A stretch of DNA of 64,000 nt. It comes from Neoarius graeffei. Its lineage: Eukaryota; Chordata; Actinopteri; Siluriformes; Ariidae. Made by a program: the position numbers and the translations under genes. Shown here piece after piece: positions 1 through 64,000 of the stretch; position 1 is the stretch's first letter; each line of letters starts with the position of its first letter. The notes beneath the pieces are model-generated. The model had not been told where the DNA came from, made no database searches, and saw only the letters and a program-made list of their open reading frames with translations. The stretch covers positions 89,501,888 to 89,565,887 of the forward strand of contig NC_083571.1 of the NCBI RefSeq assembly GCF_027579695.1, written 5' to 3'.

Positions 1-759
1 GTGTTCCGCGGTACTAGAGTTCGGCAGCACAGTGGTTGAAAACACTGTACACCACTGATGCACTTGGTAACATCTCCATTCAATAACTCCATCCCTCCTT
101 TTTGGTGGGGTTTTGGTCGCCCTTGGCGCCCCTGGGCACACTTTGCACTCTAGGCAATTGCCGGCGCTGGTAAAGAGAACACATCTGAGTGCTTGTTTCG
201 TTTCCCTGCAGTCTTGACGCACTGAGATTGTTTCTTGTTTTCAACGCGTTTATTATATTTTCCTCCAGGAAGCTCTTCGCAACATGGTTGCTTGAATGAG
301 CTGCTAAACTGTCATTTTAATGAGAACACAGATCAACAAAGCAACTTTGTTTTATTTAAAAAAAAAAAAAAAACGTGCCAGGCACCATTGGAATATTTCG
401 CTGCGAAACGTGTTCGGTGCATAAAAGACCTTTACTTCAGCCCAGACTGCTCAAGGACACCGACAGACTGCTCCAAGTGCAGCCATATTCAAAACAAGCA
501 ACAGATCTATATCAGTTATCTACGTTATGCAAAAACACTCTTTAGCCAACAACACTTTAGGCTATTACATGGCCAAAACAGAGAATAGCCGCGGATGCGC
601 ACTTGAGCGCTTATTGTTTCATGATTAACAACCACCCCACCCCACCCCGCTTTTTTTGACAAATCGCACCCTGACTACATGCTTTGCTGTACAATTAAAT
701 TAGGCTAAGACATTATAATGCTGACTCGTTTTCAGAATAGTGGAAGTCATAATTTTTCT
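1..759. other. Unassigned left edge
   Basis: No gene, RNA or complete repeat is recognised. The stretch is AT-rich with an A-run near 358-373. Its best open frame (235-588) is low-complexity and has no recognisable domain, so it is not called. The segment near 95-165 may belong to the interior of the hAT-like repeat whose end lies at 837, but this is only suspected. Confidence 0.5.
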
Positions 760-837
760 CCCCCCGTGTCTGCGCCCCTGGATGGACGCAGCGCCCTTAG
801 CATTTGCCTATATTGCCTATGCCACGGGCCGGCTCTG
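760..837. repeat. hAT-like terminal fragment
   Basis: Read on the minus strand from 837, the sequence starts CAGAGCCGGCCCGTGGCA. This has the CAG...GGCC start typical of fish hAT termini and is followed by family-like text about small genomic fractions (GGCAATATAGGC). Only one end is seen; the partner terminus may lie left of the window. The assignment rests on recognition of the terminus alone. Confidence 0.3.
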
Positions 838-1363
838 ACCTGATTCATCAAGTGTTCATCACCACCAGAATGACCACATGGGAATTATTGGAGCAAAAAG
901 AAACCCATTTATTTAATAAATGACATTTGATTTGATGTTTGGACAGTTCGTCGATTCTCCCATTATCTCACACACACACACACACACCCCTGCACCAGAC
1001 GTACGATTATGAGCAACATTTACACCCTCGCAACATCTGATATTATCATATCTGATGCACTTTAACAGGAAGAAAAATGCGCGCACAATGATTGTTAATT
1101 ATTAACTGAAACGTGTTAAATGCTCTCAGACTGCAATATTGCAAGACTCAATTTGTTTTTAATTTTGTTCAGGAAACCATGATGAAAGGTAAACACCACG
1201 TTTTGCATATCTCTCTCTCCACCTATCTCTCCATCTCGCATGCGCTACAGAGAAAGACTGCTGTGAACTGAGTGAACTGGCAGTTTCTCATCTTGGGGGC
1301 TTGAAAAGATAAGTGTTTACTCTGGAATATCCTTGATAATTATCTGCCCCTTCCCCTGACATA
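838..1363. other. Unassigned spacer with short CA run
   Basis: AT-rich sequence with a (CA)n run at about 969-987. No coding potential or recognised repeat was found before the Tc1 terminus at 1364. Confidence 0.5.
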
Positions 1364-2798
1364 CAACCCCGATTCCAAAAAAGTTGGGACAAAGTACAAA
1401 TTGTAAATAAAAATGGAATGCAATGATGTGGAAGTTTCAAAATTCCATATTTTATTCAGAATAGAACATAGATGCTATATCAAATGTTTAAACTGAGAAA
1501 ATGTATCATTTAAAGAGAAAAATTAGGTGAGTTTAAATTTCATGACAACAACACATCTCAAAAAAGTTGGGACAAGGCCATACTTACCACTGTGAGACAT
1601 CCCCTTTTCTCTTTACAACAGTCTGTAAACGTCTGGGGACTGAGGAGACAAGTTGCTCAAGTTTAGGGATAGGAATGTTAACCCATTCTTGTCTAATGTA
1701 GGATTCTAGTTGCTCAACTGTCTTAGGTCTTTTTTGTTGTATCTTCCGTTTTATGATGCCCCAAATGTTTTCTATGGGTGAAAGATCTGGACTGCAGGCT
1801 GGCCAGTTCAGTACCCGGACAGGGCCGTAACTACCATTGAGGACACCGAGGTCATGTCCTCAGCATTTTTTTCCCACGGTATTTTTTTTTTCACTCAGAA
1901 ATGTGAAATTAATATATGATGAAAATCGTTCTGACTTTGATCGGTGGAAAATTCTAAATTCAGCTTGCATCCCCCTGTTCTCATTTGTTTGTCTAAAAAT
2001 AAAGTCCACATAATCATTTTTAAACGAAGCTGAAATATCCGACGTTGGAAACATTTCATATTAGTCAGCTAAGCACCACGGGATATACAAGAGCTGAGAA
2101 GTGTTCTCATCAAGGTCCGACTCCGCAGTAGGAAAGTCAACAAGTGAGAGAAAAAGAAAGAGGGAAGAAGGTGAGTTAATTTTGCCAGTCCGGAATGCTT
2201 ATGATCATTAACAGTGCAATTTTAATTAGCATTTCAAGCAACAACAGTCGAAGCCACTTATAGATAGGATTTTCGTTTTCCAGGCGGCACAAACTCTTTT
2301 ATTCTCTCTCTCGATTTGATTTGGTGCGTTTCAGATCAGAAAAGGCTGGGCAGTCGTGACCTGTTTATGAAGTTATTGGGTGCTGACGAGACTTGAGCTA
2401 TTTTGCTAACTTACCAGACTATAGGCTAACGTGAACACAAGACACTATTGTTTTGATCATTGGTTGTATTTTCGAACGGAAATGAAAACGGGTAGCAAAC
2501 TTATTATGTTCACATTTTATTTACAACATGATGTACCACCTCTGACTGCTTTCTGTCAATCATGAACAGCCCAGCCGCGTTCACAGCTGCTCCTCTGATC
2601 ACCAGCTGGAGATGAGCCTCCTCTCGGGAAGTCTTGTCCCGCCCCTCTTATTGACTCCCATCTCCAGTGAGGCTCTGAATGTAGCGTTTTAGTCGGTTTT
2701 GTCCAATAACCGTCTAGTATTTTGCTATTGAAAAGGGCATACATTTTTTAAAAAGCAATTGAAGTCCATTCAGGCTCGGCTAGATTGCGTTGTCACGC

Positions 2799-2979
2799 TC
2801 ACTCACTCACTCACTCACTCACTCACACTCTCTCACTCACTCACACTCCATCACTCAAACTCTCACACTCTCTCTCTCTCTCTCTCTCTCACTCACTCAC
2901 ATTCCATCACTCACTCAAACTCTCACACACTCTCTCTCACTCACCCACACTCACTCACTCACGCATGCACACACACACA
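2799..2979. repeat. TCAC/TC microsatellite
   Basis: Tandem CTCA and CT units with occasional ACAC. It is open in several frames only because the units are stop-free, giving artificial Ser/His/Thr/Leu peptides. Confidence 0.95.
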
Positions 2980-3034
2980 AAATACTTTTGTGATCGTGCA
3001 GTTTTGAAATTGTTAAAATAAACATATTCACCTA

Positions 3035-4640
3035 CAACCCCGATTCCAAAAAAGTTGGGACGAAGTACAAATTGTAAATAAAAACCGAATACAATAATTT
3101 ACAAATCTCAAAAACTGATATTGTATTCACAGTAGAACATAGACAACATATCAAACGTCGAAAGTGAGATATTTTGAAATTTCATGCCAAATATTGGCTC
3201 ATTTGAAATTTCATGACAGCAACACATCTCAAAAAAGTTGGGACAGGGGCAATAAGAGGCTGGAAAAGTTAAAGGTACAAAAAAAGGAACAGCTGGAGGA
3301 CCAAATTGCAACTCATTAGGTCAATTGGCAATAGGTCATTAACATGACTGGGTATAAAAAGAGCATCTTGGAGTGGCAGCGGCTCTCAGAAGTAAAGATG
3401 GGAAGAGGATCACCAATCCCCCTAATTCTGCACCGACAAATAGTGGAGCAATATCAGAAAGGAGTTCGACAGTGTAAAATTGCAAAGAGTTTGAACATAT
3501 CATCATCTACAGTGCATAATATCATCAAAAGATTCAGAGAATTTGGAAGAATCTCTGTGCGTAAGGGTCAAGGCCGGAAAACCATACTGGGTGCCCGTGA
3601 TCTTCGGGCCCTTAGACGGCACTGCATCACATACAGGCATGCTTCTGTATTGGAAATCACAAAATGGGCTCAGGAATATTTCCAGAGAACATTATCTGTG
3701 AACACAATTCACCGTGCCATCCGCCGTTGCCAGCTAAAACTCTATAGTTCAAAGAAGAAGCCGTATCTAAACATGATCCAGAAGCGCAGACGTCTTCTCT
3801 GGGCCAAGGCTCATTTAAAATGGACTGTGGCAAAGTGGAAAACTGTTCTGTGGTCATACGAGTCAAAATTTGAAGTTCTTTATGGAAATCAGGGACGCCG
3901 TGTCATTCGGACTAAAGAGGAGAAGGACAACCCGAGTTGTTATCAGCGCTCAGTTCAGAAGCCTGCATCTCTGATGGGATGGGGTTGCATTAGTGCGTGT
4001 GGCATGGGCAGCTTACACATCTGGAAAGACACCATCAATGCTGAAAGGTATATCCAGGTTCTAGAGCAACATATGCTCCCATCCAGACGACGTCTCTTTC
4101 AGGGAAGACCTTGCATTTTCCAACATGACAATGCCAAACCACATACTGCATCAATTACAGCATCATGGCTGTGTAGGAGAAGGGTCCGGGTACTGAACTG
4201 GCCAGCCTGCAGTCCAGATCTTTCACCCATAGAAAACATTTGGCGCATCATAAAATGGAAGATACGACAAAAAAGACCTAAGACAGTTGAGCAACTAGAA
4301 TCCTACATTAGACAAGAATGGGTTAACATTCCTATCCCTAAACTTGAGCAACTTGTCTCCTCAGTCCCCAGACGTTTACAGACTGTTGTAAAGAGAAAAG
4401 GGGATGTCTCACAGTGGTAAACATGGCCTTGTCCCAACTTTTTTGAGATGTGTTGTTGTCATGAAATTTAAAATCACCTAATTTTTCTTTTTAAATGATA
4501 CATTTTCTCAGTTTAAACATTTGATATGTCATCTATGTTCTATTCTGAATAAAATATGGAATTTTGAAACTTCCACATCATTGCATTCCGTTTTTATTTA
4601 CAATTTGTACTTTGTCCCAACTTTTTTGGAATCGGGGTTG
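3035..4640 (+). mobile_element. Tc1-like transposon copy B nested in the hAT element
   Basis: It has the same family termini as copy A (CAACCCCGATTCC at 3035 and its inverse ending at 4640), flanked by TA at 3033-3034 and 4641-4642. Inner direct repeats lie near 3228-3246 and 4430-4446. The length is 1,606 bp, usual for a full Tc1. It holds one uninterrupted transposase frame on the plus strand. Being inside the hAT element that split copy A, it is a same-family copy nested two levels deep. Confidence 0.95.
3344..4420 (+). CDS. Tc1 transposase, full-length but with a catalytic substitution
   Basis: This 358-residue frame has the full Tc1 layout. A paired N-terminal helix-turn-helix region covers roughly residues 20-125, with recognition-helix-like text [12 protein letters not shown] near 53-64, followed by a DD34E catalytic domain. 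The second aspartate ([10 protein letters not shown]) and the glutamate (SPIENIW) are present. The first catalytic aspartate is replaced by tyrosine at residue 172 (LWSYESKF, codon TAC at 3857-3859), whereas copy A reads LWSDESKF. The enzyme would bind and cut DNA ends in the nucleus, but this copy should be catalytically dead. Translation in the family more likely starts at Met19 (MGRGSP); the upstream in-frame Met gives the longer frame. Confidence 0.85.
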   Translation: MTGYKKSILEWQRLSEVKMGRGSPIPLILHRQIVEQYQKGVRQCKIAKSLNISSSTVHNIIKRFREFGRISVRKGQGRKTILGARDLRALRRHCITYRHASVLEITKWAQEYFQRTLSVNTIHRAIRRCQLKLYSSKKKPYLNMIQKRRRLLWAKAHLKWTVAKWKTVLWSYESKFEVLYGNQGRRVIRTKEEKDNPSCYQRSVQKPASLMGWGCISACGMGSLHIWKDTINAERYIQVLEQHMLPSRRRLFQGRPCIFQHDNAKPHTASITASWLCRRRVRVLNWPACSPDLSPIENIWRIIKWKIRQKRPKTVEQLESYIRQEWVNIPIPKLEQLVSSVPRRLQTVVKRKGDVSQW

Positions 4641-5939
4641 TACATGTTCATCTTGTTGGGCTTGTGATTTTGACTCGTTTCCAAAACGTATGAAAAGTCA
4701 CCATATTAGGAAATTTTTTTTTTTGGCAAATAAGATGTATCGCAATGTTTGACCTCGGTATTTGAAAAATCCTGGTTACGGCCCTGTACCCGGACCCTTC
4801 TTCTATGCATCCATGATGCTGTAATTGATGCAGCATGTGGTTTGGCATTGTCATGTTGGAAAATGCAAGGTCTTCCCTGAAAGAGACGTCGTCTGGATGG
4901 GAGCATATGTTGCTCTAGAACCTGGATATACCTTTCAGCATTGATGGTGTCTTTCCAGATGTGTAAGCTGCCCATGCCACACGCACTAATGCAACCCCAT
5001 ACCATCAGAGATGCAGGCTTCTGAACTGAGCGCTGATAACAACTTGGGTCGTCCTTCTCCTCTTTAGTCTGAATGACACGGCGTCCCTGATTTCCATAAA
5101 GAACTTCAAATTTTGATTCATCTGACCACAGAACAGTTTTCCACTTTGCCACAGTCCATTTTAAATGAGCCTTGGCCCAGAGAAGACGTCTGCGCTTCTG
5201 GATCATGTTTAGATATGGCTTCCCCTTTGAACTATCGAGTTTTAGCTGGCAACGGCGGATAGCACGGTGAATTGTGTTCACAGATAATGTTCTCTGGAAA
5301 TATTCCTGAGGCCCATTTTGTGATTTCCAATACAGAAGCATGCCTGTATGTGATGCAGTGCCGTCTAAGGGCCTGAAGATCACGGGTACCCAGTATGGTT
5401 TTCCGGCCTTGACCCTTACGCACAGAGATTCTTCCAGATTCTCTGAATCTTTTGATAATATTATGCACTGTAAATTATATATTCAAACTCTTTGCAATTT
5501 TACACTGTCGAACTCCTTTCTGATTTTGCTCCACTATTTGTCGGCGCAGAATTAGGGGGATTCGTGATCCTCTTCCCATCTTTACTTCCGAGAGCCGCTG
5601 CCATTCCAAGATGCTCTTTTTATACCCATTCATGTTAATGACCTATTGCCAATTGACCTAATGAGTTGCCATTTGGTCCTCCAGCTGTTCCTTTTTTGTA
5701 CCTTTAACTTTTCCAGCCTCTTATTGCCCCTGTCCCAACTTTTTTGAGATGCTGCTGTCATGAAATTTCAAATGAGCCAATATTTGGCATGAAATTTCAA
5801 AATGTCTCACTTTTGACATTTGATATGTTGTCTATGTTCTATTGTGAATACAATATCAGTTTTTGAGATTTGTAAATTATTGCATTCCGTTTTTATTTAC
5901 AGTTTGTACTTTGTCCCAACTTTTTTGCAATCGGGGTTG

Positions 5940-6639
5940 TATAAGAATCCCAATCACTATCAGAATTCTCTCCAAAACATGATTCCATATTGAGACTGGT
6001 CTAATCACTGCTGCGCACATGTGACATCACACACCCCTTTGGGATCTTCCGGTTCAGTCTCAGCAGATTCCATGAAAATCGGCTAATCTTATTGATTTTC
6101 TGTCAACTTATGGCCTTTTGGATGAGCTATGGTCAACATAATGATTGTTGCTTTGTACAAGGAAAAAAGGGGGGTTCAGAGGTATTACATACACTTTAAA
6201 GGGTATATCCACAAGTGCTTTCTGGTGCTGCTACAATTTTGCAGTTGCTTTTGAAATATTTCAAGCTAGCATGGATGAAACCAGAATCAAAATCAACATA
6301 GTATAAATACAGAAGCACATTTAGATGTAGCTAATCAGCAGGGTCGGACTGCAACAGAATACAGGAAACGCTGTTATGTAGTCTGAATATCACTGAAGTG
6401 TCTGTATTCATTATTCTATTTGTTTTCTATTAGAATTCCTCTCAACTAATGTAAAACTAATAAAATAAATAAATTCCACACCCATTCTTTCTCAACTGCT
6501 TTGTGATATGATGCGAAGTGATATGATGATACAACCATGACAGATTTTGACACATTCAGTTCATGGAATTACAAACAACTTTTTTTCCAGTTATCATACA
6601 TATTATATGATCACCCACTACCTCGATGTAAAGTCAAAT
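5940..6639. other. Unassigned spacer
   Basis: AT-rich sequence without an open frame of note, RNA gene or recognised repeat. Confidence 0.5.
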
Positions 6640-6716
6640 CAAATCAAATCAAATTTATTTGTACAGCGCTTTTAACAATAAACATTGTCGCAAAGCAGCT
6701 TTACAGAATTTGAACG
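6640..6716 (-). repeat. LINE/SINE-type 3' tail fragment
   Basis: Tandem AAATC units run into TTTATTTGTACAGCGCTTTT and GCAAAGCAGCTTTACAGAA. This tail text is widespread in teleosts, and an inverted relative lies at 43535-43610. Reading from the GCTTTACAGA side, the A/T-rich pentamer run is the 3' end. The exact parent family is not assigned. Confidence 0.45.
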
Positions 6717-6942
6717 ACTTAAAACATGAGCTAATTTTATCCCTAATCTATCCCCAATGAGCAAGCCTGAATTACTGAATTACTAAAGAGTAATTACTGT
6801 ATTTATTATCCAAAAGTAAAAAGGAATAGTAAAAGAAAAGTGCTAGGAGGGATAAATGATCAGAACTAGGTCCATTTTAAAACTACAGGGTGTAACCGAA
6901 ATGTATTATTGCTTTTTTTTTTAAGTTACTATTTGTTATTGT

Positions 6943-7047
6943 AGTATCTAACCAGGTGGGTGGAGCGCAGAAGCACATCAGGCCAGAACTGAGTTCTCAA
7001 AACTCTTTTTATTTTTTTGCTTTTCAGCTTTTTTCCAATCTCCCAGC

Positions 7048-7093
<46 letters not shown>

Positions 7094-9520
7094 TTCTGGC
7101 TGGGGAGAGAGCTCCCTTTCTCTGCTCTCTCTCTCTCCTTTTAAAGGGCACGGTCACTGGGGAAAACACACAAACACAGATTAATTCCCATCAGGTGCAA
7201 TGATTCCACCGCTTACCTTCCCTGACTCCGCCCTCCATTCACAGACCGATGCTTGGCCACGCCCCCGCTGCCACATACCCCCACCGCCCAACTCAGGCCG
7301 GGGAGCCGTCCGGCCTGTAGCTGACTCCCTCCCCCCCTTGATGGGAGAGGAAATCCGCCATGACCATCTGCACCCCTGGCCTGTGGACCACCTCGAACTT
7401 AAACGGCTGGAGTGCCAGATACCAACTGGTGATCTGCGCATTGGCATCCTTCATGCGGTGGAGCCACTGCAGGGGCGCGTGATCCGAACAGAGGGTGAAA
7501 GGGCGCCCCAGCAGGTAGTAGCGGAGGGCAAGGTCCGCCCACTTGATGGCGAGGCACTCCTTTTCAATTGTGCTGCACCTGCCCTCATGCACCGACAGCT
7601 TCTGGCTGATGTACAGCACTGGACGGTCCTCCACCTCCTGGGACAGAACAGCCCCCAGCCTTCTGTCCGACACGTCCGTCTGCAAAATAAAGGGGAGAAA
7701 AAAGTCAGGGGAGTGTAACAGTGGGCCCCACACAGTGCAGCCTTTACCTCAGAGAAAGCCCACTGGCATTGCTCCGTCCACTGGACCGGATCTGGTGCTC
7801 CCTTTTAAGTGAGATCAGTCAGCGGGCTGGTGACGTCCAAATAATTAGTTATAAACCTACGATAGTAGCCAGCCAGCCCCAGGAACTGTCTCACCCCCTT
7901 TTTGGTCTTGGGCCTCAGGCAGGCCGCAATCGCTGCTGTCTTAATTTGGGGATGCACCTGCCCATTGCCCAAGTGGAAACCCAGATACCATACTTCCACC
8001 TGCTCAATCACACACTTCTTCGGGTTGGCTGTGAGACCCACTCGCCTCAGTGACCTAAGGATGGCCCTTAGGTGTTCCAAGTGCCGCGGCCAGTCATTAC
8101 TGTAAATAATAATGTCGTCCAAGTAGGCAGCCGCGTAGGTGGCGTGGGGGCGGAAGGCCCTATCCATAAGCTGCTGGAACGTGGCGGGCGCCCCAAACAG
8201 CCCAAAAGGAAGTGTGACAAACTGGTGTAAGCCAAACGGTGTGGAAAAGGCCGTTTTCTCTCAGGATAGCGGAGTCAAGGGGATCCTGCCAATATCCCTT
8301 TGTCAAATCCAGTGTCGAATAAAAACGAGCCGTGCCTAGTCGATCGAGCAACTCGTCAATACGAGGCATTGGGTACGCGTCAAATTTAGACACCGCGTTG
8401 ACTTTTCTATAGTCCACACAGAACCGGACTGACCCATCGGCCTTGGGAACCAAGACCACTGGGCCGCTCCAGTCACTGTGGGACTCTTCGACGATGCCCA
8501 TTTCAAGCATGGCCTCGAGTTCTTCCCAAACCACCTTTTTTTGTGTTCAGGCAGTCTGTAAGGGTGGCTGAGCACTACTACCCCCGGGGGCATCTCAATG
8601 TGGTGTTCTATGAGGTGGGTGCGGCCAGGCAGCGGCAAGAACATGTCAGAAAATTCTGTTTGCAACTGGGTGAGCTGGGTCGGGGAGTGGCGGTCTCCAC
8701 AGGGGACTGGAGCGGTGGGCGATGTCAATTTTCTTTTTTGAACCTCCGGCCCCAGCTCCGCCTTCTCCGGAACCACCGACACCAACGCCATGGGGACCTC
8801 CTTGTTCCAAAGTTTTAGTAGATTGAGGTGGTAAATCTGTAACGCCCCACCCCTGTCTGTTCACCTCACCTCATAATCGACGTCCCCGACTCGCCGTGTG
8901 ACCTCAAAGGGTCCTTGCCACCTGGCGATCAATTTGGAGCTTGACGTGGGCAACAACACGAGTACTTTATCTCCCGGTGTGAATTCCCTAAGGCGCGTGC
9001 CCCTGCCGTACAGACGGAATTGACGTTCTTGGGCTTGCCGCAAATTTTCGAGGGTTAGGTGCGTGAGTGTGTGGAGTTTTGCACGCAGGTCGATAATGTA
9101 TTGAATTTCATTTTTACTGGTTGAAGGTCCCTCCTCCCAATTTTCCCATAGCACATCCAGAATGCCACGCGGCTTACGCCCGTATAATAATTTGAACGGG
9201 GAGAACCCCATGGAGGCTTGTGGGACCTCTCGCACTGCCAATAACAGGGGCTCGAGCCATTTATCCCAGTTGCGTGCATCTTCGCTTACAAATTTTCTAA
9301 TTATGTTTTTGAGGGTGAGATTAAACCGTTCGACTAAGCCATCCGTTTGTGGGTGATAAATGTTGGTGCAGATAGGCTTAATTCCCAGTAACCCATACAG
9401 TTCGCGCAGTGTGCGTGACTTAATCGTAGTGCCTTGATCAGTCAGAATCTCTTTGGGGATTTCGACCTGGGAGATGACGCAGAAGAGTGCTTCTGCAATA
9501 CTACGTGCTGAAATATTGCG
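6943..9520 (-). mobile_element. Gmr1-like Ty3/gypsy element, broken fossil
   Basis: On the minus strand, from high to low coordinate, the recognisable parts are the C-terminal half of a gypsy integrase (about 9520-8870), then reverse transcriptase (about 8800-7800, with YLDDIIIY and FCVDYRKVN motifs), RNase H (about 7740-7300) and a probable 3' LTR (about 7275-6943) with a TATA-like CTTTAAAAG and an AATAAA signal. Integrase preceding reverse transcriptase is the hallmark of the Gmr1-like gypsy group described in fish. The 5' part is absent where it meets the BEL element. It is broken, with several breaks, and looks old. Confidence 0.75.
7049..7090. repeat. AC microsatellite
   Basis: About 21 uninterrupted AC units inside the probable LTR of the gypsy fossil. 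Confidence 0.95.
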
Positions 9521-9878
9521 AAGAGGTACTGCTTCCGGATGTCACATTGCATAGTGTAATGACACTCCGTTAGCTCTTCCTTGGTTACTGTACCATTTCT
9601 AGAGTCAAAAAAACACTCTTTTTCCACGCGAGCGACAAGACATGACAACTTCCCTTGTCTTTCTAAAATGTTTACTTAACAACAACAAGGTAAATCAAAA
9701 AGTCTGGCACACGGTCAAAAGACTGTTGCTTCCACCATGTTCTGACTCGAAACTAAGGTATACACAGTCAGTTACCATAGTTACCACGATAGTGATGTCA
9801 CATCATAAGATTTAGAACATGGAACTCTTTTCTATGTTCTTTTTCTATGTTCTAAACTCTTTTCGATGTTCTTAAATT

Positions 9879-10241
9879 CATCTCATTTCATTATCTCTAG
9901 CCGCTTTATCCTTCTACAGGGTCGCAGGCAAGCTGGAGCCCATCCCAGCTGACCACAGGCGAAAGGCGGGGTACACCCTGGACAAGTCGCCAGGTCATCA
10001 CAGGGCTGACACATAGACACAGACAACCATTCACACTCACATTCACACCTACGGTCAATTTAGAGTCACCAGTTAACCTAACCTGCATGTCTTTGGACTG
10101 TGGGGGAAACCGGAGCGCCCGGAGGAAACCCACGCGGACACGGGGAGAACATGCAAACTCCCCACAGAAAGGCCCTCGCCGGCCCCGGGGCTCGAACCCA
10201 GGACCTTCTTGCTGTGAGGCGACAGCGCTCACCACTACACC
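9879..10241 (-). mobile_element. tRNA-headed SINE (DANA/Mermaid-like), with target duplication
   Basis: A complete body from the TCTCATT...GCCGCTTTATCC tail end through to the tRNA-like head, whose minus strand reads GGTGTAGTGGTGAGCGC (A-box-like) and GGTTCGAGCCCCG (B box). It is flanked by the 13-bp direct repeat ATGTTCTTAAATT at 9866-9878 and 10242-10254, proving retrotransposition into the BEL LTR-like sequence. The head is slightly shortened compared with the copy at 16833. Confidence 0.9.
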
Positions 10242-12412
10242 ATGTTCTTAAATTATCATTTTTAACTGTTTTTAACTTAAATTATTATTGCTTAACTGGC
10301 CCTTACATTACTCGGCCCCTAATTGGTTAGGCAGGAAGACTAAGCAATTACAAACTTAAACATTCAAATTACTTTCAATATCTCTGAACAGTCCAACTGG
10401 ATTCTTATGATTTTTCCTTTTTTCACATCTTCTCACTCAATCGTCTCTTCTGACGCTGCTTCTTCCAACAAGCACAGTTTGTTGACAGGTCTTTCCAAGA
10501 TGTTGGTCTTGGTTTTTATCTTCACTCTTTGCACCATTCCACTGGAATCCGGTAATGTTTCGACTACTCTTCCTATGAGCCAGGAATTGCAAGGAGAAGA
10601 GCTGTCCACTAGTAATACGACATCTCCAGTAATAAAGTTTCTCCTTGGTCTTGACCATTTCTGGCATTCTTGGAGGAGAGGAAGATACTCACGTGTCCAT
10701 CTCGTCCAAAATAAATCTGCAAGATATTGGACTTGCTTCCATCGCTTTCTTGTATATGTGTCATCTTTGTTGAAGATGCTTGGTGGCACGCTGGGTTGAG
10801 ACTTCAGCAGCAATAAGTGATTAGGTGTTAGAGGCTCAAGGTCATTCACATCATCTGAGATACTTGTGAGCGGCCTGCCGTTGATGATACTCTCGACCTC
10901 ACACATTATTGTCTGAAGACAATCATCATTCACAGCTTGTTCTTTCAACAGGGAATTGAGGATTCTTTGCACTGTGCAAATCTGTCTTTCCCAGATCCCG
11001 CCCTGGTGGGAAGCTGCTGGACTGTTAAATGTCCACTTTATTCCCTTTGGTTGCAAGGCTCTTTCAATCTTATCATTATCCAGGTGCTGTATGGCTTCTC
11101 TCATCTCCCTTTCAGCGCCCACAAAGTTTGTGCCGTTGTCAGAGCGCATGATGGTGACTTGACCCCTTCTGCTTACAAAACGCCAAATGGCATTAATACA
11201 GGAGTCTGTATTGAGGCTGTCTGCAACTTCACTATGCACAGCTCTGAGGGTAAGGCAGGTAAACATCACGCCATATCTCTTGACTGTCCTCCGGCCCCGC
11301 TTGACATCAAATGGCCTAAAGTAATCAACACCTGTGTTCGTAAAAGGTGGTTTGTCGGGCATAAGGCAGTCCTCAGGTAGGTTTGCCATCTTTTGCTCTC
11401 CGACCTTTCCATTAGTCCTGCAGCACACTGTGCACTTATTGATTATCTTTCGGATGGCAGAATTGGCTTGTGGGATTCAATACTTGCATCTTAGTTGTGA
11501 CAAAACATAACTCCGTCCACAGTGTCCTGTTCTTTGGTGCATGTCTCTCAAAATCAGTGTAGCAACTCTACTGTGCTTAGAGAGTATCGCTGGATGTTTA
11601 ACATTTTATGGCATAGCCGACTTGTTAAGTCTTCCTCCGACTCTCAGAATGCCATCTTGAAGGATTGGGTCTAGTTTGAACAGCCGACTGTTGCAACTGA
11701 CTTGTTTGCCTTTTTGCAGAGCTTTGATTTCTTCTCCAAATTTCTGTCTTTGACTAAACATAATTATTTCCTTTTCTGTGGCAACCAGATCATCCAAGGT
11801 AAGTGATTTCCGTTCTATCGTTGTTTTGCATTTTTCCATATGCTGTCCTAACTTTGACCTTTGCCTTTCAGGGTCCTTTTCAGTTTCACTGATTGTTCTT
11901 ATGAACTCTTTTCTTTCATCCTTCAGTTGCTGCAAAGTTTTCTTTACCTTTAAAATCCAGGCAACCGACCTTTTTAGCTTATGCCAGTCAGAATAGTAGT
12001 AGATCAAATTGTTAATTGGTTCCATGTTATCTTTGACTTTGATTGTGTTGACTGTAACTGTGCTTTTGACTTCTGGATCATTTTGAAGGCTTTCTTTCCT
12101 TTCTATAGGTTGGTACACCCCGTTATGTGGTATGTAGAACACCCTGTTGTCATCATGGTTCAGCTGATGTGCTGGAACTTGAACGGCGTAGCCTTTGCCA
12201 ATAGTGGTGTCCATGAAGGCTTTGTACTCTTCATAGAACCCAGGATTCTTCTTGAACTTTCTGAGTAGAGTGGCTATGCACTGTCCTGCCACACAACGAT
12301 TATTAGGCATTTGAAGCCTTCTGTTCCTGAGCGGCAATCCAATGCTGTAATGTCCATTCTCTAGAGTTGCTGTTTCCTGCACAGACTGCATGAATAGAGA
12401 TCTTGCAGTCAC

Positions 12413-12805
12413 ATGACCGGAAAGTTAACAGCCGCCATCTTGTCGGCAAACAACACAGCTGAACTCTTGTACAGAATTGATCAATTTCAACCAACGGACT
12501 ACACGGCTCATTTTTCTAATGAACAGATAACTAGATATATGTCTAAAATAAACGATCTACAGATTAGTGACCCTTATGGCTTACCGGACAGAGTTTTCAT
12601 GACCGTGTCAGTGGATATTGAACTGCCGGAGGTGGAATACCCAGATGCTTATAATTACCTCATCAACTTTCCCTCACTGTTCAGTGGTGAAGCACTGCGT
12701 GCTTATAATTCTTTGGACAGTTATCTCTATAGAAATTCAGGATTTGTCAGCCCCCCTAAGATGTGGCATCTTGTAAAGAAGAAAATAACAATCCTCATTG
12801 GACAG
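12413..12805 (+). CDS. First exon of a SWIM/YqaJ-type transposon protein (candidate)
   Basis: An ATG just inside the element end opens 131 codons that stop at a strong splice donor (GGACAG then GTAAGT) in phase 0. The text includes FQPTDYTAHFSNEQITRY, YLINFPSLFSGEALRAYNSL and SGFVSPPKMWHL. The INFPSxFSGEALRAYxSLDxY pattern resembles the N-terminal part of SWIM zinc-finger/YqaJ exonuclease-like proteins seen in many fish genomes. The SWIM and nuclease parts are not present here, so no activity is claimed. No acceptor or second exon was recognised downstream within the element. Confidence 0.5.
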
Positions 12806-13152
12806 GTAAGTCACTTAAGTATTGAGCACTAGAACTGATGCTAGATATATCAGTAGTATCTAGCATAGCACTGACCAGCCGATTATAGTTGAATCATACA
12901 TGGCATATATATTTATTTATAAATCCTTATAAGGATTTATCCTTATATTTATAAGGATTTACTACTAAGACAGTGGTAAATTCTTATAAGTTCTTTACTG
13001 TTTTTTTTTCGTACCACACCGCTAAAGACCCAATCCACCCCACCCCAACCCTTTTCTCAGACTCCCACTTCCCGGAATTTTTTATTAGAGCAAGTCATAA
13101 ATTTATGCTGCAAATAACCACATGGATATACTGAAATAAATACATGACGAAC

Positions 13153-13437
13153 CTGAGATGAAATGGTCACTGCACAGGCGCCAGTGATTATTCCTTCCAG
13201 TTGGTACCCATGCCTTTTTCTTGTTGTTTGGATCAGCCCGGCCGATAGCAGCAATCCATTTTGCGCGCCTGTCAGGGTCCCGTGGCAGCCTATGAAACTA
13301 ACTTCCCGTTTTCTGACCTCTCCTGTTGTGGCATTTATATGCCATGCAACTCTCCGGCATTGTGGCACAGTAATATTTGAATATTTCGGCGAAAAATAAT
13401 GAAAGTCAGTGTCGGAAATATGGTGTTTAACCGACAA
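13153..13437 (-). CDS. Opposing exon of the same element, unknown product
   Basis: The minus strand opens with ATG at 13437 and runs 95 codons to a possible donor (TCTCAG then GTTCGT) in phase 0. The frame continues open to 13057 without splicing. It contains FHYFSPKYSNITVPQCRRVAW and SFIGCHGTLTGAQNG. I do not recognise the family. It mirrors the plus-strand exon: both start just inside the shared CGCCATCTTGTC motif and face each other. Confidence 0.4.
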
Positions 13438-15792
13438 GATGGCGTTTGTCTACAATCTGGAGCGGATGTGACGTCACATGCAAGTGCTCCATTGTTTGCC
13501 TTCTTGTGACAACTCTTCTTTGTCGTCATAGTTACGCTCTGGGAAGTCAGCATTGTATTGTTGGACCAGCAACTTCTCATTTTCCATCACAGAGATCCTG
13601 TTCACTGAACATTGAGGTGGTTTATTCTGTGTCGTCCAGCTCTTTTCTTATGGGCCCATTCACGATCCAGCCAACAGCAGTCTTCACTGCATAAGGTCTT
13701 CCATCTCTACTGTTGACGATGCGCCATGGCTTCATTGCCTTTGGACAGTTTGCTCCAATAAGTAGGCCTACATCCGCTTCTATTTCTGGCAAGCGTACTT
13801 CTTTGAGGTAAGGCCACTTCTCTATATCTGATTGCTTTGGTATGCTGTCAGTATGAACAGGTATGTTGTTGTGAGTGTACACCTTGGGTAACTGAATATA
13901 CTTGTTGTCTTCCAGTCCGCACTCTTCCAGGTCCGATATCACATAACTGTTCATGAGTTTCTGTTCCTCAGGTTTGTTTTGACCCATGGTGCTGAGAAGT
14001 TTGTGTTGGTTTCCCTTTAACGTTCAGTTTTCTTTGCAGGTCTCTAGTGCAGAATGTTGCCGTACTTCCTGGATCCATGAACGCAAACGTTTCCACATAC
14101 TTGTCACCCTTTTTTGACTTAATCTTCACTGGTACTGTTGACAGCACACATTCAGGTTCTCCGGCCCCTGTGAGGCTGCAAGATTCTTGAGCGATAGAAA
14201 CTTGAGCACATGATACTTCTTCCTTGTAAGCACCACAAGCCTTCTCAGATGAAACAGAACTTACTTTATTTCCGTGGCCACCATCACTCTTGTCAGGTGA
14301 GACAGAAACTTCCCTTTTTGGTGTGTGTAGAATGTCTGGGTGCTTTAATGCACATTCTTTACACTCAATTCTTCTTTTGCAGAATTTGCTGAGATGGCCA
14401 GGGGTTAAGCATCCAAAACACAGGCCCTTTAGCTTCAAGAACTCCACACGTTCTTTGTGTGGCTGCATTTTGATTAGGCTACATGTAGCTAGGGTGTGAG
14501 ATTGCTGGCAGTACAAACATGGCTTCTCAAAGGCAATCCCTGTCTTGCTTGAGTTTGCTGGTTTCACATATGATCCTGGAGACCGTTGATTTTCAGCTGA
14601 AACGTTTCTGGCAAAACTGCTTCCACAGATCTCTCTCTTTGCAGGATACCTTTCTTTGTGCTCAGTTTTTCCAGTTGTGACTGAGCGGCTGTCTGGTATA
14701 TTACCGAAGAGGGGATCAAGCATTATTTTAGCTTGGCGGTCTATGTAACTCACTAAATCAGCAAACCTTGCTCTTATGCCTCTTCGCTCTTTAATATCAA
14801 AAGCTTCAGCACGCCAGCGTTCTTTCATTTTGTAAGGTAGTTTGGATACCACTGTTCGTAGGTTAGTAGGATTGTCCATCTCATCTAAGAAGTCTATGTC
14901 CTCCATAGAGTTGCGACATCCAACCAAAAACATTGCATAAGCACTCAATGCCTTTCCATCATCTGACTTGATCTGCGGCCATTTTAATGCCTTATCGATG
15001 TATGCACTGGCGATCTGTAGCTCATCCCCATAGTGTTTATGAAGTAGACGCTTTGCTTTGTAGTAGCCTTTGCTGGGTGGCATGTGTGCACAGCTGCGGA
15101 CTAACTCTTGGGGTTCACCGGCTGTAAACTGTTCTAAAAAGTACAATTTGTCTTGATCGTTGTCTGTCCTTTGTTCTATTGAGTGCTCAAATGCTCTTTT
15201 GAATGATTTGTATTGCAGTGCATCACCTCTGAAGACAGGAATATCCTTCACGGGTAGCTGAGATTGCTTCTGTTGTTTAACTAGCAGTTCAGTAATTACA
15301 TTCTGATTTTGCATGACCTTTATTACGTCCTCATCTCTGTTGGTTGGCGCATTATAGTTCAAATCTTGTGGAACCACATTGTGCCACGTTTGTGGTGGTG
15401 CGTGAAAGTTCATGCTGCCTGGTTGAAGAGGAAAGCTGGTTCTTTCTTGCTTCACGTTCCCACCTCGTAGCTTTTGTGCTTGTCTGTGGCTACTCAAACC
15501 ATCTTCTGAGTTCTCATATTCTTTGAGCACCTTTATTTTTGCACTACTTTCAGCTAATGCAGTCTCCAGCTCAAGTTCTTCCTTTGCGACTTTAAGTCTG
15601 GTCATTTCAGTCTCCTTTGCAGCCATTTCAAGCTCAAGCTGCTGCCTTTTCTTCTGTGCAGCTGCACGTTCAAGCAGGGCTGCATGTTCCGCTTCTTGTT
15701 TAATGCGTGTTGCTGAGACTTGTGTTGTGGATGACGTGCAACTAACTTGAGATCCACATGGGCGGGTGTGCCCATCATTATTGACATCAACC

Positions 15793-16019
15793 TGACATAT
15801 CAAATGTCGAAAGTGAGACATTTTGAAATTTCATGCCAAATATTGGCTCATTTGAAATTTCATGACAGCAACATCTCAAAAAAGTTGGGACAGGGGCAAT
15901 AAGAGGCTGGAAAAGTTAAAGGTACAAAAAAAGGAACAGCTGGAGGACCAAATGGCAACTCATTAGGTCAATTGGCAATAGGTCATTAACATGAATGGGT
16001 ATAAAAAGAGCATCTTGGA
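15793..16019 (+). mobile_element. Tc1 copy C, 5' fragment
   Basis: This matches the 5' untranslated part of the family of copies A and B: ATATCAAATGTCGAAAGTGA, the inner repeat AAAAAAGTTGGGACAGGGGC, and GGTATAAAAAGAGCATCTTG just before the transposase start. It ends at 16019, where another Tc1 family begins. It supplies the first few codons of an apparent open frame across the BEL Gag region, so that upstream methionine is an artefact. Confidence 0.85.
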
Positions 16020-16020
16020 A

Positions 16021-17756
16021 TAGATGAGCATATTAGAAAAAAGAGCATATTAGAGCATATTAGAAAAAAAGAGCATATTAGAATATTCCCTAAGATCAAT
16101 CAAAAAAAGGATTTACAATACAGAAATGTCCAACTTCTGAAAAGTATATTCATTTATACACTCAATACTTGGTTGGGGCTCCTTTACCATGAATTACTGT
16201 ATCAATGCGGTGTGGCATGGAGGTGATCAGTCTGTGGCACTGCTGAGGTGTTATTGAAGCCCAGGTTGCTTTGATAGTGGCCTTCAGTGCATCTGTATTT
16301 TTGGGTTGGGTGTTTCTCATCTTCCTCTTGACAATACCCCATAGATTCTCTATGGGGTTCAGGTCAGGCAAGTTGGCTGGCCAATCAAACACAGTAATAT
16401 CCTGGTCAGCAAACCATTTGGTAGTAGTTTTGGCACTGTGGGTAGGTGCAAAGTCCTTCTGGAAAAGGAAATCAGCATCTCCAAAAAGCTTGTCAGGAGA
16501 TGGAAGTATGAAGTGCTCTAAAATTTCCTTGTAGATGGCTGTGTTGACTTTGGACTTGATAAAACACAGTGGACCAACACCAGCAGATGACCTGGCACCT
16601 CAAATCATCACAGACTGTGGAAACTTCACACTGGGCTTCAAACACCTTAGATTCTGTGCCTCTCCACTCTTCCTCCAGACTCTACAACCGTGATTTCCAA
16701 ATTAAATGCAAAATGTACTTTCATCTGAAAAGAGGACTTTGGACCACTGAGCAACAGTCCATTTCTTTCTCTCCTTAGCCCAGATAAGACACTTCTGACA
16801 TTGGCTCAGGAGTAGCTTGATATCAGGAATGTCTCATCTCATTATCTCTAGCCGCTTTATCCTTCTACAGGGTTGCAGGCAAGCTGGAGCCTATCCCAGC
16901 TGACTACGGGCGAAAGGCAGGGTACACCCTGGACAAGTCGCCAGGTCATCACAGGGCTGACACATAGACACAGACAACCATTCACACTCACATTCACACC
17001 TACGGTCAATTTAGAGTCACCAGTTAACCTAACCTGCATGTCTTTGGACTGTGGGGGAAACCGGAGCACCTGGAGGAAACCCACGCGGACACGGGGAGAA
17101 CATGCAAACTCCGCACAGAAAGGCCCTCGCCGGCCCCGGGGCTCGAACCCAGGACCTTCTTGCTGTGAGGCGACAGCGCTAACCACTACACCACCGTGCC
17201 GCCCCCTATCAGGAATGTGAAAGTTGTATCCCCTTTCTTGAAGACGTCTGTTCGTGATGGGTCTTGATACACTGACACCAGCTTCAGTCCACTCCTTGTG
17301 AAGCTCTCCCAAGTTCTTGAATCAACTTTTCTTGACAATCCTCTCAAGACTGCAGCCATCCCTGTTGCTTGTGCACCTTTTCCAGCCACCCTTTTCAGCA
17401 ATGACCTTTTGTGGCTTACCCTCCTTGTGGAGGGCATCAGTGATCATCTTCTGGACAACAGTCAAGTCAGCAGTCTTCCCCATGATTGTGGTTGTGTGTA
17501 CTGAACTAGACCGAGAGATACACTGTGTTCATATTGTTTTACTCAAACTCGAAATGAAATATTCTAATATTTTGAGATGGTTTTTTTTTATGTTTTTGTA
17601 CTGTATGCCATACTGATTAAAATTAAAATAGAAAAATGCTTGAAACATTTTAGTTTGTGTAATGAGTCTATAATATATAACATTTTCACTTTCTTAAATA
17701 ACTGATGGAAAATATTGAACTTTTTCACAATATTCTAATTTTTTGAGATGCACTAG
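16021..17756 (-). mobile_element. Second Tc1-like family, broken by a SINE
   Basis: The right end reads AATTTTTTGAGATGCACTAG next to TA. The left end is a degenerate run of GAGCATATTAGAAAAAA units. The minus strand encodes a Tc1 transposase whose C-terminus is intact over 16162-16392 (DWPANLPDLNPIENLWG, with the catalytic glutamate). The first catalytic aspartate is readable (FSDES, near 16722) but a stop follows shortly after. The N-terminal part is readable at about 17190-17490. A SINE lies between the N-terminal and catalytic parts. It is a dead copy. Confidence 0.8.
16833..17206 (-). mobile_element. tRNA-headed SINE with 12-bp target duplication
   Basis: A complete copy, near-identical to the one at 9879. 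The direct repeat TATCAGGAATGT flanks it at 16821-16832 and 17207-17218 inside the Tc1 transposase. The minus strand starts GGGGCGGCACGGTGGTGTAG and has a clear B box. Confidence 0.95.
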
Positions 17757-18829
17757 TATAGTCAAAAACAAAATTAAGCTTGTTTCTGATCATACAAAAG
17801 GCTGATCATAATAATGAATTTTAATGAAGCATTAAAATAAATGTTTCTCAAAACATTGGTTGTGTGTCATTTTATTGTATTAAAATCTACAATAAGAGAT
17901 AAATCAATATGGTTCCAGTTTAACCCCACAGATCAAAGCTAGATATTTCTTTGATTGTAAATGGCAGTTTATTGTGAAGCACATTCATTTCACTTATGCA
18001 AGTCTTGAAAATCTATCTATAAAAAAAGAAATAAAACAAAGTAGTCCCATTTCTGAGTTAAGTTTCCCCTTTAAACATCAACTATTCTTTGACCTCAACA
18101 TGACATTACATTTGAGTGTCCCATATTAATTCAGTGTCCATTGTTTCTTCATCTCTTGTGAAAACATGACAAAGTACACATGGATGCCCATTAGATAAAA
18201 GGAGTTGTAAGGATACATTAATTCATATCAGAAAAAAGAAGATACAAATACTACTAACATTATCATAAGCTTGGAAAAACATTTTTGAAAACATTCCAAA
18301 ATGTAGTACACATTTTTTCCAACCTCCATGATAAAATGACATGTTCATTTCTAAATTAAGCTTACACTGCTCAACAGTCTTTTGTACTTTTATTTTGTTC
18401 TGCATTTTGATTAGTTTCTCATTTTAAAATATGCATAGAATGGAGGGTCAGTCTGCTGTTACTTAAAGTATGGAAATCCATTTTTTCCCCTTTTGTTTTT
18501 AATAATTCTAAGTTTCCTTGGTGAAATATGCTCTGACTATGCAGAATAAAAAAAAAAAAATTTTTACAGGTTGAAACCCCAAATTTGCATAGTTGACCTA
18601 GTGTGTAACCTTTAAAGTAGTGTTACTTGTGATATGACTTTTAATTGCTTAGTAATACCAAAGAAACAGTAAACCAAAAACAACTTGAAATTAAAAAAAG
18701 TACAGTGTATGCACTAATGAATACAAGAACCTTTGTATGTCAAAATGCTTGTATTTTATGAGTAAAAGCATTGAGGACATTACCTCAGCCTACTGGTGTT
18801 GTGTTCAGTGTGAGGAAAATGCATCAATT
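17757..18829 (-). other. 3' flank / probable 3'UTR of the desmoglein gene
   Basis: AT-rich sequence downstream of the desmoglein stop codon, with no repeat recognised. On the minus strand there is an ATTAAA near 18645 and an AATAAA near 17968 that could serve as poly(A) signals. Neither is decisive without transcript data. Confidence 0.4.
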
Positions 18830-19864
18830 TTACAGGTTGGTTTTCACAACCTTCTTCTCTTTGACAACAATCTTCCGTGAGCTGGGAAGTCCATGTACAG
18901 TGCTTGTGTTCAATCCAATAGTCCCATTCTGGGACATGGCAGTGGATGTTACTGCCCCCTGCAGAGATCCATGAGTGATTCCTGAAGTCCCTCCCTGCCT
19001 CCCCACTACATACTGCATACTTTGAGAGCCTCCGGCCACAGGAACACTTCTTTGGAGGGATCCATGAATTGCAGACCCTCCTTGCCCTTCCACAAACACT
19101 ATGCCTTGAGATCCAGAGAGGCTCCCTCTCGGCAGTGTTCCTTGGAGGATCTGGCCACCTTGTGCACCTGTATCAACAAGCAAAAGCTGTGAACCTGACA
19201 AATGAGCTGACTGGAGCAAGCCTGCGTTCAGTGCCGTGGTAGATCCTCCATGTGTTTCCAACAACAACACTCTGTCTCCTCCACCAATTGTGCCTTGTGC
19301 TGGCACAGCACCCTGGACCAGGACTCTTTCGTTCACTGGAGCTCCATTCAGCACATACATCCCCTGGGTCATTCCCACGGTGGGCCTCTCAGCCAACAGC
19401 ACAGTGTTAGAAACCTGAGGCTCCACCATGTAGTACATTGGCTGCTGCTGCACCATCAGGGTCTGGGTGGGCACATCGATCAGAGTCTGGGCTGGCTGCA
19501 CGTCAGACACTACATGGGTGTTTTTAACTACCACATTCTCCTCCCTGTGCATGGTAGAGGGTGCTGCAACTTCGGTGGCCATGTTGACAGTGTTGGCAAT
19601 ATTGGTGTGCGTGGAAACTGATTCAGAGTGATCCATGATGGGTTTTGGAGGAGGAAGGGAGGTAGCAGCCATTGTGAACTCTGTGCCTCTACCACATATC
19701 TCAGCTAGAGTAGTGAACTTTGGCCCCAAGTCATTAAGGAACTCCAGATCATTGTCAGCTCCTAGGATGCTGCAGCAACCGATAGAGCCAGCAGGTGATC
19801 CCTGACCTTCTAAACTAAATGGCAGTAAATTCTCTTCGGCTGTGGTGCACAAGTCCTGAGTTTT
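18830..19864 (-). CDS. dsg2l: Desmoglein last exon: plakoglobin site and tail
   Basis: 344 codons and the stop. The acceptor is [27 protein letters not shown] and [12 protein letters not shown] form the conserved intracellular cadherin-like sequence that binds plakoglobin. The remaining 280 residues are low in charge and rich in Gly, Ser, Thr, Gln and Val, with repeated short patterns ([33 protein letters not shown]). They end in a basic [14 protein letters not shown], unlike the human tail. Confidence 0.93.
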   Translation of the reverse strand, partial: KTQDLCTTAEENLLPFSLEGQGSPAGSIGCCSILGADNDLEFLNDLGPKFTTLAEICGRGTEFTMAATSLPPPKPIMDHSESVSTHTNIANTVNMATEVAAPSTMHREENVVVKNTHVVSDVQPAQTLIDVPTQTLMVQQQPMYYMVEPQVSNTVLLAERPTVGMTQGMYVLNGAPVNERVLVQGAVPAQGTIGGGDRVLLLETHGGSTTALNAGLLQSAHLSGSQLLLVDTGAQGGQILQGTLPRGSLSGSQGIVFVEGQGGSAIHGSLQRSVPVAGGSQSMQYVVGRQGGTSGITHGSLQGAVTSTAMSQNGTIGLNTSTVHGLPSSRKIVVKEKKVVKTNL

Positions 19865-22800
19865 CTGCAAGACACAAATAGGCTTGTTAAAAGCACTAAA
19901 ATTCATATTGCACCTTTCATGAACTAACGCATACAAATAGAGTAGCCTGAAGACACTGACACAGTAGAGTTATGACTGATGAGCTGAAGCATAAACAGTA
20001 GGATTCCAAGGTTTAACTCTTTGCCCAACTTGTTTTTATTATGTTATTTATCAAAATGCAATTTTGCTCGTCAATACTAATTATTTCAGAGGATATTATT
20101 TAAAAGCATTAATAAAACTAAAAATTCTATTTTACTGCTATTCTCAAAGCTACCACATGCTTCCACAGAGGCCTGTCAATCCAAGTAGTACTATCCAATA
20201 TCAAATTCATCCTTTTCAACCTGTTGCTCATGCTGTGTCACAGGAGAGCATGAAGCTCTATCTGCCCTCTTCCACATACATAAGCTCACAGATGCCCATG
20301 ATTCACCGGGGTCAATCTGACAGGGGAGTGAGAGTATGCCATCCCTCATACCTAGAAAGCACATTTAGCTTTGCTTTCCAGGTTCCTAACCACAGATCAG
20401 GATTCTGACTTGCAAGCAATTTTCTTTTATGCCATTAGGGAGCCACAAAAAACTTTTTTCAAGTATATATAGATAGTGGAATAATAGTTTTATTCTATCC
20501 ACAATCCCTGGCTTTTGAGAAACAGAGCATTTTTATTTTTTGCAAATTCGAGAAATTAAAATTTATACAAAACATCCAGCAAAATAACTTCTGCTTAGAA
20601 TGTAACAAACTGGCAAAATGACCGTAGCAATTTGTGAAAAATGCTATAATTCTTGAAAAAAAAAAAAAATTCTTACCATGAAATACTTTCATTCCATATT
20701 TTGTTGCCTTTTTGTATTTTTGGGGTTTTTGTTTTCGAGCAGAGTTTTTATTTCATCCTCAGTTGATTCAGCAACACGCTCTGCCATTTTGTTTTTCTCT
20801 ACTCACAGTATATGTGCGGATAGCAGTGAATGTGGACAGACAGAATAAATATATACAGTGCTCAGTGTAAACGAGTACACCCCCTTTGAAAAGTAACATT
20901 TTAAACAATATCTCAATGAACACAAACAATTTCCAAAATGTTGACAAGACAAAGTTTAATAACGGGAAAAAGTAAGGTTAATAATATAAATTAGATTACA
21001 CATTTTTCAGTTTTACTCAAATTAGGGTGGTGCAAAAATGAGTACACCCTACAACAAAAACTACTACATCTAGTACTTTGTATGGCCTCCATGATTTTTA
21101 ATGACAGCACCAAGTCTTCTAGGCATGGAATGAACAAGTTGGCGACATTTTGCAACATCAATTTTTTTCCGTTCTTCAACAATGACCTCTTTTAGTGACT
21201 GGATGCTGGATGGAGAGTGATGCTCAACTTGTCTCTTCAGAATTCCCCAAAGAAAATTTCTTTCCACCACAAAGGTGAAGGCTACAAGATGATCAGCAAA
21301 GCTTTACTTATCGGTCAGAATACTGTAGCAAAAGTGGTACAAAAATTTAAGAAAAAGATGGAACTGCAACCATCTCACAGAGACGTCCAGGTCGTCCACG
21401 GAAGTTAACACCTCGGCAGGAGCGTCTTCTGATGAGAAGGGTTGAAGAAAATCGGCATGCAAGTTCACTGCAGTTATCTAAAGAAGTAGAAAGCCAAACT
21501 GGAGTGACTATTTCCCGTGACACAATACGGCGTACACTGCAGAGGAATGGCAAGCATGGATGCCATCCACGAAAGAAGCCTCTCCTAAAGCCCAGGCACA
21601 AAAAAAGCCCGCCTAGAGTTTGCCAGGGCCCATGCTGACAAAGATGAAGACTACTGGGACTCTATACTCTGGAGTGATGAGACCAAGATAAATGTTTTTG
21701 GAACTGATGGCTTCAAAACTGTATGGCGTCGCAAAGGTGAGGAATACAAAGAAAAAAAAAAATGCATGGTGCCTACAGTGAAACATTGTGGTGGCAGTGT
21801 CCTTATGTGGGGCTGCATGAGTGCTGCTGGTGTCGGGGAGCTGCATTTCATTGATGGCATCATGAATTCACAGATGTATTGCTCTATACTGAAAGAAAAG
21901 ATACCACCATCACTCCGTGCCCTTGGTCGTCGTGCACTTTTCCAACGTGACTAAACACACATCTAAGGCCACTGTTGGATTTCTGAAGAACAGGGTGAAA
22001 GTGATTCAGTGGCCAAGTATGTATCCTGATCTGAACCCAATCGAACACCTATGGGGAATTCTGAAGACACAAGTTGATCACTCTCCATCCAGCATCCAGT
22101 CACTAAAAGAGGTCATTGTTGAAGAATGGAAAAAAAAGATTGATATTGCAAAATGTCACTAAACTTGTTCATTCCATGCCTAGAAGACTTGGTGCGGTCA
22201 TTAAAAATCATGGAGGCCATACAAAGTACTAGATGTAGTAGTTTTTGTTGTGGGGTGTACTCATTTTTGCACCACCCTAATTTGAGTAAAACTGAAAAAT
22301 GTGTAATCCAAGTTATATTATTAACCTTACTTTTTCCTGTTACAAGTTAAACAGATGTTATATTAAACTTTGTCTTGTCAACATTTTGGAAATTGTTTGT
22401 GCTCATTGAGATATTGTTTAAAATGTTATTTTTCAAAGGGGGTGTACTCGTTTACGCTGAGCACTGTATATACCATACACGGTGGTGTAGTGATTAGCAC
22501 GGTCACCTCACAGCAAGAAGGTGAAATAAGCCCAGCGGCCAATGAGGGTCTTTCTGTGTGGAGTTTGCATGCTCTCCCCATGTCCGCGTGGGTTTCCTCC
22601 GGGTGCTCCGGTTTCCCCCACAGTCCAAAGGCATGCAGGTTAGGCTAATTGGTGGCTCTAAATTGACCGTAGGTGTGAATGGTTGTCTGTGTCTATGTGT
22701 CAGCCCTGTGATGACCTGGCAACTTGTCCAGGGTGTACCCCGCTTCTCGACCATAGTCAGTTGGGATGGGCTCCAGCTTGCCTGTGACCCTGTAGGACAG

Positions 22801-22871
22801 GATAAGTGGCTACAGATAATGGATGGACGGATGGATGTGTGAGTGTATATTATTTTATATACAATATAAAG

Positions 22872-22902
<31 letters not shown>

Positions 22903-25900
22903 TATACTGACACCTTTCAACAAAATAGGCCAAAGATTAAAACACAATGAGTGACACCCATACTACTAAATGTGTGATATTATTGCCACCTTTGTAGAAT
23001 ATTTAAAGCAATCCCACCAAAAAAAAAAAAAAAAAACCCACGCACCCCTGATTGTAATTTGCCTTTTTATTTAAAAAAATAATAATAATAATTATTATCT
23101 GAGGACATTATGCAGTTTTCTAAAGAAATGGGCTGGTGGGTTATTCCAGGCTTCTTGGAGAACTTGCTACAGAAGAAAGGAAGATGATGAATGTAGCAGC
23201 CATTTTAAGAGACTGGTGGTGTTTAATATAGGTTTGCTTTTTCTTTTAATTTTTTAAAGTTTGGCCTGTATAGCATGTCCCCCTGTATGATGTTGTAATG
23301 CACTCAAATGAACATTTGCAAAAAAATAATTAAATTAAAAAAAAAATAAAAATTTTCATTGTTTCTTATAGCTGAATCGAGTCAAAGGCATACAAAGGCA
23401 TTGCTGGCAGCCACCATACAACTCCTGCTCAGATATTCACACCTATGGGCAATTTGTAGGAGCCAGTTAAAATGCATGCCATCTGAAATTGATCTTCTTT
23501 AGTGTTCTGCCTGATGGCAGGTCTGCTCTGACCTGTGCCGTAAGTGGCCAAGAGCAATCGAAGAAGAGAAGAGGTAAATGTCAGTGAAGTTGCATTCTTG
23601 CTTGTGTAATTGTTTTGGTGGTTCTAATAAAATAATATTATGCTCACAGTTTAAGCCTGTTTGAAGTAAAGTTTTATTCCTGCACATGTAGTGTAACCAC
23701 CAACCACATCAGGCTTTTAGTTTTTGGAAGGAAACCGTATTCAGTTGGCTGCAACCTCACTGCTAGATGCCACAAAATCCTTCATAGTGCACCTTTAAAT
23801 TTGTTGTATATATGGTAACACTTTCTAGAGATGTGCAAATTTTTGGTATTATGCTTTTCATGACACAATTACAAGTCTTTATTGTTCTCTTAATGACTAT
23901 ACTCTAATGTTCTCAATTAGTCTGGACCACTGTGTGTTATCCAGTCCAGAGTAGAAAATGATTTGTCAAACAATTTCCAAAATTACAAAAAAAAGCAGGC
24001 AAATTCATGTTGTACTCTACTCCTGTTGCCCTAGGGTTAGGGCCCATACCTTTTGTGATGTCAAGTTCCATTCTCTTATTTTATGTACTTTCTAATATAT
24101 GTCTCCACTTACATGTGAGTAGTAATGGTCGAAGAAGTCTTCTGAAAGGCCCAGTCCACTGTCGTATGTGGAAAACTCATCCCTCATCATCCCAAGATGT
24201 CCGCTCATTCCCTGATCCATAGACATCATTTCCATCTGACTACTGGCTTGACCTCCGTTGATGATGTAACCAGCACCTCCAAGGGCAGCAGCTCCCTTGG
24301 CTGCACCGTTGAAGGCCCCAAAGCCACCTGGCATCATTCCAGGACCATCAGTTTCACTCAGGAAGAAGGGCACATCCTGTCAAATTTAGAATTAAATTGA
24401 TTTAAATTGGAGAAGTTACATGAATGTTTTGTATTACAGATGGATTTTAGCCACTGCATTAATCATAACTTTATGAAACTAGGATTAATGGTAAAAATTT
24501 ATTTTGATATCCAATTTAAATGTTCTACAAACTGTCAACAAACCATCTGTAGATTGTCAATATATTGTCAGGTGACTGTCATAAAACAGCTCCTCAACTA
24601 ATACAAAATAATATCCACAGTGTTAGGACTAGGACTGTTTTGGCCTCTAGAGGCCGCTGTTATTTCCTTTTCATGTCGTGTTTATTTTGGCCTCTAGAGG
24701 CCGCCACTGTTCCTGTGTTTTGTGTTTGTGTTAATTGCCTAATTATCTTCACCTGTGTCCTTAATTAGTTTGTCTATTTATACCCCTGAGTTCAGTCCTC
24801 TTGTCACGGAGTCTTTGTGCTGTTATGTTTATCTCCAGTTTCCTTTGTACTGTGTTTTTTGATCTTCTTAGCTTTTGAATTTTTGCACTTTGCTTTTCTT
24901 TTGGATTATACTCTTTGGTTTTTTTTTGTCTTTTGTTTTGCCCTGTATATAGTGTATATAGTTTAAATAAACCTTTTGATTCTTTTTCTACTTCCGCCTC
25001 ACGCCTCTGCATTTGAGTCATCCCCCTGGTGGCCTAGTGGGGGTTTGCTGGATTATCACACCAACGAACCAGGTTCGAATCCCAGCAAAACCCTAACAGA
25101 AAGACTCCGTCATGACCGACTCAGCAGAGGCTGCTTCAACTGTCTACCCGGCCAACCTTCAGGGAATTATGGCAGCTTTGACACGCTTCGGAGCGACCAT
25201 GGACGCTCATGGACGTACGCTCACCAGCCAACGTGAGGCCCTCGCTCGCCACGAGGAACTGCTTCAGCAAATTGGGAAAACCCTGGCACAGCTGACATCT
25301 CTGCCTGCATCTCCTGCTCCTGATCCAGTTCCTGCTCCTGATCCAGCTCCCACTCCTGCTCCAGTGCCTCCTGCAATGCTGCCTTCTTCACCTCGCGAAC
25401 CCAGCCTTCCTGCACCACAGAGGTATGACGGCAAGCACAGTGAGTGCCGAGAGTTCCTTACCCAGTGTCAACTCACCTTTGAGCTTCAGCCTACCACCTA
25501 CACTACGGATCGCCGCAAGATTGCCTTTGTGATCACCTTATTAGCTGGTAAGGCGCGAGCCTGGGCTACTGCTATCTGGCAAAGACAGGGACCTGAGTGC
25601 TTTGATTTCCAGCTGTTTTCTGAAGAGATGCTTCGGGTCTTCGATCAGGCAGACATCAGTACCGACGCAGCCCGAAAGCTCATGTCCATCCGGCAAGGAG
25701 GAAGCGTCGCAGATTATGCCATCTCGTTCCGAACACTCGCAGCAGTAAGTGGATGGAACGAGACTGCCCTGGTGTCAGCCTTCCACCATGGTCTGTCTGA
25801 CCCCATCAAGGACGGTCTGGCCTCTATTGGATGCCCAAGTGACCTCGAAACCCTCATCTCACATGCTATTCGTCTGGACAACAGGATGAGAGAACGCCAC

Positions 25901-28900
25901 CAAGCCTTGAGCCCCCCCAGCCTCCCTACCTCTACCTGGAGACCGTCTACCTCCTTCAGTGACTGTCCAGAACCCATGCAAGTGGGTCGTACTCGCCTCT
26001 CCGCATCTGAGAGGGAGCGCAGAAGGAGGGACAAGTGCTGCATCTACTGTGGCAAACCTGGTCACTTCCGAGCATCATGTCCCGAACTCTTGGGAAAAGG
26101 ACCGCCCCGTCCAGCCGAGGGAGGGTTGTGACGGGGCCTACCCTCTCTCCCGGACTCCCTGGCCAAGGAATCTACATCCCGGTCTCCATCTCCTGGGGTG
26201 AGTCTGTCCACTCTTGTCAAGCTTTGATAGACTCAGGGGCGGCTGGGAACTTTATGGATATTCACTTCGCCCAAAGCATCAATATTCCGACTGCACCTCT
26301 TGAAGTCCCACTGTCTGTGTCTGCCCTCGATGGCCAAGCGTTAGGTGATGGAAGAGTCACCCAAGTTACTTCTCCAGTTTTCCTCCAGTCTCAAGGTCAC
26401 AAGGAAGAAATATCCCTGCACCTGATTCCTTCACCTGAGTTCCCAGTTATTCTAGGCCTTCCTTGGCTTACTCGCCACAACCCTCGCATAGACTGGGTAA
26501 CAAGCCAGGTTGTGGAATGGGGCCCTGCATGCCATGCCTCTTGTCTGCTCTCTAGCTCTCCTGTGTCTCCTGCCGAGCCCCCTGATCTCACCGAGTTATC
26601 TCAAGTTCCCACAGAGTACTGGGATCTCAAGGAGGTATTCAGCAAGAGCAGGGCCGCCGTTCTTCCTCCGCACCGGGCCTACGACTGTGCCATCGACTTG
26701 CTCCCTGGGACTACCCCTCCTCGTGGCAGACTGTTTTCACTCTCTCAGCCAGAACGCAAGGCCATGGAGGAATACCTCAAAGATGCCCTGGTCTCTGGGT
26801 TTATTCGACCCTCCACTTCACCTGCTGGAGCCGGCTTCTTCTTTGTCGGCAAAAAGGATGGGGGGCTCCGACCATGTATTGATTACAGGGGCCTGAATAA
26901 GATCACTGTGCGCAACCGATATCCCCTTCCGCTGATGTCCACAGCTTTCGACCTGCTCCAAGGCGCCACCGTCTTCACCAAGTTGGACCTACGGAACGCA
27001 TACCACCTCATCCGTATCCGACAGGGAGACGAGTGGAAGACTGCCTTTAACACCCCGTCTGGGCACTACGAATACCAGGTGATGCCCTTCGGACTCACCA
27101 ACGCACCAGCTGTTTTTCAGGCCCTAATCAACGACGTCTTAAGGGACATGATTAACCTATACGTTTTTGTCTACCTCGACGACATCCTTATCTTTTCCAA
27201 GACCGTGCAGGAGCACCGCCACCATGTCCGCCAGGTTCTCCAGAGGCTGCTACAGAACAATCTGTTCGCCAAGGCCCAGAAATGCGAATTTCATGTTCCC
27301 GAGGTCTCCTTTCTGGGATTTATTGTACGGACAGGCCAACTCCAAATGGACCCTGCCAAGACCCTGGCCGTCCGGGACTGGCCTACTCCCAAGTCCGTTA
27401 AGGAGGTTCAGCGGTTCTTAGGATTCGCTAACTTCTACCGCAAGTTCATCAGGAACTTCAGTTCTGTGGCAGCACCCATGTCAGACCTCACCAAAGGGAC
27501 AGGTGGATCTTATGGCTGGTCTCCTCAGGCAGAAAAGGCGTTCAAAGACCTCAAGGACCGCTTCTGCATGGCACCCATTCTGGTTCTCCCGGACACCTCC
27601 CAACCATTCATCGTGGAGGTGGACGCCTCGGACAGTGGTGTCGGCGCGGTGCTCTCTCAACGTTCGGAAGGAAAGCTGCACCCCTGCGCTTACTTCTCCC
27701 ACCGCCTGAGTCCTGCTGAGTCCCGGTACGATGTGGGGGATCGAGAACTGCTAGCGGTCAAACTGGCCCTTGAGGAGTGGAGGCACTGGCTGGAGGGAGC
27801 ACAACATCCATTCCTGGTTTGGACTGACCACAAGAACCTGGAGTACCTCCAGCAAGCCAAGAGACTGAACCCTCGACAGGCTAGGTGGGCCCTGTTTTTC
27901 AGTCGGTTTGACTTCACCCTCTCATACCGCCCCGGCTCCAAGAACACCAAACCTGACGCACTGTCCAGACTGTTCTCTGCCACTAACAGGGAGAATGAAG
28001 TCGGGCCTATTATCCCTGTGTCCCGGATTGTGGCCCCTGTCCGCTGGGGTATTGAGGAGGCTGTCCGACGAGCCCAACACCAGGACCCCGGTCCTGGGAC
28101 GGGGCCACCAGGCCTCTTGTACGTCCCACATCAAGCCCGGGCCAAGGTTCTCCAGTGGGGTCACTCTTCCCCTCTCACCGCCCACCCGGGAGCTCGGAGG
28201 ACCCTGGACTTCCTGAAAAGACGCTTCTGGTGGCCTAACATGGAGAAGGAAGTAAGGTCATTTGTCCTGTCCTGTGAGGTTTGCACCAGAACCAAGAACC
28301 CACGACAGCGTCCCCAGGGTCTCCTGCATCCTCTGACCATTCCCCGGCGTCCCTGGTCCCACGTGGCAGTCGACTTTATCACGGGTCTCCCTGAGTCACA
28401 AGGTAACACGGTCATTTTGGTCTTAGTTGACAGATTCTCCAAGGCCTGCCGCTTCATACCACTGTGCAAACTCCCCTCTGCTCTTGAAACTGCGAAACTT
28501 TTGTTTAATCATGTCTTCCGAGTCTTTGGTCTTCCACAGGACATCGTCTCAGACCGAGGGCCCCAGTTCTCCTCCCGAGTGTGGCACGGGTTCTGCAAGG
28601 TCATCGGAGCCACTGCCAGCCTCTCCTCTGGGTTTCACCCACAGTCCAATGGTCAGACGGAGAGGCTCAACCAGGACCTGGAAACCACCCTGCGAGGCCT
28701 GGCTATGGATAACCCGACATCGTGGAGCACCTGGCTGCCATGGGCGGAGTACGCCCACAACACCCTGCAGTCATCGGCCACCAAGCTGTCGCCATTCCAG
28801 TGCCAATTCGGGTTCCAGCCACCTCTGTTCCCGGACCAGGAGGAGGACGCGGGGGTGCCCTCGGTCAACCAATATGTGAGACGGTGTCGCAAGACCTGGA

Positions 28901-31900
28901 GCAAGGTCAGGAAGACCCTCATACAGACCTCCAGAACCAACCAGACTCAGGCCAACCGCCATAGAAGACCTGCACACGCTTTCCGCCCTGGGCAGCGTGT
29001 TTGGCTGTCCACTAAGGACCTTCCACTGCGGGTGGAGAACCGCAAGCTTGCTCCTCGCTACATTGGTCCCTTCAAGGTGGTGCGCAGGGTGAACCCTGTC
29101 TCCTACCGGCTCCAGTTGCCCCGGACTCTGAGGATCAACCCCACTTTCCATGTTTCCCTGTTACGGCCCGTACTGACGTCTACGTATGCCCCTGCCCCTA
29201 GGAACCCCCCACCCCCCCGCATCTTCCAGGGGCAGACTGTGTTCACTGTGAATCGCCTGCTTGACTCCCGCCGGGTCCGCGGCGGGTTGCAATATCTGGT
29301 GGACTGGGAGGGCTATGGTCCTGAGGAGCGCTGCTGGGTTCCTGCTCGGGATGTCCTTGATAAAGAACTATGTCGGGACTTCCATTCGGCCCATCCGGAT
29401 CGCCCTGGGAACGTCAGGAGACGCTCCTAGAGGGGGGGGTCCTGTTAGGACTAGGACTGTTTTGGCCTCTAGAGGCCGCTGTTATTTCCTTTTCATGTCG
29501 TGTTTATTTTGGCCTCTAGAGGCCGCCACTGTTCCTGTGTTTTGTGTTTGTGTTAATTGCCTAATTATCTTCACCTGTGTCCTTAATTAGTTTGTCTATT
29601 TATACCCCTGAGTTCAGTCCTCTTGTCACGGAGTCTTTGTGCTGTTATGTTTATCTCCAGTTTCCTTTGTACTGTGTTTTTTGATCTTCTTAGCTTTTGA
29701 ATTTTTGCACTTTGCTTTTCTTTTGGATTATACTCTTTGGTTTTTTTTTGTCTTTTGTTTTGCCCTGTATATAGTGTATATAGTTTAAATAAACCTTTTG
29801 ATTCTTTTTCTACTTCCGCCTCACGCCTCTGCATTTGAGTCATCCCCCTGGTGGCCTAGTGGGGGTTTGCTGGATTATCACACCAACGAACCAGGTTCGA
29901 ATCCCAGCAAAACCCTAACACACAGTTTAAGGATTTGAATGTTTCAGAGATTACCAATAAATCCTTTTGCTTTCACTTTTTTGGACAGTCCGGTTTATAG
30001 CTTATGATGTTTAGTAGATCATTTATAGATGATCAACTCGTTCTATCACAGTTTCAAATTCAGATAATGTGAACTCTACTGTTTCACTTAATAGCATATT
30101 GTAACCAAACATAATTTGGCTCTTTGTTGAGAATCAGTTTCACGTTGAGAATCAGCTGGTTCATGGCAGACTACACATTCACTGGCCACTTTATTAGGAA
30201 CACCTGTACACCTGGTCATTTATACGGTTATCCAATCAACCAACCATGTGGCAGCAACATAATACATAAAAATCAAGCAAATACAGGTCAAGAGCTTCAG
30301 TTAATGTTTGCAAGAACACGAGAATGGAGAAAAATGTGATTTCTGAGACTTTACCTGTGGCAAGGTTGTTGGTGCCAAATGGACTGATTTGAGTATTTCA
30401 GAAACGATCTCCTGGGATTTTTACACACAGTAGTCTCTACAGATTACACAGAATGGTGTGGAAAAAATAAAAGACATCCTGTGTGAAGAGGGTCTGCAGG
30501 CTGAAACACTTTGTTGATGAGAGAGATAAGAGGAGAATGACCAGACTGGTCTGAGCTGACAGGAAGTCTATAATAACAACTCAAACAATCACTCTTTACA
30601 TCTGCAGTGAGCAGAAAAGCATCTCAGAAATGCACAAGACCTCAAACCCTGAGGTGAATGAGCTACAACAGCAGAAGACCACATTAGGTTCCAGTCCTGT
30701 CAGACAAGAACAAGAATCTGAGGCTATCATGAGCACAGACTCACCAAAACTGGACAGATGCGGTCTTCTGCTGTTGTAGCCCATCCACCTCAAGGTTTGA
30801 TGTTTTGTGCATGCCGAAATGCTGTTCTGGTCACCACAGTTGTAAAGAGTGATTGTGTTAGCTACTATATTCTTTCTGGCAGATCAAACCAGTCTGGCTA
30901 GTTTCCTCTGACCCCTCTCATCACCAAGGCATTTCCACCCACAGAACTGTTACTCACTCAATGTTTTTCCCCCCCACAGCAATCTGTGTAAACTATGAAA
31001 TACTTTTCTGAAATACTCAAACCAGTCCATCTGATATCAATATCCATGTAATGATCACAGAGATCACAGTTCTTCATTCATGAATGTGCAGGTGTTCCTA
31101 ATAAAGTGAAAGGTGAGTGTTGTGGATGGTTTGTCGACTATCTACATTGGACTATATGGGGGGAAAAAAAAAGTGTTACTGGAATAACCAAATAAACCTG
31201 AAGAACAAGAGGTTGAGATATCTCTCTTACCCGGTCTTCTCCCTGACCTTCTGTATGGTAGGAAATCAGATGCTCTTTAGTGTCAAAAGGCATCTCAGTG
31301 AAGGGTCCGCTCATGGCAGCCGCTCCACACTGACAGAACAGCAGTAGGAGTGGAATAACTGTGAAAACAATTCAGATATTGAGTGTTGATGCAGGCTTCT
31401 TTTACAGTCTTTAATTTTTTGCAGCACTACAAGAAGCCCAAACATCTACTGGGATGCATCTAAAAACAGTCTAGTCAACACAGATGTAACAGACAAGAAA
31501 GTAAGTACACTCACGTAATAGCATGAGGAGCCCCAGGATAAGCAAACCAATTCCGGCACTGCCAAGTTCCGAGCTCTTTCCTTGAACCGCAGTGGGGCCA
31601 CATGTTGCTGATTTATCACATGTGCAGACAGTCACCTTTAGCACCTGCTTATCTGGACACGACATCCCCTGCTGATCGCGAACTTCCAGAGTCACCTGAA
31701 GAAGGCCTGGCCAAGGTGCATCTTGGGGCTTCAACATGGCTGTCGTATCTACAATAATATGATTAAGTCAACATCACTGAATTATATCATGTAAGGAGCA
31801 AATAATATTGGAGACCATCCACATTCATTTGCCACAACAGATCCATTTACTTTTGCAAATATATATGACAATATTAGACAAATACCCACATGCTAACATG

Positions 31901-34900
31901 CAATAACCTACTTCTATTATTAATTTTACTGAAATGCAAGTCTCTCTATAAAAAAAAAAATCACCACCATCATCATCTTAGGTCTTTACTGTCATTTTTA
32001 TGAGGAAATATGGCCCTTTGCCCTGAATGTCATGGCAGATTACTAAAAATTCGTACCATTTAAGTGCTCCACACTCCATTTTCCATCTGTCCCTTCAGGC
32101 AGGACAGTGAATGTGAAGGGACCTGCATTTGGAAAATCATCTTTGTCCTCTGCAGTGACATACAAAACTTCCTGAGTGGTGCACATAGTCTGTTTGGGAT
32201 CAGGTAGAGTAGGGCAGTGGTCATTAAAGTCCTCCACCTGGATGGCGACAGTGCCTGTCGCTGTCTTAGAGGGCATGTCTATAATGACAGATGAAAAAGT
32301 ATTACATATTGAATTGCACATTTTGATGCACTTTTGTAGTATAGGTGGGTTTGTTTCTACAGAATATATTGAAGAACAGATTAAAGATATCAGAAAGACA
32401 AAATGAAAAAAAGGGAGATAATTTACTATTATTAATGCGTGATCTATCTTTTATGGCTCTGCCTGTAGGAAAAGTGTAGCCATAGTCCCTAGAATAAACT
32501 TTTATTCATATTTGCAAAAGCAATGCTTGCATGTTCTCCTGGTGATACAACTGCCCTGCCCGGCCTTCCGGAAATCTACAAATGCTATGTGTAGAGGCCA
32601 AATGTGCTAATAGTTGATAAAACTTAATTTCTTCCTCTATGAATAGAGGAAGAAACACAATATTATGCATCTAATTATTATTACTTCCTGTTTGTCAAAT
32701 ACATAAATTGCACTGACTATATGACACTTTAATTGCCTGCCATCAGCTAATGTAATGCACTTTAACAGCGTATGCAGGAATTATAGACACCCCCTGTGAA
32801 ACATAAATAATGGAGAGGCTACATAAAATACTGGAAAGGGTAAATATACAGTCTATACACTCATACAGTGGGGTCCAAAACCTGAGACCACATTGAAAAT
32901 CTGGGAATTTTTTTTTTAATCTAAACCAGAAATAAACCTAATGTTAGAATTCTGAAAGTTCTAAAACAAGAAAGAAAAAGTACAACATCTTTCAACACGA
33001 TTCAATACTCAAGATTCTGTAAGATTTCTAGGTCCCCGTTTAAATATTAATAACTTTGTGATATTGACCATGTTAACAGCTTTGCACAAAAGGTCAGATT
33101 TTCCATGAGACTCATCTCTTCTAGTGAAGTATATTCAGATGACACTCCGATGGATTTGATCTAAAATGGATCATAAGGTTTTGCAAAGTTGTGAAGTTCA
33201 TGCCAGCTCAAGTGCACATCGTCATTAAAGCAAAAAGGGGACACCCCAAATACTAAGCAACTCTGAAATTCATGTAAATATTTCAAAGATTCTACTTTTT
33301 ACTCAAATTGTTGCTGATATCATCATTTGTGATGAAAAACCTTCATGTTAATTTTAAAAAGAATGCAAAAAGAAGAATTTTCACTGGTGCTCTCAGACTT
33401 TTGGACCTCACTGTCTATGATCTTCACCTTGTAATACTGGCTAATATTCAGTCTGTCTTCCTAAAATAAGTAAAATATAAAACAGTTTATGGTGCACAGT
33501 TTGAAAATACACGATAATAGTTTAACAGAAAATTATCTGTTGAAAGAATCAAAAGGGTAAAAGTCAGTTGTTAATCTCAAAATAATTTAACTGAGTTATG
33601 AACCTTGACTAATACAGAGGATTTCTGCCATGTAAGTCCCATTGACCAGGTGTGGAGATTCTCGATCTGGGAATTTGTTCAGTTTGATTTCACCAGTTTT
33701 CTCATCAATGGATAGCCAGTTGTCTCGGTCAGAGCCTTTAACATATCTGAGAGAGGAAAACCAGAAGTATGGTTCACATACAGAGACAGGTGACTGACAA
33801 AGGGAAAACATGAATAAATTTGTGCAGAAATATAATGAGTACAGATATTCCCACACAGATAGTGCCATTAATTAAGACTAAAATGCTCCATGTTATGTAC
33901 AGTATATGCATGTCAGCATGGCTACAAAAAAAAAAAAAAAAATTCTGCTAATCATACATGTTGTGAAAAAACAATAACAGAGACTCACTTGACTCGCTGA
34001 GCAGGTAATCCTGTATCTGGATCGATAGCGGTGTATGTTGTGAGGACCTTTGTTATATCAACCATCTTTCCATTTTCAGAAACTGGAACTGCCTTCACTT
34101 TGGGAATGAAGGTTGGGCCTTCAGGCTGATTCTTTACCTTAACATTCATAGTGTAGACTTTACTACCACCACCACCACCACCCGACATTCCTGCAGATCC
34201 TCCGCCTCCTCCACCACCACCACCACCCAACATTCCTGTAGCTCCTCCGCTGCCGCCTCCTCCTCCGGACCCATCTGCTGTATAGTATGGAGCCGCATTG
34301 TTCACAGTGATGCCCAGATTCATGAGTTTTACTTGCTCATAATCTACACCCTGAAAACAAAAGCACATTGGTGACTTCTTCTGCACAGTACAAGCACTCA
34401 CACTGAAATGAACATCATTCTTCATATCACAATGTCACACTAAGGCAATAGGATGTTACAAGTGGCATGTTTGTCCTAATTTATAGCAATATAAGCCTGG
34501 TGATCAAGACAAGAAAATTGGGGAAATAAAACATTGACAACCTTGACAAGCATCAGGACTCCCTCGTTGGTCTTTGGATCAGTGATGATATTAAAATGCC
34601 CACCCCCATTGCCTGACACAATGGTGTACACAGCCTGCCAGTTTTCAGTGTTTGGCAAGTCCAGATCAGTGGCTTTCAATCTCATCACCTCCACATTCTC
34701 TGTGTTCTCCTCAACACTGACTTCAAACTATATACAGAAGGAGAAACAAATAGGGATAACTGTCTCACTGGCCCATCAAAAGTGATTATATTTCTGTGCC
34801 TTGTATATTACATATTTGAGACAACCACTGTCAAATTTCATAACACTGGAACGAGTAGGAACACAGGGATTAAATAGGTGCCGCCTTACCGAGTCCTGCT

Positions 34901-36261
34901 CCAGTACTGGGACGTTATCATTGACATCCTTGATCTGAATATTGAATGTTGCTGTCCCTGTGTTGCCACCTTGACCCCCATTGAGGTCTGAAGCGCTTAC
35001 AGTAAGTTCATACTGGTCAACTGTCTGTAGAGAGATGGGTATTATAATGAGACACTCACCTTTTCAAAATACTCGGTGTATGTTACAATAAAGACAATCT
35101 CTCTGGTATTTTATATTGTGTTTAGTGTATGAAAATTCATAAGGAGCAAGACTGAGATGTTCAAAACTAAAAATTAGCCATTTTAATATACTGATTGTAA
35201 CAGATTTGTGATAGCAGTCCGTACAAAATTCTAGCCTTGACCAGTGTGTGATGCCTCACCTCTCGGTCCAAGTTTTCATTAATAACAATCACTTCTCCAT
35301 TCTGATTGATATCAAACATCTTTCCTGGAGGCTTCTGATCAACAATCTTATAGAAGATCTGAGAGTTGATATTCCCAGGTTCATCAGCATCTGTTGCTGT
35401 TATTTTCATTACAGTCGTACCTAAACATTTCATTGGTAATGTTAACACTTATCTATCACCATTATTCTAATCTCATCACCTCCTTGTGTTTTATGCAACA
35501 TCTTCAGACCTACGAAAGTGTCAATTTCAAATTCTTTAAAAAAAAAAAAAGGTCATCTGTCAATTATTTCACATTTACCTCTCTTGCTGAGCTCATTCAC
35601 AGATCCTGTGCTCACAGGTAAGAAGATGGGAGCATTGTCATTCTGATCTTTCACCTTTACTCTCAACTGAATATCATTCTCTGCCACTGAGCCATCAGCG
35701 TACGTTGCAATTCCAGAGAGCTGTGAAGCCCATCATCATCATCATCATCAGAAAGGTATCACTATCGTTACTGCCATCATCCTGTTTATAAGTTATACTA
35801 GTGCTCAATGATTAACTTACATTGTACTGGGAAATGGTCTCTCGGTCTAGGATCCCAGTTACTTTAACATTGCCATTGGAAGGGTCCACAATGAACAAGT
35901 TATAGGGTGGCATGTCTGCACCGATGCCCTTTAAGGAATATCTTATTACTGCATTACTGTCATTCGTCTTGTCTGAACGAATCTAACAAGAAAAAAAAAA
36001 AAAAAAAAAGCATAAAATGATTGTCAGGGATTAAAAAGATCAAGTATGTAATAAACTGATAAAATGCATTTTCTTTCAAATATGAGTAGAAAACTAAAAT
36101 TAATTAAAATTCATTAAAGAGAATATTCTCACCCTGGCAATAAAGGGCTTTTTAGTGTAGTCTACATTCTCCTCCAAAATTTGTGGAGGGACGATCCATT
36201 CTCTCCTGTGCCTTTGGAGGGATACAGAGTGGTCTGCTTTGGCTCCAGCTTCAAACACACA
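18830..36261 (-). CDS. dsg2l: Desmoglein-2-like desmosomal cadherin (13 exons found)
   Basis: Exons in transcript order: 36261-36133, 35982-35821, 35720-35579, 35420-35260, 35024-34890, 34727-34542, 34350-33989, 33746-33604, 32278-32057, 31748-31515, 31358-31231, 24376-24113, 19864-18830. All introns are GT-AG, phases agree at every junction, and the sum is 1,100 codons plus stop, lacking only the signal-peptide part. The product is a desmosomal adhesion receptor at the cell surface. It has a RHRR propeptide site before EWIVPP (strand-swap Trp2), Ca-binding motifs LDRE, DQNDNAP, DADEPG, DVNDNVP and DFNDHCP, one membrane helix, and a cytoplasmic region with SIGCCS...NDLGPKF, the desmoglein plakoglobin-binding signature. 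The tail differs from human DSG2 and lacks clear repeat units. Desmoglein is certain; the exact paralogue (2-like) is an inference. Two introns are greatly enlarged by transposons. Confidence 0.93.
20470..20815 (-). repeat. MITE-like repeat, inverted relative of 40274-40853
   Basis: Shares ordered blocks with the minus strand of 40274-40853: GAAACAGAGCATTTTTATTTT, TTTTTGTATTTTTGGG and CCATTTTGTTTTTCTCTACT. It is a partial copy in the last desmoglein intron. Confidence 0.5.
20856..22466 (+). mobile_element. Third Tc1 family, with ~410-bp inverted C-terminal arms
   Basis: The termini are inverted (CAGTGCTCAGTGTAAACGAG) and flanked by TA. The plus strand carries a transposase: N-terminal text [20 protein letters not shown] near 21270, first catalytic aspartate in ILWSDETK near 21670, and glutamate in [12 protein letters not shown] near 22040. 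The block at the second aspartate is disrupted (QRD then a stop near 21952) and there are frame changes. Unusually, 20856-21256 is an inverted copy of the C-terminal end 22050-22466, including coding text [13 protein letters not shown] on the minus strand. It replaces the normal 5' end and the first transposase residues. Confidence 0.85.
22478..22835 (+). mobile_element. tRNA-headed SINE, older copy
   Basis: Head ACGGTGGTGTAGTGATTAGC, body GTCAGCCCTGTGATGACCTG, tail GATAATGGATGGACGGATGG. It is more diverged than the 9879 and 16833 copies; the B box is damaged. It lies 11 bp from the Tc1 end. Confidence 0.85.
22871..22898. repeat. GT microsatellite
   Basis: Fourteen GT units after the SINE. 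Confidence 0.95.
24113..24376 (-). CDS. dsg2l: Desmoglein exon: intracellular linker
   Basis: 88 codons, phase 0/0, acceptor TGACAG, donor GTAAGT. It is rich in Gly, Met and Ala, ending in acidic/aromatic text [18 protein letters not shown], which corresponds to the start of the catenin-binding segment (FLRNYF region of human DSG2). A 6.9-kb intron, mostly transposon sequence, precedes it. Confidence 0.9.
24621..25098 (+). repeat. 5' LTR of the chromovirus
   Basis: It contains two copies of the 14-bp palindrome GGCCTCTAGAGGCC 47 bp apart (24642 and 24689), a TATA-like TATTTATA near 24775, an AATAAA near 24965, and near its 3' end A-box-like TGGCCTAGTGG and B-box GGTTCGAATCC text. Confidence 0.95.
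25112..26131 (+). CDS. Gag of the chromovirus
   Basis: 339 residues: an N-terminal coiled-coil-like region, a proline-rich linker, a gag core of the gypsy type ([26 protein letters not shown]) and one CCHC zinc knuckle ([14 protein letters not shown]). It forms the virus-like particle in this family. Confidence 0.9.
26035..29430 (+). CDS. Pol of the chromovirus
   Basis: A frame of 1,131 codons overlapping Gag. In order: aspartic protease ([11 protein letters not shown]), reverse transcriptase (YLDDILIFS), RNase H ([16 protein letters not shown]), integrase with an HHCC zinc region and DDE core ([19 protein letters not shown]), and a C-terminal chromodomain ([17 protein letters not shown]). 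The chromodomain places it among chromoviruses. Confidence 0.92.
29443..29920 (+). repeat. 3' LTR of the chromovirus
   Basis: Same length and apparently the same sequence as the 5' LTR, followed by the CACAG target repeat. Confidence 0.95.
30176..31120. mobile_element. MITE family 1, full copy (CACTTTATTAGGAACACC type)
   Basis: Ends are inverted: CCACTTTATTAGGAACACCT near 30182 and AGGTGTTCCTAATAAAGTG near 31091. The interior is a second, imperfect inverted repeat (CAATCACTCTTTAC near 30587 and GTAAAGAGTGATTG near 30843), so much of it can fold. No coding frame. This terminus is widespread in teleosts; the superfamily is not assigned. A second copy lies at 45851-46603. Confidence 0.75.
31231..31358 (-). 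CDS. dsg2l: Desmoglein exon: rest of membrane helix and juxtamembrane region
   Basis: Completes the helix as [12 protein letters not shown], with Cys residues placed as in the palmitoylated juxtamembrane site of desmogleins, then [20 protein letters not shown]. Phase 1/0, donor GTAAGA. Confidence 0.92.
31515..31748 (-). CDS. dsg2l: Desmoglein exon: anchor domain and first half of the membrane helix
   Basis: Phase 1/1, donor GTGAGT. A cysteine-bearing anchor ([18 protein letters not shown]) is followed by the start of the hydrophobic helix [13 protein letters not shown], which continues in the next exon. Confidence 0.93.
32057..32278 (-). CDS. dsg2l: Desmoglein exon: EC4 end and extracellular anchor
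   Basis: Phase 1/1, acceptor ATTATAG, donor GTACGA. It contains [18 protein letters not shown] and [20 protein letters not shown], the last cadherin linker and the start of the membrane-proximal anchor domain. Confidence 0.93.
32868..33414. mobile_element. MITE family 2, full copy
   Basis: Inverted ends ACAGTGGGGTCCAAAACCTG and CAGACTTTTGGACCTCACTG. About 550 bp, AT-rich and non-coding, within a desmoglein intron. The relative at 36927-39772 has the same ends but is interrupted. Confidence 0.75.
33604..33746 (-). CDS. dsg2l: Desmoglein exon: EC4
   Basis: Phase 2 in, phase 1 out, donor GTTCAT. It encodes [20 protein letters not shown] and [18 protein letters not shown], closely similar to human DSG2 (DRDNWISVD, VQNGTYTV). 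Confidence 0.92.
33989..34350 (-). CDS. dsg2l: Desmoglein exon: EC3/EC4 with a glycine-rich insert
   Basis: 120 codons plus two bases, acceptor TTTCAG, donor GTGAGT. It begins [20 protein letters not shown] and resumes normal cadherin text at [18 protein letters not shown]. Between them (about 34276-34165) lies a stretch of roughly 37 residues made almost only of Gly with Ser, Ala, Thr and Met (for example [15 protein letters not shown]), encoded by GGT/GGA/GGC runs. Human DSG2 has a short basic loop at this place. The exon ends [11 protein letters not shown], an EC4 Ca motif. Confidence 0.92.
34542..34727 (-). CDS. dsg2l: Desmoglein exon: EC3
   Basis: 62 codons, phase 0/0, with a weak donor (AAG then GTTGTC). 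It encodes [20 protein letters not shown] and [15 protein letters not shown], closely matching the DSG2 EC3 pattern (SGNxGGxF, TNEGxxxL). Confidence 0.9.
34890..35024 (-). CDS. dsg2l: Desmoglein exon: end of EC2 and linker
   Basis: 45 codons, phase 0/0, donor GTAAGG. It contains [10 protein letters not shown] and [14 protein letters not shown], the second cadherin linker. Confidence 0.93.
35260..35420 (-). CDS. dsg2l: Desmoglein exon: EC2
   Basis: Joins in phase 1 to give [20 protein letters not shown] and ends NENLDRE at the donor GTGAGG. DADEPGN and LDRE are the EC2 Ca-site motifs and match human DSG2 in spacing. Confidence 0.93.
35579..35720 (-). CDS. dsg2l: Desmoglein exon: EC1-EC2 linker
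   Basis: 47 codons plus one base, donor GTAAAT. It contains [11 protein letters not shown], the DxNDNAP linker that coordinates calcium between EC1 and EC2. Confidence 0.93.
35821..35982 (-). CDS. dsg2l: Desmoglein exon: EC1
   Basis: 54 codons, phase 0/0, donor GTAAGT. It carries the EC1 core ending in [12 protein letters not shown]; the LDRE is a Ca-binding motif of the EC1-EC2 boundary. It continues directly from IARIRSDK-type text as in other desmogleins. Confidence 0.93.
36133..36261 (-). CDS. dsg2l: Desmoglein exon: propeptide end and mature N-terminus
   Basis: 43 codons, phase 0 at both ends, acceptor TCCTAG and donor GTGAGA. It encodes a short propeptide, then RHRR (proprotein-convertase site) directly before [16 protein letters not shown]. 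The Trp at mature position 2 is the residue that swaps between EC1 domains of partner cadherins. Confidence 0.93.
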
Positions 36262-37851
36262 CTAGGAGAAAAAGACAGAGGCATTTGAAATGTAGTTCAT
36301 TTTTAAAATTATCACAAAGATCTATGGTTGCCAAAGATTTATTTATATTTTCAGCCTTCTCTGTTCATACTCCAGCAGGATTGCTTTTCCTAAATCTGTA
36401 TGACTTCAAGTCAACTTCTGTAAGAGCTGTCAACTTTTACTTATACTGTGCTGGAAAAGTAGATTTTGTTTCAAGTGCATGAGCCGACATTCTGCTTTTT
36501 GGGTTGCCACAACACAGAAGACATAAAATGGACAAATCCAGAACTGTCACATTCCTGTGTAAACAAGCCTTTGGTTGACTGGATATTGTCCCTCACAGCA
36601 CTGTGTTCATCTCTTCCAAACATCTCTCACAGCAAATACCACACAGTACACAAACAAGCCAGAGTAGTGCTTTGAGCCCTATTCAGAAACTTCTAAACCT
36701 GATGAAACACCAGCACAGCACAAAATGAGCTCCAACTTTACTAATGCAGAGCATGATAGTTGTGAACATTCCACCTTTTGGCTGATATGTTGACATTAAA
36801 AAGCAAAGTTTGTTGTATTTCCAGAGCAAGGCTCATCAGTTACAGAAGATTCTAAGGTTTTAATGTGAATAGAATATAGCTTTAAAAAAAATGTAAAAAC
36901 CCAGTTTTTAAAAAGACCAACAACATACAGTGGGGTTCAAAAGTTTGAGTACACGTTGAAAATCTCGGACTTTTATTTTTTAAATTGGAAATTAACAGAA
37001 AGTTTTAGAATTTTAAAAATTCTCAAACAAAAAGGGACATGAGCCCCATCTTGGCTTTTCAATATTCAAGATGTTGCACAATTTCTAGGTCACTATTTAA
37101 ATTTCAGCAAGTTTGTGAAACCAACCATGTTAACTACTTTGTACAAAAAACAAAACAAAACAAAAAAAACTTTCAGTAAATCTCTTATTCCTTCCACTGA
37201 GGCATGTGTTCAGACAACACTCTGATGGTAGATGTCATGTTGCTGATGACAACACTGAACTACAATACCCATCAGCCACAGCATGTCACCTGATTATGGA
37301 TTACACACACCTGGACTCTACACATTACAAGCATGTAAATAAGCCCACCCACAGCACAGAGACTTTGTGAAGTATTTGTTCAGCACTGTTTACATCAAGC
37401 CTTTTGATTCATGTTTGCTACTTCTGGTTTTGACGTTTATTCTCTCAGTTTGTGATCCTGGCCTCATTCTTTGACAGCCTGTTTGTACGTCACCTGTTTC
37501 TAGACAGAAGACAAGATGGTAGTCAAATCCAGACAAGATGGTGGTCAAATCCAGACAAGATCCACTCTGACCATTGTTTTGTGATTTGGATTTGTTTGTA
37601 CCTGCCAGTAACTTTTAAAAGCATACAGTCTTTCGATTTCATAAAATCTGCGAAATTTAGTTCTCTCTGAAATTTGGTCACTGTGATACAGATTTATTTC
37701 TGTAATATAAAAAAAAGCCATTCTGTGGCTGGGAAGTTATATAATTTGAGGGGATTCCCTCACAAATAACGTGCATGAAATCTCTTGCTTCGTGCAGGCA
37801 AACAGACAGAAGTCGTCCATGTGCACTTGTACACACTTACCTTAGCCCATG

Positions 37852-38546
37852 TTTACATTAGACCGTATCAGCGGATCATCAGATTAACGTTTTTAAAATG
37901 ATTAGTGTGCACACAGCAACACCAATACACGATTTGCGTGCACACAGCAACACCAGTACACGGATACGCTCGGCTCCGCAGGCATCCTGCGCTCCAAATC
38001 ACTCCGCCCTGAACAGCGAGTGCCCTCTGGAGGGTGCGCACTCCGGCCTTGCGCAGCTCACAGAGCACGCGAGTGAAGTGCACAAGCCGTGATTCGGGAC
38101 TGAGCCGCTGTGTGTGTGATCCCAGCGCATATCACTTACTACTTGCAAGTGGAAGGATGGCAAGCCTAAAGACAATCATAACTACACAATGGGCAGTATT
38201 TGCATCAGTATTTGCAGTATTTTCATACTTTTATACTCTTTAATGAAAGGTGATACAAGGCGGAAGTCCGCACCGTTTTTCAGCAGTCGCGTCACATGAC
38301 CAACGCCAGCGAATCAGGAAGGTGGATGTCACAGTGACGTTGTCCAATGACGACGCCAGCTAGAGCTCAGCACAGCGTATTCGCGTATCTCAGTGTTTAC
38401 ACAGCACCGGAGCTGACACGATCTGGATTGAATACGTGGACGCTGGCGGATTCCCGTTTCCCAGCGTTTCCAGGCAGTTTAATGTAAACAGAGTGCATCC
38501 GCGAAGAAAACGAGACAGATACGGTCTAATGTAAACTTGGCCTTAG
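37852..38546. mobile_element. Short inverted-repeat DNA element, unclassified
   Basis: Ends CCATGTTTACATTAGACCGTATC-type at the left and its inverse GATACGGTCTAATGTAAAC at the right, both next to CCTTAG, a probable target repeat. About 0.69 kb, unusually GC- and CpG-rich inside, with no coding frame. It lies within the interrupted MITE. Confidence 0.6.
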
Positions 38547-38924
38547 TCGTCATCTTTATCTTTAGGGTTTTACAGCAGCTGGCATCCAGTGTTGCATTAC
38601 TGCCATCTACAGGTTTACCTTGACTCTGCACTAACAGTTACATCATTCTGTTGCTAAAAGAACAGCTGATCACACAGAGGTGCTCACTGACCACTGATAT
38701 TTATTAGTTTGGTCCTGCGTTTCCTTTCCTTCACAACATAACGTCTTTTCCTCTTGCTTTCTGTTACTGTCGTTCATCTTTTCGGTTTCATTCGTGTCCT
38801 CCATTTTCCTCTCCTGTTTCAAATTTGTATTCCACAATGCCTTGCACGAATGGGGAAAGCCCACCACGTGATGCATGACCTAGTATCTTATATTGTGTCA
38901 TGGTGAAGCAAGAAAAATAGCGGA

Positions 38925-38952
38925 GAATTTAGGGCCACGTGGCCCTAAATTC
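38925..38952. repeat. 28-bp perfect palindrome
   Basis: Perfect dyad centred on CACGTG, with arms GAATTTAGGGCCAC and its complement. No surrounding element was recognised. Confidence 0.9.
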
Positions 38953-39159
38953 ATTAATTGTTCTATTTTTTTTAAAAAGACCTAATAAAATTGGAAGTCT
39001 GTGATTCAAATTCAGTAGCTTTCGGTCCATGAAACAAAAATAATTGGGTGTCAGGAAAATTTCTTTTTATGACCTACACTTGAAAAATGTAAAAGGCAGT
39101 CTACCTTTAATACAAGCATTCACTGTAACTGGTGCTGTCTCTGCCACCTTCTTCTTTGG

Positions 39160-39496
39160 TGCTCTGCCTGGCGGCAGGTCTGCTCGAACAGATTCAGCCG
39201 TCAAAGTTGCTAGGGAAGGATTACACTAGTGGTTTCCTGTTGCCTTCTACTGGATTATTATAGAGGTTTTCTCCTCTCAACCACACCTATGGACAATTTA
39301 GAGTAGCCTAATTCAGTAACCTAACTGCATGTCTTTGGACTGTGGGGGAAACTGGAGCACCCAGAGGAAACCCACGCACACACAGGGAGAACATGCAAAC
39401 TCCACACAGAAAGGCCCCTGTCAGCCACTGGGCTCGAACCCAGAACCTTCTCGCTGTGAGGCGACAGTGCTAACCACTACACCCCCGTGCTGCCCT
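39160..39496 (-). repeat. Diverged SINE copy with different 3' part
   Basis: The head half (minus strand, about 39496-39300) matches the common SINE, including TAGTGGTTAGCACTGTCGCC-type text and the GGGTTCGAGCCC B box. The rest differs and carries CTGCCTGGCGGCAGGTCTGC, which recurs in weak form near 23505-23530. It may be an older subfamily. Confidence 0.6.
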
Positions 39497-39926
39497 CTTC
39501 CACCCAACAGTTGGATTTGATCTAAAATGAATCATAAGGTTTTGCACAAACTTCTGAGTTCATGCCAGCTTGAGTGCACACTGTCATTAACGCAAAAAGG
39601 GGACAAAAATCCGAATAAATTCTGAAATTCATGTAAATATTAAGATTCTACATTTGCTTTTGTTGTTATTGATATTATTTGTAATGAAAACCTGTGTGTT
39701 AAATTTAAAAAAATAATGCCAAACAGAAGCTTTTTCACAAGTGGTTTCAGATCTTTGTACCCAACTGTATTTATATTACAGAATTTAGTTAGATAGACCT
39801 ATATTCAATAGACTTCTAAAAAAGTTAATGCTGTCTAAAACAGAAAAGGTGTCAGCATTAACTTTTTCAGCAGTTTGTGCGACAGTAGCGCTTGAGGGAT
39901 TGGACCACATGGGCTAGCCTTCATGC

Positions 39927-40275
39927 CCCATGCAAATCAATGAGCCTTGGCTGCCCCTGACCCTGGTTCACCAGTCATCCTTCCTTGGACCACTTTTGGG
40001 CGATACTAACCACTGCATACCGGAAACACCCCAGAAGATGTGCCATTTTGGGGATGCACAGACCCAGTCATGTAGCCATCACAATTTGGCCCTTGTCAAA
40101 GTCGCAGAGATCCTTATGCTTGCTCATTTTTCCTGCTTCCAACACATCAACTTTGAGAACTGATTGTTCTCTTGCTGCCTAATATATATCCCACCCCTTG
40201 ACAGGTGCCATTGTAACAACATAATCAAGTCACTTTACCTGTCAGTGTTTTTAATTTTATGGCTGATTGGTGTAT
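39927..40275 (+). mobile_element. 3' part of a non-autonomous DNA transposon
   Basis: Recognised by text common in teleost genomes: ACTGCATACCGGAAACACCC, CCTGCTTCCAACACATCAAC, CACCCCTTGACAGGTGCC and the terminal GGCTGATTGGTGTA. The 5' part is absent. Superfamily not assigned from this piece. Confidence 0.5.
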
Positions 40276-40853
40276 ATCTCTCTATCCACATTCACTGGAT
40301 ATGAGCAATCACATGCTCTGATTGGCTACTCTATGACTAGGATATCAGCTCATATACCGTGAGTAGAGAAAAACAAAATGGCAGCACACATCATGTCAAT
40401 TATATCACTTTATCAAGTAAAAGAAACAGAAATCGCTAAAAGAATATAGTCCCCCCCCCCCGCCCCAATATCTCCTGTTCCACACTCGAACCCAGTTGGT
40501 GGTGCCAAACTGCCGAAAACCCTAAAGAAGAAGAAGAAAATGGTGAACCATGTTACTATACCAATGGAGGAAGAAATAAAAACTCTACTCCAAAACAAAA
40601 CCCAAAAAAATACAAAAAAAAGTGCAACAAAATATGGAATAAAAGTATCTTTTTTAAATAATTATTATTATATTCTCACATTTTTTCACAAATTGCTACT
40701 GTCATTTTGCCGGTTCGTTTACATTCTAAGTGGAAGCGATTTGGTCGGCTGTTTTGTATAACGTTTTTATTTATTAAAATTTGCAAAAAATAAAAATGCT
40801 CTGTTTCTCACAATCCAGTGAATGGGGATAGAATAAAACAGTTATTCCACTCA
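40274..40853. mobile_element. MITE with CTATCC...CACTGGA inverted ends
   Basis: Left end TATCCACATTCACTGGATAT, right end TCCAGTGAATGGGGATAG. AT-rich and non-coding. A partial inverse copy is at 20470-20815. Confidence 0.55.
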
Positions 40854-41510
40854 ATTTTGTCGTATATGGCTTATGTCCAACTCAATTTCATGGGATAACT
40901 TAAATATATATAGGATATTCTACCGTTCCATGAAGATATGAAGTTTAAGTGGGGAACATGAGTGAGCAAAGTGAACGAGTGAAAATATTGTCAACACGAT
41001 AAGATAACCTTCTTATCTTCACACCACCATGTAATGTTCTTTATATTATATGGACATATCCACAAAAAATAAAAATAAAAAATAAAAAACACAAGTTAAT
41101 CAAAAGAATTTTTATTTTGAACCAGTTCATCATTTTGACAATGCGCGTCTAGTCAGCAAGAAATCACTGGGAGTGACAGTGTGAAAGATCAGAAAGTATG
41201 TCACTCAGGCCCAGGATGTATTTCATATGAAAAATGCTAATTTTTCAACACAAGAAGATAAACTTCATATCTTCAGTCCAATGTGTTTTATTCTTTTTAT
41301 TATATAGGCACATTCACAAAGTATGCAAATTTATCAAAACAATTCATCGATTTCCTCACAAGTGACATATCGAGATTTATGTCACGATTTTGAATCTCCA
41401 TGTCCCGGATGTAGAACGTATGAAAAAGATGAGTGGCATATTTCCCAGTGCTTTTCTGACTCAAACACCTTACCTTTGGAGAAAATATAATGATTTACAA
41501 TTCTATTAAA

Positions 41511-41854
41511 GGGGGCGGCACGGTGGTGTAGTGGTTAGCGCTGTCGCCTCACAGCAAGAAGGTCCGGGTTCGAGCCCCGTGGCCGGCAAGGGCCTTTCTG
41601 TGCGGAGTTTGCATGTTCTCCCCGTGTCCGTGTGGGTTTCCCCCACAGTCCAAAGACATGCAGGTTAGGTTAACTGGCGACTCTAAATTGACCATAGGTG
41701 TGAATGGTTGTCTGTGTCTATGTGTCAGCCCTGTGATGACCTGGCGACTTGTCCAGGGTGTACCCCGCCTTTCGCCCGTAGTCAGCTGGGATAGGCTCCA
41801 GCTTGCCTGCGACCCTGTAGGACAGGATAAAGAGGCTAGAGATAATGAGATGAG
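41511..41854 (+). mobile_element. tRNA-headed SINE with 12-bp target duplication
   Basis: Complete head GGCGGCACGGTGGTGTAG, B box GGTTCGAGCCCCG and tail GAGATAATGAGATGAG. The direct repeat AATTCTATTAAA lies at 41499-41510 and 41855-41866. It is among the best-preserved copies here. Confidence 0.95.
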
Positions 41855-41944
41855 AATTCTATTAAATTAATTTTTATAAAATATACTAGAAGTCAATTAT
41901 ACTATAGATCGTAATGAATCCTTATTCATGAATATTGCAAATAT

Positions 41945-42309
41945 CTCATCTCATTATCTCTAGCCGCTTTATCCTGTTCTACAGGGTCGCAGGCAAGCTG
42001 GAGCCTATCCCAGCTGACTACGGGCGAAAGGCGGAGTACACCCTGGACAAGTCGCCAGGTCATCACAGGGCTGACAGACACAGACAACCATTCACACTCA
42101 CACCTACAGTCAATTTAGAGTCACCAGTTAACCTAACCTGCATGTCTTTGGACTGTGGGGGAAACTGGAACACCCACAGGAAACCCACGCGGACACGGGG
42201 AGAACATGCAAACTCCGCACAGAAAGGCCCTCGTCGGCCCCGGGGCTCAAACCCGGACCTTCTTGCTGTGAGGAGACAGCGCTAACCACTACACCACCGT
42301 GCCGCCTAC
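41945..42309 (-). mobile_element. tRNA-headed SINE, opposite orientation
   Basis: A complete copy flanked by TGCAAATAT (41936-41944 and 42310-42318). It forms a tail-to-tail inverted pair with the SINE 90 bp to its left. Confidence 0.9.
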
Positions 42310-43184
42310 TGCAAATATATTTAAAAAAAATTATAACTCAAAAATATATTTAGTTTAAGACTAAACAGGACCTAAACATTTTGTAATGACAAAATGATAA
42401 GTAATGCTGGCATCAGACTCAATGATATTTTTCATCTTTAACGATGTTCACCATGTTAGATTAGGCAATCATAGTGCCATTAATCCTGGTCATGATTCTG
42501 TTACACTCCAGGGCCTGTGCACCGTGCCCAACGTTGGATATTTACTGGCCATGACAATCCAGTCCATTTAAAATAGTCATATTAAAATGTATAGCTTGGT
42601 TATATTGCCTCCGAGAACAAAAGGAACAAACATCTGTCTGTACCCACAAAGTAGTAACCTGCCAAGTGATCTCATAGTTGGTTAGTGCACTGAAGAACAG
42701 CCTGAACCAGATCATCAGTAGGCAACAAAACACTTCTGGTGAATTTAACAAACAGGCTGCAGCCCATTGTGGCTACCTTTAGACAATAGGATGGCAATAA
42801 AGTAAAGTTAAGACTAGTGATTCAGTGTTGTTTTGGGAGTTTTAGCTCTTTTCTGTACTCTGCTCAGCTCACCATAAACATCCCACAGCTTGGCTCCCTA
42901 ACTGCCAACGTTTTTACTTCCCCAAGACCAGTCAGTGTTATTGGTCTCTGCATTTCAATTGGAAATCTCCTTGTGATTATAAAAATAGTATTACATTTTG
43001 CATTGCCTTTGTCATTTTAAATAAACGTAAAATAGCAAGGAGCTACAGAGTCGCATTGATTAGGCTACTAGTAGACCTGAGGCAATCATTCTTGTATTAA
43101 TGTTATTGTACTGCTAAATTTAAGCTCAACTTCCATTAAAGGAGGCACTGAAAAAAAGTTCCCTGTCCTGATATTCATTACACT

Positions 43185-43450
43185 ACACTGGATTGCTAGC
43201 AGCCAAGCTTGAGCTGACTATGGGCAAGAGGCGGGGTACACCCTGGACAAGTCGCCAGATTATCGCAGGGCTGACACATGGAAGCAAACAACCACTCACA
43301 CCCACGGTAAATTTAGAGCCACCTTTGAACTGTGAGGGAAACCAGAGCACAGGACACGAGGAGAATATGCGAACTCTACACAGAAAGACCCCCGTCAGCC
43401 ACTGGGCTCGAACCCAGAACCTTCTTGCTGTGAGGCGACAGTGCCGCCCT
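43185..43450 (-). repeat. Diverged, shortened SINE copy
   Basis: Recognisable body (GCGGGGTACACCCTGGACAA) and B-box region (GGGCTCGAACCCAG on the plus strand). It lacks parts of the family body and carries many changes, so it is an older insertion. Confidence 0.75.
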
Positions 43451-43534
43451 AGGATACACACACTACGGAAGCATATTGCTGCCACACCAGCAATATCAGG
43501 ATAGATTCGGGATAATAGCTCATATTTTAAGTCA

Positions 43535-43610
43535 TTCAAATTCTGTAAAGCTGCTTTGTGACCATGTTTATTGTTAAAAGCGCTATACGAATAAACTTGA
43601 TTTGAATTGA
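43535..43610 (+). repeat. LINE/SINE-type 3' tail fragment
   Basis: TTCTGTAAAGCTGCTTTGTG and AAAAGCGCTATACGAATAAA, then TTGATTTGAATTGACTTGAT. It is the inverse relative of 6640-6716. Confidence 0.45.
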
Positions 43611-43810
43611 CTTGATTGGGGGGGGGGGGAGATCAGTAGCTATACATTAACAGGAAAAATTTATTGTTATATTTTTTCACGTTATAAAAATATATTTTCA
43701 CATTAGTAGGTGAAACGTTTCACGTTATAACGATAACTTTAAACTCATATTTGAACTTATGTTTTGAATGATGTGTGTGGAAAATAAACTGGGGAATATG
43801 GGGAATAAAC

Positions 43811-44100
43811 TGGACAATATGGGGAATAGACTAGGTAATATGGGGGAAAAAATGGGTAATATGGGGAATAAACCGGGCAATATGGCTCATTTACACGATT
43901 TAATCAAGCTCTCTTTCATGTTTGGGGTAAAGTTGGAAATATATTCACAGACTTATGGACAATATGGGGAATAGACTAGGTAATATGGAGGAAAAAATGG
44001 GTAATATGGGGAATAAACCGGGCAATATGGCTCATTTACATGATTTAATCAAGCTCTCTTTCATGTTTGGGGTAAAGTTGGAAATATATTCACAGACTTA
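43811..44100. repeat. 145-bp tandem duplication with internal AATATGGGG minisatellite
   Basis: Two adjacent copies, 43811-43955 and 43956-44100, differ at very few positions. Each starts TGGACAATATGGGGAATAGA and contains several shorter GGTAATATGGGGAATAAAC-like units, which also extend left to about 43775. Confidence 0.9.
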
Positions 44101-44315
44101 AACTTCCCGGATCAATAACTCTGAAGCGAAACGCTGTTAAAACACAATATACGCCTTCTTCCTACTGTACCAAGGTAAACAAGCTATAACCTAATTTTAA
44201 TCAAAACGAGTCTTTCTCCGAGCTGGACAAATAACACTAGTCTGTGTGCAGCCGGCTGTGAGATTAGTGAGCAGGGACCATCTAAAAAGTGCAAGACCGA
44301 GAAGAGATGCTACGA

Positions 44316-44440
44316 AAATATTCAATAACTTCACTTTTATTCATTGTAGTGTCACCGAAATCACTGCACACATCAACAGTCTCCTGTAAGTGATCTTGGT
44401 GACACTACAATGTATAACAGTAAAGTTATTGAATATTTTT
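44316..44440. repeat. Inverted repeat / hairpin
   Basis: The left arm 44316-44355 (AATATTCAATAACTTCACTT...GTAGTGTCACC) pairs with the right arm 44399-44440 (GGTGACACTACAATG...GTTATTGAATATT). A third related segment in inverse orientation lies at 44510-44565 (GTGATTCTGGTGACACGAC). Probably part of an unclassified MITE. Confidence 0.65.
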
Positions 44441-44603
44441 CCCAATAAAAATTCCCCAAAATTATGCAAAAGCACATTTTCCCCAAAATAACTAACTCCT
44501 GTTATAACAAACAAGAGACTGTTGAAGATATCAGTGATTCTGGTGACACGACAGTGAATAAGCTAAAAATATAAACCAAAATGAATATAGAGTATAAGCT
44601 TAC

Positions 44604-44649
44604 CCATATAATGAAACAAAACAGGCAGAGAAGTGGCACTGAACGCCAT
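44604..44649 (-). CDS. dsg2l: Candidate signal-peptide exon of the desmoglein gene
   Basis: On the minus strand GCCATGG gives an excellent translation-start context. It opens MAFSATSLPVLFHYM, a plausible start of a signal peptide, and ends at a consensus donor GTAAGC in phase 1. Short first exons of this size that split the signal peptide are usual in desmosomal cadherins. Against it: the phase does not match the propeptide exon without an unseen small exon. Confidence 0.4.
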
Positions 44650-45423
44650 GGCTGGCCCATTTCCGGAGCGTGAGCTCGATTCCAGTCCAGCACTCGGTGT
44701 TGAAAACGTTGCTGTTTGTATCTGGATAGTTCAACGTGTCCACCACAGGTACCTTCGCGATTACAGGATATAGAAAGAAGTCAGCACTTTCAAAACCACC
44801 ACACACCCTCACCTTTAGAGGAGGGTCTAACACAGATCCTTCCCTCCCTCCCTCCTTCCTTTTGTTGTTTGTGAGCGAGAGAATACGTCACAAAACACCC
44901 TAAATCCTTTTGCATTACTTAGCATTTTATCCGACAGTAACCCTTCACCGTAACATTAAACAAAAACCAAAAAACTTTTGACATGTTATTTACTGAAAGC
45001 TAAAGACATATAGCTAATGTATTAATGTCCATTCATTGTGGTCACAATGGCAATAACATGCTGAGAAGATCTGCCCAGACTTCTCCATCCTCCACCACAG
45101 GTTCAGGTTCCTCTTGGGAATCCCCAGTTGTTTCTAACCCAACTGTGAAATCATAATCTATGAGAGAGAATCTTGTCCACTGGTTACAACAAAAACCCTC
45201 AGCCTGGGATTGTTCATCGCATGTCTGCTGACCAACGAGCATTACACATGATTCCCCACACTTCATTTTGCCCACAAGTTTGATCTGTTGTTTGTTCAGA
45301 ATGAGCCTGACTGGGTTGTCACTAGGTGCTTGTCTTTGGCACCAACACCAGTCCTAGCTCCTGTGGGTTCTGTTAGCCCAAATCTAGGCATGGTATACTT
45401 GGTGTTTTTAGGATTCTCTTTGT

Positions 45424-45545
45424 CCACCTTACTCACTCACTTTTAGTCATCACTTTTATCCTGGTCAGGGTCACAGTGGATCTGGAGACCATCCCGGAAC
45501 CACTGAGCATGAGGTAGGAATATACCCTGGATGGGATAGCAGGCA
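45424..45545. repeat. Fragment of a teleost interspersed repeat
   Basis: Text such as TCCTGGTCAGGGTCACAGTGG and ATACCCTGGATGGGATAGCA resembles a repeat commonly seen in fish genomes. The family is not named. Confidence 0.35.
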
Positions 45546-45850
45546 ACTGTTCATACAGATATTCATACTTGCAAAAATATGCAAGTAGCATATTTTTGTC
45601 TGACCTCTCCTCTAAAATCTGTTTATCAAAGGTGGCACTACTGGATGTGGATGATGAAGCTCTTGGTGGCATTGCCCTGAGATTCACTCAAATATGCAAG
45701 TCCCTTCACAAAAACAAAATCTCGATCTGCAAAAGCATGTCTTTATATTACTTCAGGACATATTTACATGGGTGGTATATTAATCACGGTTTAAGTTAAG
45801 AATGTTTTATACATTAAAGATCAAACTATATTTGTTCCATATGACTTTTA

Positions 45851-46252
45851 ATTGATATACACCCTCTGTCCACTTTATTAGGAACACCTGCTCATTTACA
45901 CACTTAACCAATTAGCCAATCATGTGGCAGTAGCCCAATACATAAAATCATGCAGATACCGGTCAAGAGCTTCAGGGTTGTTTACAACAAATATCAGGAT
46001 GGGGAACATGTGATCCCTGTTACTTTGTTTATAGCATGGTTGTTGGTACCAAATGGGCTGGTTTGAGTATCTCAGGAACTGTTGATCTCCTGGGAGTTTC
46101 ACACACAACAGTCTCTAGAGTTTACACAGAATTGTGGAGGGAAAACAACAACAAAACATTGTGTGAGTAGAGAGGCTGTGGGTTGAAACACCTTTTGGGT
46201 ATGCTTTTCTGCTCACCACAATAGTAAAGAGTGATTTGCTATATCATAAGAG

Positions 46253-46301
<49 letters not shown>

Positions 46302-46603
46302 GAGTTGCTATATCCTTCCTGACAGCTCAAACTAACCTGCCTATTTTTCCTCTGACCTCTCTTATCAACAAGGCGTCTCCACCCACACAACTGTTGCTTA
46401 CTCAATGTTCACAGGAGTTCGGCAGTTTCTGAACCACTCAAACCAGTCACCAATGATTTATGTGAAAAATAACCTGAAGCTCTTGACCTGTATCAGCATG
46501 ATTTTATGCACTGTGCTGCTGCCACATGATTGGCTGATTGGATGACTGCATAAATGAGCAGGTTGTTCAGGTGCTCTTAATAAAGTGGATGGTGAGTGTA
46601 TAT
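45851..46603. mobile_element. MITE family 1, second copy
   Basis: Inverted ends CCACTTTATTAGGAACACCT near 45877 and GTGCTCTTAATAAAGTGGAT near 46571, with TATACA text just outside each. Shorter and more diverged than the 30176 copy, with an AT microsatellite inside. Confidence 0.7.
46256..46298. repeat. AT microsatellite
   Basis: About 20 AT units within the MITE. Confidence 0.9.
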
Positions 46604-48235
46604 GTCTATGATTGATTTTGAATTCTTGCATCGGTTTGGTAACAAGGTGTTGATTAATTTTCTATATAATTGTGCCATGTTTTAATTTTTCCTTTGAATG
46701 AAATAATTATCCCTTAAGATAGTAGTTATAGGTAGTTATAAGTTGTATACAAATATTAAGTATTTCCCACTGGTCTGAATTGTGGTCTAAAGGCATAGAC
46801 TCCAGTTTGTATCATAAAACTATCCATGCAGTAGATTCAAATAGGTGGAGCAAAGCTGGAATTAATGTGTTCATGGCATGGATGTTTGATATGGTATGCA
46901 ATCACATCAATGTGGCTTATTTATAAGTTTTCATGCTTGTAATGTTAATTCCTTCCCACCTGAGCTTATGTTGTAACAGTTGATTGACACTGCCATAGAC
47001 AAACGATTGGCAAACAAATGGGGAATCAGGCTGCACAGCCACAAATCTCTAAAAAAAGAAATCATGTATTGCCTAGTTTAAGATCCTCCTTAGATCACTC
47101 TATTCATTCACTCCTATGATGAGGAATGATCATTAAATGGATATATCATTCAGCAAACTCTGAATTGAGCTCATGCATTTCAAAGAAGCTTGGTTTAGCA
47201 GAGCGTACCTGGCTAGGCAGTGTGAACCCACCCATGCACAGACGTATGCAAACATATTAACCTATGAATGTCTGGCAAGAAGGCAAGCATGTAATATAAT
47301 ATTGTTTTAATATTATTTGAACAAGTAGTAGCAGCGAGTAATGGTTTCACATTACCTTTTCATACAATATATACCATATAAACACACACACAGAGTTAGT
47401 CTGTGTTTCCTTTTGTTTACGTGTAAACTCTACTGTCAGTTGGCTTCATACCATCTTTTACACTATCATTAAGAACATCCAGTCCTTCGAAGAACATTTT
47501 TACAGTGCATGTAATGTTTAAATTAGATATATAGTACTGTGCAAAAGTCTTAGGCACATGCATTGAAATGCTGAAGAGCAAATATGCCTTTAAAAATAAT
47601 GAAATTAAATGTTTCTACATTTAAAAAAAAAATACCATAAAGATCAGTAAGCAGTAATGCGTGAAATAAGTCAGTGTTTGGTGTGATGACCCATTGCTTT
47701 AAAAAAAATTGCAGTCTCAGATACACTTAGTGCAGTTTTATAAGGAACTGAGCTGTAAGTTTTACTGAGCATCTTACAGAATCAGCCACAATTCTTCTGG
47801 TAACTGTCGCGTGTCTTATTTTTGCAATAAAACCCAGCAGCCTTCATTATGTTTTTGTCTGAAATGAGATGAGATGAAGTGGTCTGTTATGTAATATGTT
47901 GCTTTCTTTACTGACATGCAAACATTTTTCTGTAACATTTAAATTTTGTGCTGGAAAACTAATGTTTGGAAATCTGAAGTGTTTTTGTACTGGTTCCATA
48001 ATGTAGAATCTCAGAACAAAACTCCCCACGGGCAATGCATACTCTCTTAAGCATTTACCCCCCACCCCCACCCCACCCCCATGTTCATTGATGTTATACC
48101 TTAAAAATGCATCACTGTATAACTGCCTTATGAGGACCAGGGCTATCTTAAGCAATTTCATCGTCCATACAACAGAAATTCAACACACTGTGCTCATTAA
48201 AAAGTTATATTATAGTCGTATAATAACGACCAGGT
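46604..48235. other. Unassigned intergenic sequence
   Basis: AT-rich, with no convincing frame or RNA. The CAAAAGTCTTAGGCACATGC text near 47538 resembles the end of a DNA transposon common in fish, but no partner end was found. Confidence 0.4.
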
Positions 48236-48345
48236 CACCCTTGTATTATAACGACCAGGTCACTCTTGGAAAAGAGATTTTAATCTCAATGAGGTTTTTT
48301 TTTTAACCTGGTTAAATAAAGGATATTGAATTCAATTGAATTGAA
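48236..48345 (+). repeat. LINE 3' tail fragment
   Basis: CTCTTGGAAAAGAGATTTTAA, then CTCAATGAGG and CCTGGTTAAATAAAGGATAT are typical of a teleost LINE 3' end. The (TTGAATTCAA)-like run after it would be the tail. It is 5'-truncated. Confidence 0.5.
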
Positions 48346-50827
48346 ACATTCTCATGTCATGTCACCAGAAGAAAATGAATCAAATCTAAATTACTCTTTG
48401 TGACTCTGTATGTTGAAAAGACAAAAAGGGTGTGGGTGCGTGTGTGAGAGAGAGAGAATGAAAGAGATTATGTGAGTATGAGAGAGAGAGAGAAAGGGTG
48501 CAGCTCTGGGTGTGCCCTGGTGCATTTAGGCGGTGCCTGCTTGCTGGAGGGACTTGGCTGGGGAGGAAGAAAAGTGGAACAAATAAGAGAGAGAAAAGAG
48601 TGAAGGACAGGATTGAGACTCCTACTTCACGTGCCCTACCTTTAGGCATGCTGAGACAGACCATTTTTACTTTCTGCTTTCCCTTCCTCCTTTTTCTCTC
48701 CCTCTCTGTTTTCTCTACTGCACAAACACATATTTACCTCCCTTTCTCAGGCCTTGTTTACTTGTTTCACCAAGCCCAGCATAGCCATTATTTTTATTTT
48801 ATATATGTATTTAGTATTATAAAATGTATTTGGAACAAGACCTTATGTATTCTAATGTCTTGTTCAAAATGTATTTTATGAGCACTGAACCTCAGCAGTT
48901 CAGAAAAGACAAACTGAACAAGAGCTGCATGTTAACTAGGGCTGATCCTCCATAAATTGGCCCCCAAGAGTTAACTTCTGGACAGGGAAAAGAAAGATAG
49001 AGAAGAGAAAACAAAGCAGGACAAAGAAGCATGGAGAAAACTAGTCTATCAGGAAACTCCCTTGTCTGAGTGGAAAAAACATAGCCTGTCATTGCCGTCA
49101 GCATACAGACATGCTTTTTACATGTTCAGAATGTTGCAATGACTCATATTATGTCTGGGAAGAATAGAAGTACAGAAATCAAGGCTGGTTGTGGCAGGAG
49201 ACTTTCAACTGGGTGTGTCCCCAAGGGTGTTGATATTATCACACACTGGACAGTGTCCAATATCAATCACTGTAATTCATTATGATTTTCTTTTAGTAAC
49301 ACTTTTTAATTTTCATTTAAATTATTTTACAATGTCAATGCAAACACTTTGCATATTAGTAAAAAATGGCAGCATATAAAGGGGTATATGCTCAAAAGTT
49401 GACATGTATAAATATTAGTTTATAGTATACTGAAATCACAATAGAGTCTCTGTTTAGGTGTGAGGTACTGAAACTGCTAAATTGGCTTAGATGTATCTAC
49501 GTGTCCAAGATGTTTGTTGGTTTATGAGTCTCTTTGGCCTCCTTAGTAACGCCTACACTGGAACACTGTCTTTTGACTCTTTCTCCCCTCTGCCATGGGT
49601 CTCTCACTCTCCCTTTCCAGTTCTAGGTAACTTGAGGTCAGGCAAAGATGATAAGAGGTAGTAAATGCTAGAAGCTGGTCAGAACTGTGATCTAACTTTT
49701 AAAGGAGTGGTGAGAGAGGGATTTAGGAATGTATGGTACTACACTGGGCCATTTTGTAATTGGTAATTGTAACAAGAAAAAAAAAAAGAAAACCTAGTGT
49801 GAACATTCAGCTTGTTAAAATCAGCATGGTAAGTTATTTTTCATGTACCCAACTGTTTTGGCTATAGACTTTTATTTATGTATTTTTTTTTACACTTTTG
49901 TTTTTGGCTCCAGTTTTAACTACAGAAGTTTACATTTGAAGGATTGAAAGATTACCTGGTCAGTTATTAAAGGTACACAAACTCTTTCTCTCATTTTTCT
50001 ACACACAGATCCTATTTTTCACTTCTTTCTCCTTTCCTCGGTGTGTAAGTCTGGGTGTGTATGGGTGTGTGTGACTAACATTCAACACAAAACAACCCGA
50101 GCTCTCCATAGCAACAGCAGGGAGTGAAACTTGAGCAGGTAGATAAGGAAGTGAAAGAGAGAGAGAGAGAGAGAGTATTTGTTATGCCCTCTGAATCCAA
50201 ATTAAAAAAAAGCTAAAAAATTGAAGTATTTTATATTTTATTTAATAAAAATATTAAAATGTGTAGCACAAGTTAAATCAATATATTTTGTCTATCATTA
50301 TAGACAGTCCAGCTACATGTTTCTTGTTTCGGAAAGCTCAAATTTGTTGTTAAAAGTTTGAATTTTCTACATAGTGCTTCATTCAAATGGCTTACAGGAT
50401 TAAAGTGTATAAGTAATGTATTAAAGACACGGTTCCTTACATGGGACCATGTGAAGCTTCTCATTGAGTTTATTCATAAGGCACAGTGTAAATAAAGTAG
50501 ACGATGTCCAACATGCTGCACAGTGAGGTTTAATTCAATGAAAGGAAAAATAAAATAAAACACCACAGTGTACTGTAAAGGACCAATACCGTAAAAGCTT
50601 ATAAAATGATACAAAAGCCATACTAAAAAAAATTACACAATGAAAATAAACCAAATCAATAAATGACAATAAAAAAATTGGGAATGGGGATGGAGAATCA
50701 TGTGCTATAAAAAACTAAACTAAACTAAGGCATTCAAGTTGAAAGGCATTAAAGTGAAATGTTAAAAATGAATGATAAAATGTACAAATAAAAGTTATAC
50801 CAATGATTCATCTCTTTAGTGTTTTTA
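48346..50827. other. Unassigned intergenic sequence
   Basis: No gene or repeat recognised apart from GA runs near 48440-48495 and 50156-50176. Open frames here are short and lack domains. Confidence 0.4.
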
Positions 50828-51195
50828 TCTCATCTCATTATCTCTAGCTGCTTTATCCTGTTCTACAGGGCCGAAGGCAAGCTGGAGCCTATCCCAGCTG
50901 ACTACGGGCGAAAGGCGGGGTACACCCTGGACAAGTTGCCAGGTCATCACAGGGCTGACACATAGACACAGACAACCATTCACACTCACACCTACAGTCA
51001 ATTTAGAGTCACCAGTTAACCTAACCTGCATGTCTTTGGACTGTGGGGGAAACCGGAGCACCCGGAGGAAACCCACGCGGACACGGGGAGAACATGCAAA
51101 CTCCGTACAGAAAGGCCTTCGTCAGCCACGGGGCTCGAACCCGGACCTTCTTGCTGTGAGGTGACAGCGCTAACCACTACACCACCGTGCTGCCC
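50828..51195 (-). mobile_element. SINE a of the duplicated cluster
   Basis: A complete tRNA-headed SINE. Diagnostic text: GAGCCTATCCCAGCTGAC at its tail side and AACTCCGTACAGAAAGGCC near the head. Its duplicate in unit 2 is at 52804. Confidence 0.9.
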
Positions 51196-51217
51196 ACGTG
51201 TTTGTTTATATATATAT

Positions 51218-51580
51218 CATCTCATTATCTCTAGCCGCTTTATCCTTCTACAGGGTTGCAGGCAAGCTGGAGGCTATCCCAGCTGACTATGGACGAAAGG
51301 CAGGGTACACCCTGGACAAGTCGCCAGGTCATCACAGGGCTGACACATAGACACAGACAACCATTCACACTCACACCTACAGTCAATTTAGAGTCACCAG
51401 TTAACCTAACCTGCATGTCTTTGGACTGTGGGGGAAACCGGAGCACCCGGAGGAAACCCACGCGGACACGGGGAGAACATGCAAACTCCGTACAGAAAGG
51501 CCTTCGTCAGCCACGGGGCTCGAACCCGGACCTTCTTGCTGTGAGGTGACAGCGCTAACCACTACACCACCGTGCTGCCC
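51218..51580 (-). mobile_element. SINE b, hybrid of a and c
   Basis: The tail side matches SINE c (GCTGGAGGCTATCCCAGC, GACGAAAGGC) and the head side matches SINE a (CTCCGTACAGAAAGGCC). This is what an unequal crossover between a and c would leave. It is absent from unit 2. Confidence 0.85.
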
Positions 51581-51601
51581 ACGTGTTTGTTTATATATAT
51601 A

Positions 51602-51937
51602 TCATCTCATTATCTCTAGCCGCTTTATCCTTCTACAGGGTTGCAGGCAAGCTGGAGGCTATCCCAGCTGACTACGGACGAAAGGCGGGGTACACCCTGG
51701 ACAAGTCGCCAGGTCATCACAGGGCTGACACATAGACACAGACAACCATTCACACCTACGGTCAATTTAGAGTCACCAGTCTTTGGACTGTGGGGGAAAC
51801 CGGAGGAAACCCACACGGACATGGGGAGAACATGCAAATTCTGGACAGAAAGGCCCTCGCCGGCCACAGGGCTCGAACCTGGACCTTCTTGCTGTGAGGT
51901 GACATTAGGCCATGAGGATTATACCACCGTGCCGCCC
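51602..51937 (-). mobile_element. SINE c of the duplicated cluster
   Basis: A shortened family member lacking part of the middle body. Its head region reads GACATTAGGCCATGAGGATT in place of the usual A-box side text. Duplicate at 53197. Confidence 0.85.
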
Positions 51938-51950
51938 ACGTGTTTGTTTT

Positions 51951-52025
51951 TTATATATATATATATATATACACACACATATATATATATTATATATAGT
52001 GTGTGTGTATGTGTGTGTGTGTACA

Positions 52026-52096
<71 letters not shown>
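51951..52096. repeat. TA/TG microsatellite
   Basis: Long TA runs separated by ACACACATA and GTGTGTATGTG pieces. It yields artificial Tyr-Ile repeat frames on both strands. Confidence 0.95.
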
Positions 52097-52100
<4 letters not shown>

Positions 52101-52803
52101 TTTTAAGCCAACTTCTGAATGAGTGCTGTGTTCATGCTCACCTGAAATAAAATTCATGAAAAATAATGAAACAAATGGTCCAAGTGTATTTTTTAATTAA
52201 TGTTAATCACAATTATGATCTGACAGACACCATTAGTGTCTCATAGATGGCAATACAGAAGGTCTGTACAGAAGGCAGTAAATCATTTTAATTATACTTT
52301 GAAAGTGTGAGTCACAGAAGTAAACTGTGGTGGTAAAAGAGAGCAACTGGACTTGCTTAAAGATTCTTGAAGATTTTTCACCTCTCATCTGAAAGCCTTC
52401 TTCAGTTCTGTCTGACTAATGGGAAGTATCAGGTATTTATCCTCTCATGGATGAAAAACAATCCATGACCGTAATAAATGACAAATACCAGATGATTCAC
52501 TGTTTATCATAAACTGGTAGGGTACCTGTCTGTGATCACACGTTCCTCCTCATTCCCTCTGACACACACACGCACATAGATCTACAGGCATGTTGCTACA
52601 CCCAAAGCAAAATATTGTACAAAGTATGTGTGTTTATCACATGTCAACATCTTATTTGTTATATACAGGACATCCAAAAGGTCAGGGACCAAGAAAAATT
52701 TGTTGAGCAAATATGTTTATACGAATGTGTTGAGCAAAATCCACAAAAAGTGAGACAGCAGCTGAGAACATATGTAGAGTGTAAGGGTGAACATGTTGAG
52801 AAT

Positions 52804-53173
52804 CTCATCTCATCTCATTATCTCTAGCCGCTTTATCCTTCTACAGGGTCGCAGGCAAGCTGGAGCCTATCCCAGCTGACTACGGGCGAAAGGCGGGGTA
52901 CACCCTGGACAAGTTGCCAGGTCATCACAGGGCTGACACATAGACACAGACAACCATTCACACTCACACCTACAGTCAATTTAGAGTCACCAGTTAACCT
53001 AACCTGCATGTCTTTGGACTGTGGGGGAAACCGGAGCACCCGGAGGAAACCCACGCGGACACGGGGAGAACATGCAAACTCCGTACAGAAAGGCCTTCGT
53101 CAGCCACGGGGCTCGAACCCGGACCTTCTTGCTGTGAGGTGACAGCGCTAACCACTACACCACCGTGCTGCCC
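52804..53173 (-). mobile_element. SINE a' (duplicate of SINE a)
   Basis: Same diagnostic text as the SINE at 50828. Its start is the duplication junction. Confidence 0.9.
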
Positions 53174-53196
53174 ACGTGTTTGTTTATATATATATC

Positions 53197-53530
53197 ATCT
53201 CATTATCTCTAGCCGCTTTATCCTTCTACAGGGTTGCAGGCAAGCTGGAGGCTATCCCAGCTGACTACGGACGAAAGGCGGGGTACACCCTGGACAAGTC
53301 GCCAGGTCATCACAGGGCTGACACATAGACACAGACAACCATTCACACCTACGGTCAATTTAGAGTCACCAGTCTTTGGACTGTGGGGGAAACCGGAGGA
53401 AACCCACACGGACATGGGGAGAACATGCAAATTCCGGACAGAAAGGCCCTCGCCGGCCACAGGGCTCGAACCTGGACCTTCTTGCTGTGAGGTGACATTA
53501 GGCCATGAGGATTATACCACCGTGCCGCCC
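53197..53530 (-). mobile_element. SINE c' (duplicate of SINE c)
   Basis: Same shortened structure as the SINE at 51602, with only scattered differences. Confidence 0.9.
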
Positions 53531-53537
53531 ACGTGTT

Positions 53538-53542
<5 letters not shown>

Positions 53543-53594
<52 letters not shown>

Positions 53595-53638
53595 TATATA
53601 TATATTATATATAGTGTGTGTATGTGTGTGTGTGTACA

Positions 53639-53692
<54 letters not shown>
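53543..53692. repeat. TA/TG microsatellite, duplicate
   Basis: Counterpart of 51951-52096 with different run lengths. Confidence 0.95.
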
Positions 53693-53695
<3 letters not shown>

Positions 53696-54262
53696 TTTTA
53701 AGCCAACTTCTGAATGAGTGCTGTGTTCATGCTCACCTGAAATAAAATTCATGAAAAATAATGAAACAAATGGTCCAAGTGTATTTTTTAATTAATGTTA
53801 ATCACAATTATGATCTGACAGACACCATTAGTGTCTCATAGATGGCAATACAGAAGGTCTGTACAGAAGGCAGTAAATCATTTTAATTATACTTTGAAAG
53901 TGTGAGTCACAGAAGTAAACTGTGGTGGTAAAAGAGAGCAACTGGACTTGCTTAAAGATTCTTGAAGATTTTTCACCTCTCATCTGAAAGCCTTCTTCAG
54001 TTCTGTCTGACTAATGGGAAGTATCAGGTATTTATCCTCTCATGGATGAAAAACAATCCATGACCTTAATAAATGACAAATACCAGATGATTCACTGTTT
54101 ATCATAAACTGGTAGGGTACCTGTCTGTGATCACACATGTTCCTCCTCATTCCCTCTGACACACACACGCACATAGATCTACAGGCATGTTGCTACACCC
54201 AAAGCAAAATATTGTACAAAGTATGTGTGTTTATCACATGTCAACATCTTATTTGTTATATA

Positions 54263-54474
54263 CAGGACATCCAAAAGGTCAGGGACCAAGAAAAATTTGT
54301 TGAGCAAATATGTTTATACGAATGTGTTGAGCAAAATCCACAAAAAGTGAGACAGCAGCTGAGAACATATGTAGAGTGTAAGGGTGAACATGTTGAGAAT
54401 ATTGTAAACAATAAATACAAACTTAAGTATATGTGCTTTTACTCTCAGTGCTTCCTGACTTTTTGGACACCCTT
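54263..54474 (+). mobile_element. Deleted mariner-like mini-element (candidate)
   Basis: Ends form an imperfect inverted repeat, AGGACATCCAAAAGGTCAGG and CCTGACTTTTTGGACACCCT. Between them an open stretch encodes VRQQLRTYVECKGEHVENIV, which resembles the C-terminal end of mariner transposases (basic residues, Cys, GxHxE). About 0.21 kb, so most of the element is gone. The left part of its duplicate is at 52667-52803. Confidence 0.45.
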
Positions 54475-54750
54475 TCTGGACCATTATAATTCGACATTTT
54501 AGCTTTAAACTGATATAATCACATTTTACATCAGTATCACTTGATTTATGTACCTTAATAATACACAACATAATCAACCTAAATGCAGCACAGTAAAAAT
54601 AATAAAATAAGGCTTGTTGAGGTTGCATTAAATACTTCAGTTAATGCATAAAATGTGTTTCTAACATTTTAAATGACATGAGGCTTTTTTTCTTTTCTTT
54701 TTTTTTTTGAGAAATCTAAATTTTAACAGCCCAACTAAATTTTAACAGCC
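54475..54750. other. Unassigned spacer
   Basis: AT-rich; a short direct repeat CTAAATTTTAACAGCC occurs twice just before the U1 copy. Nothing else recognised. Confidence 0.5.
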
Positions 54751-54914
54751 GTACTGACCTGGCAGGGGCAATACCATGATCAAGAAGGTGGTTTGTCCAA
54801 AGTGAGGCCCAGCCGTTGCACTCAGGCTATGCTGACTTTTGCAAATTCCTCAGATGCAGGAATCTCAACTGCATAATTTCTGATAGTGGGGGACTGCGTT
54901 CGTGTTCTCCCCTT
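54751..54914 (+). pseudogene. U1 snRNA pseudogene, full length
   Basis: It aligns end to end with vertebrate U1 over 164 positions, apparently without a gap: ACCTGGCAGGGG, ATACCATGATCA, GAAGGTGGTTT, TTGCACTC, ACTGCATAATTT, TAGTGGGGGACTGCGTTC. The 5'-splice-site-pairing segment reads ACTGACCTG instead of ACTTACCTG. The Sm site reads AATTTCTGA instead of AATTTGTGG, so it should not form a working snRNP. No snRNA promoter element was seen upstream. It is fused downstream to LINE/SINE-type tail sequence. Confidence 0.85.
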
Positions 54915-55104
54915 TCACATAAATCATAGCTGTCCACTGCTCTGGGTATGTGTGTGCTCATTGCTCACTTATGTGTCTGCATGTGTGTGTTCACTGCTTC
55001 AGATGGGTTAAATGCAGAGGATGAATTTCACTGTGCTTGAGTGTGCATGTGACAAAGTCTTCTTCTTCTTCTTCTTCTTCTTCTTCCTCCCTTCTTCTTC
55101 TTCT
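54915..55104 (+). repeat. LINE/SINE-type 3' tail attached to the U1 copy
   Basis: CACTGCTTCAGATGGGTTAA, TGCAGAGGATGAATTTCACT and GTGTGCATGTGACAAAG lead into a (TTC)n run at 55061-55104. This tail is frequent at the 3' end of teleost retroelements. With the U1 head it makes one roughly 350-bp unit with a retroposon layout. Confidence 0.7.
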
Positions 55105-56286
55105 TAAGTGCAGAATTTGAAACCACTTATCTCACCATTTTTGCTCAACAGAATCAGTTTATCTGCAGACCCTCATTCTAACCGCTTTTATTTCAGGCTG
55201 ATCAGGAGAGGTGGGAAACTAAAACGCACACTACACTTGAAATAGTTTTGACTTTGTGCCCAATCCACGCATACCACACAATGAGGAGGAGACAGAGGGA
55301 TAGAAAAGGGCCCTAATCAAGTCGGTGACGTGAGCCACTACAGTTACCTGAGCTCAGAAATGGGGCTGTGTGAGAGAATGTGTAAACAGAGAGTGTGCTA
55401 AGGTCTTTGCTCTAGAGTTACCAGCCAGCACACATCAGTGCTTGAACAGCAGAAAACCAGAGTGTAAAACCATATTATTAAACAACTCATTTACATCACT
55501 ATTAAATAATTTGTGCCTTATATGGCAACTATATGTGGTTTATAAAGAACAAAACTCCTTAAAAGCTCTTTGTTATTTAGTAATAAATATATCAAACTTT
55601 TGTATCACTAAAAACAACATAATAACAGTGTGAATATACCATGTTGTGCAATACTTCCTCTCTCACTCTCACTGTGTCATATACGCACATGAATCAACGT
55701 AGTAATAGCCATGGGCCATTCTGTGCTTGGGTGTAACTAGGTGTGTCTGAAACCTATCTACACACACCCAAACCTTCATGTCAGTGTCATTTGGTGTCCC
55801 TGATTCGTTTAATGCATTATAATGTGCTTAACAAAATAATTTTCGTGTGATAATAAAGTACACATCATACAATAGGTTTAATAAGTAATCGTCAGTATTA
55901 TGTTCTAGTATTTAGTAGGTAAATGCAAAGGAGAAATAAGAAAACAGAAAATTCATCCATATAGCAAATTGTGGATAGTAATTTAATTCATCCTGATGAG
56001 CAGGATATAACTTTTTAATTTTTATGACGTTTTAATTTTGTGTTTGTCAATGCTACTTTAGAGGTCCTTATCCTTTATACACTTTAATCAGGCAGGGAAG
56101 AGCTCTGGACAGGGGTGTGTTACTCACAGCGACATAACAAATTCCACAGCTTTGCTGTCAGGCCCCATTCCATCACACCAACTGAACATGAAACTGTATC
56201 AAATTCCCACCATATTTTGACACCCTCTGCTCTGGCAAACAGGGATATGTGATACTTATATTCATAAAATGTTTGTTTTAGCAAGC
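55105..56286. other. Unassigned intergenic sequence
   Basis: No gene or repeat recognised. AT content rises to the right. Confidence 0.45.
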
Positions 56287-56512
56287 ATCACTTACATTAC
56301 ATTACAGGCACTTAGCAGACGCTCTTACCCAGAGTGACGTATAACAAGCACAGACACGTACCCAGCAACTGGGGAACAGTTGGAGGTTAGACACCTTGCT
56401 CAAGAGGACTTCAGCCATGGATTTTCCTGCCTGTCCAGGGAATTGAACCAGCAACCCTTTGGGCCCCAAGGCTGCTTCTCCAACCTTTAGGCCATGGCTG
56501 CCTCATCTACAC
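56287..56512 (-). mobile_element. tRNA-derived SINE of a second family
   Basis: On the minus strand: head GGCAGCCATGGCCTAAAGG (A-box-like), GGTTCAATTCC (B box), body ACGTCACTCTGGGTAAGAGC, tail of TAATG units. This is a common teleost SINE layout, distinct from the DANA/Mermaid-like family. Confidence 0.65.
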
Positions 56513-56972
56513 TGCCTTATTTTATCTGGAACTTTAATTTAAGCACTGACGATCCTTCTTGTCCTGGAATGGAAGGGGAAGATGAAAATACCGAGGAAAC
56601 TGCTAATATCAGTAAATGAACACTGTCAAAAGTGCATACAAAATGTTAAGTTAATTAAATGGTTAAGAAAATGGCTTATTTTGGTGATGATAATGATGCT
56701 GATGATGACTCTTTGTCTAAGAATGTGCAAGGACAGTTCTCATCACATGCAAATTGAGATCTGCTATGAATTACTCATATCATAAAATCTGGACACTCCC
56801 AGCTTGTTTTTTCCCCCACCCCACTATGACTTTTCCCCAAAAAACAGCTTCAATCCTTTCACTGATCTTGATAAGATATTTCTTTGACTGGCTGAAATGC
56901 CTGCCCAGGCAAAACAGAACCAGAAACATACAGGCCCACAGCTTCAAACCACTTGGAAAAAAAAAAAAGGCC
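56513..56972. other. Unassigned spacer
   Basis: No recognised feature. Open frames here are short. Confidence 0.45.
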
Positions 56973-57432
56973 AAAAGTATGTGGACACCTGACTATCACA
57001 CCCATATGTGTTTATTGTACATCCTATTCAAGATGTAGTTTCCCCCTTGCTGTTATAATAACCTCCAATTTTCTGGGAAGGCCTTCCATTAAATTTTGGA
57101 TTTTCAGGCACTAAACAGGAGTCTTCAGTCTTATCCACAATGGGCCAGTGTGGCAGCAGGCTTCCATTCCAACCAAGCAGGAATCACACCTGATTTCACT
57201 TGTTTAATCAGTTAAATTTAGTCTATAGTGTGCGTCCAGTTTGGTGGTAATGAACACCTGCAGTCACACCAGTCTTTTGTGGATGAAGTTGAAGATCCCT
57301 GCAACAGAGCATTAGTGAGGTCAGGTACTGATGATGGATGAGGAGGCCTGATATACAGTATAGTCGGCATTCCAATTTATCTCAAAATGGTTTGGGCCTC
57401 TTAGTTCCAGTGAATGGAAATTGTAATTATGA

Positions 57433-58645
57433 TACACCTATCTGTCATCTACAGAAGTTCTCTGATGATTCTGCTATTGTGGGCTATACAGTATCTCAGA
57501 TGGCAATGATAGTGAGTACAGAGAACTGACAAGGAACTTTGTGGACTGGTGCCAACGGAACTCCCTCCAGATCAATACAAGTAAAACCAAGGAACCAGTG
57601 ATGGATTTCCGCAGGACAAGGTTCTCTTCACCTACCCCAGTGAACATTCAGGGAAAGGACATTGAGATCGTTAGGAGCTACAAGTACCTGGGTGTTCAGC
57701 TGAACAATAAACTGGACTGGACTGATCACACACATGCCCTATACAAGAAAGGCCAGAGCAGACTCAACCTGCTGAAGAGACTCAGGGCCTTTGGAGTACA
57801 GGGTCCACTTCTGAACTCTTTTTATGACTCTTATGACTCTGTGGTGGCATCAGCCATATTCTATGGAGTTGTCTGTTGGGGAAGTAGTATCACAACAGCA
57901 GACAGGAAAAAAATTAAGCTGATTAGGAAGGCAGGATCTGTCCTGGGCTGTGCACTGGACTCAGTGGATGTAGTGGGGGAAAGGAGGATGTTGGCCAAGA
58001 TGTCATCCTTAATGGCAAGCACCTCCCATCCACTGCAGGAGACAGTAGCAGCACTGGGCAGCTCCTTCAGTGACCGGCTCCTCCATCTGCGGTGTGTTAA
58101 GGAGAGATATAGCAGCTCTTTCCTCTCTACTGCTGTGAGACTGTACAACCAGCACCTCACCAAGCACAGCACCAGACACTCCTCACAATAATGAACGATA
58201 CTGGCCAGATCACTTCTACATCCATGGAGACCCCTCTGAATGTATACTGTGTTCATTGACTATCAGCATCAGTACTTTATAACAAACTGCTAGCTACACA
58301 CTGTTAAAATGGCTCCTGTGCAATATACCTACTGACTTGTGCAATACTACCCGTGTAATACTGGTAATACTACCTGTGCAATACTTACATGTGCAATACC
58401 ACCTGTTTAATACACTTATGTTAACTGCATATCTGCAAACCTGTTAATTTATGCAAATTTGTTAATTTTATCTTTAAATTTGTAGTTTATTTCTTTTTAT
58501 ATATACCTTTTTTGTGTAAGTACTTTTTGCACTACTTCACTACCTTATCTTTTTTCTTTCTCTATTTTGCTGCTCTTTTGCTGCTGTAACAATGTAAATT
58601 TCCCCTTGTGGGATAATAAAAGGTTATCTTATCTTGTCTTATCTC
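57433..58645 (+). mobile_element. 5'-truncated CR1/L2-group LINE
   Basis: It begins within reverse transcriptase: FSDDSAIVG near 57460 corresponds to the catalytic YxDD box, with S-D-D retained. It runs through the C-terminal domain to a stop at 58191. About 400 bp of 3'UTR follow, ending TTCCCCTTGTGGGATAATAA and a (TATCT)n-like tail. Inserted in the Tc1-like element. Confidence 0.8.
57541..58191 (+). pseudogene. LINE reverse transcriptase C-terminal part
   Basis: 216 codons: DWCQRNSLQINTSKTKEPVM, YKYLGVQLNNKLDW, SAIFYGVVCWGSSI, RKAGSVLGCALDSV, SFSDRLLHLRCVKERY. These are the thumb and C-terminal signatures of the CR1/L2 group in fish. The 5' end of the protein and the endonuclease are missing, and a frame change separates it from the catalytic-box segment just upstream. 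Confidence 0.8.
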
Positions 58646-58840
58646 TACAGCAACAAAGCCTGAATCCAGATACTCAGTGTGCACTAATGTTAAGACCTTA
58701 CTACCTAAACTTTACTGTAATATGCTCTATGGGTATGCAAGCAAAGACACAATTTGGATATACTCTGCCACCATCTTACCTGTCCTTTAACCTGGATGTT
58801 TAGAGATGATGTGTACCCATGTATGCTGTGAAAACATATC

Positions 58841-59216
58841 CATCCATCCATCCATCCATCCATCCATCCATCCATCATCTGTAACAGCTTATCCAATGCA
58901 AGTTCACGGGCAAACTGGAGCCTATTTCTGCTGACTATGGGTGAGAAGCTGGGTACACCCTGGACAAGTCACCAGGTCATCGCAGGGCTGACACATAGCA
59001 ACAAACAACCATTCACACCTACGGTCAATTTAGAGCCACCAATTAGCCTAACCTGCATGTCTTTGGATGGTGGGAGAAACCAGAGTAAACCTACACAGAC
59101 ACGGGGAGAACATGCAAACCCCACACAGAAAGGCCCCCGTCAGCCCCTGGGCTCAAACCCAGAACCTTCTTGCTGTGAGGCGACAGTACTAACCACTACA
59201 CCACCATGCCACCCCC
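58841..59216 (-). mobile_element. tRNA-headed SINE, older copy with (ATCC)n tail
   Basis: Starts with a (CATC)n run (58841-58876), equivalent to a GGATGG tail on the minus strand. Body GTACACCCTGGACAAGTCACC, head GTGGTGTAGTGGTTAGTACT on the minus strand. More diverged than the copy at 41511. Confidence 0.85.
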
Positions 59217-59239
59217 TGTGAAAATGTAGAAAATGTATA

Positions 59240-59445
59240 AAAAAAATCTCACAGTCCAAAGACATGCATTAGATCAACTAGCTACTCTTAAATTGCCCAT
59301 AGGTGTGAATGGATTATTGTGTCTCTGTGTTAGCCCTGTGATAGATTGGCGCCCTGCCCATGGTGTACCCTGCTGCCTCTTGCCTGAAGTCAGCTGGCAT
59401 TAACTCCAGCTTCTCCAATAAGCAGTATACATAATGGATGGATGA
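59240..59445 (+). repeat. Partial SINE copy lacking the tRNA head
   Basis: Starts in the body (CACAGTCCAAAGACATGCAT) and ends with TAATGGATGGATGAATG. Related text such as GATTGGCGCCCTGCCCATGG marks a diverged subfamily. Confidence 0.65.
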
Positions 59446-59603
59446 ATGCAGTAGATCGTCTGGGTACTGTTTGACTACTATTAAATGCCTGCTGAGTATT
59501 TGGACATCCTACTGATTATGACATGCTGCTTTTTGCATACTGAATAGTAGGCTATTCAGCCAAAGTCATTCTATACAATGACTGTGTGTTTCAACTTTGT
59601 GAC

Positions 59604-59960
59604 ACGGTGGTGTAGTGGTTAGCACTGTTGCCTCACAGCAACAAGATCCTTGGTTCGAGCCCAGTGACTGGCGAGGGCCTTTCTGTGTGGAGTTTGCATG
59701 TTCTCCCCGTGTCTGCATGGATTTCCTCCGGGTGCTCCGGTTTCCCCCACAGTCCAAAGACATGCAGGTTAGGTTAACTGGTGACTCTAAATTGACCGTA
59801 GGTGTGAATATGAGTGTGAATGGTTGTTTGTCTCTGTGTCAGCCCTGTGATAACCTAGTGACTTGTCCAGGGTGTACCTCGCCCATAGTCAGCTGGGATA
59901 GGCTTCAACTTGTCTGCAACCCTGTAGAACAGGATAATGGATGGATGGATGGATGGATGG
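59604..59960 (+). mobile_element. tRNA-headed SINE with 11-bp target duplication
   Basis: The direct repeat AACTTTGTGAC at 59593-59603 and 59961-59971 flanks it, within the Tc1-like element. Tail (GGAT)n. Confidence 0.9.
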
Positions 59961-59976
59961 AACTTTGTGACAACAG

Positions 59977-61140
59977 TTTAGAATCAATTTTGTGCCAAAA
60001 TGTTCATACAATACTTTTGAAATATCAAACAAAAACAATAAATCAAAATTTAAAAAGTCAAATTTTTTTCGACTGGCAAACAAATTATTCGTGTAATCGT
60101 GCAAAATATCAGTCTATTACTCTTCAGAAACCTTTTATTTTTGTTCCGCATCTTTCTCAGTTTTGTTTGACGTAATTTATTTTGGTTGCGATTCCAGCTT
60201 TCTCGTTTGCGCTCCTTGACTTTTTGCTTGCAGTTTTGGCACAAATTTCACGTGTGGGTGGGCTGTCCAGGAATGCATTCCCATTGGCTAACTTGTGTTT
60301 GACTGACAGCTACGCTCAGCGATTCCCCCGGAGGCTGTTGCGGCCATTTCCTACTCGGATTCTGGCGGACTGTTTGACGAGTGACCGATCCATTGATGGT
60401 AAACAAGGATCGAGTGGACTTCAGTGGCGACTATGATATTGAATTAATTCAACAAAGTGTAAGTACGGGACAAATGTGTTGTATGTGTTGCAGTAGTGCA
60501 CATTATGCAGGTGTGTTTAACGTTAGCAAGACAGCTATTATATTGGGTAGTGGAGCTAAGTCTAACATTTGACTTGCCACGAAACACCTGCATAATGTGT
60601 ACTACTGCAACACATACAACACATTTGTCCCGTACTTACACTTTGTTGAATTAATTCAATATCATAGTCGCCACTGAAGTCCACTCGATCCTTGTTTACC
60701 GTCAATGGATCGGTCACTTGTCAAACAGTCCGCCAGAATCCGAGTAAGAAATGGCCGCAACAGCCTCCGGGGGAATCGCTGAGCGTAGCTGTCAGTCAAA
60801 CACAAGTTAGCCAATGGGAATGCATTCCTGGACAGCCCACCCACACGTGAAATTTGTGCCAAAACTGCAAGCAAAAAGTCAGGGAGCGCAAACGAGAAAG
60901 CTGGAATCGCAACCAAAATAAATTACGTCAAACAAAACTGAGAAAGACGCGGAACAAAAATAAAAGGTTTCTGAAGAGTAATAGACTGATATTTTGCACG
61001 ATTACACGAATAATTTGTTTGCCAGTCTAAAAAAATTTGACTTTTAAAAAAAAAAAAATTTTTTAATTTTGATTTATCGTTTTTGTTTGATATTTCAAAA
61101 GTATTGTATGAACATTTTGGCACAAAATTGTTTCCATAAG
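59977..61140. mobile_element. 1.16-kb snapback element (long near-perfect inverted repeat)
   Basis: The left arm, about 59985-60514, and the right arm, about 60584-61130, are inverse copies with few differences around a 69-bp spacer. It interrupts the Tc1-like text between CAACAGTTT and TTTGGGG. The outer ends read AATCAATTTTGTGCC and, inverted, AACAATTTTGTGCC. The arms contain a CpG-rich part and an exon-like open stretch described separately. Superfamily not recognised. Confidence 0.85.
60396..60458 (+). other. Exon-like start within the snapback arm
   Basis: ATG followed by 21 codons (MVNKDRVDFSGDYDIELIQQ and Ser) ends at a consensus donor (AAAGT then GTAAGT) in phase 0. The mirrored stretch in the right arm keeps the donor but reads ACG in place of ATG. 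It may be the first exon of the parent transposon's gene. The product is unknown. Confidence 0.35.
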
Positions 61141-61202
61141 TTTGGGGAAGAAGCACATATGGGTGTGACGGTTAGGTGTACACAAACTTTTGGCCATATA
61201 CC

Positions 61203-61457
61203 CTAATGTACAAGACCGATATTTTGAAAGTGCACAGCCATCACGTGTGTATTTTGTGTGCAAAATGAACCCAGTACATGCGAGTCTACTTCATTACGGA
61301 TGACCTAAGGTCACACCCATGCACAAACAATAGAGAAGCGTACAGGCTGGCGGCCACGCCCACTCGACGCCCCACCGCCCAGAGAACAGGAGAGGACATT
61401 TTACCTCGTCTCCTTGCGCCATTCTTTCTGGTCTACAGAAACTACTCGGAGTTCAGC
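61203..61457 (+). promoter_or_regulatory. Possible 5'UTR/promoter region of the divergent gene
   Basis: Just before the candidate exon the sequence becomes GC-rich with several CpGs (about 61340-61430, for example GGCCACGCCCACTCGACGCC), in contrast to its AT-rich surroundings. No TATA box stands out. The CCACGCCCAC text could be an Sp/KLF-type site. Confidence 0.3.
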
Positions 61458-61499
61458 ATGTTCCAGTACGGCGGTTTCTGTCATTTCCTGTTCCTTTTG
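61458..61499 (+). CDS. Candidate signal-peptide exon of a divergent gene
   Basis: ATG (A at -3) opens MFQYGGFCHFLFLL, a typical hydrophobic signal-peptide start, and ends at a consensus donor (TTG then GTAAGT) in phase 0. The size and layout match first exons of desmosomal cadherins. In vertebrates the DSG and DSC clusters are transcribed away from each other, so a desmocollin-like gene continuing beyond 64000 is plausible. No further exon is visible in the remaining 2.5 kb. Confidence 0.4.
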
Positions 61500-62579
61500 G
61501 TAAGTTTACGTCAGAAAAGTATGTTTATTTATTTATTTATTTTTTTTTGCTACTGTTAGTTGTGGAACTTTGTAAAGTTAGCCATGTCTCAGAGAAAACC
61601 AACATTTCATGCTTAAATATGTATTTATGTGTTACACACACGCACGCCAAAGCTGGCTGAGGAATGTATCAAAATGTATAAAATCCCCACTAAGCTGGTT
61701 TAACACTTGTAACATTGAATTACCTTTTAAATTTTGCTGAATGATCTTTTAGATCTTTATCTGTGTACTCTCCTGTTAAATCCGTCCATATATGTTATGT
61801 GTTATCCCATTACATGCTGCTTTACCTCCAAAACCTTATCTGGTTGCTCCCTCTTGGGTTTAATAAGTAACTTAACATAATAAACCTCGTGTTTTCTAGC
61901 ATAGAATGAAATATACCTCACAGCAACAACTTAATTTTCTTTAACAGGCATAACAAAATGAATAGGGTTATTGTCAATGAAGCAAAGTTGATGGGATATT
62001 GAAACACAGGCACATACAGTATTGGCACTATTAAATGTGTTTTGGTCGGTTATTTGGCTTTACAACTGGCAGGAGTATTGTAAACATGACTGGTTCATTC
62101 ACAAATGAAAACGGATCAAGTTGGACGGTTGTGTTGGGAAACATCCTGTTTTCCAGTAAACTGAAAACAAAACTTTGAAACACAAAAGTTCTGCATATAT
62201 TAAGCATGATGTTCCAGATTGTATCTGGTTAGGCGTAATCTCAAAGGAAGTGGGCTCTACTGGTTTTTGATAGAGATGTACTGATACTGAGAATTGGTTA
62301 TTAGGGTTGATGGGAACCAACACGGGCAGATTTTATAGACAAGTGTTTCCATGACCCGGATTACACAAATGAACACAGGACATAATGTCTCTTAAATTTG
62401 AGGTTAAGAGAGAGTTGGTTTGGTTACCAAGGTGTCAGTATTGGACTAGTATAAGGTATTGGATGATTTACAGAGCTGCAATAGTGGCATTGCTTTGAAA
62501 AATAAAATTAGTTGCGATCAGTGTATCAATTGTTTTTAATGAAGGAAAAATTGAGTGCTGGTATAATGATCCAGAAGAT
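61500..62579. other. Probable intron sequence, unassigned
   Basis: AT-rich with no exon-like segment or recognised repeat. Confidence 0.4.
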
Positions 62580-62708
62580 CTCATCTCATTATCTCTAGCC
62601 GCTTTATCCTGTTCTACAGGGTCGCAGGCAAGCTGGAGCCTATCCCAGCTGACTACGGGCGAAAGGCGGGGTACACCCTGGACAAGTCGCCAGGTCATCA
62701 CAGGGCGA
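62580..62708 (-). mobile_element. Truncated SINE with 12-bp target duplication
   Basis: Only the tail-side third of the common SINE is present. It is flanked by GATCCAGAAGAT at 62568-62579 and 62709-62720, so the truncation arose at insertion and not by later deletion. Confidence 0.92.
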
Positions 62709-63684
62709 TCCAGAAGATATTTAAGCAGTATCACAGTAGCAAAAGAATGCTCAATATTCGCACACCTCTGATATTGATCTATACAACAGTTCTCTAAAGA
62801 AGATATTAATGCGAAGCAACAGATGTGTCAGACACAGTATGGCCAGCTATTTTATTTATTTTTGCTCAGTCTGTTAAAATGGTTCCCGAAAAAGCCACAG
62901 CTGGACTGAGCATTGTTTTCTGTTGTGCAACATACAGGCCGACAGCTCATAGTCAGTGTGGTAACAGTTTCAGTGTAACAAACTGTTGCTTGTATTAGAA
63001 TTTTATGTAGTGAACACAGACAAGTGGAGTGATACAAACAGTGAAATGTCCCAGTGCTGTTATATTAAATATCAGCACTCTGGGAACACCAGAGTATATA
63101 AATCATAAGTTGTCTGTCAAGCACACTAACACCGTGGACAAGTAGTGCTTATTGAATACAGTCCAGACATGGCATTCACAGACAGTACCAAGTAAAATTT
63201 ACTAATTTTAGTGTCACAGTATCACGTTGGTATCACTTTATTTGCCTTTTTTGTTAAGCTTCGACAGATTTGTGACTATAGTACAGCCAAGTAGATAAAT
63301 GGCCCATCACTAATTAGTCAGTGTGGTAGCTTAGCATGTAGTCAGACACCTGTTGTTCTTTAAGCAGTCAAAATGTCTGTATGTCATATTAGACATTCAG
63401 TGTTCCTCCATAAATATATTTGGATGTTTTTAAACAAGCTTAGTGTTCGATATTAACAGAAGTAGAACAAGCAATATACAACAACAGATTAGACATGTAA
63501 CTAAAGGTCTCGTATGATACTTGATGACACATTTCTTTCCTGAAGATGTTTTCACCATATCTAGCGTGATTTCAGTGATACTGTTATTTGGGCTGTTTCC
63601 CAATCATGGTTGTCTTTTTGGATAACACCAACTAATTCCTGCAACAAACAAAAATAGTGTGTGTGTATATAATATAGCTAGCTA
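62709..63684. other. Unassigned sequence
   Basis: AT-rich, without recognisable gene, RNA or repeat. Confidence 0.45.
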
Positions 63685-64000
63685 GTATGCCACTCCTGGA
63701 GCCAAAATTCAATTAGCTCAGCTTTGTTTGATGGCTTGTGACCATCTATCTTCCCCTTGATGACATTCCAGAGGTTTTCAATGGGGTTCAGGTCTGGAGA
63801 TTGGTTTGGCCATGACAGGGTCTTGATGTTGTGGTCCTACATCCACACCTTGATTGACCTGGTGGTGTGGCATGGAGTATTGTCCTGCTGGAAAACCCAA
63901 TCCTCAGAGTTGGGGAACATTTGCCAGACCAGAAGGAAGCAAGTTTTCTTCCAGGGTAACCTTGTACATGGCTTGATTCATGTGTGATTCACAATCAATC
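63685..64000 (-). mobile_element. Fourth Tc1-like family, C-terminal part running off the window
   Basis: The minus strand reads a Tc1 transposase C-terminus: SPDLNPIENLWNVIKGKI with the catalytic glutamate, then DGHKPSNKAELIEFW. It includes the upstream region around the second aspartate and continues past 64000. The reading frame is interrupted (for example near 63838), so it is probably dead. Confidence 0.75.

Follow-up and report, generated by a model that had tools for sequence, protein, structure and literature searches.

Within the 64-kb stretch of DNA analyzed here (the window, which lies on contig C3 of a fish genome assembly of 2.34 Gb in 38 contigs), plus-strand positions 54751 to 54914 carry a full-length copy of the U1 snRNA, of an older variant-U1 type overlaid with later substitutions. 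Using Infernal, we aligned positions 1-166 of the Rfam U1 model (RF00003) to this segment with 127.6 bits and an E value of 6.4e-32, and nothing else in the 64-kb window reached the gathering score of an Rfam family. Behind U1, on the same strand, follow the eight bases TCACATAA, a 3' extension corresponding to pre-U1 flank, and two junction bases, AT, that we assign to neither side (54915 to 54924); the 3' part of an apparently tRNA-like SINE, entered at about SINE position 254 (54925 to 55057, as placed by tail search and junction alignment); and the (TTC)n repeat that closes the SINE tail, of period 3 in Tandem Repeats Finder, with which the insert ends (55058 to 55105). Directly upstream, at 54715 to 54750 on the plus strand, two copies of the 16-base string CTAAATTTTAACAGCC, read by eye, stand in close tandem, and U1 begins immediately after the second. 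Since the string does not recur behind the tail, the pair cannot be taken for a duplicated target site.

The first-pass annotation of the window had reported a complete U1 in this position running into a LINE/SINE tail with a (TTC)n end, and both observations were borne out, the tail being the 3' third of a SINE of about 400 bases followed by (TTC)n. Its claim that U1 could be followed without gaps holds when the head is compared with the closest U1 type in the genome, the older variant, from which it differs gap-free at 11 of 164 positions (10 of the 11 differences being transitions; 10 differences in 163 aligned positions in a second comparison), but not against the Rfam consensus, where a few small gaps are needed. 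Likewise, U1 is joined to a retroelement tail as described, but the break falls near 54924 rather than 54914, with about eight bases of U1-gene 3' flank in between. Finally, alterations in the Sm and splice-site-pairing segments had been taken to mean that this is no working U1; that verdict stands, although the Sm change is partly inherited from variant U1 genes, whose majority reading is AATTTCTGG, compared to AATTTGTGG in the two canonical genes fetched. The window U1 copy is not a working gene. Its 5' splice-site-pairing segment reads GTACTGACCTG, its upstream sequence is by eye unlike either U1 gene cluster of the genome, and neither a U1 promoter region nor a 3' box was seen in its flanks, again by eye. 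BLAST searches with both parts of the element gave only short, chance-level matches elsewhere within the window. Very probably, the feature is a dead chimeric retropseudogene in which U1 has been joined to the 3' part of a SINE.

The window also holds several other mobile elements and repeats. An LTR retrotransposon, by reading of the Ty3/Gypsy type, occupies 24621-29920; its 478-base terminal repeats are 100% identical and it encloses a 1139-amino-acid stop-to-stop frame (26011-29430), which together indicate a recent insertion. Two elements that read as Tc1-like transposons, in inverted orientation and 96% identical, lie at 3033-4193 and 4786-5941, the first with a 361-amino-acid transposase-like frame. 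A 1.6-kb tandem duplication of 97% identity at 51214-54400 contains copies of a repeat of about 385 bases together with TA repeats, and reading frames of desmoglein/cadherin-like appearance, judged by eye, lie on the minus strand at 18830-34434.

To characterize the tail, we searched the genome with it alone, scored the best 40 of 1317 candidates and fetched 30, one of which was the window itself; the other 29 fetched loci contained no U1 match (0/29). Identity of the window tail to the other listed matches was 89-95%, the best other match reaching 95%, and against the majority sequence of the 29 fetched copies, themselves those closest to the window, the tail shows 4 differences in 132 positions plus three gap columns. 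One ordinary U1-less SINE, L035, begins at about the same base as the SINE part in the window. We take the tail to be of the L2 type; no LINE carrying it was seen at the eight tail loci whose upstream frames were inspected, and a 32-base stretch of it found no match in the viral contigs scanned. SINE heads show A- and B-box-like motifs by eye (for example, TGGTGTAGTGG and GGTTCGAACCC), and ARAGORN called a tRNA at 0 of 12 fusion loci; on the strength of the motifs, the head may be described as tRNA-like.

A search with the whole element (54751-55104, or C3:89556638-89556991 in assembly coordinates) yielded 1479 candidates, the best 40 of which were divided between 21 U1 gene-array copies and 19 dispersed copies. 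The array-type copies, 20 of them on C1 at 18-31 Mb and one gene-like copy on C18, share upstream sequence and a GTCAAA-type 3' box; the upstream flanks of the dispersed copies are unrelated. Among these best 40, 17 of the 19 dispersed copies, window included, carry a same-strand SINE within 40 bases behind U1. The exceptions are L008, which shows no SINE sequence there, and L024, in which U1 is followed perhaps by another SINE family. Further queries added to this set: an exact 18-base pattern, present at 10 places, gave one new fusion (L067); U1 plus SINE head gave nine and L114 (best 40 of 2005); an older-type query gave L111-L113, L115 and L116 (best 40 of 3721); and a canonical-U1 query gave L117-L119 (best 40 of 1825). 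The gapped pattern CACATAAYTN{0,14}GGGYGGCAYGGTGG matched 101 places, among them four fusions already found and one new fusion, L140. We did not accept these 101 places as fusions, since U1 was present in one (L140) of the 18 that were fetched and missing from 17; in at least eight of the latter, the SINE lay beside an unrelated repeat. Such a repeat, ending in approximately TTTAC CACATAATTCCATATA, directly precedes the SINE in L125, L128, L129, L131-L134 and L139, and repeat and SINE possibly form a composite mobile element.

The resulting tally of U1-SINE fusions (17 + 1 + 9 + 1 + 5 + 1 + 3 = 37) is a lower bound, with at least 33 variant U1 heads and at least four canonical ones (L115, L117, L118 and L119). 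The tally leaves out L024, L008 and L120 (the latter two having no evident tail), L122 and the array copies, which are gene-like, and two U1 copies that run into LINE-like tails, L061 (C7:33481511) and L121 (C22:61520799). We take these two tails to be Rex1-like LINE 3' ends. The queries that followed the whole-element search consisted of U1 and SINE head, which biases the set toward joins at the SINE 5' end.

The genome contains two clusters of U1 genes that bear on the origin of the fused heads. Canonical genes are located at C1:71.6-73.8 Mb (L123 and L124 were fetched), and a second, variant cluster is widely spaced over about 12 Mb at C1:18.3-30.8 Mb (L006, L011, L016, L022, L025-L028, L059, L069-L080 and L104). 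Between the variant consensus and canonical U1 there are 19 differences over 163 positions. Mapping the Rfam base pairs through the window alignment (n = 46), we found pairing kept in 45 pairs of the variant, 43 of the canonical U1 and 42 of the window copy, and five pairs are changed on both sides between canonical and variant U1 with pairing preserved. Given the 45 of 46 pairs kept and the five compensated changes, the variant cluster is probably functional, or was so recently; that it represents a germline U1 is our guess. Behind 18 of the 21 array-type copies we also observed an additional, incomplete U1 (beginning at about position 66-84 and ending at 172, with 80-85% identity), lying some 470 bases behind the array U1 in, for example, L011, L025 and L104, and present also at L017 on C18.

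The U1 heads of the fusions include young variants, older variants (distinguished at positions 22, 92, 117 and 133), some intermediates and canonical U1. Across 33 measured fusions (L115 being the one canonical fusion included), heads diverge from their own type by 1.2% to 9.2%, so fusion continued over a long time; several heads are of low divergence, at 1.2-3%. In 32 of the 37 fusions, U1 is present from position 1-9 onward; in L111, L113, L118, L119 and L140 it starts further in. At the other end, the exact string TCACATAA follows U1 in 19 of 33 variant-U1 fusions, window included, and the remainder mostly show close forms. Because the same string is found ahead of the 3' box (GTCAAAGATGGA) of the U1 gene L059, as well as in these 19 fusions, we assigned window positions 54915-54922 to the U1 side. 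The extension of L114 reads TTGCGTTT, closer to the array flank; among 22 gene-like copies aligned, TCACATAATT occurs in one (L059), and the others have TTGCCTAATT or similar. Canonical genes L123 and L124 continue with ATTTCACTG after U1, and the four canonical fusions have four different spacers ahead of the SINE: ATTTT, ATTTTTT, ATAATT and ATTTTT. With 3' flank bases behind both variant and canonical heads, the RNA that became fused was probably unprocessed U1, with some T-rich additions.

Junctions could be measured in 36 fusions (that of L116 was not measurable). The spacers between U1 and SINE were distinct in 33 of 36, a count that includes later mutation, by which spacer diversity is inflated. 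The spacers that do repeat join L002 with L067, which share a SINE group, L004 with L012, which belong to different groups, and L009 with L140, whose SINE starts differ; in addition, a TTCT/TTCTT style of spacer is partly common to L002, L067, L005 and L014, all of one SINE group. In 30 of the 36, the SINE starts at its position 1-3, and in three at 6 or 11; the single starts at 27, 182 and 254 belong to L119, L009 and the window, respectively. As the bases before position 27 in L119 are the first bases of the SINE, that case is an internal deletion, and the joins within the SINE are those of L009 and the window. In L099, an extra fragment of SINE head lies between U1 and a full SINE, which is what a double jump predicts. 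A tree of SINE bodies (31 fused and 19 U1-less) placed the fused copies in three groups. U1-less copies fell among the fused ones in two of these, in one of them as a single copy; as the U1-less copies fetched included none of group B and one of group A, interspersion is documented chiefly in the third group.

Counting the three SINE groups, the canonical heads, the two joins inside the SINE and the pair of LINE-like tails, we arrive at a minimum of six separate joining events. The first-pass annotation had left the choice between a U1-headed SINE family and a one-off template-switch chimera, to be distinguished by a genome search for copies with the same U1/tail junction. The search did reveal many U1-SINE fusions with differing flanks, but the window's own junction was found in the window copy only, among 36 measured. 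We rejected a single SINE family with one fixed U1/tail junction, on the diversity of spacers, of SINE groups and of U1 sources, of which there are two; for a one-off event, a chimeric mechanism is indeed probable, but 37 fusions show that the event was not unique. The observed pattern lies between the two alternatives.

U1 and SINE could be traced to a single insert at three siblings of the window copy. In paralogous copies of the host repeat, the sequences on either side of L014, L005 and L067 adjoin each other to within a few bases (3/3 tested), so that U1 and SINE entered each of these sites as one unit. The empty sites used for comparison were window 6769-6661 for L014, window 41846-41719 and several other loci for L005, and one Tc1-like paralogue at the L005 locus, with a 20-base gap of its own beside the site, for L067. 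Regular target-site duplications were seen in none of the 25 fusions with a recognizable tail end among 27 submitted to the check: the longest string shared by the flanks was 12 bases in L098 and 4-8 bases in the other 24, and in the window the longest string common to the 5' flank and the tail-end region is 5 bases. We also looked for a target duplication of the tail's own, ending at 54914/54915, the mark by which the annotation would have recognized an independent insertion, and saw none.

We consider it highly likely that the fusions arose by recurrent template jumping of an L2-type reverse transcriptase from SINE RNA to 3'-extended pre-U1. The assignment to the L2 type is suggested by the tail type. 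In this model, the reverse transcriptase of a LINE (probably an L2-clade element) would begin target-primed reverse transcription on SINE RNA; in the case of the window copy, it would stop about a third of the way back, at position 254 of about 400. It would then jump to the 3' terminus of a U1 transcript not yet processed, consisting of U1 and about eight extra bases, and copy U1 to its 5' end, after which the double product would be inserted as one unit. The slip would have been repeated many times, most often, among the copies found, from the 5' end of the SINE RNA to the 3' end of pre-U1. We infer that the jump takes place during target-primed synthesis rather than by prior ligation of RNAs and that fusion copies propagate no further. 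Supporting this mechanism are the SINE behind 17 of 19 dispersed copies, the 33 of 36 distinct spacers, the double head of L099, the two U1 sources and the LINE-like tails.

The model has to be weighed against other routes to the same arrangement. Were U1 and tail two independent neighbors, a plain U1 retropseudogene next to an older or younger SINE, then the lack of target duplications delimiting one event and the existence of U1 copies with no evident SINE (L008 and L120) would be readily understood; the same-strand SINE within 40 bases of 17 of 19 dispersed U1 copies and the contiguity of all three sites tested in host-repeat paralogues make such coincidence extremely improbable. A true U1-headed SINE family resembling SINEU, whose master copies are reproduced as a unit and of which the window would be a member with an internal deletion, would account for dozens of dispersed copies, for the near-complete 5' side of U1 (to within nine bases) in 32 of 37 fusions, for the low divergence of several heads and for the partly shared TTCT/TTCTT spacers of one SINE group. 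It does not sit well with the 33 of 36 distinct spacers, the three SINE groups, the joins inside the SINE or the canonical-U1 and U1-LINE fusions. Moreover, the U1 promoter is external to the transcribed region, and by eye the copies lack the upstream sequence of U1 genes, so a composite would not be expected to produce a full-length transcript of its own. We judge a family of this kind improbable as a general explanation; L002 and L067, which share SINE group and spacer, suggest that some copies could descend from one composite, and for small subsets a propagating U1-headed SINE may apply.

Two further routes carry somewhat more weight, without being likely. The window copy might once have been a full-length U1-SINE fusion that lost the head and middle of its SINE to a later deletion, in keeping with the 30 of 36 measured fusions that join at the SINE 5' end (joins that the queries favor). 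Against this, L009 is a second internal join, and the U1-less L035 is cut off at about that base too, showing that truncation there needs no later deletion; we regard the deletion scenario as rather unlikely. Similarly, pre-U1 and SINE RNA may have been ligated before reverse transcription, yielding the same DNA product, as has been proposed for U6-L1 (PMC13174262). Joins at the SINE 5' end fit ligation and jumping equally well, but in our judgement the T-rich extra bases at many joins and the double head of L099 are better explained by a jumping reverse transcriptase, leaving ligation a minor possibility.

SINEU, reportedly described by Kojima in 2015, is said to comprise the U1- or U2-headed SINEs of crocodilians. 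The fusions resemble it in bearing U1 at the head of a SINE-like unit; unlike SINEU, they show no common junction, they involve several unrelated joins and two U1 sources, and the composite is not evidently the unit of amplification. SINEU has been counted as a SINE class (PMC5753468). Recurrent template jumping has precedents. Non-LTR reverse transcriptases are known to jump between templates, with a requirement for non-templated addition (PMC8857657). For L2 and RTE LINEs, U6 copies are reported only as template-switch chimeras, including U6-L2 and U6-Mon-1 in platypus and U6-L2 and U6-AnolisSINE2 in Anolis (PMC4476161). Within the human survey presented in the same paper, no U1/L1 template-switch chimera was listed among 33 U1 sequences, and U1 did appear among the inverted, twin-priming ones (PMC4476161). 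A recent mammalian catalogue names U1, U2, U4, U5 and U6 as partners, U6 accounting for 70.9% of 253 chimeras (PMC13174262). Like the snRNA-LINE/SINE chimeras of these reports (U6-L1 in mammals, U6-L2 and U6-SINE; PMC4476161, PMC13174262), ours carry a complete or near-complete snRNA at the 5' side, on the same strand, joined either to a LINE 3' part or to a SINE for which mobilization by an L2-type LINE is presumed, and arose in independent events. The published cases are mostly U6, whereas here, in a fish and in a survey that covered U1, the acceptor is U1 in at least 37 cases and is 3'-extended, and the regular target-site duplications of L1-type chimeras are missing. The MINE and WEIRD-MgSINE elements of Magnaporthe are likewise a cellular RNA repeatedly joined to truncated LINEs or SINEs, at junctions that vary and now and then include a double jump; they differ in their fungal host, in the WEIRD RNA and in having target duplications, which are not evident here (PMC2104539). 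A search of titles and abstract openings on snRNA-derived and U1-headed SINEs, fish included and subscription papers outside its range, found no U1-SINE fusion in fish, and a review of ray-finned fish mobile elements mentions snRNA and SINEU 0 times (PMC7599744). The process is thus a known one, snRNA template switching, in a recurrent variant whose distinctive features are U1 as acceptor and the apparent use of a second U1 cluster's unprocessed transcripts.

What this means for the window is modest: one dead chimeric copy. For the genome, the fusions indicate that non-LTR machinery has joined U1 to SINE RNA repeatedly, often end to end on an apparently unprocessed transcript, which bears on how SINE families gain new heads. 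It also becomes testable whether the use of U1 paralogues in fusions tracks their expression in the germline. More tentatively, the germline of this fish might sustain a standing stream of SINE-to-pre-U1 jumps, the acceptor being mostly unprocessed U1 of the second type, from the cluster spread over about 12 Mb of C1. If the variant cluster supplies the U1 of oocytes or the germline, then the fused heads would constitute a dated fossil record of active U1 genes, and such a stream of jumps, if real, would provide raw material for U1-headed SINEs such as SINEU.
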